Below the pieces are notes generated by a model. That model searched no databases. It saw only the letters and a list, made by a program, of their open reading frames with translations, and was not told where the DNA came from. A stretch of DNA of 64,000 nt from Antedon mediterranea (lineage: Eukaryota > Echinodermata > Crinoidea > Comatulida > Antedonidae). Shown here piece by piece: positions 1-64,000 of the stretch; position 1 is the stretch's first letter, and each line of letters begins with the position of its first letter. The DNA lies in NCBI RefSeq assembly GCF_964355755.1, contig NC_092674.1:23710001-23774000 (forward strand), read 5' to 3'. The position numbers were made by a program, and so were the translations under genes.

Positions 1-798
1 GTTATATTTTTTATCAACACATCATTAATGTCATCAGAACTGCACATATTAATGTTGGCGATCGAACGATATTACAGTGTCTGTGTACCACTAACAGCTC
101 ACATCAACCCGCGAAAAAGAGCGGCAATCATTCTGACATCTACATGGTGCGTATCAGCATCGCTCGCTCTTAGCTTCATACCAGCGTGTGCTGATTATAC
201 CCGCGTATGTCTTTGGTGGAACAGTGTGTTTGTTGAGACTTATTCATTTTGTCTCTCCATCTCATTTCAAAACGATATTGATGCTGCGATTATCTACTAT
301 CAGATCACACAAACATTTGCCTTTTTTGTGTCAGTAATCGCAAGTAACATTCTCTACGTAATGGTGTTACGTCATTTACGTCGCGTTAACGTGTCTTTGC
401 AAAATCGTGGTATGGCTCATACGTCACAGTACAGAAACGAACAAATACGACAACATTTCAACCGTATGCTATGTTTTAATGGTTTAGTGTATTTCTTTCT
501 CTTAGCACCTTTCAACATCTACTGCTTGTTCTATTTTGCGTCGCTCATCAATGACGATAAGAAACTTCTAGAACCGCACGTGACGTCTATTTTGGATACT
601 ACGTTTCGCCTTCTCGGATACGTCAATTCTTGTATCAATCCCATTGTTTACGGTGCTACTAACCCAAGATATAGGAGGGCTTTTATTAGTGCATTTTCGG
701 TGAAAAGACGACCTACGATTGAAACTATAAGTATCGAAAAAGATAAGTCTAAAACAACATCTTTTACTAAAACTAAGTACACTACGCCCAATTTGTAA
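1..798 (+). CDS. Class A GPCR, 5'-truncated by window edge (receptor 1)
   Basis: Rhodopsin-class seven-transmembrane receptor in the plasma membrane. The frame is open from base 1, and the residues before the first Met (base 28) align with paralogues, so the gene starts left of the window. TM3 to the C-terminus is visible: ERY (E/DRY class) at the end of TM3, a Trp-Trp pair and Cys in extracellular loop 2, TM5, TM6 ending in LLAPF instead of the usual CWxP, and TM7 with NPIVY followed by a basic helix 8 and a Ser/Thr/Lys-rich tail. There are no introns. It is very similar to receptor 2 (2563-3657). The ligand cannot be assigned; the general shape is peptide-receptor-like. Confidence 0.93.
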   Translation, partial: VIFFINTSLMSSELHILMLAIERYYSVCVPLTAHINPRKRAAIILTSTWCVSASLALSFIPACADYTRVCLWWNSVFVETYSFCLSISFQNDIDAAIIYYQITQTFAFFVSVIASNILYVMVLRHLRRVNVSLQNRGMAHTSQYRNEQIRQHFNRMLCFNGLVYFFLLAPFNIYCLFYFASLINDDKKLLEPHVTSILDTTFRLLGYVNSCINPIVYGATNPRYRRAFISAFSVKRRPTIETISIEKDKSKTTSFTKTKYTTPNL

Positions 799-2562
799 AC
801 TGGTTGCTATCACATATCAGCAATTACATATCTCAAATGAGAATGTCTGTTGTAGGCCTATTGGAACTCTGGTTAGTGAAATGTCCGTACCTCTTCCAAT
901 ACAAATCTTTATCCGTCAGAGTAAAATGTAAACGCGTCTGCGGAATGTTGCAGGGAATTCCAATGATACTTTTAAAATCAAGATTGTGAGGCGTTTGATG
1001 AATTAACTGCCTTAAAATAACGTGACATGTTTGGAGAAACTATTCTCATCATCAGAACTCAAATCAACGCATAGAGTACAATAACACAGATTGTATTTAC
1101 ATGAGGCAGTAATTAGCATGACAGAAAAACTAGGCAACAAACAATCATATGGCAAGCGTGACGGGCGTATGTTCATCGTGGATATTTATAAGGTAATCTG
1201 TGCATGATCATCATCCAGTGGACGTCTTCTGACTCAGTGAATTGTGACAAGGCGCCTACTGTAGCGTTGCAGGAATCCAGCTATGAAAATGTGAATGTAG
1301 TATTAGTATTGGTCCCGGTATTGGTACTGGTCCTCAAGCAAACACGAAAACTAAGGAAATTCGGATTAGGCCGTCCACGGACCCACAACAGTCAGCAGTG
1401 CAGCACCTACCAGATCAGCTGAGAGACGGTTCCTACTCTTTTCGAATAATGTACCAATTTCTTTACCTATTTGTTCACGGGACCAACGGCTTTACATCGC
1501 ATCCGAATAGGGCTTCTTGTTGCTCATATCATCATGTTACCGGAATGTATTATGTCTATATTTTAACGGACATGATCGTCGTAATAATGCCATTTGAATA
1601 ACTGTGTGTAAATAATTTGTAAATTAAAAAAAATGGTTACGGCGAAACAATGATGTCTTAAAGAAGTGGTATGAAGTTTAATTGGTTGGAGCTGTTATGA
1701 CATAATGCAAGTAACGTTTCTATATTCATCATAGTTCTTTGAAATTCAAATGACATTAGAACCGATAAAAATACTATGATATGAATAACATAAAGAGTCA
1801 ATGTCATGACAAGGAACCATGTTGTTCTTATTATATTGCCAAATAAATGCGATATCATAGGAAATCCCGACATGACCAATCGCCTCTAAATACATTCAAA
1901 GTCAAAAACTTAGAAAAGATATATCAACCGCATTATGTTGAGAGTATGTGTAGCCACAAAGTAGTTAATTAATTATTTTTGTTAGGGAAAGAAGTTTAAC
2001 TATACTTATTTTTAGACATCATAATGATTATATAATGATTATATATTTTTAAAAAGCTTCAGCAGTAGGCCTGTTAGATATACTATGAGAAAGCATGTTG
2101 TCTCAAGGTTTCTAGCTTACAAATTGTTATTCCTAAATTCACTTACCTTATTGTACAATGTTCAATTAACGTGCACGTATAATTCGCTTTATCTTGTTAT
2201 ACTTGTGGTTAATTACCACCTGTATATCGGTAACAATTTACAATTAACACATTTCTTATTAATTGTTTACATTGTCCATGGAAACTCCAATGTTCACAAA
2301 TAAAATGACGTAAAAAACTAAAACTGTTATTATTGATCGTATTAAGTGTATATAAACATGCAGTTTATGACATCTCTTAAATGCTACCAAAACGATTTAC
2401 AATTATAAATAATAATTAGTAGCATTATCTTAGAATCTTAGGCCTACATTAGAAGCGATTACGCCTAATTAAACGATGCACATGACAGTGGTTATTACGA
2501 CCTTTGGAAGCCTGCAGCAACATAAAGACGAACGGAGGAGAACAAATACGAAATGCATCAAA
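799..2562. other. Intergenic, receptor 1 to receptor 2
   Basis: AT-rich spacer between two receptor genes in the same direction. It has short open frames without codon bias or recognisable domains and no clear repeat array. It presumably holds the 3' UTR of receptor 1 and the promoter and 5' UTR of receptor 2; I see no distinctive promoter motif. Confidence 0.6.
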
Positions 2563-3657
2563 ATGGATAACATGAACTGTGACGTTCATTGGAATATGTC
2601 TGCATTTGACAGAAACAATTACCTATATAAAGATTGGCAAAATTCAGTTATATTGATAGTTATACCAATGCTATTGATATTTGGTTTAACAACAAACTCA
2701 TGTTTTATTTTCATGGTTTACAGAGTTCCTGACATGCGCATTACTGTCAATATTCATCTTGTAAGTCTTGCAGTCGCAGATTCCTTGTGTCTTACTTTGA
2801 GTGTAGCTGATCAGCTTTTTCGCTTTGCCATCTCTGATTTGGAAGGGAACTTGGCGAACGTTGGCACCTCTGGTTGTATACTAATTCCGTTATTGGTCAA
2901 CACGGCACTAATGTCGTCAGAGCTTCACATATTGTTGTTGGCAATTGCAAATTATCATAGCGTTTGTGTACCACTAGCAGCTCACATCAATCCACATAGG
3001 CGAGCAGTTCGTCTGCTAACAGCTACATGGTTAGTATCTGCCTCAATAGCCATCAGCTTCATTCCTGCTTTTGCAAATTATGAACTTCGCTGCATTTGGT
3101 GGAACAGCACGTACGTGGAAACATACGGTGCGTGTATGTCTGTTGTATACACCACAGACCACAGTATTGATGCAACGTATATTTATTTTAATTTAACACA
3201 AACGTTTGCATTTTTCACGTCAGTAATCGCAAGTAACATTCTATACGTAATGATATTACGTCATTTACGTCAGGTTAACAAGTCTGTAGATAATCACGGC
3301 ATGGCACATACGTCACAACGAAAGAACAAACTAATACGGCAGCATTTTAACCGGATGTTATTTTTTAATGGAATAGTGTATTTCATTCTGCTAGCGCCGT
3401 TCAACATCTGTTCTTTGTTTCGATTTGTGTCGAACATTACCGGTACCAAACTTGTGCAACCGAATATAGAGGCAATATTGGATACTACGTTTCGCCTTCT
3501 TGGATACGTCAATTCCTGTATTAATCCAATTGTTTACGGTGCTACTAACCCAAGATATCGGAAAGCTTTTAAAATTGCTTTTTCGTCTACAAGAAAATTG
3601 GACGATCATAAAAATGGAAGTGAACTTGAGTGTAATTCACGTAGACCTACTCTTTAA
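2563..3657 (+). CDS. Class A GPCR with degenerate DRY motif (receptor 2)
   Basis: Intronless rhodopsin-class receptor. The Met at 2563 (context aaaATGG) gives 364 residues, like the 367- and 362-residue paralogues; an in-frame Met at 2476 would add 29 polar residues. In this numbering it has an N-glycosylation site (NMS) in the N-terminus, the TM1 Asn (TTNS), TM2 LAVAD, the conserved Cys before TM3, TM4, a Trp-Trp loop 2 with two Cys, TM5, TM6 with LLAPF and TM7 with NPIVY. The TM3 end reads IANYHSV where receptors 1, 3 and 4 read ERYYSV, so Arg3.50, which contacts G protein in this family, is replaced by Asn and the acidic residue by Ala. The frame is otherwise intact. It may be an atypical or biased receptor, or a gene under relaxed constraint. 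Confidence 0.93.
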   Translation: MDNMNCDVHWNMSAFDRNNYLYKDWQNSVILIVIPMLLIFGLTTNSCFIFMVYRVPDMRITVNIHLVSLAVADSLCLTLSVADQLFRFAISDLEGNLANVGTSGCILIPLLVNTALMSSELHILLLAIANYHSVCVPLAAHINPHRRAVRLLTATWLVSASIAISFIPAFANYELRCIWWNSTYVETYGACMSVVYTTDHSIDATYIYFNLTQTFAFFTSVIASNILYVMILRHLRQVNKSVDNHGMAHTSQRKNKLIRQHFNRMLFFNGIVYFILLAPFNICSLFRFVSNITGTKLVQPNIEAILDTTFRLLGYVNSCINPIVYGATNPRYRKAFKIAFSSTRKLDDHKNGSELECNSRRPTL

Positions 3658-4084
3658 GCGCAACTATTTATGTAAAATTTAGTTTATGTTATGTAAAGAA
3701 TGTATTGTAATCGGTTCGTAATTGCATCATGTTTTCAAAAATGTTTGCAACTGAGATGCTAAATAAGGTTTAACCAGCAAATAACGTCACGCACGTAGGC
3801 CTAGGATGAACAAAAAGTTTGACGGCACCGGCACGGGCTAAGAGGATTCGTCATTCCTTATCATGCCTTCTTTCCACAACGTTTGTTTTTCTTCTGTGTA
3901 TGTGTGTTCACTTACAACACTACTATATTAATAGTAATAAACACATGTAGGCTAAGTAAAGGATGTATTTTTGATCGCAAATAAAAAGCATGTATAAGCC
4001 TAGGCTATAATTGCACCTACTAGAATCATCTGCCTTGTGTCGGTCTCGGTTGTGTTGGATTCACAAAAACATTCAAATGTATGT

Positions 4085-4216
4085 GTGATGGTATGAAGAC
4101 GACGATAAAGAAGTTGACAATGACGAAGACAAATGATGATGAAAAGTAAAACATGTTAATGATTATGATGATGGTAAAGATGAAGACGATGATAATGAAG
4201 ATGATGATAAAGATAC
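4085..4216. repeat. GAT/GAAGAC-rich microsatellite
   Basis: Imperfect run of gatgat, gaagac and gataat triplets on the plus strand. It makes an artificial Ile/Phe-rich open frame on the minus strand. Confidence 0.7.
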
Positions 4217-4551
4217 TAATTATCATGTCATTACAAGCATGTACTCCATCTTTATATAAATACAAAAGTCCGACAACATATGGTGACAACCGGGTTAAAT
4301 CTTGGCGGAAATTAAATACGCCAATTTATTAACAATTGAATTGTTCAGCTGAACCTTACAACTAAAATATACTAGCATATATGTATAACAGTAGTTTGAA
4401 AAACTCCGGTCATTTTAATACCCATTATCCCTACATTGTTCATCTACGTATGCAACAGGAGATTGTGTGACGATATAGAGGGCGCCATAGAAGAAATTAT
4501 AAGAAACCGTTATAAACTATTTTTCTAAGTCCTCGGAGTGCATACTTACTG

Positions 4552-4724
4552 AAGCGTGGTTCCCACTAGCGACGCAACACAACGACGTAACGCACGCAAG
4601 TGAATTGACCAGTCACAAGCGATGGCTTATTCGCTTGTGATTGCTAACTGTCTATAACTTCACTTGTCATTGGTTAAAACGATTGCGTTACGTTCTAGCA
4701 AGCTTTACTTGTAGCGGGAACAAG
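4552..4724. mobile_element. MITE family B, copy 1
   Basis: Starts aagcgtggttcccact and ends with a rough inverted match (agcgggaacaag). The centre, with acaagcgatggcttat, is shared with the copy at 52404-52581. It is short, non-coding and foldback-like, as expected of a non-autonomous DNA transposon. Confidence 0.7.
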
Positions 4725-5687
4725 TATTACTGAAAAGCCCCTCTTCAATATGAATGAAATCTTATGGTATGGCGCAAACTTTAATGGCTTTTAAAAGAAT
4801 GTATGGACTGACAAAGCAGCACATCAACAGGACGAAGAGAGTTCCACAATAGAACAACAGAAAAGTTCAATTTTAATTAGACATCTAATTCGAAAATAAG
4901 AATCCATGATAATTTTAGAAACCTGGATTATATCAGCTCTTTGTCTTAATAGACCAACGTAGAAAGGCCAAGTAACTGCTGCACCAAAGAATGAAACTAG
5001 TAACTTTGTTTTTATTTTACTATGCATACATACATTCTACAGCAACCCTATAAGAACATTTTTTTATCATTATCAATAATTGACATGTCACTGCTAGCAA
5101 TCTACTTCAATCTAAATCAAAACAATAAGTTATTGATCTACGTACTATTATGTCCTAATGAGAATTAAAGAAATTAATCCAATTAACCCCAATGATTGTG
5201 TCAATCCAATCGTAATAACAATTGTCTCGATTCTTTCGACATTTAAAATAGGTTTTACAACTATTGATTCGACATCTGACGATTATATAGTTACGCCAGC
5301 CGATTCTCGTACGACAGTCATAATCTAGTGACACTAAACATCGAGTCAAACATCGTGTCTGCTGACAAAGCAGCCTCATACGCATACAACTATGACGAAC
5401 AAGCCTAAAACGTCTGAGGCCTCCATAGTTTGTTTGGGCCACTTATCATCCCTAAACCAGGAGCCTTAGGCCTCTTCGTTATGCCACTGCTAATACAATA
5501 CGATCACGTTGGGTTCGAACCTTAGTTTACCGAATGGAAAGCTGAAGCTTAAGGAACATCTGGATGGCACATTGAAGAGGCTACTATAGTGTATAAAGTC
5601 TACTATAATTCCAAGAGGCTATACATCTTTAATATGATGTCTCTTTAGTGACATCAGTCATTGCTTGCTCTTCCATAATAAAAACGG

Positions 5688-6791
5688 CTAGTCTACAGAA
5701 GCTAATGCAATTGTTAGCTTGGTGGTAGTCATGCGTTGTCCTGTCGTCAAAGTGTCATGGTTGTTGGAAGGTTGTAGCTTGCTTGGTGAGTACGCAACCA
5801 TAAAGGCACTTCTATATTTTGGGTTCGCAGCCCCATATACAAGTGGGTTTACACACGAATTTAAGTAAAGAAGCAACCGACATGTAGTAAATAATGGAGA
5901 AGAATCTGCAACTGAATTACCACCAGAAATATAAGACACGAAGTCACAAAAAGCGTACAATTGAAATGGTGCCGATAGTGTGAAATATACCAGCCAGTTG
6001 AACCAAAGCATTCGATTAAAGTACTGTTTCACTTTACTTTTGCGGTAGTGTGTCGTCTGCGCCATCCCGCGATTTTTCAACGACGCGCTAACTCTACGCA
6101 GCTTACGTAAGACCTTTACGTACAGAACACTGCTGATTACCAATGATGTCAGAAAGACGATAGGTTGTGCTAAATTAATATAAATATTAGCACCGTCAAT
6201 TTCAATATCTGATGTGACTGATCTACAAACACCATATGTATCTGATAGATCTGAATATTTCGTGTCTTCAAGACAGTAAAGTCTGTAATCGGCATAAGAC
6301 GGTGTAAAACTGGCGGCAATCAACACAGATACCAACCAAGTAGCTGTAAGCAGACGGGTTGCTCGCTTTTTCTGATTGAACTGAGCCTTGAGTGGTACAC
6401 ATACACTATAGTAACGTTCAAAAGCTATCACTAATATGTGAAGTTCTGACGACAATAGTGATGTAAATACAAGGAATACGATAAGAATGCAGCCAGCTGT
6501 GCCGCGATGTCCAGCATCCCCATACAAAGGTGAAATCACATGACGAGCAAGTTTATCGCTGATGCTTATGGCAAGAAATGAGACATCTGCCACGGCCAGG
6601 CTGACGAGATATATATTGATGGTAATTCTCATGTCAGGAACTCTGTAAACCATGAAGATGAAACAGGAGTTTGTAATTAAGCCGAATGCTAATACAATTG
6701 GCATCACAATCACGGTTACTACACTTTCCCAATCTGTGTATTCCCGCAAATTACTCGAGTCAAATCCCTGTATACAATCAATGTTCTTCAT
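5688..6791 (-). CDS. Class A GPCR (receptor 3)
   Basis: Intronless 367-residue rhodopsin-class receptor at the plasma membrane. Visible landmarks are TM1 at about 22-49 with Asn41, TM2 with LAVAD (Asp69), Cys101 before TM3 pairing with a loop-2 Cys (173 or 189), ERY at 125-127 followed by YSVCVPL, TM4 at about 145-165, TM5 at 202-228, a basic intracellular loop 3, TM6 at 258-282 with SAPF (274-276) in place of CWxP, and NPLVY at 325-329 in TM7. The C-tail is Ser/Thr-rich. It is a close paralogue of receptor 4, matching at DNA level along most of the gene, so a recent duplication. The ligand is unknown. The first Met aligns with the inferred start of receptor 4. Confidence 0.95.
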   Translation of the reverse strand: MKNIDCIQGFDSSNLREYTDWESVVTVIVMPIVLAFGLITNSCFIFMVYRVPDMRITINIYLVSLAVADVSFLAISISDKLARHVISPLYGDAGHRGTAGCILIVFLVFTSLLSSELHILVIAFERYYSVCVPLKAQFNQKKRATRLLTATWLVSVLIAASFTPSYADYRLYCLEDTKYSDLSDTYGVCRSVTSDIEIDGANIYINLAQPIVFLTSLVISSVLYVKVLRKLRRVSASLKNRGMAQTTHYRKSKVKQYFNRMLWFNWLVYFTLSAPFQLYAFCDFVSYISGGNSVADSSPLFTTCRLLLYLNSCVNPLVYGAANPKYRSAFMVAYSPSKLQPSNNHDTLTTGQRMTTTKLTIALASVD

Positions 6792-9440
6792 ATCTTATTC
6801 TTTACAGTGGAAGAAAAGAAGTACGATGGTATAAAAATTACTCTGTAAATGCTTCTTAATGAGAACAAAGTGGCACTTAATACAAACAACACGATCATAT
6901 ACTGATTCTGCGCACAGAGTTGTTTGTCAAGAAATGTCAAAGCAATATTAAAGTTCTTCAATATTTACTTTGATCTTAAAGATAAATTATTCCTAGATTA
7001 ACATGTTGCGCAATCATAGAATCTAAGCGCCAATAAAATAATAATAGACTTGATTGAATCCGAATTAAAATGGGTGTGAGCTGTCGGAGATGGACGTCGC
7101 TGGTTGTTTCTCCTTTCGCTGGTTAACAATTAGTAGGCCTTATTACCTTTAATGAAATTGGATTACCTGAATCTTTAAAAACACCACCACAACCTTTCAA
7201 AAAAAATCTAACAACTTCATATTTATTTCCATCCTAATATAAGAATTGTTTAAACTGTTGAAAATAATGCAAAAAGCTTGTGTAAAATAATCTAATTAAA
7301 TAGAACTGAGATGTGAATTAACAATAGACCGGCAAGAATATACCTGGCAAGAATTAGCTGGCAAGATGGTTTGAAAAATTCTTCTTAAACGTTTTCCGCT
7401 ACTTAGACATTACGCTTTCCATGTTTTGTTTCTGTTTAGGGCAGGATGGTTTGTTATTGTGTTTATTTTATTTATGTTTAATTTGGTTCATTTAGTTATA
7501 TTTTCTTTTCATTTTGTTTCCTTTATTGTTTGTTTAATTGGTGTATCATCCGGTAGTATAGGTGTGTTTCCATACCATTTTAGTCTTCTTCGTTTCATTA
7601 TTTACTCTATTCTTCTCAAACTCAACAGTTCTTTTCAGAACTATATACGCAAACTTTATATCAACATCCATTCTTCTTGTGATCTGGTATATTTCCTTGT
7701 TACTCACTCTATCCGTTATAACTCTATCACATTACGTCACATATTCCACTGATACATATCTATGTTATCTTGTAATCGTTTGTTGAGTACCCAGAGTTCA
7801 CTAACATTTAAAAATATACTAGCTATATAGGTCTATGCGTCAAACAAATCGGCATTTTACATCTATCTTCAACCAAGGAATGTTGTAGGATTGCCTTGCT
7901 TCAACTTGTTATATGCCATAGCAGCTAGTGATTTTTTTATTGCCTTTTTTACTATGGTTTAAATATCAATATTATACAAAATTATTTATTATTAATTGTT
8001 ATTAATTTTTCTATGGTAATAATCCAGTTTTGTTTTTCACTATGCGAATTTTTTCACACGAATTGAAGGCATTGGGTTATGCGCATGCGCATTAATATTT
8101 TTATTTTCTTTTTGCGATGCGAAAAAATACAAAGTCATCGTCCAGCAAAAATGTTCAATTCGTGCGAGTAGAGGGTATATATAACTTATTAACCCAGGAT
8201 ATTAGCTACTCGAATAAATTTTGTTCTGAATATGTGATATCAGCTTTTATTTTCTTTGTTTTTAAATCGTAGAGGCGTTTCAGAAACCATCTGTGTCTTC
8301 ATAGGCAAATCTGTGTCATTGTACTTAACATTACATACTGTATAATAACACTTCACCAATATCGTCATCAACTTATGAGTTGTTTACATTATCCGTGGTA
8401 ACTGCAAATTTCACGTTTATGGTAAATAAATTAATTTGTACAAACAAACAATAACAGAAATGAATGTGAAAGAGGATCATTTGAACCAGTATACATTTAA
8501 TTAAATTTTCTTAATACCATTAAGATTTGTAGAGAATATTATACTCAATAAAATCTTCCGCCGTAATGGTAGACGTGTGAGTGCATGAAAAATATACAGA
8601 AGCTAATGTAGATCAATTGGTAATTGGCAACGCATGATAATATACTATCGATGCAGGCAATATCAAAACGAAAACGATTTCTGGTTTGGAAAGAATACAT
8701 CAAATCAACAACATGTACGATGGCCAACAGTATTATATTCGTTTTGTTGTGTAAACAGACCTTAATACAAAGTCATATATCCTACTTGTCAATTTAGAAT
8801 AATTTACTAGGCATACAATAACATAATTGATCACGAAGTATACTAGCCTACTTTAAGCGTAGGTGTAATAACGTTTTAACGTTTCAATCCTCTTTTTTTT
8901 CCGTCCATCTTTAGCAGACAACATGTTCCTCAATATGTTCGTATTTGGTCCTATGGCAAATCATTGATATATGTTTGCTGTTTTCTGAATTAATATGGAC
9001 GCACTTTTACCTATGTTGTATCCTATCCTTTTAACGAACTCCCACCTTTTGTCAAATTTTTCCTAACTTTTGATTTGAATTAATAAAACTCATTTAATTC
9101 GCAAATTTCAGAATACAATACGCCTTTGAACATTCTTATTTTTAATTTTAGTAATATAAATGTTTGACTGAATATGGTACATATAGGCCTACTAATAATT
9201 TGAAACAGTGTCACACTTCTTGAATAACGGTGCATCCATAGTAATTAAAATAAATAAAAGTTAAAAAAGAATAATTAATAATAGGTCAATATACAAGAAA
9301 ACCTAAATAAATTATGTACACAATATAAAAGTAACTATTATTATTAAATCTATATTATAGCCCTAAAACACACCATTCTACACCTTTTCTATAGTTTGTG
9401 TATGTTTAGATAAAAATACATAAATTACAGAGAACTGAAA
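6792..9440. other. Intergenic, receptor 3 to receptor 4
   Basis: AT-rich spacer between two minus-strand receptor genes. At about 6870-6970, upstream of receptor 3, a stretch with aacacgat, tctgcgcaca and cttcaatattt resembles the repeat unit upstream of receptor 4 (10585-11240). A palindrome with NRF1-like GCGCATGCGC lies at 8079-8092. No gene is seen; the open frames at 7426-7786 are T-rich and not gene-like. Confidence 0.55.
8056..8167. repeat. Foldback sequence with GCGCATGCGC palindrome
   Basis: Inverted arms around cacgaattgaa (about 8057-8067) and ttcaattcgtg (about 8155-8165) enclose a perfect 14-bp palindrome containing GCGCATGCGC (8079-8092), the NRF1 consensus. A TATA-like stretch (gtatatataa) follows at about 8175. 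This is either a small MITE or an isolated regulatory site; no gene starts beside it. Confidence 0.4.
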
Positions 9441-10529
9441 TCAGTCTATTACTGCTATTGAAATCGTTGTTTTCGTCGTTGCCATCATTTGTCCGGTATT
9501 ATTGTTAGAATGTAGCTTCCTTTTCGAACACGCGGCTATAAAGGAAACTCGATATTTTGGGTTCGTAGCCGCATACACAAGTGGGTTTACACACGAATTT
9601 AGGTAAACTAGCAACCGACATGTAGTAAACAATGGAGTAGAGCTTGTAACTGAATTACCACCAGTAATATACGATACGAAGTCACAAAAAGCATACAATT
9701 GAAATGGTGCTGCTAAGGTGAAATATACCAGCCAATTGCACCAAAGCATTCGATTAAAGTACTGTTTCACTTTACTTTTTCTATAGTGAGTCGTCTGCGC
9801 CATACCGCGGTTTTTTAACGACGCGCTTACTCTACGCAGCTTACGTAAAACCTTTACGTATAGAACACTGCTGACCACCAATGATGTCAGAAAGATGAGA
9901 GGTTGTGCTAAATTAAAATAAATATTAGCACCGTCAATTTCATTATCTGATGTGACTGATCTGCAAACACCATATATATCTGATAAATCTGAATACTTCG
10001 TGTCTTGAAGACAGTAAAGTTTGTAATCGGAATAGGCAGGCGTAAAACTGGTGGCAATTAATACAGATACCAACCAGGTAGCTGTAAGCAGACGGACTGC
10101 TCGTTTTTTCTGATTGAGCTTAGCCTTGAGGGGTACACAAACACTATAGTAACGTTCAAAAGCTAGCACTAATATGTGAAGTTCTGATGAAAGGTTTGCT
10201 ACATATATAAATAAATATATAAGGATGCAACCAGATGTGTCGCGATGTCCAGCGTCTCCATACAATGGTGACATCACATGTTTAGCAAGTTTATCACTGA
10301 TGGTGAAAACCAGGAATGAGACATCTGCCACGGCCAGACTGACTAGATATATATTGATGGTAATTCTCATGTCAGGAACTCTGTAAACCATGAAGATGAA
10401 AAAGAAGTTTGTGATTAAGCCGAATGCTAATACAATTGGCATCACAATAACGGTTACAACACTTTCCCAATCTGTGTATACCCGCAAACTGCTCGTGTCG
10501 AATCCAGACGTACATGTAATATGCTTCAT
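9441..10529 (-). CDS. Class A GPCR (receptor 4)
   Basis: Intronless rhodopsin-class receptor. The Met at 10529 gives 362 residues and aligns with the start of receptor 3 (MKNIDC versus MKHITC); an upstream in-frame Met at 10580 would add 17 residues that the paralogue lacks. It has the same layout as receptor 3: the TM1 Asn in LITN, LAVAD in TM2, Cys before TM3, ERYYSVCVPL, two loop-2 Cys, a basic loop 3 with the shared run NRGMAQTTHYRKSKVKQY, TM6 with AAPF and TM7 with NPLVYAATNPKYR. Differences from receptor 3 cluster in TM3, the ends and the tail. Receptors 3 and 4 look like a recent direct duplication. The ligand is unknown. Confidence 0.95.
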   Translation of the reverse strand: MKHITCTSGFDTSSLRVYTDWESVVTVIVMPIVLAFGLITNFFFIFMVYRVPDMRITINIYLVSLAVADVSFLVFTISDKLAKHVMSPLYGDAGHRDTSGCILIYLFIYVANLSSELHILVLAFERYYSVCVPLKAKLNQKKRAVRLLTATWLVSVLIATSFTPAYSDYKLYCLQDTKYSDLSDIYGVCRSVTSDNEIDGANIYFNLAQPLIFLTSLVVSSVLYVKVLRKLRRVSASLKNRGMAQTTHYRKSKVKQYFNRMLWCNWLVYFTLAAPFQLYAFCDFVSYITGGNSVTSSTPLFTTCRLLVYLNSCVNPLVYAATNPKYRVSFIAACSKRKLHSNNNTGQMMATTKTTISIAVID

Positions 10530-10584
10530 ATCTAATTTGTATGTGCTTTCACGTTCTTTAAAATAGGTTGTTTTAAACAAAATG

Positions 10585-11240
10585 AAACGACACAGTGGTT
10601 ACTAAAACAAAAAACACGATTCGTAAACTGAGCATGCGCAGACACTTTTTCATAAAGTGTTTATAGAGTAGATAATAAAAATCTCCAATATTTCAATACA
10701 AAATGATTAATACGGTAATAACTCTCCAAGCGCGAATTTTAGGCGACGAAATTATGAAATTGCAATGTTTAAACCAACATATTCTTTAAATAGACTCCAC
10801 AGTGGTTAATAACAAAACCACGGATCTGGGAAATTCGCAATATCTTTGTAACGTTTACAACAATAAAACTCTTCAATATTTTCCAACGATAATTAATAAG
10901 GTATAACCAATGATTTTATAGCCGAATGTAGGCTACCTCACTGGGTATAATCCACTTGCTTCTTTATTAACAAAATGTTTGTGCACTAAATTATGAAAAA
11001 AAGTATGTTTAAACAAAACGGTTTGTGAATAAATGACACAATGGTTACTTAATTAATAAAAACACGACCAAGAAACGGAGCATGCGCAAACACTTTAATA
11101 CAAAACACTTCAATTTAAAACAATACTTTGAATAATGGACAACAAAATAAATGCAAGACCGAGAACTGAGCACTTTTATTTGTGTTAATATTTATTACAA
11201 TAAAACTCTAATAAAAACTTTAATATTTCCGTTAAAATAA
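10585..11240. repeat. Degenerate tandem repeat upstream of receptor 4
   Basis: Three to four diverged copies, about 210-240 bp apart (starts near 10590, 10797, 11035 and perhaps 11150), share cacagtggtta, aaacacga, gagcatgcgcaaacactt and aaaactcttcaatattt. A related single stretch lies at about 6870-6970 upstream of receptor 3, so the unit was probably part of the ancestral upstream region and was amplified here. GCATGCGC in two copies resembles NRF1 half-sites. Confidence 0.5.
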
Positions 11241-13190
11241 TACGGTTAAACTTTTTATATTGTTCCTCATCTTCAAAATAGGAAACTTTTAAAACAAAGA
11301 GTTCATCATGTTATCTATTTATTAATTTTTGCTTTATACATTTATGAAATGAATTAAGCTAGTACGTCTACTACTAGCTCCTAGGCATATCATAGGCGCT
11401 TCATAATCAAATGACGGATTTTTAAAATAAAATGTCTTCTAGATCTTGCATAACATATGCGAAATTAACAATAGAAAAGAGGAAAGATCATGGCTTACTA
11501 GAACTACTGCACTAGCTAAGCACAGGTCAAAGACGGGGCCAATGTACCGTAGGCCTATGCCTCTCTACCACTACTGTAACGTACACAGTAACACGTAATC
11601 GTAGGAAGGTCCGGCCGGCCTGTGTGCCACGACCAGGATGATCACAAGCTCTACTTGGCACTTGGCAGGCCTAACTATTGTGCACTTACTACGCTTATTG
11701 GGGGACTGTATAAGCTTAAACGAGGGCCGTTCAAATGATCTATACAATACTTACCACTCTCAGTAAGCTATGACTGCAGGAACAGAAAAGATGACATTTT
11801 AAATGAAAATAAACCGTACACATATAACATTGCCTAGCAGCCTAACTCGAATTCCTAACTTGTTTTTCCCTCTTCCTCACAGCTGCATCGTCTGCAAAAA
11901 CTTCTTCAAACCCTCCGCTGATTGGTCAGAAAGAAAAAAAGTAGTTCGAACTTTTATAAAAGTAAGTTCTCCAAATTAGGCCGAACTATGGGGAGCTTGC
12001 TTAAATGTTTTGAATCCCGAATATGTCAAATCCGGTTTTTATATGTTTTTATTATTGTACGATCCCATTAAAAAATAATAATTTCAATTGGATCATCAAT
12101 TTCTCTATAAATTATTAGAGCGCCCTCATTCAAACAGAACACAATCATACTTTATAAGTCCGTACTAAGTTTAAATACATGTAAAATATTGTAATTAACA
12201 CGATTTTGTGAATTTCATTGTGATCAAAGATTATGTATTAAAATGCAATGCATAATCTGTGAGATAAATAAATAATAATGATGTTACCCCGTTTGAATGG
12301 AAGTTGAGATCCTGTTTTCAGGTAGCTTTTTATGTAGGCCTACGCGTATTTTTTTTAAAACGTAGGAACGAATGCTTTTATTGAAATTCTCATGTTGTAC
12401 TAGAGTCTAAATTTTATTCAATTTATATTATTTTTCTAAAAAAATTTAAAGTACTATGAAATCAGTATTAGTGGTTGCATAATCAATAGAGTTCACCCAT
12501 GAATCGAGAAAAAAAAACCAACACACTCATTTGCATTATTCAAAGATAGCGTTCGCTTGTAAACACTCAGATGTAAGACATCGCAGATGTTTTTTCTCTT
12601 TTCCAATTAGCTGGTAATTAATTTTCAAAATCCATTAGATACACTATTATCTCGCAATAAACTGCTCGTTGCCCGGGACTCGTTGTGTGTCGTTTTATCG
12701 CGTCATCTTTGCGACGGTACGCGTTACAATCATCATGCTCACTAATACCGCTGTACACGGATAAGACTTTCGTCATCAGATCTTCTTAACACGATCATAT
12801 TTTGAAATCGATCTGGTATCTAAAGAGTAAATATACAGTTTCTTGCCGTACCATAAATGCACGATACGTGGAATGAATCTAAGTCGTGTTTGTAATGCTG
12901 GTTTATGGATTTATACTGCACTGGCCATTAAGCTATTAAAATATAATTAATAGTCGAGTATAATTTTAGAGATAAGTTCTATCGTCTCCTTGGCCGATGG
13001 AAACTCAGCTGTCAATTATCAAATAGACGTGTAGTGTAGTATTTGCCTAATAAATGCAGAATTATAAATATAATTTAGAACTTTGTAAGTGATGCACTGG
13101 TTGTGGTAGCGAAACGGCATTGGAACGCTCATTATTATTGTTGCTTTTATTTTGAAAATCAAACGATTGGTAACTGGTTGAGCGGACGTT
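11241..13190. other. Intergenic, divergent receptors 4 and 5
   Basis: AT-rich sequence with a less AT-rich patch at about 11540-11700. No gene, RNA or repeat array is recognised. It presumably contains the promoter of receptor 5. Confidence 0.5.
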
Positions 13191-14354
13191 ATGGGCACTG
13201 TGTTATTCACAAACACGTGTAGTGTGGAAATGACTCTTTGTATTGGGGATTGCTATACATTCAAAAATCTGACAGAGAGCAACGAATATTCGAATTGGGA
13301 GACAATATGTGTTTGCTACGTGTTTCCAGTTATAATGTCCGTTGGCGTCATTACGAACATTTCATTCATGTTCGTGTCATATCGTATCTCATATCTTCAC
13401 ACTGCTGTAAATAATTTCCTTATAAATTTATCAATAGCAGATATTATATTCTTACTAATAGCAGTGGGAGAAAAACTAAACAGCTATTACGAGTTAGATG
13501 TGAACATCCACTCTGGGAAGAAGACATTCCTTGGATGTACCGTAACGTCAATATTGAAGAACTCTTCTTCTTTCACGGCTCAAATCTTAGTTACTTTAAT
13601 CGCATTGGAACGATATAGAGTCATATGTTACCCCATCAGAGCTTACACAATACACTCTAGGGTAAGGGTTAGAAGACAGAACTTCGGCTCTTGGGTCATC
13701 GCGGTGCTTCTCTCTGCCTCGATGTCACCAGCCGTCGGTAAAGAAGAATCCTATTGTGGGGTATGGCCTGTGAAGGATGGCGAATTTGTCGTCATTGATA
13801 TATGTGGCAGTGTGAACAAGGGTTTTGTGATCTATTATGAATTTATACAAACAGTTCCTTTCTTTATCGCCTGGACTATTACCAGCATAACGCATATTCT
13901 GATTGTCATAGGCCTGAAGAAGAGCAATTCCGATTCACGTCTACACCCTAAAGGATCCAAAGCGTTAACTAGAGCCGGGAACCAGATTACAGCAATGCTA
14001 TTAATAAACGGCGTAACATTTTTTTTGCTTTTGGCACCGTTCCAAATAACATCATTAATGGCGATGATAAAGCATACTATTGGTGATTACAACAGCGATG
14101 ATCCATCGGAAAATCATACTTTTCTTAATATAGGTAGACTGCTGTTGTACATGAACGCTGCCATTAATCCAATAATATACGTAATAGTGAACCAGCGGTA
14201 TCGTAATGCGTACGTGTTGGTGTTCTGGCGATGTCGTCGCCAAGACGATGACGAAATCGCAGGGGGAAGACCGCATAGCCGACAGGATGTAAACTGTACA
14301 TTTTTAAACATGAAAGATGGTTTTAATCGTCAACAATTTGACACATATTTGTGA
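13191..14354 (+). CDS. Class A GPCR, divergent (receptor 5)
   Basis: Intronless rhodopsin-class receptor of 387 residues from the first Met; Met14 (base 13230) is another possible start. N-glycosylation site NLT at 26. TM1 has Asn56 (VITN), TM2 SIAD (Asp84), Cys116 before TM3, ERY at 140-142 with VICYP, loop-2 Cys189, TM5 at about 211-240, TM6 ending LLLAPF (282-284) and NPIIY at 306-310. The tail has a basic/acidic cluster (RCRRQDDDE). It shares the APF version of TM6 with the other cluster members but is clearly more distant. The stop codon overlaps an AATAAA (14354-14359). The ligand is unknown; it may be peptide-like. Confidence 0.94.
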   Translation: MGTVLFTNTCSVEMTLCIGDCYTFKNLTESNEYSNWETICVCYVFPVIMSVGVITNISFMFVSYRISYLHTAVNNFLINLSIADIIFLLIAVGEKLNSYYELDVNIHSGKKTFLGCTVTSILKNSSSFTAQILVTLIALERYRVICYPIRAYTIHSRVRVRRQNFGSWVIAVLLSASMSPAVGKEESYCGVWPVKDGEFVVIDICGSVNKGFVIYYEFIQTVPFFIAWTITSITHILIVIGLKKSNSDSRLHPKGSKALTRAGNQITAMLLINGVTFFLLLAPFQITSLMAMIKHTIGDYNSDDPSENHTFLNIGRLLLYMNAAINPIIYVIVNQRYRNAYVLVFWRCRRQDDDEIAGGRPHSRQDVNCTFLNMKDGFNRQQFDTYL

Positions 14355-16143
14355 ATAAACATAAATGAATACTGTACCGTATAATACACATCAAGTATGG
14401 GTGTAGTAACATATTAACATAAGAACACAAATAAATTAGCATAAACCAACAGGTGATACTCATAATAGCTATGATTCTCTATGCAATATTTTGCACTCTG
14501 ATTTTAACTAAATCGACTGTATATGCCTATAATATGTATCCTACCTAGAAAATGTAAAGTACGAGAGTGATGCGAGCAGATCTATAGGCAATAGCATAAC
14601 GTAGTTTTGATGACGCAGGGCCCTCCTAAAAAGACAAACCGAACGACTATACTATTAGAACGTTTTTCATGGGATAACAAAATACCTCCCACGGACATGT
14701 AGTGTATAATCGTCGATCGCCAGCATGAATTTATTTCAGCCGCAAGAACGCGAAACCCTGCCTAGGTCGTCTTGGGCCGATGGTTTTTAGACAAACAATG
14801 AACTTTCGGTTCGAACATGCAATGAACCGTGACGTTCTTTCTATTATGTCATAATTATTCTTATGAATTATTCATGATTTCCTTAACCTCATAGGAAAAA
14901 AATGCTGACGGGAGGTCAAAATACTGTGCAGAATATCAATCAATAAAACGCAATTAAAATGAATATTGTATTTTTGTTTCTGTTCTGCAGTTCCAGTTAC
15001 ATAAAGTATTACAAGTTATATCTCGCTTCCATGTAATCGGGTGGGTAAATTTTTATAGATCTATTTAGCCTATTCCTATTTATGCTTAACTGTTGAAATT
15101 GTTGGGCCTGTACAGACTTAGTGATTCATAGGCACAGTTATCTTAGTTGGTCGAATCAACTTAGTTGATTGAATTTGGATCACAGAGTTAACAACATTGA
15201 ATTAATTGCATTACTTTAATATAGAGTAAAAGTTCTACTACGATTATCAAAACTAATGACGCTTTTTATCTTTGGAAAACTATGTAAATACAAGAGAATG
15301 TTTGCAATTATAGAATCATGAGATAAGTATGTGTACTTAACCATTATAAGTATTTTAAAAATAAAATTATCAAACAGGTAACGTGAAATGCATGTGAACA
15401 TTCGGTATGATATTCGGTATGTGTAATTCATTTAAATGAAATGTTCCCTCTCTGTTAAACCAAAACTAGCAACAAAAGTCTAACTTCAATTGCTTACATC
15501 AAATAAACTGTGTGTGAAACAAGGCCATATACATGGCTGCAGTCGCGTGCTCAAGTTAGTGTTTAACGACCTGCCAACCGACATAGTGAGCTGTAGAGAC
15601 GCGTTACACGCAACTAAAAAATAAACGCGAATTGATGACGCAGTACCAGTAGGCCAATATATATTAAATCTATTCATAGATTTTAAGTAGTCATTTAAAA
15701 TCGATCGTGAGAGGTTCTTTCATAGAATTTCCGACAAGCGTGTTTTACAGTATTCCACTAGTTTACCAATCGTTGAAACTTTTAATATGACAACATATCG
15801 TTATTATTATATTTATTCAATTCTATTAGATAGTGGTTTCTTGTTGTAATGTAAACTTAAACGAGCATCACATCTTCAAGTTTTATTAGGACGGACTGTG
15901 TACATAACGCTGGCGATCTCGGAAAACGTGCGTTCTTGAAACTCGAGAAAAACGAAAACGCATTTACTCGAGATGCACATACGTGGTAATTAATTGAAGA
16001 GCGAGTGGGTTTATTATTTTCACAGCATTACGGTGTATGCCGACAAACAAGAACGAACAAACAAACCACATAGCTACCAATTTCGACAGCTGTTAAAAAT
16101 CGGTTGATAAGCTGATGATAAAGCGAATTTATTCCGACATTCT
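14355..16143. other. Intergenic, receptor 5 to receptor 6
   Basis: AT-rich. It includes AATAAA signals just after receptor 5 and a dispersed repeat at 15516-15632 that recurs at 18886-19006. No gene is recognised. Confidence 0.55.
15516..15632. repeat. Dispersed repeat family E, copy 1
   Basis: Shares aaggccatatacatg, ctgcagtcg, accgacatagtgagctgtag and cgcgac/caactaaaaa with 18886-19006 in the same orientation, so the two copies flank receptor 6. No coding capacity. Confidence 0.65.
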
Positions 16144-17095
16144 TCATTCGAAGTATTGGTGAAGTATTCTACTTTGCATTTCTTGAAACAAAAAAGTACC
16201 GAAGCAATCTAATAATACTACAGTGTCACTAATTAGGCCTCTATACGCAATTCCTGTTTTTAAGAAGGTTTTTTTTTTATTATTATTTTCGGGTAGGCCT
16301 AAATGCGTTACCGATGCAATATTGAAAACCTGAGTTTGTGAATGAAGGTTGGAAAGAAGACGTTTTGGTGAATCCATAATAGTGGACGTGAAGTATTCTT
16401 TTTTGGATTTCCTGAGGTACCGTAACATTATACCATGGACCTATCATTTATAGGTCCATGATTATACTACTACTACATATTACAACTAATTATATATGTA
16501 ATTCCTGAAGCTTGTTTTAAGAATGTTTCTTTGCGGTAGTTATACAAGACGTTTGGTGAATTTATAATAGTGGACGTGAAGTATTCTATTTTGGATTTCC
16601 TGAACCAAAGGTACCGCAAAATTATACTAATACTACATAATTATTACAACTAACTATACGTAATTCCTGAAACTTAAGAATGTTTCTTTGCGGTAGTTAT
16701 ACAAGACGTTTGGTGAATCTATAATAGTGGACGTGAAGTATTCTATTTTGGATTTCCTGAACCAAAGGTACCGCAAAATTATACTAATACTACATAATTA
16801 TTACAACTAATTATATATACGTAATTCCTGAAACTTAAGAAGGTTTCTTTCCGGGTAAATACGTTACCGTTATAGTTATACAAAACGTTTGGTGAATCCT
16901 TAATAGTAGACATGAAGTATTTTATTAGATCCTGAACCAACGATACAGCAACAGTGTACTTCTACTACTATTAAAACTAATATATACGTAATTTCTGAAA
17001 CTTATTTTATGAATTTTTCTTTGTGGGTAAATGCCTACAATAAAAATTTAAGTTTGTTGATATTTGGAAACAGGACGTTTGGTCAACCCATGCTT
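16144..17095. repeat. ~160-bp tandem array directly upstream of receptor 6
   Basis: Five to six copies of a unit of about 160 bp with landmarks gacgtttggtgaat, aatagtggacgtgaagtatt, ttggatttcctgaa, ggtaccg, attatactaatactac and tacgtaattcctgaaactt. The two central copies (about 16519-16835) are nearly identical and the outer ones degenerate. The array ends about 27 bp before the receptor 6 start codon, so it probably forms its 5' UTR or proximal promoter. Confidence 0.85.
16427..16467. mobile_element. Palindromic insertion in one array copy
   Basis: One copy of the array carries an extra perfect palindrome with 11-bp arms (catggacctat / ataggtccatg) and a 5-base loop at 16434-16460, bounded on both sides by attatac. 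The neighbouring copies have a single uninterrupted attatac there. It looks like a tiny foldback insertion with a 7-bp duplication. Confidence 0.5.
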
Positions 17096-17121
17096 TCATC
17101 ATCCGACTACACATTGCAGTA

Positions 17122-18306
17122 ATGGAAATATACCAAGAAGTATTGTCGACCGAGCTAATTAGAGACTCGAGTATATTCAATTATACGGATGTCGCTAGTT
17201 TTTGTATCGACAGAAATTTTACTTATACTCCATCTTATTTGTATACAAACTTTGAGACTGTAAACATACTAATCATTTTACCGTTACTACTTTTTCTGGC
17301 AATTCTTACAAACTTGGTGTTTATCATCGTTGTTGCGCGTGCACCTCGCATGCGCACGACAACAAATATTTATCTTGTGTCGTTAGCTTTAGCAGATCTT
17401 TTGTATACAATAATTGGAATTACGGAGAAGCTCCACGCGTATATAAGATCGCCAATTTACTTTGACAGTGCATATTCTTTAGACTTATGGTGCGCAGTTA
17501 TGCCTTTGTTGAAGAACGCAGGACTTTTTGCGTCGATGTTCCTGGTGACTGTGTTCTCTTACGAGAGATATGAAGCAGTCTGTCATCCTCTTACAAAACA
17601 TAGCCTCAGTTCCAAACGACGCGCACTCAAACACATTACGATTGCTTGTGTTTTGGCGCTAATACTTGCCGCCACAACTGTTCCAGCATTCGCAAATAGA
17701 GTCGTTGCCTGTCTGAAGAAACTTGCAGAAGACGAACACTCTGATATTCCAGACACGATAATTTTATGCACACCGGTAAAGCAACGGTTCGAACTTTACA
17801 ATGATTTCGTCCAGACTCTTCCGTTTTTTCTTGTTATGATATTCAGTAACGCTGCGTACGTTTTGATTATAATAGAAATTCGAGGAAGCGCAAGAGATGC
17901 GAAACTAAAACGTGCGGATTCAAGTCGAGTTATTCAAGAAAGCATCAACATCACAAGGATGCTGATTGTAAATGGTGTCGTGTTCTTTATCCTAATGGCA
18001 CCATTTCACATTTTATCTTTAAGTGGAGTGATCAGTTCCATAATCACGGGTGAGTACCTTCTATCGGAAGAGGCATTTAGATGGATTATACAGGTCGTTC
18101 GGGTGCTTGCATACTGTAACGCTGTCGTGGATCCGGTGATCTACAGCGCCGTTAATCCGTCGTATAGAAAAGCCATGTACCAAGTCATTTGCTCGCTACA
18201 TATACTGAGAAGGAAAAGGTCGAATAGCTTTGGCACTTACTCGATGTCATACCTTCTGACAGAGCGCGACAGAAGACCTTCAAATGTGAACGAAACTATA
18301 ACCTAA
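17122..18306 (+). CDS. Class A GPCR, divergent (receptor 6)
   Basis: Intronless rhodopsin-class receptor of 394 residues. N-glycosylation sites at Asn20 (NYT) and Asn32 (NFT). TM1 has Asn64 (ILTN), TM2 SLALAD (Asp92), Cys124 before TM3, ERY at 148-150 followed by EAVCHPL, loop-2 Cys187 and Cys206, TM5 at about 210-237, TM6 at 277-299 with LMAPF (293-295), and TM7 DPVIY (337-341) in place of NPxxY, a common variant. Helix 8 and tail are strongly basic (LRRKRS). The start is the first Met after the tandem array and gives a normal-length N-terminus. It lies with receptor 5 in the more divergent half of the cluster. The ligand is unknown. Confidence 0.94.
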   Translation: MEIYQEVLSTELIRDSSIFNYTDVASFCIDRNFTYTPSYLYTNFETVNILIILPLLLFLAILTNLVFIIVVARAPRMRTTTNIYLVSLALADLLYTIIGITEKLHAYIRSPIYFDSAYSLDLWCAVMPLLKNAGLFASMFLVTVFSYERYEAVCHPLTKHSLSSKRRALKHITIACVLALILAATTVPAFANRVVACLKKLAEDEHSDIPDTIILCTPVKQRFELYNDFVQTLPFFLVMIFSNAAYVLIIIEIRGSARDAKLKRADSSRVIQESINITRMLIVNGVVFFILMAPFHILSLSGVISSIITGEYLLSEEAFRWIIQVVRVLAYCNAVVDPVIYSAVNPSYRKAMYQVICSLHILRRKRSNSFGTYSMSYLLTERDRRPSNVNETIT

Positions 18307-18394
18307 ACAGCGGACACATCCAGATGATCTCAATCATCGTTGGCTCTTAATGGATACGAGTTCTTCACTCATTTTGACATAGCTGTTGGATGTA

Positions 18395-18600
18395 TCTGTG
18401 CACCGGAGTAGGCTAACCCCCTACTCTTCCGTATATGTACTAGGTTATAATTATATGTAAACGATATTGATTGGTGTACACCGGACCTTCAGTTTAAAGT
18501 CCTTATCCGAGTTTGTTTTATCACCACGAACTATGGCCGAGGAGAGTATATTCCTAATAATAATTATAGCTATGATTCACGGCGCCCTGTCTTAACCGCT
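18395..18600. repeat. Dispersed repeat family F, copy 1
   Basis: Diverged member of a family also seen at 44410-44640 (opposite orientation), 53990-54215 and 55575-55800. Shared landmarks are cctactcgtctcga, atgtactaggtt, acaggacctacg, tagtccttatcc and gaagacttgtt. Non-coding. Confidence 0.5.
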
Positions 18601-18603
18601 TGG

Positions 18604-18677
18604 TGGACACTCGCAGTACTGGACACTCGCAGTACTGGACACTCGCAGTACTGGACACTCGCAGTACTGGACACTCG
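18604..18677. repeat. 16-bp tandem repeat
   Basis: Four perfect copies of tggacactcgcagtac and a partial fifth. Confidence 0.95.
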
Positions 18678-18885
18678 ACCTAAATAAAAATACCCCTGAA
18701 ATGTCAATTCACATCATAAACTACAGTATTAGGATTTTTTCACTTATCGGAAAACGATAGGATGGGTCGAACAGAGAAATGCAAAATTGAAAAAATACAT
18801 TGACTATGATAAATCGATTGCGTGCATTTTAAGACGATTTATAAATCTCTGTAATAGACTTCTAAACGAACAATACAAAATGAAT

Positions 18886-19006
18886 TCTAAACAAGGCCAT
18901 ATACATGACTGCAGTCGTGTGCTCAAATTTGAGTTAGTGTTGACCGACCGACCAACCGACCGACATAGTGAGCTGTAGAGTCGCATTTGCACGCGACTAA
19001 AAAACG
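18886..19006. repeat. Dispersed repeat family E, copy 2
   Basis: Same orientation and landmarks as 15516-15632, with an expanded gaccgaccgaccaaccgacc stretch at about 18943-18965. Confidence 0.65.
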
Positions 19007-19526
19007 ACGCATGTTATAATGTCAAAAAACCCCTTATTTCATGTTTTTTTCTTTGTGATTATATTTTGTTTTCCAAATGGTCTTACGACTACAGACAATT
19101 ATTTGTCCCTGTAACAATGTAAATATTGATATTGCTGAATAAATGTGAATTTGAAAAAACATCAGGACGTTTGTTTGAAGTAGTGGTACTTTACCAGAAA
19201 TAAATATTTAAGCTATTTTTTTTTATTATACAACTGTGTAAAGGCATAATTAATAATTTACTCGGATTTAAGAACTTTTGACCAAATCGAATATGGGAGA
19301 GGGGTTGAATATTGAATGTGTATGTTTTGTTCATTATTTATTTTATAGGCCTATATCTTTTGTTACGTCAAATTGCATCAACTAGACTTATAAATATGTA
19401 GTAAATTATAATATACGTATATATACCAATTGAATTGTATTACGAAGTATTTATTTTTAAAATGTTTGTTTGTATATGTATATTTTGGTCTTGCAATAAA
19501 ATAAAAATGATCTCAGTGTAAGAACA

Positions 19527-19652
19527 TTAAGGCCAATTTACACAGACGAGCGGTAACGGTAAACGGAATACAAAAATATAGAATCTTATCTCTTATGACC
19601 ATTTACACAAATCGCAGAGCGCTACCGTTCGTCTGTGGAAATTGACCTTTAA
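19527..19652. mobile_element. MITE family C, copy 1
   Basis: Terminal inverted sequences ggccaatttacacagac and cgtctgtggaaattgacc inside TTAA ends. Related to 21096-21284 and 40736-40955. Non-autonomous foldback element. Confidence 0.75.
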
Positions 19653-19654
19653 CC

Positions 19655-19660
19655 TTTATT
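19655..19660 (-). promoter_or_regulatory. Poly(A) signal of the fusion gene
   Basis: AATAAA on the minus strand about 95 bases after the TAG stop at 19752-19754. It is the nearest canonical signal. Confidence 0.6.
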
Positions 19661-19751
19661 GATAACATTGTAACATACATAATAATAGCTAATAAATGTC
19701 AATTCAATTCAAATTCTATCCATTGCATCTTTTCAGCAAATCATAAGGATA

Positions 19752-22700
19752 CTATAAATCATCATCCTCTTCTTCAACTAATCTTCTACTAGACTCCAAT
19801 CCTGTTTTTCTTTTAGACATTAGTGGTTTCATTGCTGTTGCTAGACTCTGGTACAGTCGTGGAAACAGAAGCTCTTGTGTTGCTAATAGTTGCTTTGTTC
19901 GATGTCTTTCCTGAAAAATTCAAACAATGAAATGATTTATAATCTTTAAATTGTCCAAACCTACAGAATTTCTCTAAAATTACGAGCATTCCAGGTCATG
20001 GAAACAACCATTGTTTTCAGAAAAGTATCCTTTTCTTAAACTGAACATACAGTAGAACTATATACATATCCAAAAAGTCTGACTCCACAAACTTAGTCCA
20101 TAAGAAGTTCATCATAATTGAGAACAAGGTCTATGTAGGAAAGGGGGAAAAACAGGTCCTCCAAAAATATTCCGCAGAAACTACTTCCTAGAAATATCTC
20201 CTCTTTTTTTCAGAAGTAGTAATTTAAATCTGTATTATGCTGTTAATTGGGACATCATACCCCTTATGAATAGTAGCGAGATCTTCCTGGTAGTGAACTA
20301 GAAAGATTCTACAAGCTTTCCTCAAAGCTCTATCTACATTATCAAACTTTAAGTGATAAAAAAATTGCTCATATATGGATATGCTGACGTCATATCTCTA
20401 TCATATTTAGGAACATCACACTTTTTTTTTGTCAGTTTAATAGTGTAAAGCTTTACTCTTTCCACAAACAACTGTAAATTCATCAGGTATTACCTATCTC
20501 CCACCAGTAACAAATACATAAAGAGGATTATATACCTTTGGAGCCTCGAAGCAAGCTGGGCAATTCTCAGCAATGACTGGCAAACGCATCTACGTAAACA
20601 AATAAACTGTTTCATTAAATGTAGTTTTGATTTTAACATTATTGTTATTCAGTTTATACAGTAGAACTCCTATTCAAGGGACACTTTTGGGGCTCAAAAA
20701 GGTGTCTTCTAAATAGAAGTTGAAAGTAGTGTTAAAAATAGATTTCCCGTCTTGTCCCCTGAATAGGGCTCTACTGTATCTATCAAAATATATTGTGACA
20801 AAATAAAATATTTATTAAAAGTTGGTGCACCAAGGCTCAAAACTGACTAAATTATAACATTTTTCTACAACTATTCTAAAAACGTGACAATACCTCTTTA
20901 GCAAAGTCTCTGAGATCTTTTTCTCTGACATATACAAATGGTCTGATGACTCTTAAATCACCTTCTCTATAAAAAAAAAAGAGAACAATTGTATTATTTG
21001 TTTATAACTACAATAACACTTTTGTACTCTCTCTTCAATTAGTTTGATTTAAAAGTCTATTTTCCTGTGACTTACACACCGGATTACAACATGCATTAAG
21101 GCCAATTAACACAGAAGAACGGTAACAGCAATAAAAATATAGAATCTATGTTATTCCTTGTGACCATTTACACACAACGTGGAGCGGGCAGGTAGTTTCC
21201 GCTCAGGATACAGATTCTACATGGGACAAGTTACACGGTTTTCCACTTACAGTTACTGCTTGTCTGTGTAAATTGGCCTTTTAACGTTTTCTCGCTTCTG
21301 AACTGTGTTGTAAATCAAACTTACTTTACAATATAGTTGGCTTTCATCGTTCTCATAAGGCCATTGTGAAAAACAGACATAAAAAAGCTGAAATAAAAAC
21401 ACACTACACTTTAGAATAATTATTTTAAAAAAATGTACTTAAGACAAGATTATTTTAAATTGGACGTATCAACAATGTTTCATTAGATATCATACCTCTC
21501 AGCTAAATCATCTAGATGCTGACCCATTGCAAGTACATTGTAGTTCTCACGTCTTGCGGCCGCGTAAATTCTACCACGTTTCATTCGTGAACAAAAACTA
21601 CATATTGATGTGCATTCAGGAAGTGAAGCTGCTTGTTCCATTATACCTGTATGAGACACAAAATTTAGTTCATTGACACTTTTGGGGGAGAAATTGAGAA
21701 TGGAAATTACATATTTTTAAATATTTTTATAGATTTTTGCCCAGTAGTAATTGTTTAGCAATACTATAAATTATATGTCATGTCATAAATCAGAAATAAA
21801 TCATATTTCAATTCAAACATGTTTATTTTTGTTTAGGCCTAATAAGCCAATCAAATTATTATTATACTTGCATTGTTCTTCATAAAAATATGGCACCCTC
21901 AGTTCTGATAGGTAACCTTTCAATGGGCTTGGGTCATAGGTCGATGTTTGTGGATCAACTGTGACTGCACCAAGTTCAAATGCTATATTCTAAAATTAAA
22001 ATTAAAGAATTTGAACAGATCTTATTTTTAACTAAATCTAAGAATATAAATACAGATTTTGTGATTAAAATACATTGTTTAAAGATTTTTTATCTAAACA
22101 TACAGATAACGCTAATTTTTTTCAAGCAACAATTTAAAGAAAATTAGTTTAGTCAAAGGTCGACATGGGTGCTTTTAAGTAAATAGTTCCTTTTATCTGA
22201 AATGAGTTGCTTTCAACATAAGCCTGCCAGATGTTTTCCATCAACAAACCTAAAGTGTTACAAATTGCTATCTCGTAGTTATACTTACTTTTTTCTTCGC
22301 ATAATATTGATATTGTTTTAGCGCATGTAGCAGAGACAAACTGTCCTTCCCACCAGATAAACAAACAAGTACTTTGTCACCATCGTGTATCATGTCATAT
22401 TCCTCAAGAGCCTAGAAAGATTTAATTAAAATGATGACGAGTTTTTCAAATAATTGACTTGTCATTACACAACCTTAACCTCTGTCTACACTATCAATCT
22501 AGTTTGACAAACAACTGTGATATGTCCATATATATAAATGGTGACATCATATCACTACCATACTTAGGCAAGACACTTACGTTTGTCTCTCTCCACTCAG
22601 GTGTACATGGGTTGCTGATTACTAGCTGCATAATTATGGCAGCTGCCCATACGTGTTTGATCTAATGGCCAGAGTAATAATGTGAAGCGCTTAGAAGCAT

Positions 22701-25700
22701 TGAGCATTAAAGCACTAGATTGACATAATTACCTCTGTTGTTGGTTTAAATATGCTCTTGGGTGGTGGGTAAAACCTTGGCGTTCCATCCACCTCTTTCT
22801 TCTTTTTGTTGTTCTGTTTCTGAAACTTATGCTTAGGTTTTGGAGGCTTTCGTTTAATAAGTGGACAGCTGGTTACTGATGTATCTTTAATATCCTTAGT
22901 ACAAGTTGTTTCTTTTGCTGATTCCGATTGCTTATTCTTTCGTGAAGATTCAAATTTATCACAGGAGCAATTATAAACTTCTGTGTTTCCTCCAGTTGGT
23001 AAATCACAGTGACCATTTTCTGGATGTCTAAAATGACTATTTTCTATATCTAGGTTACTATGTGGCTGATATGATAAACATTTTCCAACTGTGAGAGGTA
23101 AATGATCTGATGATGTGCACTTCTGTGATATCTTTTCTTTTTCCAGCTCACCATTTATAGCAGAATGAGTATCATCACTCTTTAATGTCTCGTCAGCTGA
23201 ATGTGATGTCCTCATCTGCACATCATTGTCTTGAACCAAACCATAAATATGTTGCACAGAAGTAATATCTTCTTTTGTTTCTAATGACATTTTGCTAATT
23301 TTTTCTTTACAGTCAGATACTCCTGCAGCTAAGACAAAGTCTTTTGTTGATGAACTAATATGGTGATCAGACAAATACTCTGATTTTTCTTCTAAAGAAG
23401 GAGTTTTTTGGTCAACCTCTAGTGGTGTCTTCTGGACATCTTCCTTAGAATCATCAGGTCCTAAATGGCATAATTCTACTACTGATTCTCTTTCCACCTT
23501 TGCAATTCCTTCCTTTTGTTGATGTAATGTTGTATCATCTGGATGATGTGGTGGATTGAATGGCATTGTATTTGTGATGGAATGACTTGGGTCATTCTGA
23601 ATCTGAACAGCTTCACTCGGCAGTATAAACCATCGTAAAGATTCTGCCTTTTTGTCAAAAAGCAGAGACTGATCTGGTAGGTCAACCTTTAAAAAGGTAA
23701 AAAAAACAAGGAAAAATCAGGACTAGGCACATACATGAAATATAGCAACAGTATATTCTAAATGTGGTTGAATTAAGATGACACACATATGGCATTCATT
23801 AGTCTGTTCACAACGGCATCGACTGCAATGCAATAGCACCGGAGTTAGACCCAATCTCTTAGAAGAAGCACTTGGTTCTTCCAAGTCCACATAAGCCAGA
23901 TGTTTATCCAGTCATTTTAGGAAGATTTTTCTATCAGAACTAAAGATAGCTGATTTTATGGCTATGATTTGCAGCGCCCTTGCCGTTTGCAGCGCCTTAA
24001 CCTTTCTCCCACTCGACTAAAACATATTCTACTGTAGTTATAACTTACATTCATTTTAGAATTGAATATCTCTGTGGCTAAATTCGAACAGTCCTAGAGA
24101 AACAAAAACCAAAACAATTATAACTATAAATAACAGGATTTACAACGGACTAACAATCCTTAAAAGGTTTTTCTTCTAAAAGTAATCAAAATATTTGTTG
24201 GTACCTGATAGTTTTCTGGGGACCTTCCTTTGTTTTTTGGGACTGGAGGTTTAGGGTAAGCTAATTTTCCAGTTGCGTAAGAAATAGAACCAAGCCAGCG
24301 CCGATCTCTGAATACTTGATGATAACGCTGCTTCCATTCTCCAGTTTCTGGGTTAAACATGTACTGAAATGAAAAATGTTTATGTACAGTAGCAACAGAA
24401 TTTTTGGAAATTTAATTCCTCGGCCTGATGAATAGTTACGACAGTGAACACATTATTCAATCAAAACTTTTAAATTAATATCTTCTATTTACCTGTGGCA
24501 ACAATTTCCATCCCTCATTTGCTACCATAGCAACGGAAGAAATAACAAACTCTACCGCCTCATCACTCATAAAATAAGGTAGATTAATACGTGCAAAACC
24601 TGGCCTAGATGTAGATAATGAAAACAGTATATTTACAGAATGCAATCTTCTTAATTCTCTTTTTAAACATTATATTTACAAATTGTATTTCTCCATATAT
24701 TTTAACCTAATTAAATATAATAGTATATATAGAAATGCAACCATATTATTTATTTTAGCAGACTTGCCCCAAGTCTCTAGTTATTGTCTTTTTTAATTTA
24801 TGTATAGTCAGCTTTTTCATTTGTCTGAAAAAGTATTATACATATTAAACGCCAACTAAGACAACATTTTCTTTTCACCAATATTAGGTCGAAATGCTGT
24901 CTAGAGCCTAGACTAAAATTGTAGGTAAATTTTCTGTGGTTTTAATTTTAACCTACAGTATAACAGTTTTTGTCTACTTAACTTTGCAGTATTTAAAATA
25001 AAAAATGAAACATGAATGAAAACAATGTTTTTTATGTTAAATGATACATTTACTATAATAAAAATGTTAAATTACCTTAATATTTCTTTTTCAGAATATT
25101 CTTGGTACCTTCTCAGATGTGTTCTGTCCAGTCGACTGCAAAACAATAATAAAAAAGTAAATTAAAGTCCATTATAATATCTAATTTACATGGTTAGCCT
25201 TCTACATTGTTTGAAAGACATGTGGGTCTCTCTTCCATAAGATGCACACCATTAGTAGCTTTTAGCATACACAATATAAAATAGTTTTAGTAAAATGGAA
25301 ACATGCAATTTATACCTGTCTTCTAAAAGGAGGGATTCAATCTCTTTTGCTAAATTTTCATCAATGCCAAGCAAGTCCTAAAAATCAAAATAATTAAATC
25401 ACAGTAGTTATATATTTGGATTGAATTTCAAACTACAAAATTAGGCATGTACGTTATCAGGGTATGCAATATCATAAATGGGGTAGTCTCACCCATCGAC
25501 CCCACCTTTCCATGGTACACCACTGGGTATATAGGATGCTTATTCAAGCATGTGGTGCTGTACTTACCTGAGCATATGGTACATACCTGAGTGTATGGTA
25601 CATACCTGAGTGTATGGTACATACCTGAGCATATGGTACATACCTGAGCATATGGTACATACCTGAGCGTATGGTACTTACATGAGCATATGGTACATAC

Positions 25701-27773
25701 CTGAGCATATGGTACATACCTGAGCATATGGTACTTACATGAGCATATGGTACATACCTGAGCATATGGTACTTACATGAGCATATGGTACATACCTGAG
25801 CATATGGTACTTACATGAGCATATGGTACATACCTGAGCGTATGGTACTTACATGAGCATATGGTACTTACATGAGCATATGGTACATACCTGAGCATAT
25901 GGTACATACCTGAGCATATGGTACATACCTGAGCATACGGTCCAGCACAAGCGCAACCTCCTCTAGCTTGAATACCAAACACGTCATTCAAAACTGCACA
26001 AATGAAATTATGATGCAAGAACTGTTTGGTGACTGGATGCCTTATAAGGAAGCTGAAAATGGGAAGTCTCTTTAGTGACGTGTTGCCAAGCAGAACTAGG
26101 TTTTTACACGTCTTCCAGGCATCTAATGCTTTCCTTTAATATAAAACAAAACTTGAAATAATCAACTTTTAAAATATGATTACTCTATGCAGTATATTCA
26201 TCATTGGCAGACATGGGGAAATCTTTCAATTAAAGGGTTTTTCACACTTATTCTGGCAATGTTCTGGTCCGCTGTCGACAAATCAAATAAAACGTCAATG
26301 TTTTGTTTTCATGCTGCATATTGCTTGGTGCATAGTCGCATGGAGCGTTGTGAAAACGAAACATTGACGTTCAATTTGATTTGTCGGCGTCGAACCAGAA
26401 CCGTACCGGAAGATGTGTGATTGATGACTATGACCATGTCTTTTTAGGACTTTTTAGTCTTTTGTGTTAAGTTGCTTGTTAATGCTTGATAACTATTTTA
26501 ATTAACTAGGTAAATATATACAAGAACAACATTATATTCTTATGTAAATTTGATAGGTCTCTCGATTAATATATTATAGTGTTTCTCTGCATGACATTTC
26601 TGGGAGTAAATAATAATGAATTTCTGATCTTTTACCTTTATTAAACTTAACTTTTTAACATTTTTGTTATTAGCTAACAGATTTTAAAACCTAGAGATAC
26701 TCTTTTAACTAATAATTGTATTAACTAATGAGATAAAGTAGCTATATTGTGTTTTTCTCTTTATGCAGAAAGTATTTGAATGGAATCCAAAACAGTAGTT
26801 TAATGAATTCCTTACTTGCACAATTCATGCTCCATTTGCATTATCAAATCAGCTCCCACAGCCTGTATATGTAAACAATATTAAAACATATTAAAATGGA
26901 AAAGACTTATTAAAACAATAGAACATACTGTATGTCATTACATCATACGTTCACTGACATGTCAACATGAATGTCCACTATCGAAAAATACATATATATC
27001 TGTGGACTAGTACCAGTTGACTACAATCCATGTGGACGTGAACTTTGTGCCCGGTCACTCAAACCAAAAAGAAACATTTCTCACCTCCTTCAGCTGAAAA
27101 ACCATACCAGCTCGGATAGCTCCTACTATAGAGGGCGTACCACCTTCCTCTCGCATTTCAATTTGTTGCAGGTACCGATGACTTTCTCTTGTAACCTTAA
27201 AAGGATCGTTAAAATGTTATTTTGAAAGATTGATAAATGAAAGATAGTTACAGTAGAACTCTTTTAAAGGGACACCTTCGAGACCTAACAAAATATCCCA
27301 TTAATAGGGGTGTGAATTGAGTAGGTGTTGGTCATATAGTGTTAAGATATATTTCATTTTGTTCATTTCAAAGTGTTCTTAAATATTGGTGACTCCTGAA
27401 TAAGAGAGTCTCAAATGAAGGGTTGTATCTACAACATTGCATAGCGACTGATGTAGTTGAGCAGCTCGGAAAAACTCTCATGAGACGTCAGTTCACATTG
27501 GTTTATTCTTTTATGAATCTGTCTTACTAAAGCTCTGCCTACACTATTTTATTTATTTTTTTATTTTATTCATTTCGGCAATAAACTATCAAACTTAGTC
27601 TAGGTTCAAGACAAAAATTGGTATACAAGATAAATATTTTGGCACATTATGGCATTTCATACGTATAATACACAAATCGAAATGCCCCCTGGTGGACTAA
27701 CAATAAAAAATGACAATAAATACAGACTTGGGGCAATTCTATCAAACATTATGTGACAACAAAATATGATATA

Positions 27774-27819
<46 letters not shown>

Positions 27820-30800
27820 CATATATCACTACAATATTTGGGCATCACTACCATATTTGGGTACACCACACTTTTTTGTCAAACTACAAGATAGTGTAGA
27901 CAGAGCTTTACATTGTATTTTAATTAAAATCTTACAAAGAACACAGAACCGCCACCCCCTCCGTCAGTAGGTACAGGATTCCTGAAGAGTTTCTTCTTTG
28001 CAATTAACACACCTGGGGTTTCCACTCCACCAACAAACTTATGGGGTGAAAGGAATATTGCATCTTTATGAGCCAGACCACTGGTACTGAAAGGGTACAA
28101 ATGAATTATAATTAAAAATATTAACAATCAGGTTTGATTAGGCTGAATGTAGCTGAACCCTCTTAAGCTCTGTCTACACTATCAAATTTTATGTGACAAA
28201 AAATGTGATGTGGCCATAATATGGACATAATGATGTTATATCACTACCCTATTTTGGCATACCACTACCATATTTGGGCACAACTAGTTTGATAGTGTAG
28301 ACAGAGCTTAACACATTATTTCCAAGAATATATCTGACATGAAAAACTTCTCACCTGGTAACTGGATTCATATCAATTTTAACATATGGACCTAAACAAG
28401 AAAAAGAGAGAGAGAGAGATCATTTTTAAGCTCTGTCTACACTATTAAACTAGTTTGTGTGCCTAAATATGGTAGTGATAATGCTCAAGTATGGAAGTGA
28501 TATGACATCACCATGTCCATATATGGGCAAATCACATTTTTTCTCACATAAAATTTGATAGTGTAGACAGAGCTTTAGGAACAAATGCTTTGAAATTCTT
28601 TTTTTTTTTGCAAAACAAACAAATATTCAAATTTATATGTAGACCTGTGGTGCCATATTCAGCAATCACACTAATTCAAGTGAGATATTTCTCTTAAATA
28701 TTAAGTATTTCACTTAAATTTAAAAGAGTGTTTCCCTTAGCCTAGGTGTGAATGGTAAATACAGATCACTTTGACAAATTGTTGACAGTTGACTATTGCA
28801 TTGTGGGAACAAGTATACATTTTGAAATGCCTTAAATTTCACATAAAATTAATTATAAAGCAAATTATACAGTGATGTAAAAGGGAAAAATTAGTTTTTA
28901 GACTTTTTAGTCTTGTGTTCCAAAATCCTGGATCCACCACTATATCTATACATGAAACTAAAGTGTACTATATACCAGCAGTAGCATAGTCCCAGAAAGC
29001 CAGAGCATCATAGCGGTGAAGACATGTGGTGATTGAATCTGTATCCAATAGAATTCCAGTAATGTTAGAAGCAGCTGAAAAACAGCCAATCAGTTGCTTC
29101 CCAGACTCCTTCCATTTCTAAAAAAAAAAAACAATTTTAAAAGTTTAAATATAAATTGAAGGCAATTACTGCTAAAACTGGATTTTAATTTTTTTAAATC
29201 AAGAAAACAGATCCAAACTTGGAAAAATAAAATACTAATAATAAGAGATTTTATAAAAGCAAGGCCAAACCATAGAGGCCACACTATTTTTTTAAATTAC
29301 CTCCGAACATAGATGGGCTATGAGAATATTTTTTACAAAATCAATAAGTTTTATCACAAAAAACGTGAGCGATGCATGATGGGAAGGAATTGGGAGCAAT
29401 AGCGCCACCAACAGTATATAAAGTTTTTATTATACCGTGGCGCTATTGCTTCCAAACCCTTCCATCACTTGCGAAATCAAATCCCAATCGACTTGGGAGG
29501 TCTGGTAAAACGTTAAAAGTAAACATTCAGAATTAAGGCCACATATTACTTTGTTAGGGCTACATTAGATATTCTTATCATTCTAAATTGATTTCTTTAA
29601 CTTACCTTCAGTTCCTCTTCCAAGTGAGTCATATTAACCCCTGCTTGTGAATCTTGTGATATACGAACAACCTGACAAAGAGAGAAATAAAAGAATAAGG
29701 GCAGGTATGTAACCAGCTTTTTGGAGAGCCAGTCGGCAACAAATTATCCCCACACCCACCCCCGGGTTCGGTGGGATACCCGGGGATTACCGTTATTAGG
29801 CCTATATAAATATTGTAATAATTAGTAGTGATGTTTGGCAGCCTGTAAATTCTGGTCGAAAATTTTGAGTGCTGGATGGGTCCGTCCGACACTTACCAGC
29901 GTGGTGACATCCCTGTAGAGGGCACTTTGTGACAAAAGCTGTATATTATAGCATTTTTGTCATTTTAATGTATTGTACAGCTTCACAGTCTTGCTAAATT
30001 TTTAATAAACAAGTAGATTATATTTTTTTTGAGTGAATAATAAATTCAATAACAAATAATAAATGACCTGACTGACTAATAAATATTTTCAATTTTTAGT
30101 ATATTTTTTTGTTAAAAATGTATTTGGATAAATTCCATATTTGTTTATTTTTCATTTTGTATGAATATTTGTATTAAAAGAAATGACAAGTACCTTGGCT
30201 CCAATTTCTCGCCATGGCAAAAAAGTTGAATGATGCTCAAATGGTCCAACAAATACAACCTGTAGAAATTTTTATTTTTTTTTATTAAGTGTTACAAAAT
30301 AAGTAAGTAAAAATATAATGAATTAAGAACTTAGAGACTGAGCGAAAACACTTGGCAGAATACTGATACCGACAGAGGGTATGTTATTTCGGCCAATGTT
30401 AAAAGAATACAGATTTTTTATTTTAAAACGATTTTCTTGTTCTGCAAGTATATACCCATTTACACCGAAATAATAGTATTAATAATAATGCTCAAGGCCC
30501 AAATGGGAAATTAGATAAAAAAAGACAAAAACTGTGGACACTATTGTGCAAACAAACAAACAAACAAAGCAAGTATTATTCTTAGTAAAATTCTATTTTG
30601 CCAAGTAATCATGGTCTACTGAACTAATAATATTATACTAGCTAGCAAACAGTCAATCAGCTGGACAGAAAGAAGCTATAATTAATTGAAAAATGCGAAT
30701 TTAAAAATAATACATAAAATAAAAAAATGAGAAAATTACTGGAGGTGTAGTGAGGTTGAGGGCATTGATTAATTTATGAACTGCTCCTGTGCAACCGGTG

Positions 30801-33800
30801 CCAACAAATATAACAGCATCATGTTCACTAGCTTTCACAGCATTACGAACAATATCCCTGCAAAAAAAGCATATTTAGTAAATTTTCTTTTAAAAAGTGA
30901 AATTAGCATAACAAAACAAACTAGAAAGCCACTCCGAGAGTGCATACCTCCGCCTACTGTAAAATTCTCCTACATAAGAATTCTCCGGTAAAAAAATATA
31001 TATATATATTTGTGTGTGTCTTAATGCTGTTTGTGATTTACGCTAATTTCACTACAAGCATGTGTATGCGAGTTTGGTGTACACGTTATGTAACCAGCCT
31101 TTCAACTAACAATAGATTCAGTTGACTAACAATACAACAGCAACGCGAAAAAACACACGAGTGAATTTGAAAAGAAATAGGTTTTTTAACTTGACTCGCA
31201 TTAAAAAACCTGTTTATTAAATCTAATTAAGTTTTAAAATTACAAATCACAAATTATAACTCTTGCCTCTTGTACAAAAATGAAGTTTTTTGGACAAGTA
31301 CTTCCCGAGAAAATGCAATTTTAGTTTACTTGTTAATTTAAGACTGCTCACCGGCTTTTGATAATTCTGTCCTATCTTTTAACACTAGCAGGTCTGAAAA
31401 TAATTTTTAAAAGTGGTCCAGAATTGGGACCATGGTCCAGATTTTAACCAAAATTGGGCAGTGTTGTCCTTGCACCAGGTGACATGTATGGTAGTAATTT
31501 GGAGTCATTCGAATCAAAACTCTGTGAGCGCTAGAGTGATGACAAACAAACAAACAAACACACACACAAACCAAACAGATCAACATACTTGGCCAATTTT
31601 CAATTTGGCCAAATAACAAAACACACACAAACCAAACAGATCAACATACTTGGGCAATTTTCAATTTGGCCAAGTAACAAACACACGCGATCGATTACAT
31701 ATACCTCCTTGGCAGAGGTAAATAACATAGTTTTGCATTTTTGTTGGAATATGCACTATACGACCCCCGCGAGAGGTGCATCATACTTTATGATTACCAT
31801 AGCATTCCTGCGTCAAAAAAAGTGACTAAGCTTTAAGTTACCATGATATGGTGGGTGGTAAAGTAACAGACATTGACACACCATTGTTCATTGATGTGAT
31901 GTACCAATCTAGGTGTTTTGACTCACCCCTGTTCAATTATCATTTGTAAATGACGCATCCATGACTCGCCTCTCCCAGGGGTCGTATGTGAGTAATTCAA
32001 TTGAGTGAATTACAGTTAGATACTGATGTTTTAATCTTTTTATTAATTAAATTCAGCAACAATAGTTACCTTGCCTCATGACGAAACAGAGTTGTCTGTA
32101 AGGATGTTACTGATGTTGTTGTGTGAGTGTTTCCATACACTGGCAATACCTGTTCACTTATGTAATCTTCAATGAATTTCAAAGAACTATAGAAGAAAAA
32201 AAGTAAGCTTTTAGCAGTGCAAAAATGCTTCAGTTGTGTGAGCTGATTTTTATTAAAGTTGTGTGAGCTGATTTTTAATAAGTTGTGTGAGTTGATTTTT
32301 AATAAAGTTGTGTGAGCTGATTTTTAATAAGTTGTGTGTGCTGATTTTTAATACGTTGTGTGAGCTGATTTTTAATAAAGTTGTGTGAGCTCATTTTTTA
32401 AGTTGTGTGAACTGATTTTTAATAAAGTTGTGTGAGCTGATTTTTATTAAAGTTGTGTGAGCTGATTTTTAATAAGTTGTGTGAGCTGATTTTTAATAAA
32501 GTTGTGTGAGCTGATTTTTAATCAGTTGTGTGAGCTGATTTTTAATAAAGTTGTGTGAGCTCATTTTTTAAGTTGTCTGAGCTGATTTTTAATAAAGTTG
32601 TGTGAGTTGATTTTTTTTAGTCGCGTGATGAGCTGATTTTTAATAAAGTTGTGTGAGCTGATTTTTAATCAGTTGTGTGAGCTGATTTTTAATAAAGTTG
32701 TGTGAGCTCATTTTTTAAGTTGTCTGAGCTGATTTTTAATCAAGTTGTGTGAGCTGATTTTTTTTAATCGCGTGATGAGCTGATTTTTAATAAAGTTGTG
32801 TGAGCTGATTTTTAATAAGTTGTGTGAGCTGATTTTTAATAAAGTTGTGTGAGCTGATTTTTAATCAGTTGTGTGAGCTGATTTTTAATAAAGTTGTGTG
32901 AGCTCATTTTTTAAGTTGTCTGAGCTGATTTTTAATAAAGTTGTGTGAGCTGATCTTTTTTAGTCACGTGATGAGCTGATTTTTAATAAAGTTGTGTGAG
33001 CTGATTTTTAATAAGTTGTGTGAGAGCTGATTTTTAATAAAGTTGTGTGAGCTGATTTTTAATAAGTTGTGTGAGCTGATTTTTAATAAGTTGTGTGAGC
33101 GGATTTTTAATAAAGTTGTGTGAGCTGATTTTTTAATTTGTGTGATGGATCAGGGAGTAAAGAATGTATGGATGAGCTGGTTTTTTAAGTAGTGTGAGAT
33201 GATTTTTACTCGGGGTACCCGAGTCTAGGACTTACTCATCTTCTCTTCGTCCATCTGGACACTATTGAGTAAAAAGTGCAAGTTTATTTTGCTTTGTGCT
33301 TATTACCATATTTATTTGTAATTTAAATGGATTAAAAAACTTTGTGTAACCCACATTTTTAGTGTAAGAGGTTTCATAGTGTAGTGGTTGTCAAGTCTGC
33401 TTAACACGCAGAAGGTCCCGGTTCGAGCCCTGACGAAACCTATTTTTCTTTAACTTTATGGTGAAATAAACTGTATACGTAATATGATATACAGAGTATA
33501 TCTCGTTTTATTACTCGGGGTACCGGAGTCTAGGACTCTCTCATCTTTTCCTCTTCTTCTTCCATCCGGACACTATTGAGCAAAAAGTGCGATTTATAAA
33601 GTACTACTCCTCCCTTATTCGTTGTAGTATTGAGCTCGGATTTAGCATGAATATACTACAGGGACATGTCCTCTAAGCTATAGAGCCGGATTTTTTAATT
33701 TCAAACCGGATGCAGCCATATCACGTCTCGAAGATGGTACCGTATAGCCATATTTGGTAGCGCGGTTATTGATGTGTATGTGACGTTGCATCCGGTCTTA

Positions 33801-34485
33801 TGACGTCATTACAGCTTCTTTCGCTAGTGTACCCCGAGTATTGCATTCGTGCTTGTTCAAGCTGTGTGAGATGTGAGCTGATTTCTTACGGTATGTTGTG
33901 TGTGATGATTTTGTGAATTAACCTAGTAGGCTACTTACCGTCCAGAAGCTGTGTAATCACAATATGTAACTATAAAAAGGAGGACAAACAATTAATTATA
34001 TGTGTGTGCATAAAAATTGTAAGAATTAATTTTTTCATTTCTCAATCTCATAATACAAGGTAGAGGGGAGGGCCTAAATCACACTGCAGTATTATTTATT
34101 ACATGATACCACAAGAAATTCCATTATAGTGTTCACTAGGGCTATATCAATCAATATTCCAAAAAGTATGTTAGTTTTTTGCAAAGATTCGGCCGTTGCG
34201 AAGTGACTAAAATAACAGTATGGCGATATGGGGCGAACCGACTTTACCTGTACGTTGCCCAAATGGTCCAGAAAACGACGTGTTGTTGCCCAATACATTT
34301 TCGTCAATGTATTTTAGCAGCAATTTTGAATCAGATTTCTTACTACTTTTAAGCTTTTTCGTAACTAATTGTTCAATTGTATTATTTGGTATTTCATAAA
34401 ACGTTCTATATCCATGCGTTAGTGTTTCTTGCACATTTTCGTCAATGTTTTTGTTGCACTTCTTCGTACTTATGGAGGCTGCCAT
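19752..34485 (-). CDS. Class V aminotransferase (cysteine desulfurase-like)-TtcA PP-loop fusion
   Basis: Predicted 1153-residue protein; phase closes across 25 exons: 34248-34485, 33939-33969, 32070-32186, 30740-30857, 30194-30259, 29606-29671, 28976-29117, 28355-28391, 27936-28086, 27085-27195, 26816-26862, 25929-26133, 25316-25377, 25076-25135, 24493-24604, 24205-24363, 24049-24093, 22733-23686, 22289-22411, 21872-21989, 21496-21646, 21325-21387, 20894-20966, 20536-20589, 19752-19910. Residues about 60-610 are a fold-type I PLP enzyme: [16 protein letters not shown], Schiff-base Lys288 in LSPHKFVGG, and [11 protein letters not shown] near 438, where desulfurases carry the catalytic Cys. Residues about 620-890 are a polar, disordered linker. 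Residues 908-1153 are TtcA-like: ATP loop SGGKDS (926-931), CSFC (1003-1006) and CPAC (1093-1096) as iron-sulfur ligands, [17 protein letters not shown]. Inference: it removes sulfur from cysteine and thiolates tRNA in one chain. Intron 20 has a GC donor. ATG at 34485 (aaagATGG). No targeting peptide is obvious. Confidence 0.9.
20324..20455. mobile_element. MITE family A copy (intron 24)
   Basis: Diverged palindromic element with agctctatctacattatcaa at the left and an inverted relative (aatagtgtaaagcttt) at the right. It shares the central atatgga...gacgtcatat block with other family A copies. Confidence 0.65.
20657..20780. repeat. Family D foldback repeat
   Basis: Begins acagtagaactcctattcaa and ends with the inverted tgaatagggctctactgta. 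Relatives with ctattaaagggg and aaggtgtcc are at about 27250-27440, 45300-45410, 49350-49480 and 52150-52400. Probable MITE family. Confidence 0.6.
21096..21284. mobile_element. MITE family C, copy 2 (intron 22)
   Basis: TTAA at both ends; inverted termini aaggccaattaacacag and ctgtgtaaattggcctt. The middle (taacggtaacag, gaatctatgttatt) is shared with the other family C copies. Confidence 0.8.
22475..22720. mobile_element. MITE family A joined to a SINE 3' part (intron 18)
   Basis: Left half of a family A MITE (ctgtctacactatcaatcta at about 22480) runs to about 22567, then changes into sequence matching the SINE at 39629-39939 from ggcaagacacttac to about 22720 (ctctctccactcaggtgta, cccatacgtgtttgat, gtgaagcgctt). 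The SINE head and the MITE right end are missing. Confidence 0.6.
25560..25939. repeat. 19-bp minisatellite made of splice-donor units
   Basis: Exactly 20 contiguous copies of a 19-bp unit, consensus gtacatacctgagcatatg on the plus strand, with no spacers. On the minus strand each unit reads catatgctcag|gtatgtac or catatgctcat|gtaagtac, a 5' splice-site-like sequence. The last unit (25921-25939) overlaps the final 11 bases of exon 12 of the fusion gene and its real donor, so the array was made by duplicating the exon-intron junction. Seven units carry the gtacttac (GTAAGT) version followed by a, and the first carries it followed by c. Confidence 0.97.
26242..26420. mobile_element. Foldback MITE (intron 11)
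   Basis: Two arms of about 70-80 bases: the left has gttctggtccg, gacaaatcaaa and acgtcaatgttt, the right has their inverted complements (aaacattgacgt, tttgatttgtcggcg, cgaaccagaacc). Ends ttcacact / agatgtgtga. Non-coding. Confidence 0.75.
27250..27440. repeat. Family D repeat (intron 9)
   Basis: Starts acagtagaactcttttaaag, contains aataggggtgtgaattg and tagtgttaagatatattt, and ends tctcaaatgaagggttgt. Diverged copy of the 20657-20780 family. Confidence 0.5.
27528..27910. mobile_element. MITE family A copy with insertions (intron 9)
   Basis: Outer ends agctctgcctacacta and gatagtgtagacagagcttt match family A. The middle is interrupted by about 200 bp of unrelated AT-rich DNA and an (AT)n run at about 27778-27814, followed by two atatttggg blocks typical of the family. 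Confidence 0.65.
27778..27814. repeat. (AT)n microsatellite
   Basis: Uninterrupted alternating AT of about 36 bases inside a family A MITE. Confidence 0.95.
28163..28311 (+). mobile_element. Intact MITE family A copy (intron 8)
   Basis: 149 bp, TTAA at both ends, with inverted termini agctctgtctacactatcaa / ttgatagtgtagacagagct. It is among the best-preserved members of the family. It lies 43 bp from exon 8 of the fusion gene, opposite in orientation to the copy at 28426-28577. Confidence 0.9.
28426..28577 (-). mobile_element. Intact MITE family A copy (intron 7)
   Basis: TTAA-started element with the same inverted termini. Its reverse complement aligns along its whole length with 28163-28311, so the two copies form an inverted pair around the 37-nt exon 8 (28355-28391). 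Confidence 0.9.
31560..31680. repeat. ~61-bp tandem duplication (intron 3)
   Basis: Two copies of a unit with acacacacaaaccaaacag, atcaacatacttgg and aattttcaatttggcc, preceded by a short (AAAC)n run. Confidence 0.9.
32232..33203. repeat. ~24-bp minisatellite (intron 2)
   Basis: Several dozen copies of a unit close to gttgtgtgagctgattttta plus aata(a), with a higher-order pattern of variant units (agctcattttttaagttgt; agtcgcgtgatgagctgat) recurring in blocks of about 135-165 bp. It degenerates after 33140. Confidence 0.95.
33207..33840. mobile_element. TIR-bounded element with duplicated left end
   Basis: The 12-bp tactcggggtac occurs at 33207 and again at 33512; its exact inverted complement gtaccccgagta is at 33829-33840. 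About 85 bp after each left end are duplicated (gagtctaggact, actattgagtaaaaagtgc). A tRNA-like sequence lies between the two left ends. It looks like a nested or compound non-autonomous element in intron 2 of the fusion gene. Confidence 0.5.
33370..33440 (+). tRNA. tRNA-Val(AAC)-like sequence, probably degenerate
   Basis: The 71-base sequence closely resembles animal tRNA-Val(AAC). Acceptor GGTTTC/GAAACC, A-box-like tagtgtagtgg, a perfect 5-bp anticodon stem TCTGC/GCAGA around loop TTAACAC (anticodon AAC), and B-box-like GGTTCGAGCC. A T-run follows at 33442-33446, suitable for Pol III termination. The D-stem and T-stem contain mismatches and the T-arm is one base short, so it may be a pseudogene or the head of a tRNA-derived repeat. 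Confidence 0.5.
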
Positions 34486-35234
34486 CTTTAAATTGATGAG
34501 CGCCACCAACGGCTTTCAAGAAAAGCGATGGTGGCGTACTGCTGCTGCAACTTAATTTTACAGTGAGCTGTAAGCCGAAAGCTAGAAGGCGCACTACAGA
34601 CTGAAAAGGGATTCCAGCTCCCAACACAGGCAGGTACACAGGAGGGGAACCAACAAGATGGCGGCCGTAAATGTGTTCAAAAACATTATAAAAAATATTA
34701 ATCTAATGTAATACATTAAGACCATAAATTACAACACATATTCTTGTAAAAGAACAGTGAAGTTTTTATAAAATTTAAATTTGGCCTAATTATTGTTAAT
34801 CGAAATAGAATGAATAAGAATAAGATAAATCTTTACTGTCATTTCATTTATTTATTCGACCAACAAAACATATACCCCTTTCACACCAAAAGCAAAACTC
34901 CGGAGACACCCCGGAGTTGACGCCCCGCTGGTTTGCCAGCAGTCAGCAGCAAAGATACTATAGCGCCACGCTATACGATCTTTGGTCAGCAGTCCCAGAA
35001 CACAACAAGGCGTTCGCGTTTATACGCTTAGCGCGCTGCGTTGAGTATCGTTCTCACGCGCAGATAGGCTCAACACAGGCGTAGTAGTGCGTACTGCGTA
35101 GGGCATATCTGATTGGTCGATTGCAGCCGCCATCTTGTTGGTTCCCTCTACATGGAGAATCACTTCCTGAACTGCTATAACACTACAGATTGCTATCCAG
35201 CCTTCGGCTATTACAAATCACTTATTTTAGCAAA
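34486..35234. promoter_or_regulatory. Divergent promoter, fusion gene and RBX1
   Basis: The two start codons face away from each other across 749 bp, which is less AT-rich than its surroundings and has several CpGs (e.g. gcgttcgcgt, cttagcgcgctgcg). A 21-bp perfect inverted repeat at 34645-34665 and 35126-35146 contains aagatggcggc, the core bound by YY1 in animals, pointing inward from both ends. A shared promoter is an inference from arrangement and motif. Confidence 0.65.
34645..35146. repeat. 21-bp inverted repeat pair with YY1-type cores
   Basis: Arms at 34645-34665 and 35126-35146 are exact reverse complements. The core is aagatggcggc on the plus strand in the left arm and on the minus strand in the right arm; similarity beyond the arms is weak. 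Confidence 0.9.
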
Positions 35235-38622
<3,388 letters not shown>

Positions 38623-39040
38623 TATTTATTTTACTTACTACTACTTCAAACATTATCCTGTGAATACAAATGAAGAATATGGCCAAGACAGCTATAGGTT
38701 TCTACACAATGGAGTGACCAACTTCAGAACTAAATTTAATATAGTATGCCATGGTGTATAGTATGGCATTTCAGATGGACAAACTTGTCTTATTAAAGAG
38801 AATAAACATACAATACAAATTTGTTATACTATCAACTCTCCCCAAAAATGGGCTCATTCTCTTCAACTCTGTAAATTGTTTTCAGAAAAACAGACTACAA
38901 AGTCTGGCTGGGACTACAAGTCTGTCCGAAGGTTGATTGGTAGGGTTGAGTCTATTGTTGTTCTAGTTTACTTACTGCTAAATACATTTGTAGCTGAAAT
39001 ATTGTTTTTGTGCATAATAAAAGGATTGTAAAAAAAGTAT
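38623..39040 (+). other. RBX1 3' UTR
   Basis: Sequence after the TAA stop up to the first canonical AATAAA at 39016-39021, followed by an A-rich stretch. Ends inferred. Confidence 0.6.
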
Positions 39041-39549
39041 ACTAGTGTTTTAATTAATTGCATCTACGCTATATTTAATTTATGTTTAACCCCAAGATAG
39101 GCAGACACAATGCAAAAACTGTTGTCTACATAACCATCTCAGTTTTTTGAAAAATATTTTCAACTGATTTTTGTATAGACTATCTGTATATAATTTTTTA
39201 AGAGAAACGACTTTTCGACTTGTTTTCGACAAAAACAAAACGTCGCACATGCACGTATTCCTGAATGGTTTAATGTAAAGAAATATATACAGACACTCAG
39301 ATGTTTTGTGATAGGTAGATTTGATAACCTTTTATTTGGACAATACAATATTGTTCAGATATCGACTAAATTAAGATATTTAAATCAAAATCTTTCCATT
39401 TCGCGGTTACAACACCCTTAAAACTTTGGCGATCAAACCCTCTAGCAAAGTTTAAAAGATTTTTATGTCGACAGACTACACATTATTCAAGTGTTTTATT
39501 TATTTTGTTCAAATCGTTGCGCATTGACTGTATTAAAGGTTTCTTTGCC

Positions 39550-40026
39550 TTAAGCTCTGTCTACACTATCAAACTTTGTGACAACAAAAATGTGATGTGC
39601 TCATAATATATACAGTATGGATATGATCACGTGTGGCGCAGTGTGTTGGACGTTGGACTACCGATCGTCAGACCTAGGTTCGAATCCAACTCTCGCCGCA
39701 TTGCTTGTATCCGTAGGCAAGATACTTTACTTACGTTGCCTCTCTCCACCCAGGTGTATAAATGGGTACCCAGTTAGATCTAGACACAACTTTGCGCTGG
39801 TTACCGGCTGCATTATGGGAGTATGTTTCCATACGTGTTTGATCCCAAAAAATACTGGGGTAATAATCCTTGTAAAGCGCCTTTGAGCATGATTACTCAT
39901 GAAAAGGGCGCTATATAAATGTGGTATTATTATTATTATCACTACCGTATTTGGGTATATCACTACCATATTTGGGCACATCACATTTTTTGGTCAAACT
40001 AGTTTGATAGTGTAGACAGACCATTA
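39550..40026. mobile_element. MITE family A copy interrupted by a SINE
   Basis: Left end ttaagctctgtctacacta at 39550, right end agtttgatagtgtagacaga near 40021. Removing 39629-39939 leaves a normal family A element, so the SINE landed in a pre-existing MITE. Confidence 0.85.
39629..39939 (+). mobile_element. tRNA-derived SINE
   Basis: Head gtggcgcagtgtgttggacg (A-box-like) and ggttcgaatccaa (B box), then a body with ctctctccacccaggtgta, gcgctggttaccgg, catacgtgtttgat and aaagcgcctttgagcatg, ending gcgctatataaatgtgg plus (TAT)n. The 3' part recurs at 22568-22720. No coding capacity; depends on LINE machinery. Confidence 0.85.
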
Positions 40027-40735
40027 ATCCTTATCAAAATATTTGTCTTTTTGTCAACTAAAAATAAGTAAATGTGAGCATGATCATTCAAAATATGTTC
40101 TATCAAACACAAAATGAAAATAACACAGAACCAACACAAATAATATAATCATTTTGAAATTTATTTAGTAGGCCTAATTCCTAGCAATGATAAAACATTA
40201 ATAAAGTAAAATTATCTATTCCTTGGGAAAGATTATTAAGGCAACAATTAATACATGGTGTACATATTATATTTCTCCCGCCAGAAATCATAAAATGATT
40301 TTATATAACTTTTTAATTAAAGGGGGAATAATTACAGTATATTCTATAATCACAAAGAAAAACGCAAAAAGGGAGCAAAAGAGTAAATGCATTTTAAAAT
40401 TCTACAAGAAGTTCCGCAAGAACGAACAGTGGAAGACAACACTCCAACTTCTAAAATTTGCTTAACATGTTACAATGCTACTGGTAAATCTGTACTTTTT
40501 ACATAAAATATACACACATTATCCGTAACCCAATGACAACTTTGAAAATAGTGGACATTTCACTACTATAAATGTAAAATTATTCTAGTTGCACCAACAA
40601 GAATTATTTAGGTTAATATAATAATTGTTTCGTATTTTCTCAAAACCAACCTCACACCCGTCCCCTTATTTAATACTCAATTTTGGGGGGTAGAAGCTTA
40701 GATCCAGAGGTCGTATTCACCATTCACATTTAGAC

Positions 40736-40955
40736 TAAAGGACAATTTACACAGACAGTAAGTGGAAAACCGCGTAGCTTGTCCCACACAGAATCTCTTT
40801 TTATCCTGAGCGGGTTTCCTCTCAATCGCCTGTCTTTGAATTTGAATTTTTTTGTCCGCACTATGTTTTGTGTAAATGGTCATAAAAAATAACATAGATT
40901 CTATACTTTGTTTTACCGCTTACTGTTACTGCTTGTCTGTGTAAATTCACCTTAA
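40736..40955. mobile_element. MITE family C, copy 3
   Basis: Inverted ends aaaggacaatttacacagac and gtctgtgtaaattcacctt; inner block ttgtgtaaatggtcat...aacatagattctata shared with the other copies. Confidence 0.8.
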
Positions 40956-43440
40956 TGGAAATACTTGCACTTACAAAATTAAGTTAAGGGATCTTCTTAA
41001 ACATTTACTGAAGTCACCTACTAAGTATTTAAGGGAAATATCTCACTTGAGTGTGATTGGTGAACCAAGGGCATTTAGCGCACAACGATTACGAATTTGG
41101 TGGATCCCAAGCCAACATTTAAGTACCCAATTTGCATATTTGCCATAAACTGACAGCTATAAAAGAACAAGACCTTATAATATATCTGCATTTATGCGGA
41201 CATTCTACATTAGTTATTTCTAATAATATGTGGAAACCATGGAAACTATACACAAACATTTGTTTTTTTTTTCTCCTGAAAACATAATATTTGGAAATTT
41301 TAAACCCAAAACCATTATAGTTTGTAGAAATTGATGCCTCTATCAATTTTGCAATTTTTTTTTTTTTCCATTTTTACTTAGAGGAATTTTTCATTATATA
41401 ATTACAGTTTAACAAAAACCTCTAGTTTTTTATATTTTTTTCATTAATTTATACAAACATAAAATATTAAGTTTATTCGGTTTAATTCACCATTTCTTGG
41501 GTGAAGTTGTAACACATATTTCTATGTGGCGTTCCGTTTTTTTTTTCCAATTTTCAAAAATTATAATGAAAATTCTGATCATTATAGCATGTAACTTAAC
41601 ATACATCATTATCGACCTCAAATTTAAACTTCGACCTTGAATTTAAACTTCAACCTTGAATTTAACCTTTGAACTTAAGTCTAATTTAGTCTTAATAATA
41701 AAACAATCCTTTACTGTTACACTTTGTATGTAATTACTACATGATTAAGAAATAATAAAAATATACAAATCAAAAACACACAGGTAAACAAGACAACCAC
41801 ATTTTTTTCCATCAAAATTTTGATTGCAACAGAAAATAAAATTAACAGTAATTTCAGAATTTAAGTATTCAACAAGTAACCCTAAAGTTTAATTAAGAAA
41901 TCAGATTAATCGTTATCGTACAAACATGCTGAGTTAAGTTAATATAACCGGTTACATTTACTTACTGTATTTAAAATTTAAATTCACTTCACAGAAAACA
42001 AAGAGAAGGAGAAACAAAAAATATGACCAATAATATCAAATCTTCTAATTATCATAATATTGTATTTATATACACCAAAAATAAATCAGATATAAATATA
42101 TTGTTAGGCTAACGATGTTTTAAAATGAATAATACATAATTAATAACCATGCAATCATTTAGAATTGCAGCATCCAAGATAAACGATGATAGACTGTTCA
42201 CACCTAACGTAGTAGCTTAACTAAAATCCTTAACTTATATTAATGCAACAATTAACATTGTTTACTACCTCAAAGTATGTCCTGCCGTTTTTAGCTTTGC
42301 ATTTGTGCTTACAAACGTGCAACGACTCACCTCCAATTGGTTGTGCAATTATTTTTTTTTTCCGCAAAAAGTACAAAGAACTAGAATTTGTATCAGGAAG
42401 AGATTTTGAAAATGGAACTGTATGTGCGAGAATAATCTGGCACTTTCAAATACACAAATAAGTTCGCCTAGTGGAAAACAGGCTTTAGACTATATTTTGT
42501 ATTTTGTGCTTGCACATGACCCCATGGGGGCCAAATTAACATCAATGTCTATTTTATTTGAATTTATCAAGCTATATATGGGTACAGTACTGTTAGTTGG
42601 ATTGGGGAATGTACTGAACTGGTTTTCTAAGCTAAGAGCCTGTGTTTTTCTTGATATGCATTTTTAATCTATTATAGCATTTTACATTTGACTATATAAA
42701 AGGATTTACTGAGTTTTTAAATTAAAACACATGAAAAAAACTATTTTTTAATACTACAACAAAGTAGATTATGAAGGCATGAACATTTTCATTCATAATA
42801 ATTTTAAAATTAACCAATTTATAGGTGTACAGTTTTAAAGTATTTTAAAAATGTTACTTCTTACAATTTAACAATTAGATGGACTCTGGATGGTTTTATA
42901 AAGTTAATTTTTTTGGTAAAAACCAAATAAAAGTTCAGAATTTTACAATTTTCAAACAGAAATCACAAATTACAAAAACAGTCAAAACCGTTTTGGAAGT
43001 TTCATCATTGTAACACCAAGCCTACTGTGGAATTGTTGAGTGTACCTATTCTACATTGACTGCACCTTTAAATTGATATATTATTTTACACAATATTATT
43101 ATTATATTATTTAACACATTAATTAGCACAAGAGGTGAATACTGATAATCGCTTTTTGAATTATATGGAAATGATAATATTTTCCTGAAAGATTTTCGGA
43201 CTTAAAATAAATGCATACGGTCTCAATACAACACCTTTTTAAGATATCAAGGCATAACCTGCTGTTGTAAGAATGCTTTATATGCATCAGCGCACAAAGC
43301 ATTGTATGTAAATGAAGAATTGCTAGCAATTTACACCTCGTCTATCTCAAAGCATTACTAAAAGCAGATGATTAAAAACAAGTTGCATTTATCCGTCACG
43401 TACACATACATGCGATTAATGTTTTAATCTATCACAATTT

Positions 43441-43764
43441 GTCATCGGTTGAATTTTATGATTTGATGACAAAAGCATAGTCTAGTGGTAGTGATGCAAG
43501 CGCTATTTACTGTACCAATTGATTGATATTTCAAAAATTTATCACAGACCAAACCGCACCGCTATACAATCTGGACTTTTTACATCTCGACTCATCCAAG
43601 TCGTCATCGGTTGAATTTTATGATTTGATGACAAAAGCATAGTCTAGTGGTAGTGATGTAAGCGCTATTTACTGTACTAATTGATTGATTTTTCAAAAAT
43701 TAATCACAGACCAAACCGCACCGCTATACAATCTGGGCTTTTTACATCTCGACTCATCCAGTTG
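43441..43764. repeat. 162-bp tandem duplication
   Basis: Two nearly identical units begin gtcatcggttgaattttatg at 43441 and 43603 and end with acatctcgactcatcca. Few substitutions, so recent. Confidence 0.93.
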
Positions 43765-44164
43765 GTACAACTTTGGCCATCACACCTGCCGCAATATATC
43801 CACATCCTTGGGACGTGATCAGATATATTCGTTTTATATCTTTTAACGAAGGCAATCGGTCATGGCTGATGAATATGACAAACACGCAAGAAAATTCCAT
43901 TATTGTTGGAAAAATGATCGAATAAATTTCATTTGTTGTATCATTATCAGAAGAACAACCACCAATCAAATCTCTCTCCACTTGCATCGCAATGTTGAAT
44001 TCCAATTTACAATCCCAGCAGAGGGGGTAAGTAAGCCATACTGATTAACTTTCAAACCACATCTGAGATGCTTTCAAGTGGAACGCCCTCAGTGTTTGGT
44101 AACAAGCAGAATATTGACCCTCAATTAATTGTTTTCAACACTCCTCATTGCTTTTATCTTCTCT

Positions 44165-47100
44165 TCATTGTTTCGACTCCCTCTTGTCGCTGCTTGTCTT
44201 TGTATCAGATCCTTTTGTGGCTTGGTTATTGTTCCCAGTTGCTTTTGATTTCTTCTCATCTTTCTTGTTTGGCTTGCTGGCTGGTTTGTCAGTGACACTT
44301 CCTCCCTCTGCTCCTTTTACTTCATCATCAACCTGTCAAAAAATTAATGCAGATTTGCTTTTAAACTCATAGTAGTGAATTATAAATAAAATGTATTACA
44401 AATGCCATAACATTGGCTCACTCGCTCCATGGTTCTGGCGGTAGAACGAGTAGAAAAGGCCTATAAACCGTAGGTCCTGTGCTCATGTGCAGAACCTAGT
44501 ACATCTGTCGAGACGAGTAGGGGCTTACCCTGGTGTACTCACAGCCACACATAGCCACTCATCATGAGTCATCATTAGGGAGCCGCACATCCTTCATGCG
44601 ACAGTGGGTTAGGGTCGTAGCCGGCATGAGAAATGAATAAAATGAAAATGAAATTAAATAAATTTAACAGTACAAAAGCAGTTTCTTATCTTAAAAGTAA
44701 GATCTTTACTTACATCAACTTTGAAATCTTCTAATTTTTTGTAGCTCTTCAATGCACCCTGTAACTTAGGATTAATCTGCAACTGTCGCTGGCGAGAGTA
44801 CTTCAGGTACGCCCAGAATTTTTCTAATCCATATAGTTGGCCTGAGGCAAAAATGAACAAAATGAAATTGAAAAAAAAAAGATTTACATTAGTATACAGT
44901 ACGACAGGAAAACATTATTAGGGGGACACCACTAATAAGGAATATACAGCCTTCTTTAATTACATTTCGTGTTTTTTTTTAATAATGTAAATTCAACATA
45001 CCTGCTTCGTAGTCTCTAAGCGTTTCCTCTTGAAAATCACTAAAGATTTCTTGCCTGAACTTAACCTCTAGGCCATAGCTGTAGTATCGGAACAAGCACT
45101 CTAGTCCATAGCGGTAGCCATGTCGACCATCTTCCACAGCCAAATTGCGGAACTCCTGGTACATTTTGCGGTTGAAGTTTTGTCGCAGGAAGAACGACCA
45201 GAATCTAAACAGCGTGTTCATCTCTTGCGATTTGCCGATACCAAGTTTCTTTCGATCTGTAATCAAAATAGAGAATTAATAGAATTGAATGAGGTAGAAT
45301 TTCTAAGGCCCAATAAAGTGACCCTTAATAGGGGTTTGGTCTTAGTGTTAAAAATATATTTCCTCACATTCATTTTATAAGGTGTTTGCAAAACAGGGTG
45401 TCCCAAAGGGTTAGGGTTAGTTTTACTCTGTCCAGGATTCTATTTAATTCTGGCATGGAGCGGTCTCTCTAGACATTGTTTGCACAGCTAGTACTCAATC
45501 ACGATTTAAATCTATAGAAGGTTTTTGATGCGGTTATCCCTTTGTTGCTCAAAAAAGCTATACTGCAATTAGGTACAGCGTCAGAGCCAATTTGTGAAAA
45601 ATTTCAAATTTCAATAATGTAAATCAAATTCATACTACAGTAACAATTACCTTTCAGGCATTTCTGATGAAACTTATGATATGCATGTTGTGTAAAATTG
45701 TTGTCTTTTAGTAATTCATGAGACGGATGCTCAAATTTGGGAATAGTCAGCGGCGTGCCATAGCTACTACTTATTGGAGCACCTTCTGATGGAGAGCTGT
45801 AAAAACGAAGATGTTACAAGTTTAGATTTAAAAAAAAAACAAGGAGAATGGTTGGTGTGTTAAAATGCTAAAATCAGAAACTCCAAAAAAATTAGACGTT
45901 TTCACTATTCACATTTAGGCGAAGGGAAACACTTAAAATTGTCCTATGACTACCATTTTAATATAAGTGAAATACTTAATATTAGAAATATACCACTTAA
46001 GCTTGCTAACATTTCCATATACTTGGGGCCCCGTTTCCACAGCCAAAACAAACATTATTATTACTATTAGGTAATTAATTAAAAAATAAAGTGTGCATGA
46101 TCAGTCATTACCAAACAACCAAATGGCCAATCACAATGCAGCAATTTGTCCTTCAGGTCAAAGGTTAAAAATTCAATCTCATTTATCCAATTTAAATGAG
46201 ATGATTATCAGTTAGTTTTTCTCAAGCGGAATCGGTTAAATCCTGTTGCCACAGCTAGTTTGTCGGTTCGATTTTGACTGTGGAAACACAGCCTTAGTGT
46301 AAGTAAAATATCTATTGTCTGATTTCTTATCTTATTTTTACAGTGTGAATATGCGTTTTATTTACATACCTAGTTGAGGTAGTACGTGGCCTATGTTCTC
46401 TTGTGTCTAACACCCAACCCACGTGACTTTCAATGGGTGGGTTGTCACTATGTTTGGTCTTGCGCTTTCGAGGAGTCTGAAATATAAACATTATATATTA
46501 ATATTACTGTAGGGCAATATCAATTGATACCTGAATAAATTCATTTCAAATTTCCATATTACTAATTCCCAGTACTATTCACAGCCAAGTGGACTAGGAG
46601 TTGTTCTCATTGGCAAGTCAACCTATGTATATCTAAATGATAACTGGTACATGTAAATACTTTTTACTGTGTATTATTTTACTGCATACTAAAGTCAACT
46701 TTTTCAATACTGGACAACTTTGTGTATATACTTGTATTCAAAACAATATACTGTAGTACGTTACAACCTTTCAATAAATACAGACTCTTAAAAATATTTT
46801 TAAAAACACCATATAAAATACATAAAAAGATGAAATAGAGGATTGGGCTGTTGCTAAAGCGGCTAGTTCTGGATGGTAATTGTGATATTTGGTTCCTATC
46901 TCCCATGACTCTCAAAAGAATGGACTTTGCTGGCCTAATATATCTTGTTTTCCAGAAATTCTGGTATTCAGAGTGTAGAAGCGTTTGGCAAGTCTGGTTT
47001 CGGTCAAGTTTCCGGTTCCTGGAAGAGTTCAGTATTAGCGATTTTGACAATACTCCGAGAGTCAAGTATTGGCGAAGTCGACCACAAGTTTGTCACACAC

Positions 47101-50100
47101 AATTACGTACCTTCTTATCTGGCGGTTTAGTCTCCTTCATGACTGGATAGAAGCGGTTTCCTTTACTCCTCGGCGTCTTTGGCGTTCGAGGTACAGTTGA
47201 AGATTCTGGTACAACCGCTGGTAACGAACGAGCAACATCCACTTTGGGAATTGCTCCACTAATTTCAACTGTGAATTAATTAACATAAACACAATTAAAA
47301 GTGATAAAATACAGTAAAAATTGTACCAAAATACTTGGTAATTGTAGACCATGGTAGTCAATGAATTCTACTGCAAATAAAATTGTATTGTAATACAACA
47401 TTGTCTATATAATGCATGCATTTATTCGAGCAAATAAATAAATGCCCAGGGCATTTAATCGAGGGGGTGTTCATTCAAAGCAGGGCATTTATTCAAATAA
47501 ATACAGTAGTGAATTTTAAATCATTTAAAACCATTGTCATGTCTGAATCTGCCGTAACTGAATCTTTAGCAAATAACATTTTTCTTTGCTTACTTGATTT
47601 CTTGGGTTCTGGGCTTTCTGCTTCTACTGGAGGTCCAGGAGGTACTTCCTGCTGCTCATGTGATTTAGTTGGTGTAATACTATTGAAATCTTCTTTACTT
47701 ATTGTCATAATTTTATTATATGATATATCAGCCTGCAAAAAAACACATATATATATATAGCTTATGATGCAAAAAATATGGACCAGTCAACTCGAGATAG
47801 TCACAAACTAGAGAAAATATTTGAATTTTCAATTATGTGATGTTGTTTTAACTACATACAATAAATAGAGAGGTTTCAATTTGTGATGACCTACGACCTA
47901 GGCACATTGTGTCGTAGGTCATTGCCTAGAATCTGCAATGTCATTGAGTGAGAAAACACATCCAAGGTAATTAACATGATGTAATTAAGTCATAGGTCAT
48001 CGGAAATCAAATGCTTCCTTAAAGTACCTATAAGCATTCAAGCCAGTATTAAAAATAATTATTATTAATAAATACATAAAAAAAAACTTACTTTTGAATA
48101 GTATGATGTGTCCGTATACGCATCCTCCCAGAGGTCACTTTCATAATAGTAGAGACCGTCATTTATGACTTTCGCCAACGACGCTGTGATCTTGGATCGT
48201 GGAACGTGATATCCTGTGCGATCACCACCAGGATGCTTTTTGTAGCACGGCGGTGTCTGTGTCACGATGATAATTTTATTGACTTCGTTGTCGGACATTT
48301 CATAATCTTCATCATCATCTGACCTATTAAAGTACAAAAAGCCAAAATGGTTAAAATGAAAAGAATTATTAATTAATTTGTGAAAACAAGAAATGGATAT
48401 GGACATCTTTAACAATGAAGATTGTCTGCTTCAATTGATATTGCAAGAAGTTATGGGTTATCTGAAACCATCCTGCACAAAGCACAAAAGTGTAAAAGAC
48501 ATCACAAAAATGTAGATGGTTGTTTCATCCCAAACACTGCCGAATGAAACCCAATTTAAAACAGTATTTCTTTGTACACAATTTTCTTTGTATAGTTCTA
48601 TATATTGCATATGCCTTGCTCTAAAGCCTCATCTAGTGTAGACAAAAAAAGAAAAAAAAGTTTGACAAAAAAAGTGTGCCCAAATATGGTAGTGATATGA
48701 GATCATCATGCACATCACATTTTTTTGTCACATAGAAAAAAGGTATAGAATAATAAATGTAATAATCAATGACAGTTTACCATTCAGAAAATTGATTTTT
48801 CCTGCCAGTAATGTCTGTTAGTTCTTCATCGAAAAGAAATTCCAACTCTTCTTGATCCCCTGTGTCAGCTTGGTTAACATTTTTCTAGGAAAAAAAGTAC
48901 AAACTGCCTAGTCAAGAAACCACTACATAATTGGATTATTTTTAGAAGGTTAATAATATCATAAGATACTGATTTCATGGTTAATGGAGTCAGTAGAGTT
49001 GTGGCTTGGTGGTTATGATGTTTGGCTACCAATACAAGGGTCCTGGGTTCAAGTCCTGTCATATGTCAGGATTTGTTCTAACGACAAATTACAACTTCAC
49101 TCCCAAAGACAGATAAGACTTTGTTTAATTTGTGAAATTCTCCACACTGGCCTGACAGTGCATTTATTTTTTATTTTTGTTGATAGGTGTTGAAGAACAA
49201 CATATGATTCAGGTGGAATGTCATCCTGAGATGAGTAGTGGTAATTAGTCTTGTTTATTTTATGTCATTTATATGTAAATTTGTTACTTTCTATGGACCA
49301 GTGTTTCCGAAATAAAAGATTGAATGAATGAATGAATTATCCAAACCCCTATTATAGAGACAATTATTTATGTATTAACACTACTGCCAACCCCTATTCA
49401 GAGAACACTCTATTAAAGGATGTGTTTGTTTCAAAGGTGTCCACTTAACAGAGGTTTTCTTGTAGTGAAAATATTTTACTCTGGTTTCAATTAGTATATT
49501 GATATGTTGTTTACTGTAGTTTACAAAGACAACATCTGTCTATTAATACCTTTGGTTTATTGATGCTTGTCGTCCGCTGCCTCCGCCGGACTTCAGTCCA
49601 TGTTGATGGTTCTTTTTCAGGTGCACTGGTTGATAGTCCAGACGTCATTGTTGTATGGTTCGATTCTGGTTCTTCTTGATCTTTTGACTCTACCACTTCT
49701 GCAGTTTGTTCAGGATGGGTTGGCGATACTGGCGCAGATTCTGAAATGAAGGAAGAAATTATTTAGAACAAAATAATCAAGCCATTTCACATCCCAGTAT
49801 TAAGCCCGTCTACACTATCAAGCTTGTAATGGTGATGTCATATCATTACCATATTTGGGCATATCACTACCATATTTGGGCACCTCGCAATAATTCTGTC
49901 AAACTAGTTTGATAGTGTATACAGAACTATACGTTAGAAATAATGTACCTATTTGAAATTCACAATTATTAAAAATAAAAAACCATTTCAGATTTCAGTA
50001 TTAGGTTTATTTTCTAAAATTAATCTACTGCAGTTGCTGCAGTAACTACATTTGTTTACTCTTTAACATGTTGATACAATTATATTGGAGTCCTTTTTTG

Positions 50101-53100
50101 TAATCATACGCATCTTTATTGAATTGGTGATCTTATAAACTTCTACATTGAAACAAACAAATCAGAGCTCTGTCTACACTATCAAACTAGTTTGACAAAA
50201 CAAGTGTGATGTGCCAAAATATGGATGTGATATGCTCAAAGATGGTAGTGATATGACATCATCATGTCCATATATGGGAACATCACATAAAGTTTGATAG
50301 TGTAAACAGGGCTTTGTGCATTTCAAATTGAAGAATCCAAGACAAACCTGTATCATGTGGAACATAAGGATATGGTTTTCCAGGCACAAATTCAGGGCTA
50401 TCATAGTGTAGGTCTGATGATATGGCTGGCAGGGGTGTTCCCTGTAGTATCCACTGTAGAGGATTATCCCTTCTTCTTAGCTTTGTCTGATCCGCAGATA
50501 ACTCCACCTGTGTACTATCTTGCAATGCCTGAAATACAAAAAATTTAAATTTTAAATACAATATGTTGTATAGTAATATTTGATGTAATTAATCAACCGA
50601 TTTTATCTTGAATGTTAACAGCTAGGCTATGTCAGATTTTAGCGGCAGGAGAAGAGATAGAACAGCTATTATACAGCACACTTTACAGTGTGTGTTCCCT
50701 GTCATGCAATATTTAGGCCTACCACATTCCAACCATTTCAATTAATGCATGACACATGATTAAAAATCAACCAATCAAATGGCAAGGATTCACTTATCGC
50801 AATAAAGTTCCCCAAATCAATCAGGATTATGAAATAGGCTTTGACTTAAGTATGAATAACTGTTCACTATGTTAAAGGTATAAATAACCACAACAATTTC
50901 AATAGCCATCCAAAGTATGAATAGCCATCTAAAGTATGAATAGACATCTACTGTATAACCAGTATATATAAGCATAAAGTTCGTATAAGCAGTATAAATC
51001 CATCCACTTCAGTGTACATAGTAGTAGCTACATATTTTTACACTTTTTTTGGTAGTAAAACAGCAAGTATTCATTCTCTAACTCAGAAAAGATTTATTCA
51101 GAAATTGATTTTACTTACGCGTACAATCAGTGCAGTGTTATTTGTTAAACTTTGAACTCGTTGAAAACTTGCTATGAGACTTAGTGGTAAAAATCCTTCT
51201 GAATCCATCTGCACAAAAAAAGAATACATTGGATATGTTAATGTCAAACAGGGTAATAATCATTGAACCAACAGAGTATGACTTAAAGGAATAAAATATT
51301 TGATAATATACTCTGATTAGGATCAACTTTTTTATACTTTTCTAAGGCAATACAAATATTATTAACACAACATCTTACCTTTCTTCTAATGAAAAGATCT
51401 TTAACAAGATTCTCAACACTAAAGTAGTATTCTCTGAAGAAAATAAAAACACATCGTGAAAGTACTTAAATAAATGCTAAAATATAATTTTTTTTAAGAT
51501 AGAGCAAAACACAAATTTTGAATAGTAAAGAATGTAATGTATACCACTCTGACCTAATCCACTAGTCTCGCTAGTACAGCCTCAGTTTACCCTTGTCTAA
51601 CAACACGATAAAAACTTCAAAAACTACTAATGTATCGGTCACATCACATTTCTGACATACACAGCCCCTCATGATATTCAAATAATGCGCTTTGGAATTT
51701 CAACTTATTTTACCACCTTGACTAACTATTCAAAATCATTTTTGTTAGAATTTTAATATAACTGAGTTGCGCTATTAGAGCATGGAATTAGTCATTATGC
51801 AGTCATTCAACAAACAGTGACCCAACAGTCTCATAGGCAAGTGGCTGGTAACAATTTTGTTTTCAGTCTAAAACTTACATTTGATTTTTGACATAGTCCA
51901 ATACAGTTTTCTCGTCTGTAGTTGGTGCTAGGTTTGTTGCATAAGGCTGGTAATAAAAGGTATTAAACGGCGGTGGTGGTGGTGCTGCGGCGGCATACAG
52001 AGGATGACTGACTGCTTCATTTGTGGCGGCTGTGTAATTGGTAGCAAAATCTTCTCCATCCAGGTATTGCGGTTTGTAATAGGTCTTGTTATACTGAACA
52101 GATTCAGATTCTATAAGACAATAAAACAGAATGGTTAAATCCTTTGCTTATCCAGTAGAATCGGTCCTTTTGGGCAATGGACAATTATATTCAGGAACAC
52201 GTCTATTAAAGGGGCACTTGTATTCAGGGACACGCCTATTAAAGGATTATTATATTCAGGGGAAACCTCTATTAAAGGGGCACCACTTTCTTGAAAAACT
52301 ATATGTTTCTAAAAAGAGTTATATGAGTTCAAGGTGAACACTAGGGCCAACCATTATACAGGGACACCACTATTAGGAGAGACTTTTTCCCAAAGGTGTC
52401 CCTAAAGCGTGGTTCCCACTTGCGACGCAAGGACGTAACGCAACGCAAGTGAATTGACCAATCACAAGCGATGGCTTATTTGCTTGTGATTGCTAACTGT
52501 CTATAACGTCGCTTGTCATTCGTTAAAACGCTCGCGTTGCGTTTACGTCCTTGCGTTACGTTCTAGTGGGAACCAAGCTTTAACATGTGTCCAAATATGG
52601 TATTGATATGCCCAAATATGGTAGTGATACAACATCATCATGTTCATATATAGGCACATCACATTTTGATAGTGTAGACAAGGCTTAAGGCTAAAGTTGA
52701 AATTTCTGAATTAGGTTACAATAACATTAACTGCCTCACCTTGCCAACTGTCGCTCCTTGTGGATCCTCCCCGGCCACCTCTACCTCGTCCACGACCTCT
52801 TCCCCTACCTCTTCCCCTCCCTCTGGGGTAGTAGGATCGTCCATCATTACTGCCACCACTTGGGCTTCGTATTCTATCAGATCTATTTGAGCCTATTAAA
52901 TTATCAATAAAAAAGTTCATATAATTGTTACAATTATCGCTCACAATAAACTTAATTTAGTTTTTAATACCGATATCAATGCCCTACTGTTACTATTCAA
53001 TTTTAATCATGTCTTCATCATTCAGTTTAATGAACATACTCAATGAATTCAAATCGTAATTTTAAATAATAATTTAATATGGTCATTCATGTACAAATAA

Positions 53101-56100
53101 TTACTCTGCAATTCAAAGTTAATATTTTTAGATAAGGGGTTATCTTATTTTGTGTTTAGGTAAATTTCAGCAGGGAAACTCATAGATTTCTACGGCAGAT
53201 ACTGAAAACACCCCTATTAGGGACAAATGGTTTAGCCTAAATTTGCTAATTAATTTATGATCTACAAAATTCTAGTAAATACGTTAATACCATTCTCGTC
53301 CTTGTTTTTCACATCACTCTGTTCTTTCGTATCGCGCCAATTTGAATCCCTCCAGCTTCCTTCTCGCTGCGGTTTCTCCCGCCAGTCTTTACGATCTCTT
53401 GTGTTTTCAGCTCGATCGCGAGAATATTTTGGGGAGTTGTGTCGGGAATCCTTCCCACGATGCCTCATTGGTTCTGGTTCAATTTGAAGAGGTTTCCATT
53501 TTTGTTTCTTATCGGCTGAAAAAATGTAATAATTTCATTAGCGTCTAAAAAAAAATTCAATAAAAAATAGAAATTGTTCGTATTTTTAGAAGTGGAAAAA
53601 AAAGGTGGTCGCTAATTGGAGGTGTCTTTAATTAAACTTCATATGCAGTTAAAGGTGACAGTGAGTTATTATTTCTATAAATAACTGGCTAGGTTAAACA
53701 ATATTCATAATGTGTTGTTTTATCTGTTGTGTATTACTTTTTATTTTATTATCAGTGCTCTATTTATCACACCTGCAATGTTCCCATACAAAATTCAATG
53801 CCACGATACAACTGCATGATACCTCGTTACTGATTATGGAATTAATATTTGTGGCAATAAACTAAACTATTTAATCATTAGTTTTGCGATGTATAGAAAC
53901 AATGATATTTATTTTATTTTATGTCTCTAGGCACATGTGGCCAAGGATTACCAATAGTAAATTAATCACTGTCCTATCAGATAGGTGGTAATCCCCCTGA
54001 CAAAGGGGCTATTCTGTGAACCAGTTGTCTTGTCTCGAATGATGAACTGGGTTCTTTAAAATTCACACTGGTTATAACTCTGTGCACTGGAACTACAGTT
54101 TATAATACTTATTTGAGAAGACTTGTTCCTCAACCAGAACTAAGAGCGATTGTGCCTCAAACCGATAATGTTGGCTCTTTAGGTACGGTAAACGGCATCC
54201 CTGCCTTAACCGCTTGTCAATTTGACTAACTCATTTATTAAACGATTGTATGATATCTTTCCACTGATTATGGACTTTTAGTGGCAAGAAACCATTGTCT
54301 ATTTAATCATTAGTTTTGCGTAGTATAGAAACAAGGAATATTTAGATTATTAGAATAGAAAAACAATGTAGTTAACAACCAAACATTGGAAAATGCAGAG
54401 AATGACAGGTGACATGTTATTTAAAAATATTTTGGTCCTTATTGTAGATAACTAGATATTTTAATAAGCTGTTGTGACTTTCATTTTCATTTAATTTATT
54501 TGCAATGCCATCAATTAACATAAAGTATAAAACATCAAGATAAATATATTAACATCTTAAGCTCTGTCTACACTATCAAACTAGTTCGACAAAAAAGAGT
54601 GATGTGCCCAAATATTGTAGTGATATGCTTAAATATGGTAGTGATATGACATCATCATGTCCATATATAGGCACATCACATTGAAATTCTTCAATTCTTT
54701 CACAGGAGGTTTCATAGCATAGAGAGCTTTAAACATTAAAAACATTGATAAAAAATCAATAACTTGGGAATAAATTATGTTAAAAAGGATGCACAAAGTT
54801 GTTTAAAAGTTAAGTTAAAACAACTTAATTGCCAATGTTATTTCTTGAATATGAATGTCATACCTTTTTTCTTTGCAGCTGATGTGTTTTTCTGCGCCGC
54901 ATCAGGTTCAAGTTGTAGCTCTGCAGCAGCTTCAACTGTTTCTGCAACCTCTACTTTCACCTCCGTCTTCTTGCCTGGAGAGTTTGGTACAACCTTGCCA
55001 CCAGGTGAAACAGGAGTTGGTGCTCCCTACAAAAACAAAACATAAAATAAGTTTAATCATTTTTTTAAATTATTTAAAAAACAAATTTGTTAAATTTGAT
55101 TGTCAGTTTAATATAATGCGCGCGCAGTAAGAACTCGCAACATCTCTGAACAAAAACAGGCCTCTCGGGAGACTTTCCACAAAATAGTATTCACATTATG
55201 CAAACCTGGTTACAAGCTACATTTTGCATGTGAAAAGGGTATAAGATTTATGAATGAATCAATGAACAATACTTACATCTTTCACCTTATCCAAGGTTGG
55301 CCATGAAGACAGATCATTGAAGTCACTTGCCTACAATGCAAACAAATCGAATGGTAAAAATGTATAATGAAAGCCTTGATCGCACTAGACTCGTAGGTCA
55401 TGGGTACTTTTTACCATTGTCCACACTAGATCATCTGCCAGGTTAGTTTTATCAATATTTAATGGCAGCTTTGGACTTCAGTCCAGTGCGATCGAGTCAC
55501 CAGCCTCCTACTAGCTTTTGGCCAGAGCATATTTACAAATCATAGAAAATTCACTTTGAATTGAAATATTTTATTTATACTAGGCGACCTCTTGAGAGGG
55601 CCCAGTTATGATCAGTGACTGTGATGTACTAGTACACCGGGGTCATCTTCCTACTCGTCTCGAAAGATGTACTAGGTTCCTTAAAGTGCACATGAGTTAC
55701 ACAGGACCTACGTTTTATAGTCCTTATCCAAGAAGACTTGTTCTACCACCAGAACCATGGGACGAGTAAGCCTTGAACACTTGCCGATGTTATGGCCACT
55801 CACTCACTTTAGCTTCTAACAACAAATAAGCCAACAAAAACCCACTACTTACCACATTGTTAATTTTACCAGCTTTTACTATGGATGCTTTGGGTGATCC
55901 TTTCTTGTTGTCATCTACAGAAATCAATAATTAATGAAAGTTAGTACACAAGTCTGTATGTTATAAATGGTACTGTATATCTGTGTTTAGCAGACTTAGC
56001 TTAGGAATGTTTAGAGTGGGTGGTAAACAATTGTCGTATTCGATTTAGACTTCCACCGTTGAGTACAGTTTTTCCGTTGAGTACTTCTTTAACGGAGTAT

Positions 56101-59100
56101 TTTGAGCGTTGAGATTGTTCTTAACGAAAAAGCTTTCGTTGTCAACGTTTTCTATTCGACTGACTTTCTGTTGAGCACAAATTTACAATTCGAATACAAA
56201 AAGTACTCAACGAATCTTTACGTTGACAACGAAAGTTCCCAATCGAATACGACAAGTTACATTTACAATGAATACAAAACATTCACTATTCGTTATTATT
56301 AGAACATTATTTTTACTCAATTAATCCATTGTTTCCATATTGAAGATAATGTTAACGTAGGTGAGGCCTTTTAACAAAGTGTGCTCATGAAAATGTACGT
56401 CATCTCAATGCATTTTTAGGATTTGTATGAGCAGTTTGCAATACCCCTCTACTCTACTACTATACAATAGGTGCATGTTAAAAGAAGAAAAGGGAAAAAT
56501 ACTCTATATCGCAAAAATCATTTATTAATTACAATATTATTTAAAATATGCTAGGGCAAGGATAACCGCATGGTCTGTTGTGTACACCTGATTAAGTTCC
56601 CACTCGTCAAATAAACAGGTTTCAAACACAGCATGTTATCTTATCTTATCTGCCACATACACAATAGTAACTTTGCTACTTGTTTGTCCCATTGAAATAT
56701 CTAGTCAATTATATCATCACAATATATTTACTATCACACAATTTAAATGACCCATGAGGTCACTGTTTTAAACGGTTATTTGGGTGTACGAATTTAACAG
56801 AAATGAAATCGATATAAAAATGACTGTATATTTCTAATATAAATAGTATAGTACTGTACTATATACAGTATGCAGCAGAAACAGATGCATGAGCATTTAT
56901 ACATTAAAAGATGAAATAACTAAAGAGTAAAGACTGGAGGGGAGATACTTGTTACTTTTCAAATTCTGCTTTTAATTCAATTGACCAAGGGAATCCAAAA
57001 GGAATTGGTCCATTTAAAAAAACCACAAAAAAGAACCGATCTTAAATACTGTTTCAAAAGCCGCAATTGATTCTGGGTTGATTATCAAAACCTGTTTTAA
57101 AAACGGTTTCCGTTGAACAATTTTTAGATTCTACGCAATTGGGACTCAACTTGACCTCACCAGAAGGTCACTCACTGAATAGCGCATGCTTTTGACCACT
57201 CTGTGTGGACACTAATGCCATCAATACACAACCAACCACTAACTATCATTAAATGAGAAACTGGTTTAATTTGAATGAGTAAATATTAGACTGCAACAAA
57301 ACACTGAAAACCAATTTCCAATAACGGCGTTCTTTTGAATTTTTTTCTATAGAACTGGCCCTAAAAATTATTTCTTGTAATCACAAGGAAGGCCTACAGT
57401 ATGATACAGTCATCTAGTGTTTCATATTTTACGCGATAAGGAGTGTCCATTCACTGCTGGGCAGGTACAGTACTGATAATCCACTTCCTGTATTCAAGAG
57501 TTAATAATGTACAAAACAAGACTAAATTAGTAATTCTAGTAATTTTGTAAAAACAATTCAGCTCTGCATGGGAGAAATGGTCCTCATTAAAGAACTCCCA
57601 ATGATTGATTTATAGTAATGTATTGTTGATTTTAATATTTTTAGTTATTCAGTCTTTTTTTCCCCAATATTTTCTGTTCTGATGTTTCTTGAACCGCACT
57701 GCATACAGTATTGTGAGTGATATCAATTCATAAAAGTCAAACATATTGTACTTTTTATCAATTGGCAAAACATCCTCACTATTTGCTCTTGTTTAATGTT
57801 GTCTAGGTCTAGCCTATCACTAAGTGTTTATTTGGTGTATCTTACTACAGTCATATTTTTTTTCCATTTTTAATAGTGCTTGGGATGTGATTTACAGTAT
57901 TCTTAATCTGGCTGGCAAAATAGTTTCGATAGAATACTGCTCGAATATTGTTATTTATTAATTTATGCATTTTTACAGTAAGTATTTTTTTGTTGCTACT
58001 AAGTAATGTGCTACAGTACATAAGCCTTATTAACTGTACTGTGGAACATGCATTACAATGCTCCTATTTTTCCTATTTTTTTAAAATTTAGTATATTACA
58101 CAGAGGCACCTTACAAGATGGAACCACCTTAGCTTTAAGGCGCCTCAGATTAACACTGAATCATTATATTCAACAGTGTATTAATTTTTTTTTTGTAATT
58201 TATTATTAATTTTATAATTAATGATTTACATATAATTCAATGCATTTATAAAACTTGAAAACTTAAAATTTATTATTATTTTAAATGTTCCTAATGTTTT
58301 CTATTACCATATTGCAGTTCAATGATGTAGAACAATATGTTTCCAAAAACTGTTCTCATTTTCCTACTTTGTAAACATATCAAAATAAATATGACATCAA
58401 TAAAACTGTGTTTACATGCGTTCAATATGGACAATCATCCATTCAATAGACTTAATATATTAATGTTAATACAATATTAACAAGCACATTAAATTGTTTG
58501 ATGTTGTAATTGATCCTTCTATGAATTGCACGCTACCAAGGGAATATTTTTCAATTTTAACAGATTAGAAAGAAAGAGCTGTTTGATGAAAAATAAATAA
58601 AAAGATATACTGTATAAAATTATCAAAACTTGCATTGAATTTTACAAATCATTAATTGTTAAATGAATAATTTATAGATTACTACATTAAAAAAATGTAA
58701 TACTGTATACTGTTAACATAATGATAGTTATGGTGGTAAAAAATAGGAACATTGTACAGTAATGTGTGTATCCATACTTTGAAACGCAGCATTTTCAAAA
58801 CAGGTAAGCTAAAATTTCCTTTAATCAATTATTTATTAACGAGTAAAATGATAATTTTAGATACACGATTTAATTCACATTTGTACAAAATGGAACCAGC
58901 ACAAATACCAGTAATCTACAGTATCAAAGTAGCCACATACTGTACAGATACACGTGACTCATGTAAATTTGAAATTTCACTGATTAATTTAACTGATAAT
59001 AATTGTATTTATTTAACAATTTTTGTCTAGGCTAGAGAAAGACTATAATACCTTCATTCGATTGGTGAGGCATCTAGATTCCAAATACATTTGCTGGCCA

Positions 59101-61830
59101 GAAATACTTGAAAACGAGCTACAATATGGACAAGTCACAATTTCACACTCTCACTCCACACATACAGCCTGCATCAATGACTGGCTCTAGTAAAAGTTGA
59201 AGGGTCACTATTGGTTATGCATGAGCGCATCCTGGATTATCACAATCAGCAAGTACCAGGGCCGAGTGAAATAATCAAGTAAAGGTCGTTGGGGTCATAA
59301 TAAATAATATCAATAGACAGATAACACTACTCATGATGCAATAACACTCAAACAACATGTCGTTAAATTTTAATTAAAATATTGATTGTAATTATGCATT
59401 CTGAAAAATTACGATTGAATTAAGGGGACAAGAAAAATGATTAATTTTCATAATTATGCAGACTCATTGATGACATTATTGTGTTTGTTTAGCTGAGTAA
59501 CGCGGCAGTGACCATAGCCTAGGTAAAGTCCAGTAGCGTCACACTAGGCACAGGTGTCATTTTTTCAAGATTTACCAGATTAATTAAGAACCAGTTATTG
59601 ACTTTTTAAAATAAAGAATAAAATCTATTCACATCAAAATATTCCTCAAACCTAACCTTATAACAATTATAATTTGTTGATTAAATAAAATATATACAAA
59701 TATGTATTCAATGATTTTCGTTTATATTGCAGACTATTTTTTTCAATTTAGTAGAATTTTTAGTTTTGTTTATTTTCAATTCAAAATATCAAAAACAATA
59801 AGTTTTTGTTAAGCGCACATACAGTATCTAAGTGCTCAAGGCGCATTTGAAAAACCAAAGGAAATCTATCTATTTAAACCTACAGTACCTAAACAACTAA
59901 CTACTATTAAAAACCCACATTTTATTTTATTTAAACCAGCAAAAGTTCACATAATGACTAGAACATACTGTAACTCACAGGTGTGTGAGGATCTATTGTA
60001 ACTAGACAATCAAAAGCAAAAATCATATGCACTTCCTATATAACAGGTTATTCATTAAAATTAGGTCATAGATTTTTTATTTTTTTTTTATTTTTAAAAA
60101 CCTTACAAAATGTGAAAAATTGAAAATTCACACCGATGCCAACTATATTTTATTTTTTTTGACAGATGACATCTGAAGTTTTGAACTAAAAAAATTATCT
60201 ATGCAACTACATCCTGATAATTAGCATAAATCATACTCGTCGTAACTGTATAAGGCCATTTATAGTGCAAATTTATATAAATTTACAACAGGATTTCCTG
60301 TCTACTCAATAAGCTTAACTGCTGCGTAGCCAAATACTTCTTCTATCTATATGACCCATTTCTCTTTAAAAAAAATTTATTATAGAATTTTCTTGAATGA
60401 CAATCATATACAGTAGCACCTTCACAAGCTCAGAAATAAAAAACAATTCACATTTTGTATGCAGTGGACTATTGTACATGTGACGGACAACAACGTTTCT
60501 GTTGTAAAGGAAAGTGAACCGTGTCGAGCAGCTATATCAACCAAGTTGCGCTCATTCACGTGGCCATGACCGGGCCATAACACAAGGAATATAGCCTACT
60601 CCTTCCGACATGGAACCCTCTGAAATCTCTGCCGATACCAGTCTTTACTTGAGGATCTGAATTCCTTTTCAAATTTACCAGACTTTGCGGAAAACCAGAC
60701 GTATTTGGTCAGCCCAAAGGTGACCGAGAGTGGACTACAGTATATATATATTATTTATTTTTAGTAGCCAATGTGAACGTTCATAATCATATTATTATTG
60801 CGTGCTTAACTAGTAGTAACGGATCAATGATTTTGTGCTTTTAAGTTCTCCAAGAAAACGTGACAAGATTAAAGCTGAAAGAATATAAGTACATTCCAAT
60901 AATGGAAATTTAGCAATAAAATTGTGTGATATTTGGAAACAACAACATTTATAAATAGCCTCTCTCCAATTACTTCTACTGTACAGTATCTATCAGTAGA
61001 GCCAGGAAAGAAAATGCAAACATACCAGTCCTGGTTTGGAAAGGTGGATGCAGTCTGCAGAGTTACTATTATAGTATTATAAGTTGAGGCAATTATAAAA
61101 TTTTAAAAAAGCCATATTCACCTGTTTTTGGTGCAACTGGTTCCTTAGGAAGTGTGCTCTCTTTCTGAACCTTGACTTCCTCTTTCACAACCACTGGTTT
61201 CTCAACTACCGGTGCCGGGGGTTCTTTAGGTGCTGCCGGTGGTTTTACTTGAGGTGCAGAAGGTGGGAGTGGCGGTGGAGGAGGTGGCGACACAGGCTCA
61301 GACGTAGAGGATCTCTTCCAGGCATTTACTTTGGGTGGGGGTGCATCTTCTAGAACCACTTTCTTTGAGGAAACCTTCTCAATAACCTCTTCTTTTGTAG
61401 TTTTAACTTCTTCTTTGCCTTTCTTCTTTTCAGCTTCAATCCTCTCTTTTTTATCGGCAACATCAACTCTTGGTTTCTTTTGATTCTTGTGAAAATCTTT
61501 ACCTCTTGTTGTTGCCTTCCTTGGTACAGATTCTTCTTTGATCTGTTCTTTTAAGTCAAGAGGTGGCACGACATCATTCTGCTGTGTCTTGTTACGGTGC
61601 CATGGGTTGACCTTTGGAGGAGGTGCTGCCACAAAGGTTTTCTTTGCAGCCTTTTGATCAGTTTGTGATGCATCTTGGCAGTTAGCATCATTTTTTTGGC
61701 CCGCATCGACATCAGGTTTTACGTTCTCTTTGATGGCATCTTTGTCAACTTGCTCAGGAGACGTTATTGGGCCTTTTGCTTCTGGTTGGGACGTGTCATA
61801 GCTAGGCTGTGTGGCCACTTCAGCCGCCAT
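44165..61830 (-). CDS. LARP1: La-related protein 1, 5'TOP mRNA regulator
   Basis: Predicted 1183 residues; phase closes over 20 exons: 61122-61830, 55853-55914, 55277-55330, 54864-55026, 53291-53515, 52740-52892, 51879-52110, 51379-51433, 51119-51208, 50348-50528, 49550-49740, 48781-48884, 48092-48323, 47594-47732, 47111-47268, 46370-46476, 45651-45796, 45002-45256, 44714-44841, 44165-44332. Cytoplasmic LARP1 binds the cap and TOP motif of ribosomal-protein mRNAs downstream of mTORC1. The N-terminus is Pro/Lys/Glu-rich with repeated [12 protein letters not shown] motifs. Then come an Arg/Asp-rich block (about 335-400), an RG-rich run (about 428-447), the La module (about 522-610: [30 protein letters not shown]), PEFVPG (626-631, PAM2-like), [18 protein letters not shown], and C-terminal DM15 repeats (about 970-1128) with [27 protein letters not shown] and [13 protein letters not shown], which hold the cap-binding residues of human LARP1. 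The start at 61830 (agcATGG) lacks an in-frame rival of better context; upstream UTR exons are likely. Confidence 0.95.
44410..44640 (-). repeat. Dispersed repeat family F, copy 2 (LARP1 last intron)
   Basis: Reverse complement matches 55575-55800: agtacacc, cctactcgtctcgacagatg, gtactaggttctgcacatga, acaggacctacggtttatag. The best-preserved landmarks are in this copy and the one at 55575. Confidence 0.7.
45300..45410. repeat. Family D repeat (LARP1 intron)
   Basis: aggcccaataaagtgaccc, taataggggtttgg, gtgttaaaaatatatttcc and ggtgtcccaaag match pieces of the family D copies at 20657 and 27250. Confidence 0.45.
48620..48740. mobile_element. Degenerate MITE family A copy (LARP1 intron)
   Basis: Contains tagtgtagacaaa, gtttgacaaaaaaagtgtg, cccaaatatggtagtgatat and gcacatcacattttttt, but the right terminus is missing. 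Confidence 0.6.
48983..49338 (+). mobile_element. SINE, tRNA-derived head with TGAA tail (LARP1 intron)
   Basis: Head gttgtggcttggtggttatg (A-box-like) and gggttcaagtcct (B box), a non-coding body of about 270 bp and a 3' end aataaaagattgaatgaatg with repeated TGAA, typical of retroposed elements. Different family from the SINE at 39629. Confidence 0.75.
49345..49480. repeat. Family D repeat (LARP1 intron)
   Basis: aacccctattatagagaca, cctattcagagaacactcta, ttaaaggatgtgtttg and aaaggtgtccacttaa are diverged family D segments. Confidence 0.45.
49800..49930 (+). mobile_element. MITE family A copy (LARP1 intron)
   Basis: Starts ttaagcccgtctacactatc and ends actagtttgatagtgtatac. Oriented opposite to the copy at 50164-50315 in the same intron. 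Confidence 0.8.
50164..50315 (-). mobile_element. MITE family A copy (LARP1 intron)
   Basis: Starts gagctctgtctacactatca and ends tttgatagtgtaaacagggc, with two atggtagtgatatg-type blocks and gtccatatatggg. Confidence 0.85.
50901..50949. repeat. 19-bp tandem repeat, 2.6 copies
   Basis: Unit aatagccatccaaagtatg, with c/t variation. Confidence 0.85.
52150..52400. repeat. Family D repeat, internally repeated (LARP1 intron)
   Basis: Several tandem statements of attcagggacacgcctatta and aaaggggcac, ending tttcccaaaggtgtccct, directly before a family B MITE. Confidence 0.6.
52404..52581. mobile_element. MITE family B, copy 2 (LARP1 intron)
   Basis: Clear inverted termini aagcgtggttcccact / agtgggaaccaagctt, continued by gcgacgcaaggacgtaacgc and its inverted relative gcgtttacgtccttgcgtta. 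Better preserved than the copy at 4552. Confidence 0.85.
52582..52687. mobile_element. Truncated MITE family A copy
   Basis: Right half only: gtccaaatatggtattgata, tatataggcacatcaca and gatagtgtagacaaggctta. Its left end was replaced by the adjoining family B MITE. Confidence 0.7.
53990..54215. repeat. Dispersed repeat family F, copy 3 (LARP1 intron)
   Basis: gtctcgaatgatgaactggg, ttctttaaaattcacac and gagaagacttgttcctc align with the copy at 55575, with many substitutions. Confidence 0.55.
54557..54732 (-). mobile_element. MITE family A copy (LARP1 intron)
   Basis: Starts ttaagctctgtctacactat; central blocks match 50164-50315. The right end is altered (agcatagagagcttta) by a short unrelated stretch. 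Confidence 0.75.
55575..55800 (+). repeat. Dispersed repeat family F, copy 4 (LARP1 intron)
   Basis: tagtacaccggggt, ctactcgtctcgaaagatgt, actaggttccttaaagtgca and acaggacctacgttttatag. Reference copy for the family in this window. Confidence 0.7.
55915..61121 (-). other. LARP1 large first coding intron
   Basis: 5.2-kb intron after the 709-nt first coding exon. Besides a foldback element at 56031-56255 it is AT-rich and without recognisable genes; scattered tacagta motifs are frequent. Confidence 0.7.
56031..56255. mobile_element. Foldback element, ~225 bp (LARP1 intron)
   Basis: Ends ttgtcgtattcgatt and aatcgaatacgacaa are exact inverted complements, and inner segments also fold (gaaagctttcgttgtcaacg against cgttgacaacgaaagttc). 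Rich in gttgagtac-type motifs. Non-coding. Confidence 0.85.
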
Positions 61831-64000
61831 GCTTGTTGAAAAGTTTATAATAAACTGTATAAATGTATTCAATTTCCCCTGTTCAAACACGCCAAAACAA
61901 GCAATGATATCGTATCAAAGTGTCTGTAAGAACAAATTTTTACATAACATTGCATTTGTACATCCCAATTTGTTAACATTTAATACTGCAGAGCATTTAC
62001 CATTTAATGTACTGTATAGTACAGTAGCAATAGTATTATAAAGAACTGATTCAAAAATTAGTTAACAAAATTAGTTATTTCATATTGTAATTTATAATTG
62101 TGGAATGCAGTAGATGAGAAAAAAATTCATTAAAAACAATGAAATCATTGTTTATAACAATAACATTTTATTGATGTAGAAACGAATGTAATGTCATAAT
62201 TTTCGCCAATGTACTGTACTGTAGCATAGAAAATGCTACATAATACTACCTTGTTGCTACAAATTTTATAAAAGGAAGGATGTACTGTACAATTACTCCA
62301 AATTACAGTAAGACTGATCTGCAGTAGTTATTGTTAAATCAATTATTTTAAATGAAACTTTTGTAAAATATCAATATTATTATTATCCCGATTTTTATTC
62401 ATAAATATTGTAGCATAATTAATGTTTTATTGTGTAGGAAGGTCAATGATAAAATAATGATTTAGTTTATGGCATTTATTATAATTTAGATTTTAGCATT
62501 TTGTTTGTAATTCAGTGGATTTACAATAATCAGTAATATCGGTGGTTCATGTATACTTACCGGTAGTACATGTATTTACTTTGGTGAAAAACTAACTTTT
62601 TAAATAATTTTGTATTTTTATCCAGTAACAATATTTAATTTTTGTATATTTTATTTAGTGTTAATTAATTATGGGTGTAAAGCATTTATTTATTTTGGGC
62701 TTGTGCCTATTCTTGCTCATGGAAAATTATAAATAATATCGTAACTATTAATATGCACTTCTTGTATTTTGCTGAATAAATATTAAACATACTGTACTAT
62801 CTGTAATTCTCTATCTACATTATGTCGAATGAATAAACACATAAAAAAAATCATGCAACATTTTGTTTTTAATTCGGTATGTCAAAGGTACATAATTGAT
62901 TGAATGTTCTGTAAATTCTGACACAGAATGAAACTGACTAGCCGGTCTTCTATAACTCATTACCACTATAAAGTACTATTATATTATTATTAGTCACATC
63001 CCCTTCCTGAAAGTGCAAGTCTAGAGAAGAAGTAGTAGGTAAATAATTAATAAATAAGGAAAAATTATTATCTGCATTTGTTCCTATGCAATTAACACAA
63101 TACAATGCTACATTTAATAGACCAATATACCTATATTAACAATCAGATCCTTCGATCAAACATAGTCTAGACAGGTAGGCTCAAGTTAGCTCAAAAAGCT
63201 AGGCCAAGCCTCGATTTTCTCCTCACTCTCTTTACATACAGAAACTTTAATCTCACAATAATTTACATTAAATAAATAAAATTGTGTTCTTCTTCCTCTC
63301 GCTAACCTACTAGAAATTAATTATTATGTTACGTAAGTGAATTAATATATATGTATATAACTTACTTTATATTCTTTCAAGCTAAAATCAATGAATACGT
63401 AGAACTTATTTCACGATCCATTCAATATTTATTGTTGATGGCTTTTCACACCGGCGGACTGGGGACACAAGAGAAGTGTGAACTCGCTGAATTGCACGCC
63501 TCAGAAAAACTGCAAATACTATTCACTAAATTCGCGTCTCTTTAAAATAAATTTCAGACTTTTGTGCAAAATATACATTCAGTAACATGAATCGAGCTCA
63601 CTGGTATTCTGGATTTAAAATTTTAATTAGATTTTAGGCAAAACACGGCGTAAATATCGCTACTTTTTCGATCAAAAGAGCTACGCACATGTCGCCATTG
63701 CCCAGGTAGAGACTGAGCATGCGCGACATAAAAAATACGTCACATAATTAGACTTTAGTCCAGACATAGAAGCCTAACTTTGAAGTTCCTCTGAATATAG
63801 GCTAAGCTTTATAAACCGAACAAAACTAAAGAGGGCAGCAAACAATAATTCAGCATTGTGAGAGGGAAAGGGAGATTGTTTTATACAGTATATCTATTTT
63901 TTTTTTTTTAATTGAATTACTTTTCGCGCCGCGGCTCTAGCCAGCTATGTCCCAGGAGGACACATTCATTAATAAGCTGTTTCAATAGCGGTAGCTTTAG
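61831..64000. other. LARP1 upstream region
   Basis: AT-rich to about 63300, then less so. It should hold the LARP1 5' UTR intron and promoter. A strong minus-strand donor (AAA|GTAAGTTATA) at 63360-63365 could end a 5' UTR exon lying above 63366. A GCATGCGC (NRF1-like) at 63717-63724 marks a likely promoter. No other gene is seen to the window end. Confidence 0.4.
63700..63740 (-). promoter_or_regulatory. Candidate LARP1 core promoter, NRF1-like site
   Basis: gagcatgcgcgac at about 63715-63727 resembles the NRF1 recognition sequence, common in TATA-less housekeeping promoters. Placement only inferred from position upstream of the candidate 5' UTR exon. Confidence 0.3.

Follow-up and report, generated by a model that had tools for sequence, protein, structure and literature searches.

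A minus-strand gene in the genome of the crinoid Antedon mediterranea raises the question of whether a single animal protein could both mobilise sulfur and use it to thiolate RNA. In E. coli, s2C32 is made by IscS together with TtcA, and IscS is the named sulfur donor (PMC5372739). The window, i.e. the whole stretch of 64,000 nucleotides that was analysed, had been read from its letters as containing one phase-closed gene of 25 exons, in which a class V PLP domain resembling cysteine desulfurases is followed by a TtcA-type PP-loop domain.

Gene structure and fusion point

Independent exon-by-exon splicing returned the same exons, CDS, start and stop between 19752 and 34485, confirming, as far as DNA can tell, that the fusion gene is real and its coordinates correct. 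The gene runs on the minus strand from the ATG at 34485 to the end of the stop codon at 19752, with a CDS of 3,462 nt coding for 1,153 amino acids; phase is closed across all 25 exons, with no frameshifts or internal stops. GT-AG borders are found in 23 of the 24 introns, and intron 20 (donor after 21872) is GC-AG; an AATAAA poly-A signal lies about 92 nt downstream of the stop codon. The features are as follows.

34248-34485, minus strand: exon 1, start codon; N-terminus to GPFGQR
33939-33969, minus strand: exon 2, CDYTASGR
32070-32186, minus strand: exon 3
30740-30857, minus strand: exon 4
30194-30259, minus strand: exon 5, FEHHS with His177
29606-29671, minus strand: exon 6
28976-29117, minus strand: exon 7, DYATAG with Asp255
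28355-28391, minus strand: exon 8
27936-28086, minus strand: exon 9, Schiff-base Lys288 in SPHKFVGG
27085-27195, minus strand: exon 10
26816-26862, minus strand: exon 11
25929-26133, minus strand: exon 12, 10-residue motif with Cys435 and Cys437
25316-25377, minus strand: exon 13
25076-25135, minus strand: exon 14
24493-24604, minus strand: exon 15, PGFARINL with Arg489
24205-24363, minus strand: exon 16
24049-24093, minus strand: exon 17
22733-23686, minus strand: exon 18 (fusion exon), LRWFILP tail, 273-residue linker (23608-22790), start of PP-loop domain (22789-22733)
22289-22411, minus strand: exon 19, PP-loop SGGKDS
21872-21989, minus strand: exon 20, GC donor
21496-21646, minus strand: exon 21, CSFC and GQHLDD
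21325-21387, minus strand: exon 22
20894-20966, minus strand: exon 23, 11-residue motif
20536-20589, minus strand: exon 24, CPAC
19752-19910, minus strand: exon 25 and stop codon
19655-19660, minus strand: poly-A signal AATAAA

A 20-copy repeat is located at the exon 12 donor. The host genome gave 38 matches to wnt, presumably an animal-only gene family, versus none in 14 prokaryote control genomes, which marks it as an animal genome.

Exon 18 (954 nt) contains the class V tail motif, all 273 residues of the linker and the first part of the PP-loop domain. Since this exon alone carries both domain edges, the fusion lies inside a single open exon, and two separate genes are rejected at the DNA level. 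Exon 18 is stop-free over 318 codons, which was the case for none of 20,000 sequences from a first-order Markov model of it (mean 20.3 stops); its open frame is not due to chance.

Both Pfam families expected from that reading were found in the predicted protein: Aminotran_5 (E 1.9e-33) at residues 82-443 and ATP_bind_3 (E 5.1e-15) in the C-terminal piece. The linker exon has no Pfam match at E<=1, and no further domain, MOSC included, was found in residues 1-625, the linker exon or residues 889-1153. The motifs of the first half are FEHHST (position 175), DYATAG (255), SPHKFVGG (285), RGGCACAGP (432) and LRWFILP (606), and those of the second SGGKDS (926), CSFC (1003), GQHLDD (1029), an 11-residue motif (1066) and CPAC (1093). 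Whole-genome Pfam searches for the same two families listed zero matches within the fusion gene; exon-wise family searches thus miss much, and their silence is uninformative.

The class V domain

Lys288, His177 and Asp255 align with SufS, where they are presumably the PLP Schiff-base lysine, the histidine base and the PLP aspartate, respectively. The segment R432-GGCA-C437 aligns with R-x-G-H-H-C, so that Cys437 corresponds to the catalytic cysteine on the SufS active loop; Arg489 is presumably the second substrate arginine of SufS. All these residues, together with Cys435, are invariant in the 69 bacterial homologues that could be aligned, out of 77 found, and the cysteine desulfurase-like active site proposed earlier, with its lysine and cysteine pair, is thus borne out.

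The NCBIfam SufS model scores 110.3 bits against a cut-off of 475.1, which makes the domain SufS-like rather than SufS. The fold was examined on a bacterial homologue (L003; model pLDDT 92.6): the best 50 of its 1,576 PDB structure matches at E<=0.001 fall on cysteine desulfurases, among them E. coli CsdB, titled selenocysteine lyase, and the comparison with 8kg1 gave Z 33.6 and rmsd 2.2 over 397 residues. The class V domain is closest to SufS. Of the earlier proposal that it is the desulfurase half of a TtcA pair, the desulfurase likeness stands; the nearest relative is SufS and not IscS, the donor for E. coli TtcA.

The PP-loop domain

For the second half, the top NCBIfam model is TtcA with 199.9 bits, followed by TilS with 63.3; the cut-off of 272 bits rules out a canonical TtcA. 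On nine bacterial homologues the same model gave 301-487 bits in eight and 197 in one. The cut-offs of TtuA (52.1 of 450 bits) and NcsA (26.4 of 500 bits) were also missed. SGGKDS at 926 and the CxxC pairs at 1003-1006 and 1093-1096 are present, and SGGKDS and the four cysteines are kept in at least 95% of 21 proteins of a TtcA-like bacterial subfamily. Conversely, the animal domain lacks both C-x-L-C-G-S and the HLLD tail; of the 9 bacterial rows compared, 7 have the former and 7 the latter.

Within one Pseudomonadota order, 50 of 300 genomes carry this subfamily, 49 of them at 49-59% identity to the animal domain. In the tree, a branch with support 97/88 splits 10 TtcA rows from the animal and the subfamily; branches are long, and the animal is placed beside or inside the subfamily. 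The PP-loop domain thus belongs with a separate bacterial TtcA-like subfamily, marked by QHLDD and NCPxCF. The TtcA-type assignment of the sequence-only reading survives as TtcA-like, with two CxxC pairs, and fails as canonical TtcA; its caution that the RNA substrate might differ from C32 was right, because the domain falls in this non-canonical group.

Bacterial loci, origin and paralogues

An origin of the fusion from a bacterial operon is unsupported: no PP-loop match (E<=1e-3) was found in the fetched flanks, up to 5 kb, of the 77 bacterial class V loci, and no class V match at E<=1e-4 near the genes of the 22 subfamily loci. At one of the latter (L101), a single 43-residue class V stretch was seen at E 6e-4. 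The bacterial class V gene has no general conserved neighbour, the widest cluster covering 9 of 77 loci; at 11 of the 22 subfamily loci, the gene just before the subfamily gene codes for a pteridine reductase. A pteridine reductase beside canonical TtcA as well was sought at 13 other PP-loop loci with no match, a weak negative since these loci are short. Neither Myxococcota (matches in 125 of 188 genomes, at most 37% identity among those listed) nor plasmids (at most 35.0% identity in the best 20 of 52 matches listed) qualify as donor, and one pattern scan of viral contigs gave no relative.

The Antedon mediterranea genome contains three further class V paralogues, whose loci gave no match to the PP-loop domain, indicating that the class V domain has a use without a PP-loop partner. 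The four genes probably form a sulfur-mobilising enzyme set; in the one member scanned, the class V domain reached no NCBIfam cut-off. Elsewhere in the genome IscS/NFS1-like exons, MnmA/MTU1-type exons and a match to zn-ribbon_14, which we take to be a marker of CTU1, are present.

These paralogues would also suit a C-S lyase, or another PLP enzyme, working on a different sulfur metabolite, with the PP-loop domain acting on its product instead of RNA. A catabolic look is given by the flavin oxidoreductase and TRAP-transporter genes that follow the class V gene in 6 of 77 loci (five in Halomonas or Vreelandella, one in Roseinatronobacter; Pfam on one representative each), and metazoans other than hydrozoans reportedly lack an OvoB lyase (PMC8623360). 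However, all 69 aligned homologues keep the cysteine that lines up with the one in the SufS active loop, and none of the 42 entries matched by sequence in the PDB (E<=0.001) is named as an ergothioneine or ovothiol lyase, so that this explanation is unlikely, even if it is the strongest of the alternatives.

Proposed mechanism

The reading towards which we lean, with some reserve, is that of a bifunctional sulfur-transfer enzyme, in which a cysteine desulfurase supplies the Fe-S RNA thiolase of the same chain; one protein may do a job otherwise shared among separate ones. For this enzyme we infer catalysis, a cluster, hand-over of sulfur within the chain and RNA as the substrate. The SufS-like domain, with PLP, would take sulfur from L-cysteine and hold it as a persulfide at Cys437; the cysteine two positions before it, Cys435, may join the relay. 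Sulfur would then pass to the PP-loop domain, directly or via the flexible, cysteine-bearing linker. This domain, using ATP and a probable 4Fe-4S cluster on its two CxxC pairs, would activate and thiolate an RNA pyrimidine, with a tRNA anticodon loop as its most likely location. In TtcA the 4Fe-4S cluster is held by three cysteines of two CxxC motifs (PMC5372739), and a natural desulfurase-rhodanese fusion performs both reactions in vitro (PMC8931425). Against this reading stand the absence of gene association among the bacterial relatives, the paralogues whose loci gave no PP-loop match, DYAT for DGAQ of SufS, AQ in place of the bacterial GH after GPY, and the missed TtcA and SufS cut-offs.

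Alternatively, the desulfurase half could build or repair the cluster of the PP-loop domain in the cytosol, with the RNA sulfur coming from elsewhere. The animal's own IscS/NFS1-like exons and the need for Fe-S cluster formation in bacterial s2C32 synthesis (PMC5372739) are in favour of this role; on the other side, no extra Pfam domain was found in residues 1-625, the linker exon or residues 889-1153. Moreover, cluster assembly would not be expected of a desulfurase alone, lacking scaffold and iron. This role is somewhat less likely than the lyase. That the protein is a second enzyme for wobble s2U34 is very improbable: the PP-loop domain is a distant relative of TtuA and Ncs6, but the genome retains the zn-ribbon_14 match and MnmA/MTU1-type exons, and NcsA scores just 26.4 bits against 500. 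Finally, a gene-model error that merged two neighbouring genes, or a decaying, non-functional relic, can be dismissed almost entirely, since, although the repeat at the exon 12 donor could upset splicing, the domain edges share one open exon, and the 25 exons are free of frameshifts and stops, with active-site residues intact.

The bifunctional enzyme could, more tentatively and with the balance tilted against it, be extended to a self-contained cytosolic RNA 2-thiolation, which would carry sulfur from cysteine to a tRNA thio-base (s2C32 or a different new one) without the NFS1-URM1-CTU1 relay and would derive from two bacterial-type genes that are not adjacent in the bacteria examined. A review's table has TtcA as an E. 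coli enzyme and names no counterpart in human or yeast (PMC5372717); together with an animal TtcA-like enzyme, this makes s2C or an unlisted tRNA thio-base in some animals directly testable. If true, an animal would make a tRNA thio-base for which that table has no human or yeast enzyme (PMC5372717), and having desulfurase and thiolase in one chain would offer a clean system in which to study sulfur channelling; the reaction mechanism of TtcA is termed unclear in a review (PMC5372739). Among the literature matches listed (open-licence papers), none describes by title or abstract an animal TtcA or a desulfurase-TtcA fusion.

Comparison with known systems

With SufS, the class V domain shares the PLP lysine, the histidine and aspartate, Arg432 and Cys437, and its bacterial homologue shares the fold; however, SufS structure matches are only 19-26% identical to that homologue, which has about 100 extra C-terminal residues outside them, and HHC and DGAQ of SufS are CAC and DYAT in the animal. 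The bacterial class V proteins (L001-L077) reach 34-51% identity in their best segments; as in the animal, Cys-x-Cys is present in all 69 aligned and the tryptophan of the LRWF-type tail in 54 of these. They are stand-alone, with no PP-loop domain, and all 69 have GH after GPY, in contrast to AQ in the animal.

TtcA has the PP-loop, the two CxxC pairs and IRP in common with the animal, but carries HHRDD, CNLC and an HLLD tail, while the animal domain has QHLDD and NCPAC, no HLLD tail, and is fused. The subfamily proteins (L098-L140, L101 apart) have DPQ, QHLDD and NCPxCF as in the animal, and are stand-alone, unlike the animal fusion.

Desulfurase and PP-loop ATPase also act together in DNA phosphorothioation, as the separate proteins DndA and DndC or SspA and SspD; this identity is rejected, since the PP-loop domain has no PADLOC match at E<=0.001 and the class V domain scores only 28-29 bits. 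A molybdenum cofactor sulfurase (MOCOS/ABA3) is likewise rejected, no MOSC domain being found in residues 1-625, the linker exon or residues 889-1153. In plant ABA3 and in the Pseudorhodoferax desulfurase-rhodanese fusion a desulfurase is joined to a sulfur-using partner, as here (PMC8931425); there the partner is MOSC or rhodanese, respectively, whereas in the crinoid protein it is an RNA-thiolase-like domain.

Gene structure and fusion exon

The fused gene was spliced by hand on the minus strand, guided by phase and consensus sites, and the predicted product of its 25 exons (3,462 nt) is a protein of 1,153 aminoacids; the start, end and exon count proposed in the sequence-only reading were all reproduced by this independent splicing. 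Two of the exons, exon 2 (CDYTASGR) and exon 14 (RLDRTHLRR), are small, and phase would break without them. Introns are GT-AG in 23 of 24 cases, intron 20 being GC-AG. The two domains are joined through a single long exon:

34485-19752, minus strand: fused gene, class V (PLP) domain, linker and PP-loop domain
23686-22733, minus strand: exon 18, open reading over 318 codons

None of 20,000 Markov sequences generated for exon 18 was free of stops (mean 20.3). The exon starts with an LRWF tail, as found at the close of bacterial stand-alone class V proteins (W608 is Trp in 54 of the 69 aligned relatives, a gap in 14 and Phe in one), and at its other end the PP-loop domain begins. Since in the predicted gene the class V tail and the PP-loop start are both carried by exon 18, the fusion is independent of any guessed inter-domain splice. 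Lys, Ser, Glu and Asp are abundant in the linker, which contains nine cysteines and has a lysine-rich end just before the PP-loop domain; as a guess, it could act as a tether or bind RNA.

A 19-bp repeat (20.1 copies, 25560-25941) begins inside exon 12, within 13 nt of its end, and repeats the splice donor of that exon (CAG|GTATGT or a close variant), so that a row of donor-like sites stands at the opening of intron 12; with a unit length not divisible by 3, most of these would shift the frame. Intron 2 contains a 25-bp tandem repeat (36.8 copies, 32232-33133) and a tRNA-Val (AAC) gene on the opposite, plus strand (33369-33442).

Class V domain

A single pattern scan of 84,980 bacterial and archaeal genomes revealed 77 loci with class V relatives, having 34-51% identity to the animal domain over the best segment; their sources include Actinomycetota, delta-proteobacterial, Acidobacteria and Halomonas records. 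In the 69 relatives that were aligned, Lys288, His177, Asp255, Arg432, Arg489 and both cysteines of the Cys-x-Cys motif (Cys435 and Cys437) are invariant, and Cys437 aligns with the Cys of the R-x-G-H-H-C loop in solved SufS proteins. The predicted structure of one bacterial homologue, L003 (34 sequences, mean pLDDT 92.6), matches cysteine desulfurases in the 50 PDB rows listed, one being E. coli CsdB, titled selenocysteine lyase; against 8kg1 it gave Z 33.6 and 2.2 A over 397 residues. With the NCBIfam SufS model the animal domain scored 110.3 bits, far short of the 475 bits required, and the other nine NCBIfam models listed likewise stayed below their cut-offs. These scores, together with the SufS-type alignment and model, mark the domain, as judged from sequence, as a separate SufS-like family whose active loop carries Cys-x-Cys.

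Two observations count against a simple desulfurase reading: the DGAQ of SufS is DYAT in the animal domain, and in six of the 77 bacterial loci (L056, L057, L058, L060, L061 and L062; five Halomonas/Vreelandella and one Roseinatronobacter) a flavin oxidoreductase gene and TRAP-transporter genes come after the class V gene, possibly as an operon for uptake and breakdown.

Three further class V loci (L094, L095, L096), with the GCACAGPYA motif intact, lie on contig C2 of the animal genome, and the ends of their matches coincide with many exon borders of the fused gene. The PP-loop half gave no match in the 9-10 kb fetched at each locus, which at L095 reach only about 1.7 kb past the last match; nor was it found beyond the window in a whole-genome search with the full protein, where only the best candidates were scored. 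A passage of PMC8623360 reports the metazoan OvoB lyase as missing outside hydrozoans.

PP-loop domain and its bacterial subfamily

The best family for the animal PP-loop domain is TtcA, with 199.9 bits versus a cut-off of 272 (TilS 63.3, TtuA 52.1); as a yardstick, eight of nine bacterial homologues scored 301-487 bits with the same model and one scored 197. Myxococcota relatives reach at most 37% identity among the matches listed. Only two of 398 Pseudomonadota genomes pass E 1e-42, with 55% and 48% identity. In the order of the 55% match 50 of 300 genomes pass, 49 of them at 49-59% identity and one at 39%. Five members of this subfamily scored 195-229 bits with the TtcA model, likewise under the cut-off, and 85 of 265 animal positions, including SGGKDS, QHLDD and the four CxxC cysteines, are conserved in 95% or more of 21 subfamily proteins. 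In a 35-protein tree, which carries long-branch warnings, a branch with 97/88 support separates ten TtcA rows from a group made up of the subfamily and the animal domain, the latter lying either inside the subfamily or beside it.

A pteridine reductase gene directly precedes the subfamily gene in 11 of 22 loci (L121-L125, L127-L129, L132, L136 and L140), one being called by NCBIfam and the rest by similarity to it; a second shared gene close by in these loci is presumably MidA, and a gene which we name dsbD is nearby in five of the 22. No class V relative was found at E<=1e-4 in the 22 subfamily stretches; in a smaller search L101, set apart from the subfamily, gave one 43-residue class V stretch (E 6e-4).

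The PP-loop half (19910-22789) has a 127-bit match to PHROG 27769, a phage protein family with no assigned function; on this match, a TtcA-like protein seems to occur in some phages.

Host genome

The host genome searched comprises 354 Mb in 18 contigs, and wnt matches number 38 in it and zero in 14 prokaryote control genomes. Exon-by-exon matching, which reports the presence of gene pieces rather than full genes, revealed IscS/NFS1-like exons, an MnmA/MTU1-type gene and a zn-ribbon_14 match, which we take as a marker of CTU1; on these matches, the genome seems to have the usual components for sulfur and for wobble thiolation. A cluster of five long open frames for rhodopsin-type receptors (Pfam 7tm_1) adjoins the fused gene:

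2473-3657: receptor frame
5688-6794: receptor frame
9441-10598: receptor frame
13182-14354: receptor frame
17044-18306: receptor frame

Comparison with known systems

In Bacteria, s2C32 is made with IscS and TtcA and depends on an Fe-S cluster being formed; three cysteines of the two CxxC motifs of TtcA bind a 4Fe-4S cluster, and cluster-bound sulfide is the proposed sulfur donor, as described in a review (PMC5372739). A natural desulfurase-rhodanese fusion has both activities in vitro, according to a section of PMC8931425. By analogy with these two systems, sulfur from cysteine would form a persulfide on Cys437 and pass to the cluster or to a CxxC cysteine, and an ATP-activated pyrimidine would then be thiolated.

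A table in another review (PMC5372717) lists TtcA without a human or yeast counterpart. No fusion of an animal SufS-like desulfurase with a TtcA-like thiolase appeared in titles or abstracts among the matches listed from open-licence literature; databases may well contain an entry for this fusion that bears nothing but a locus name, and each half of the protein is of a known kind.
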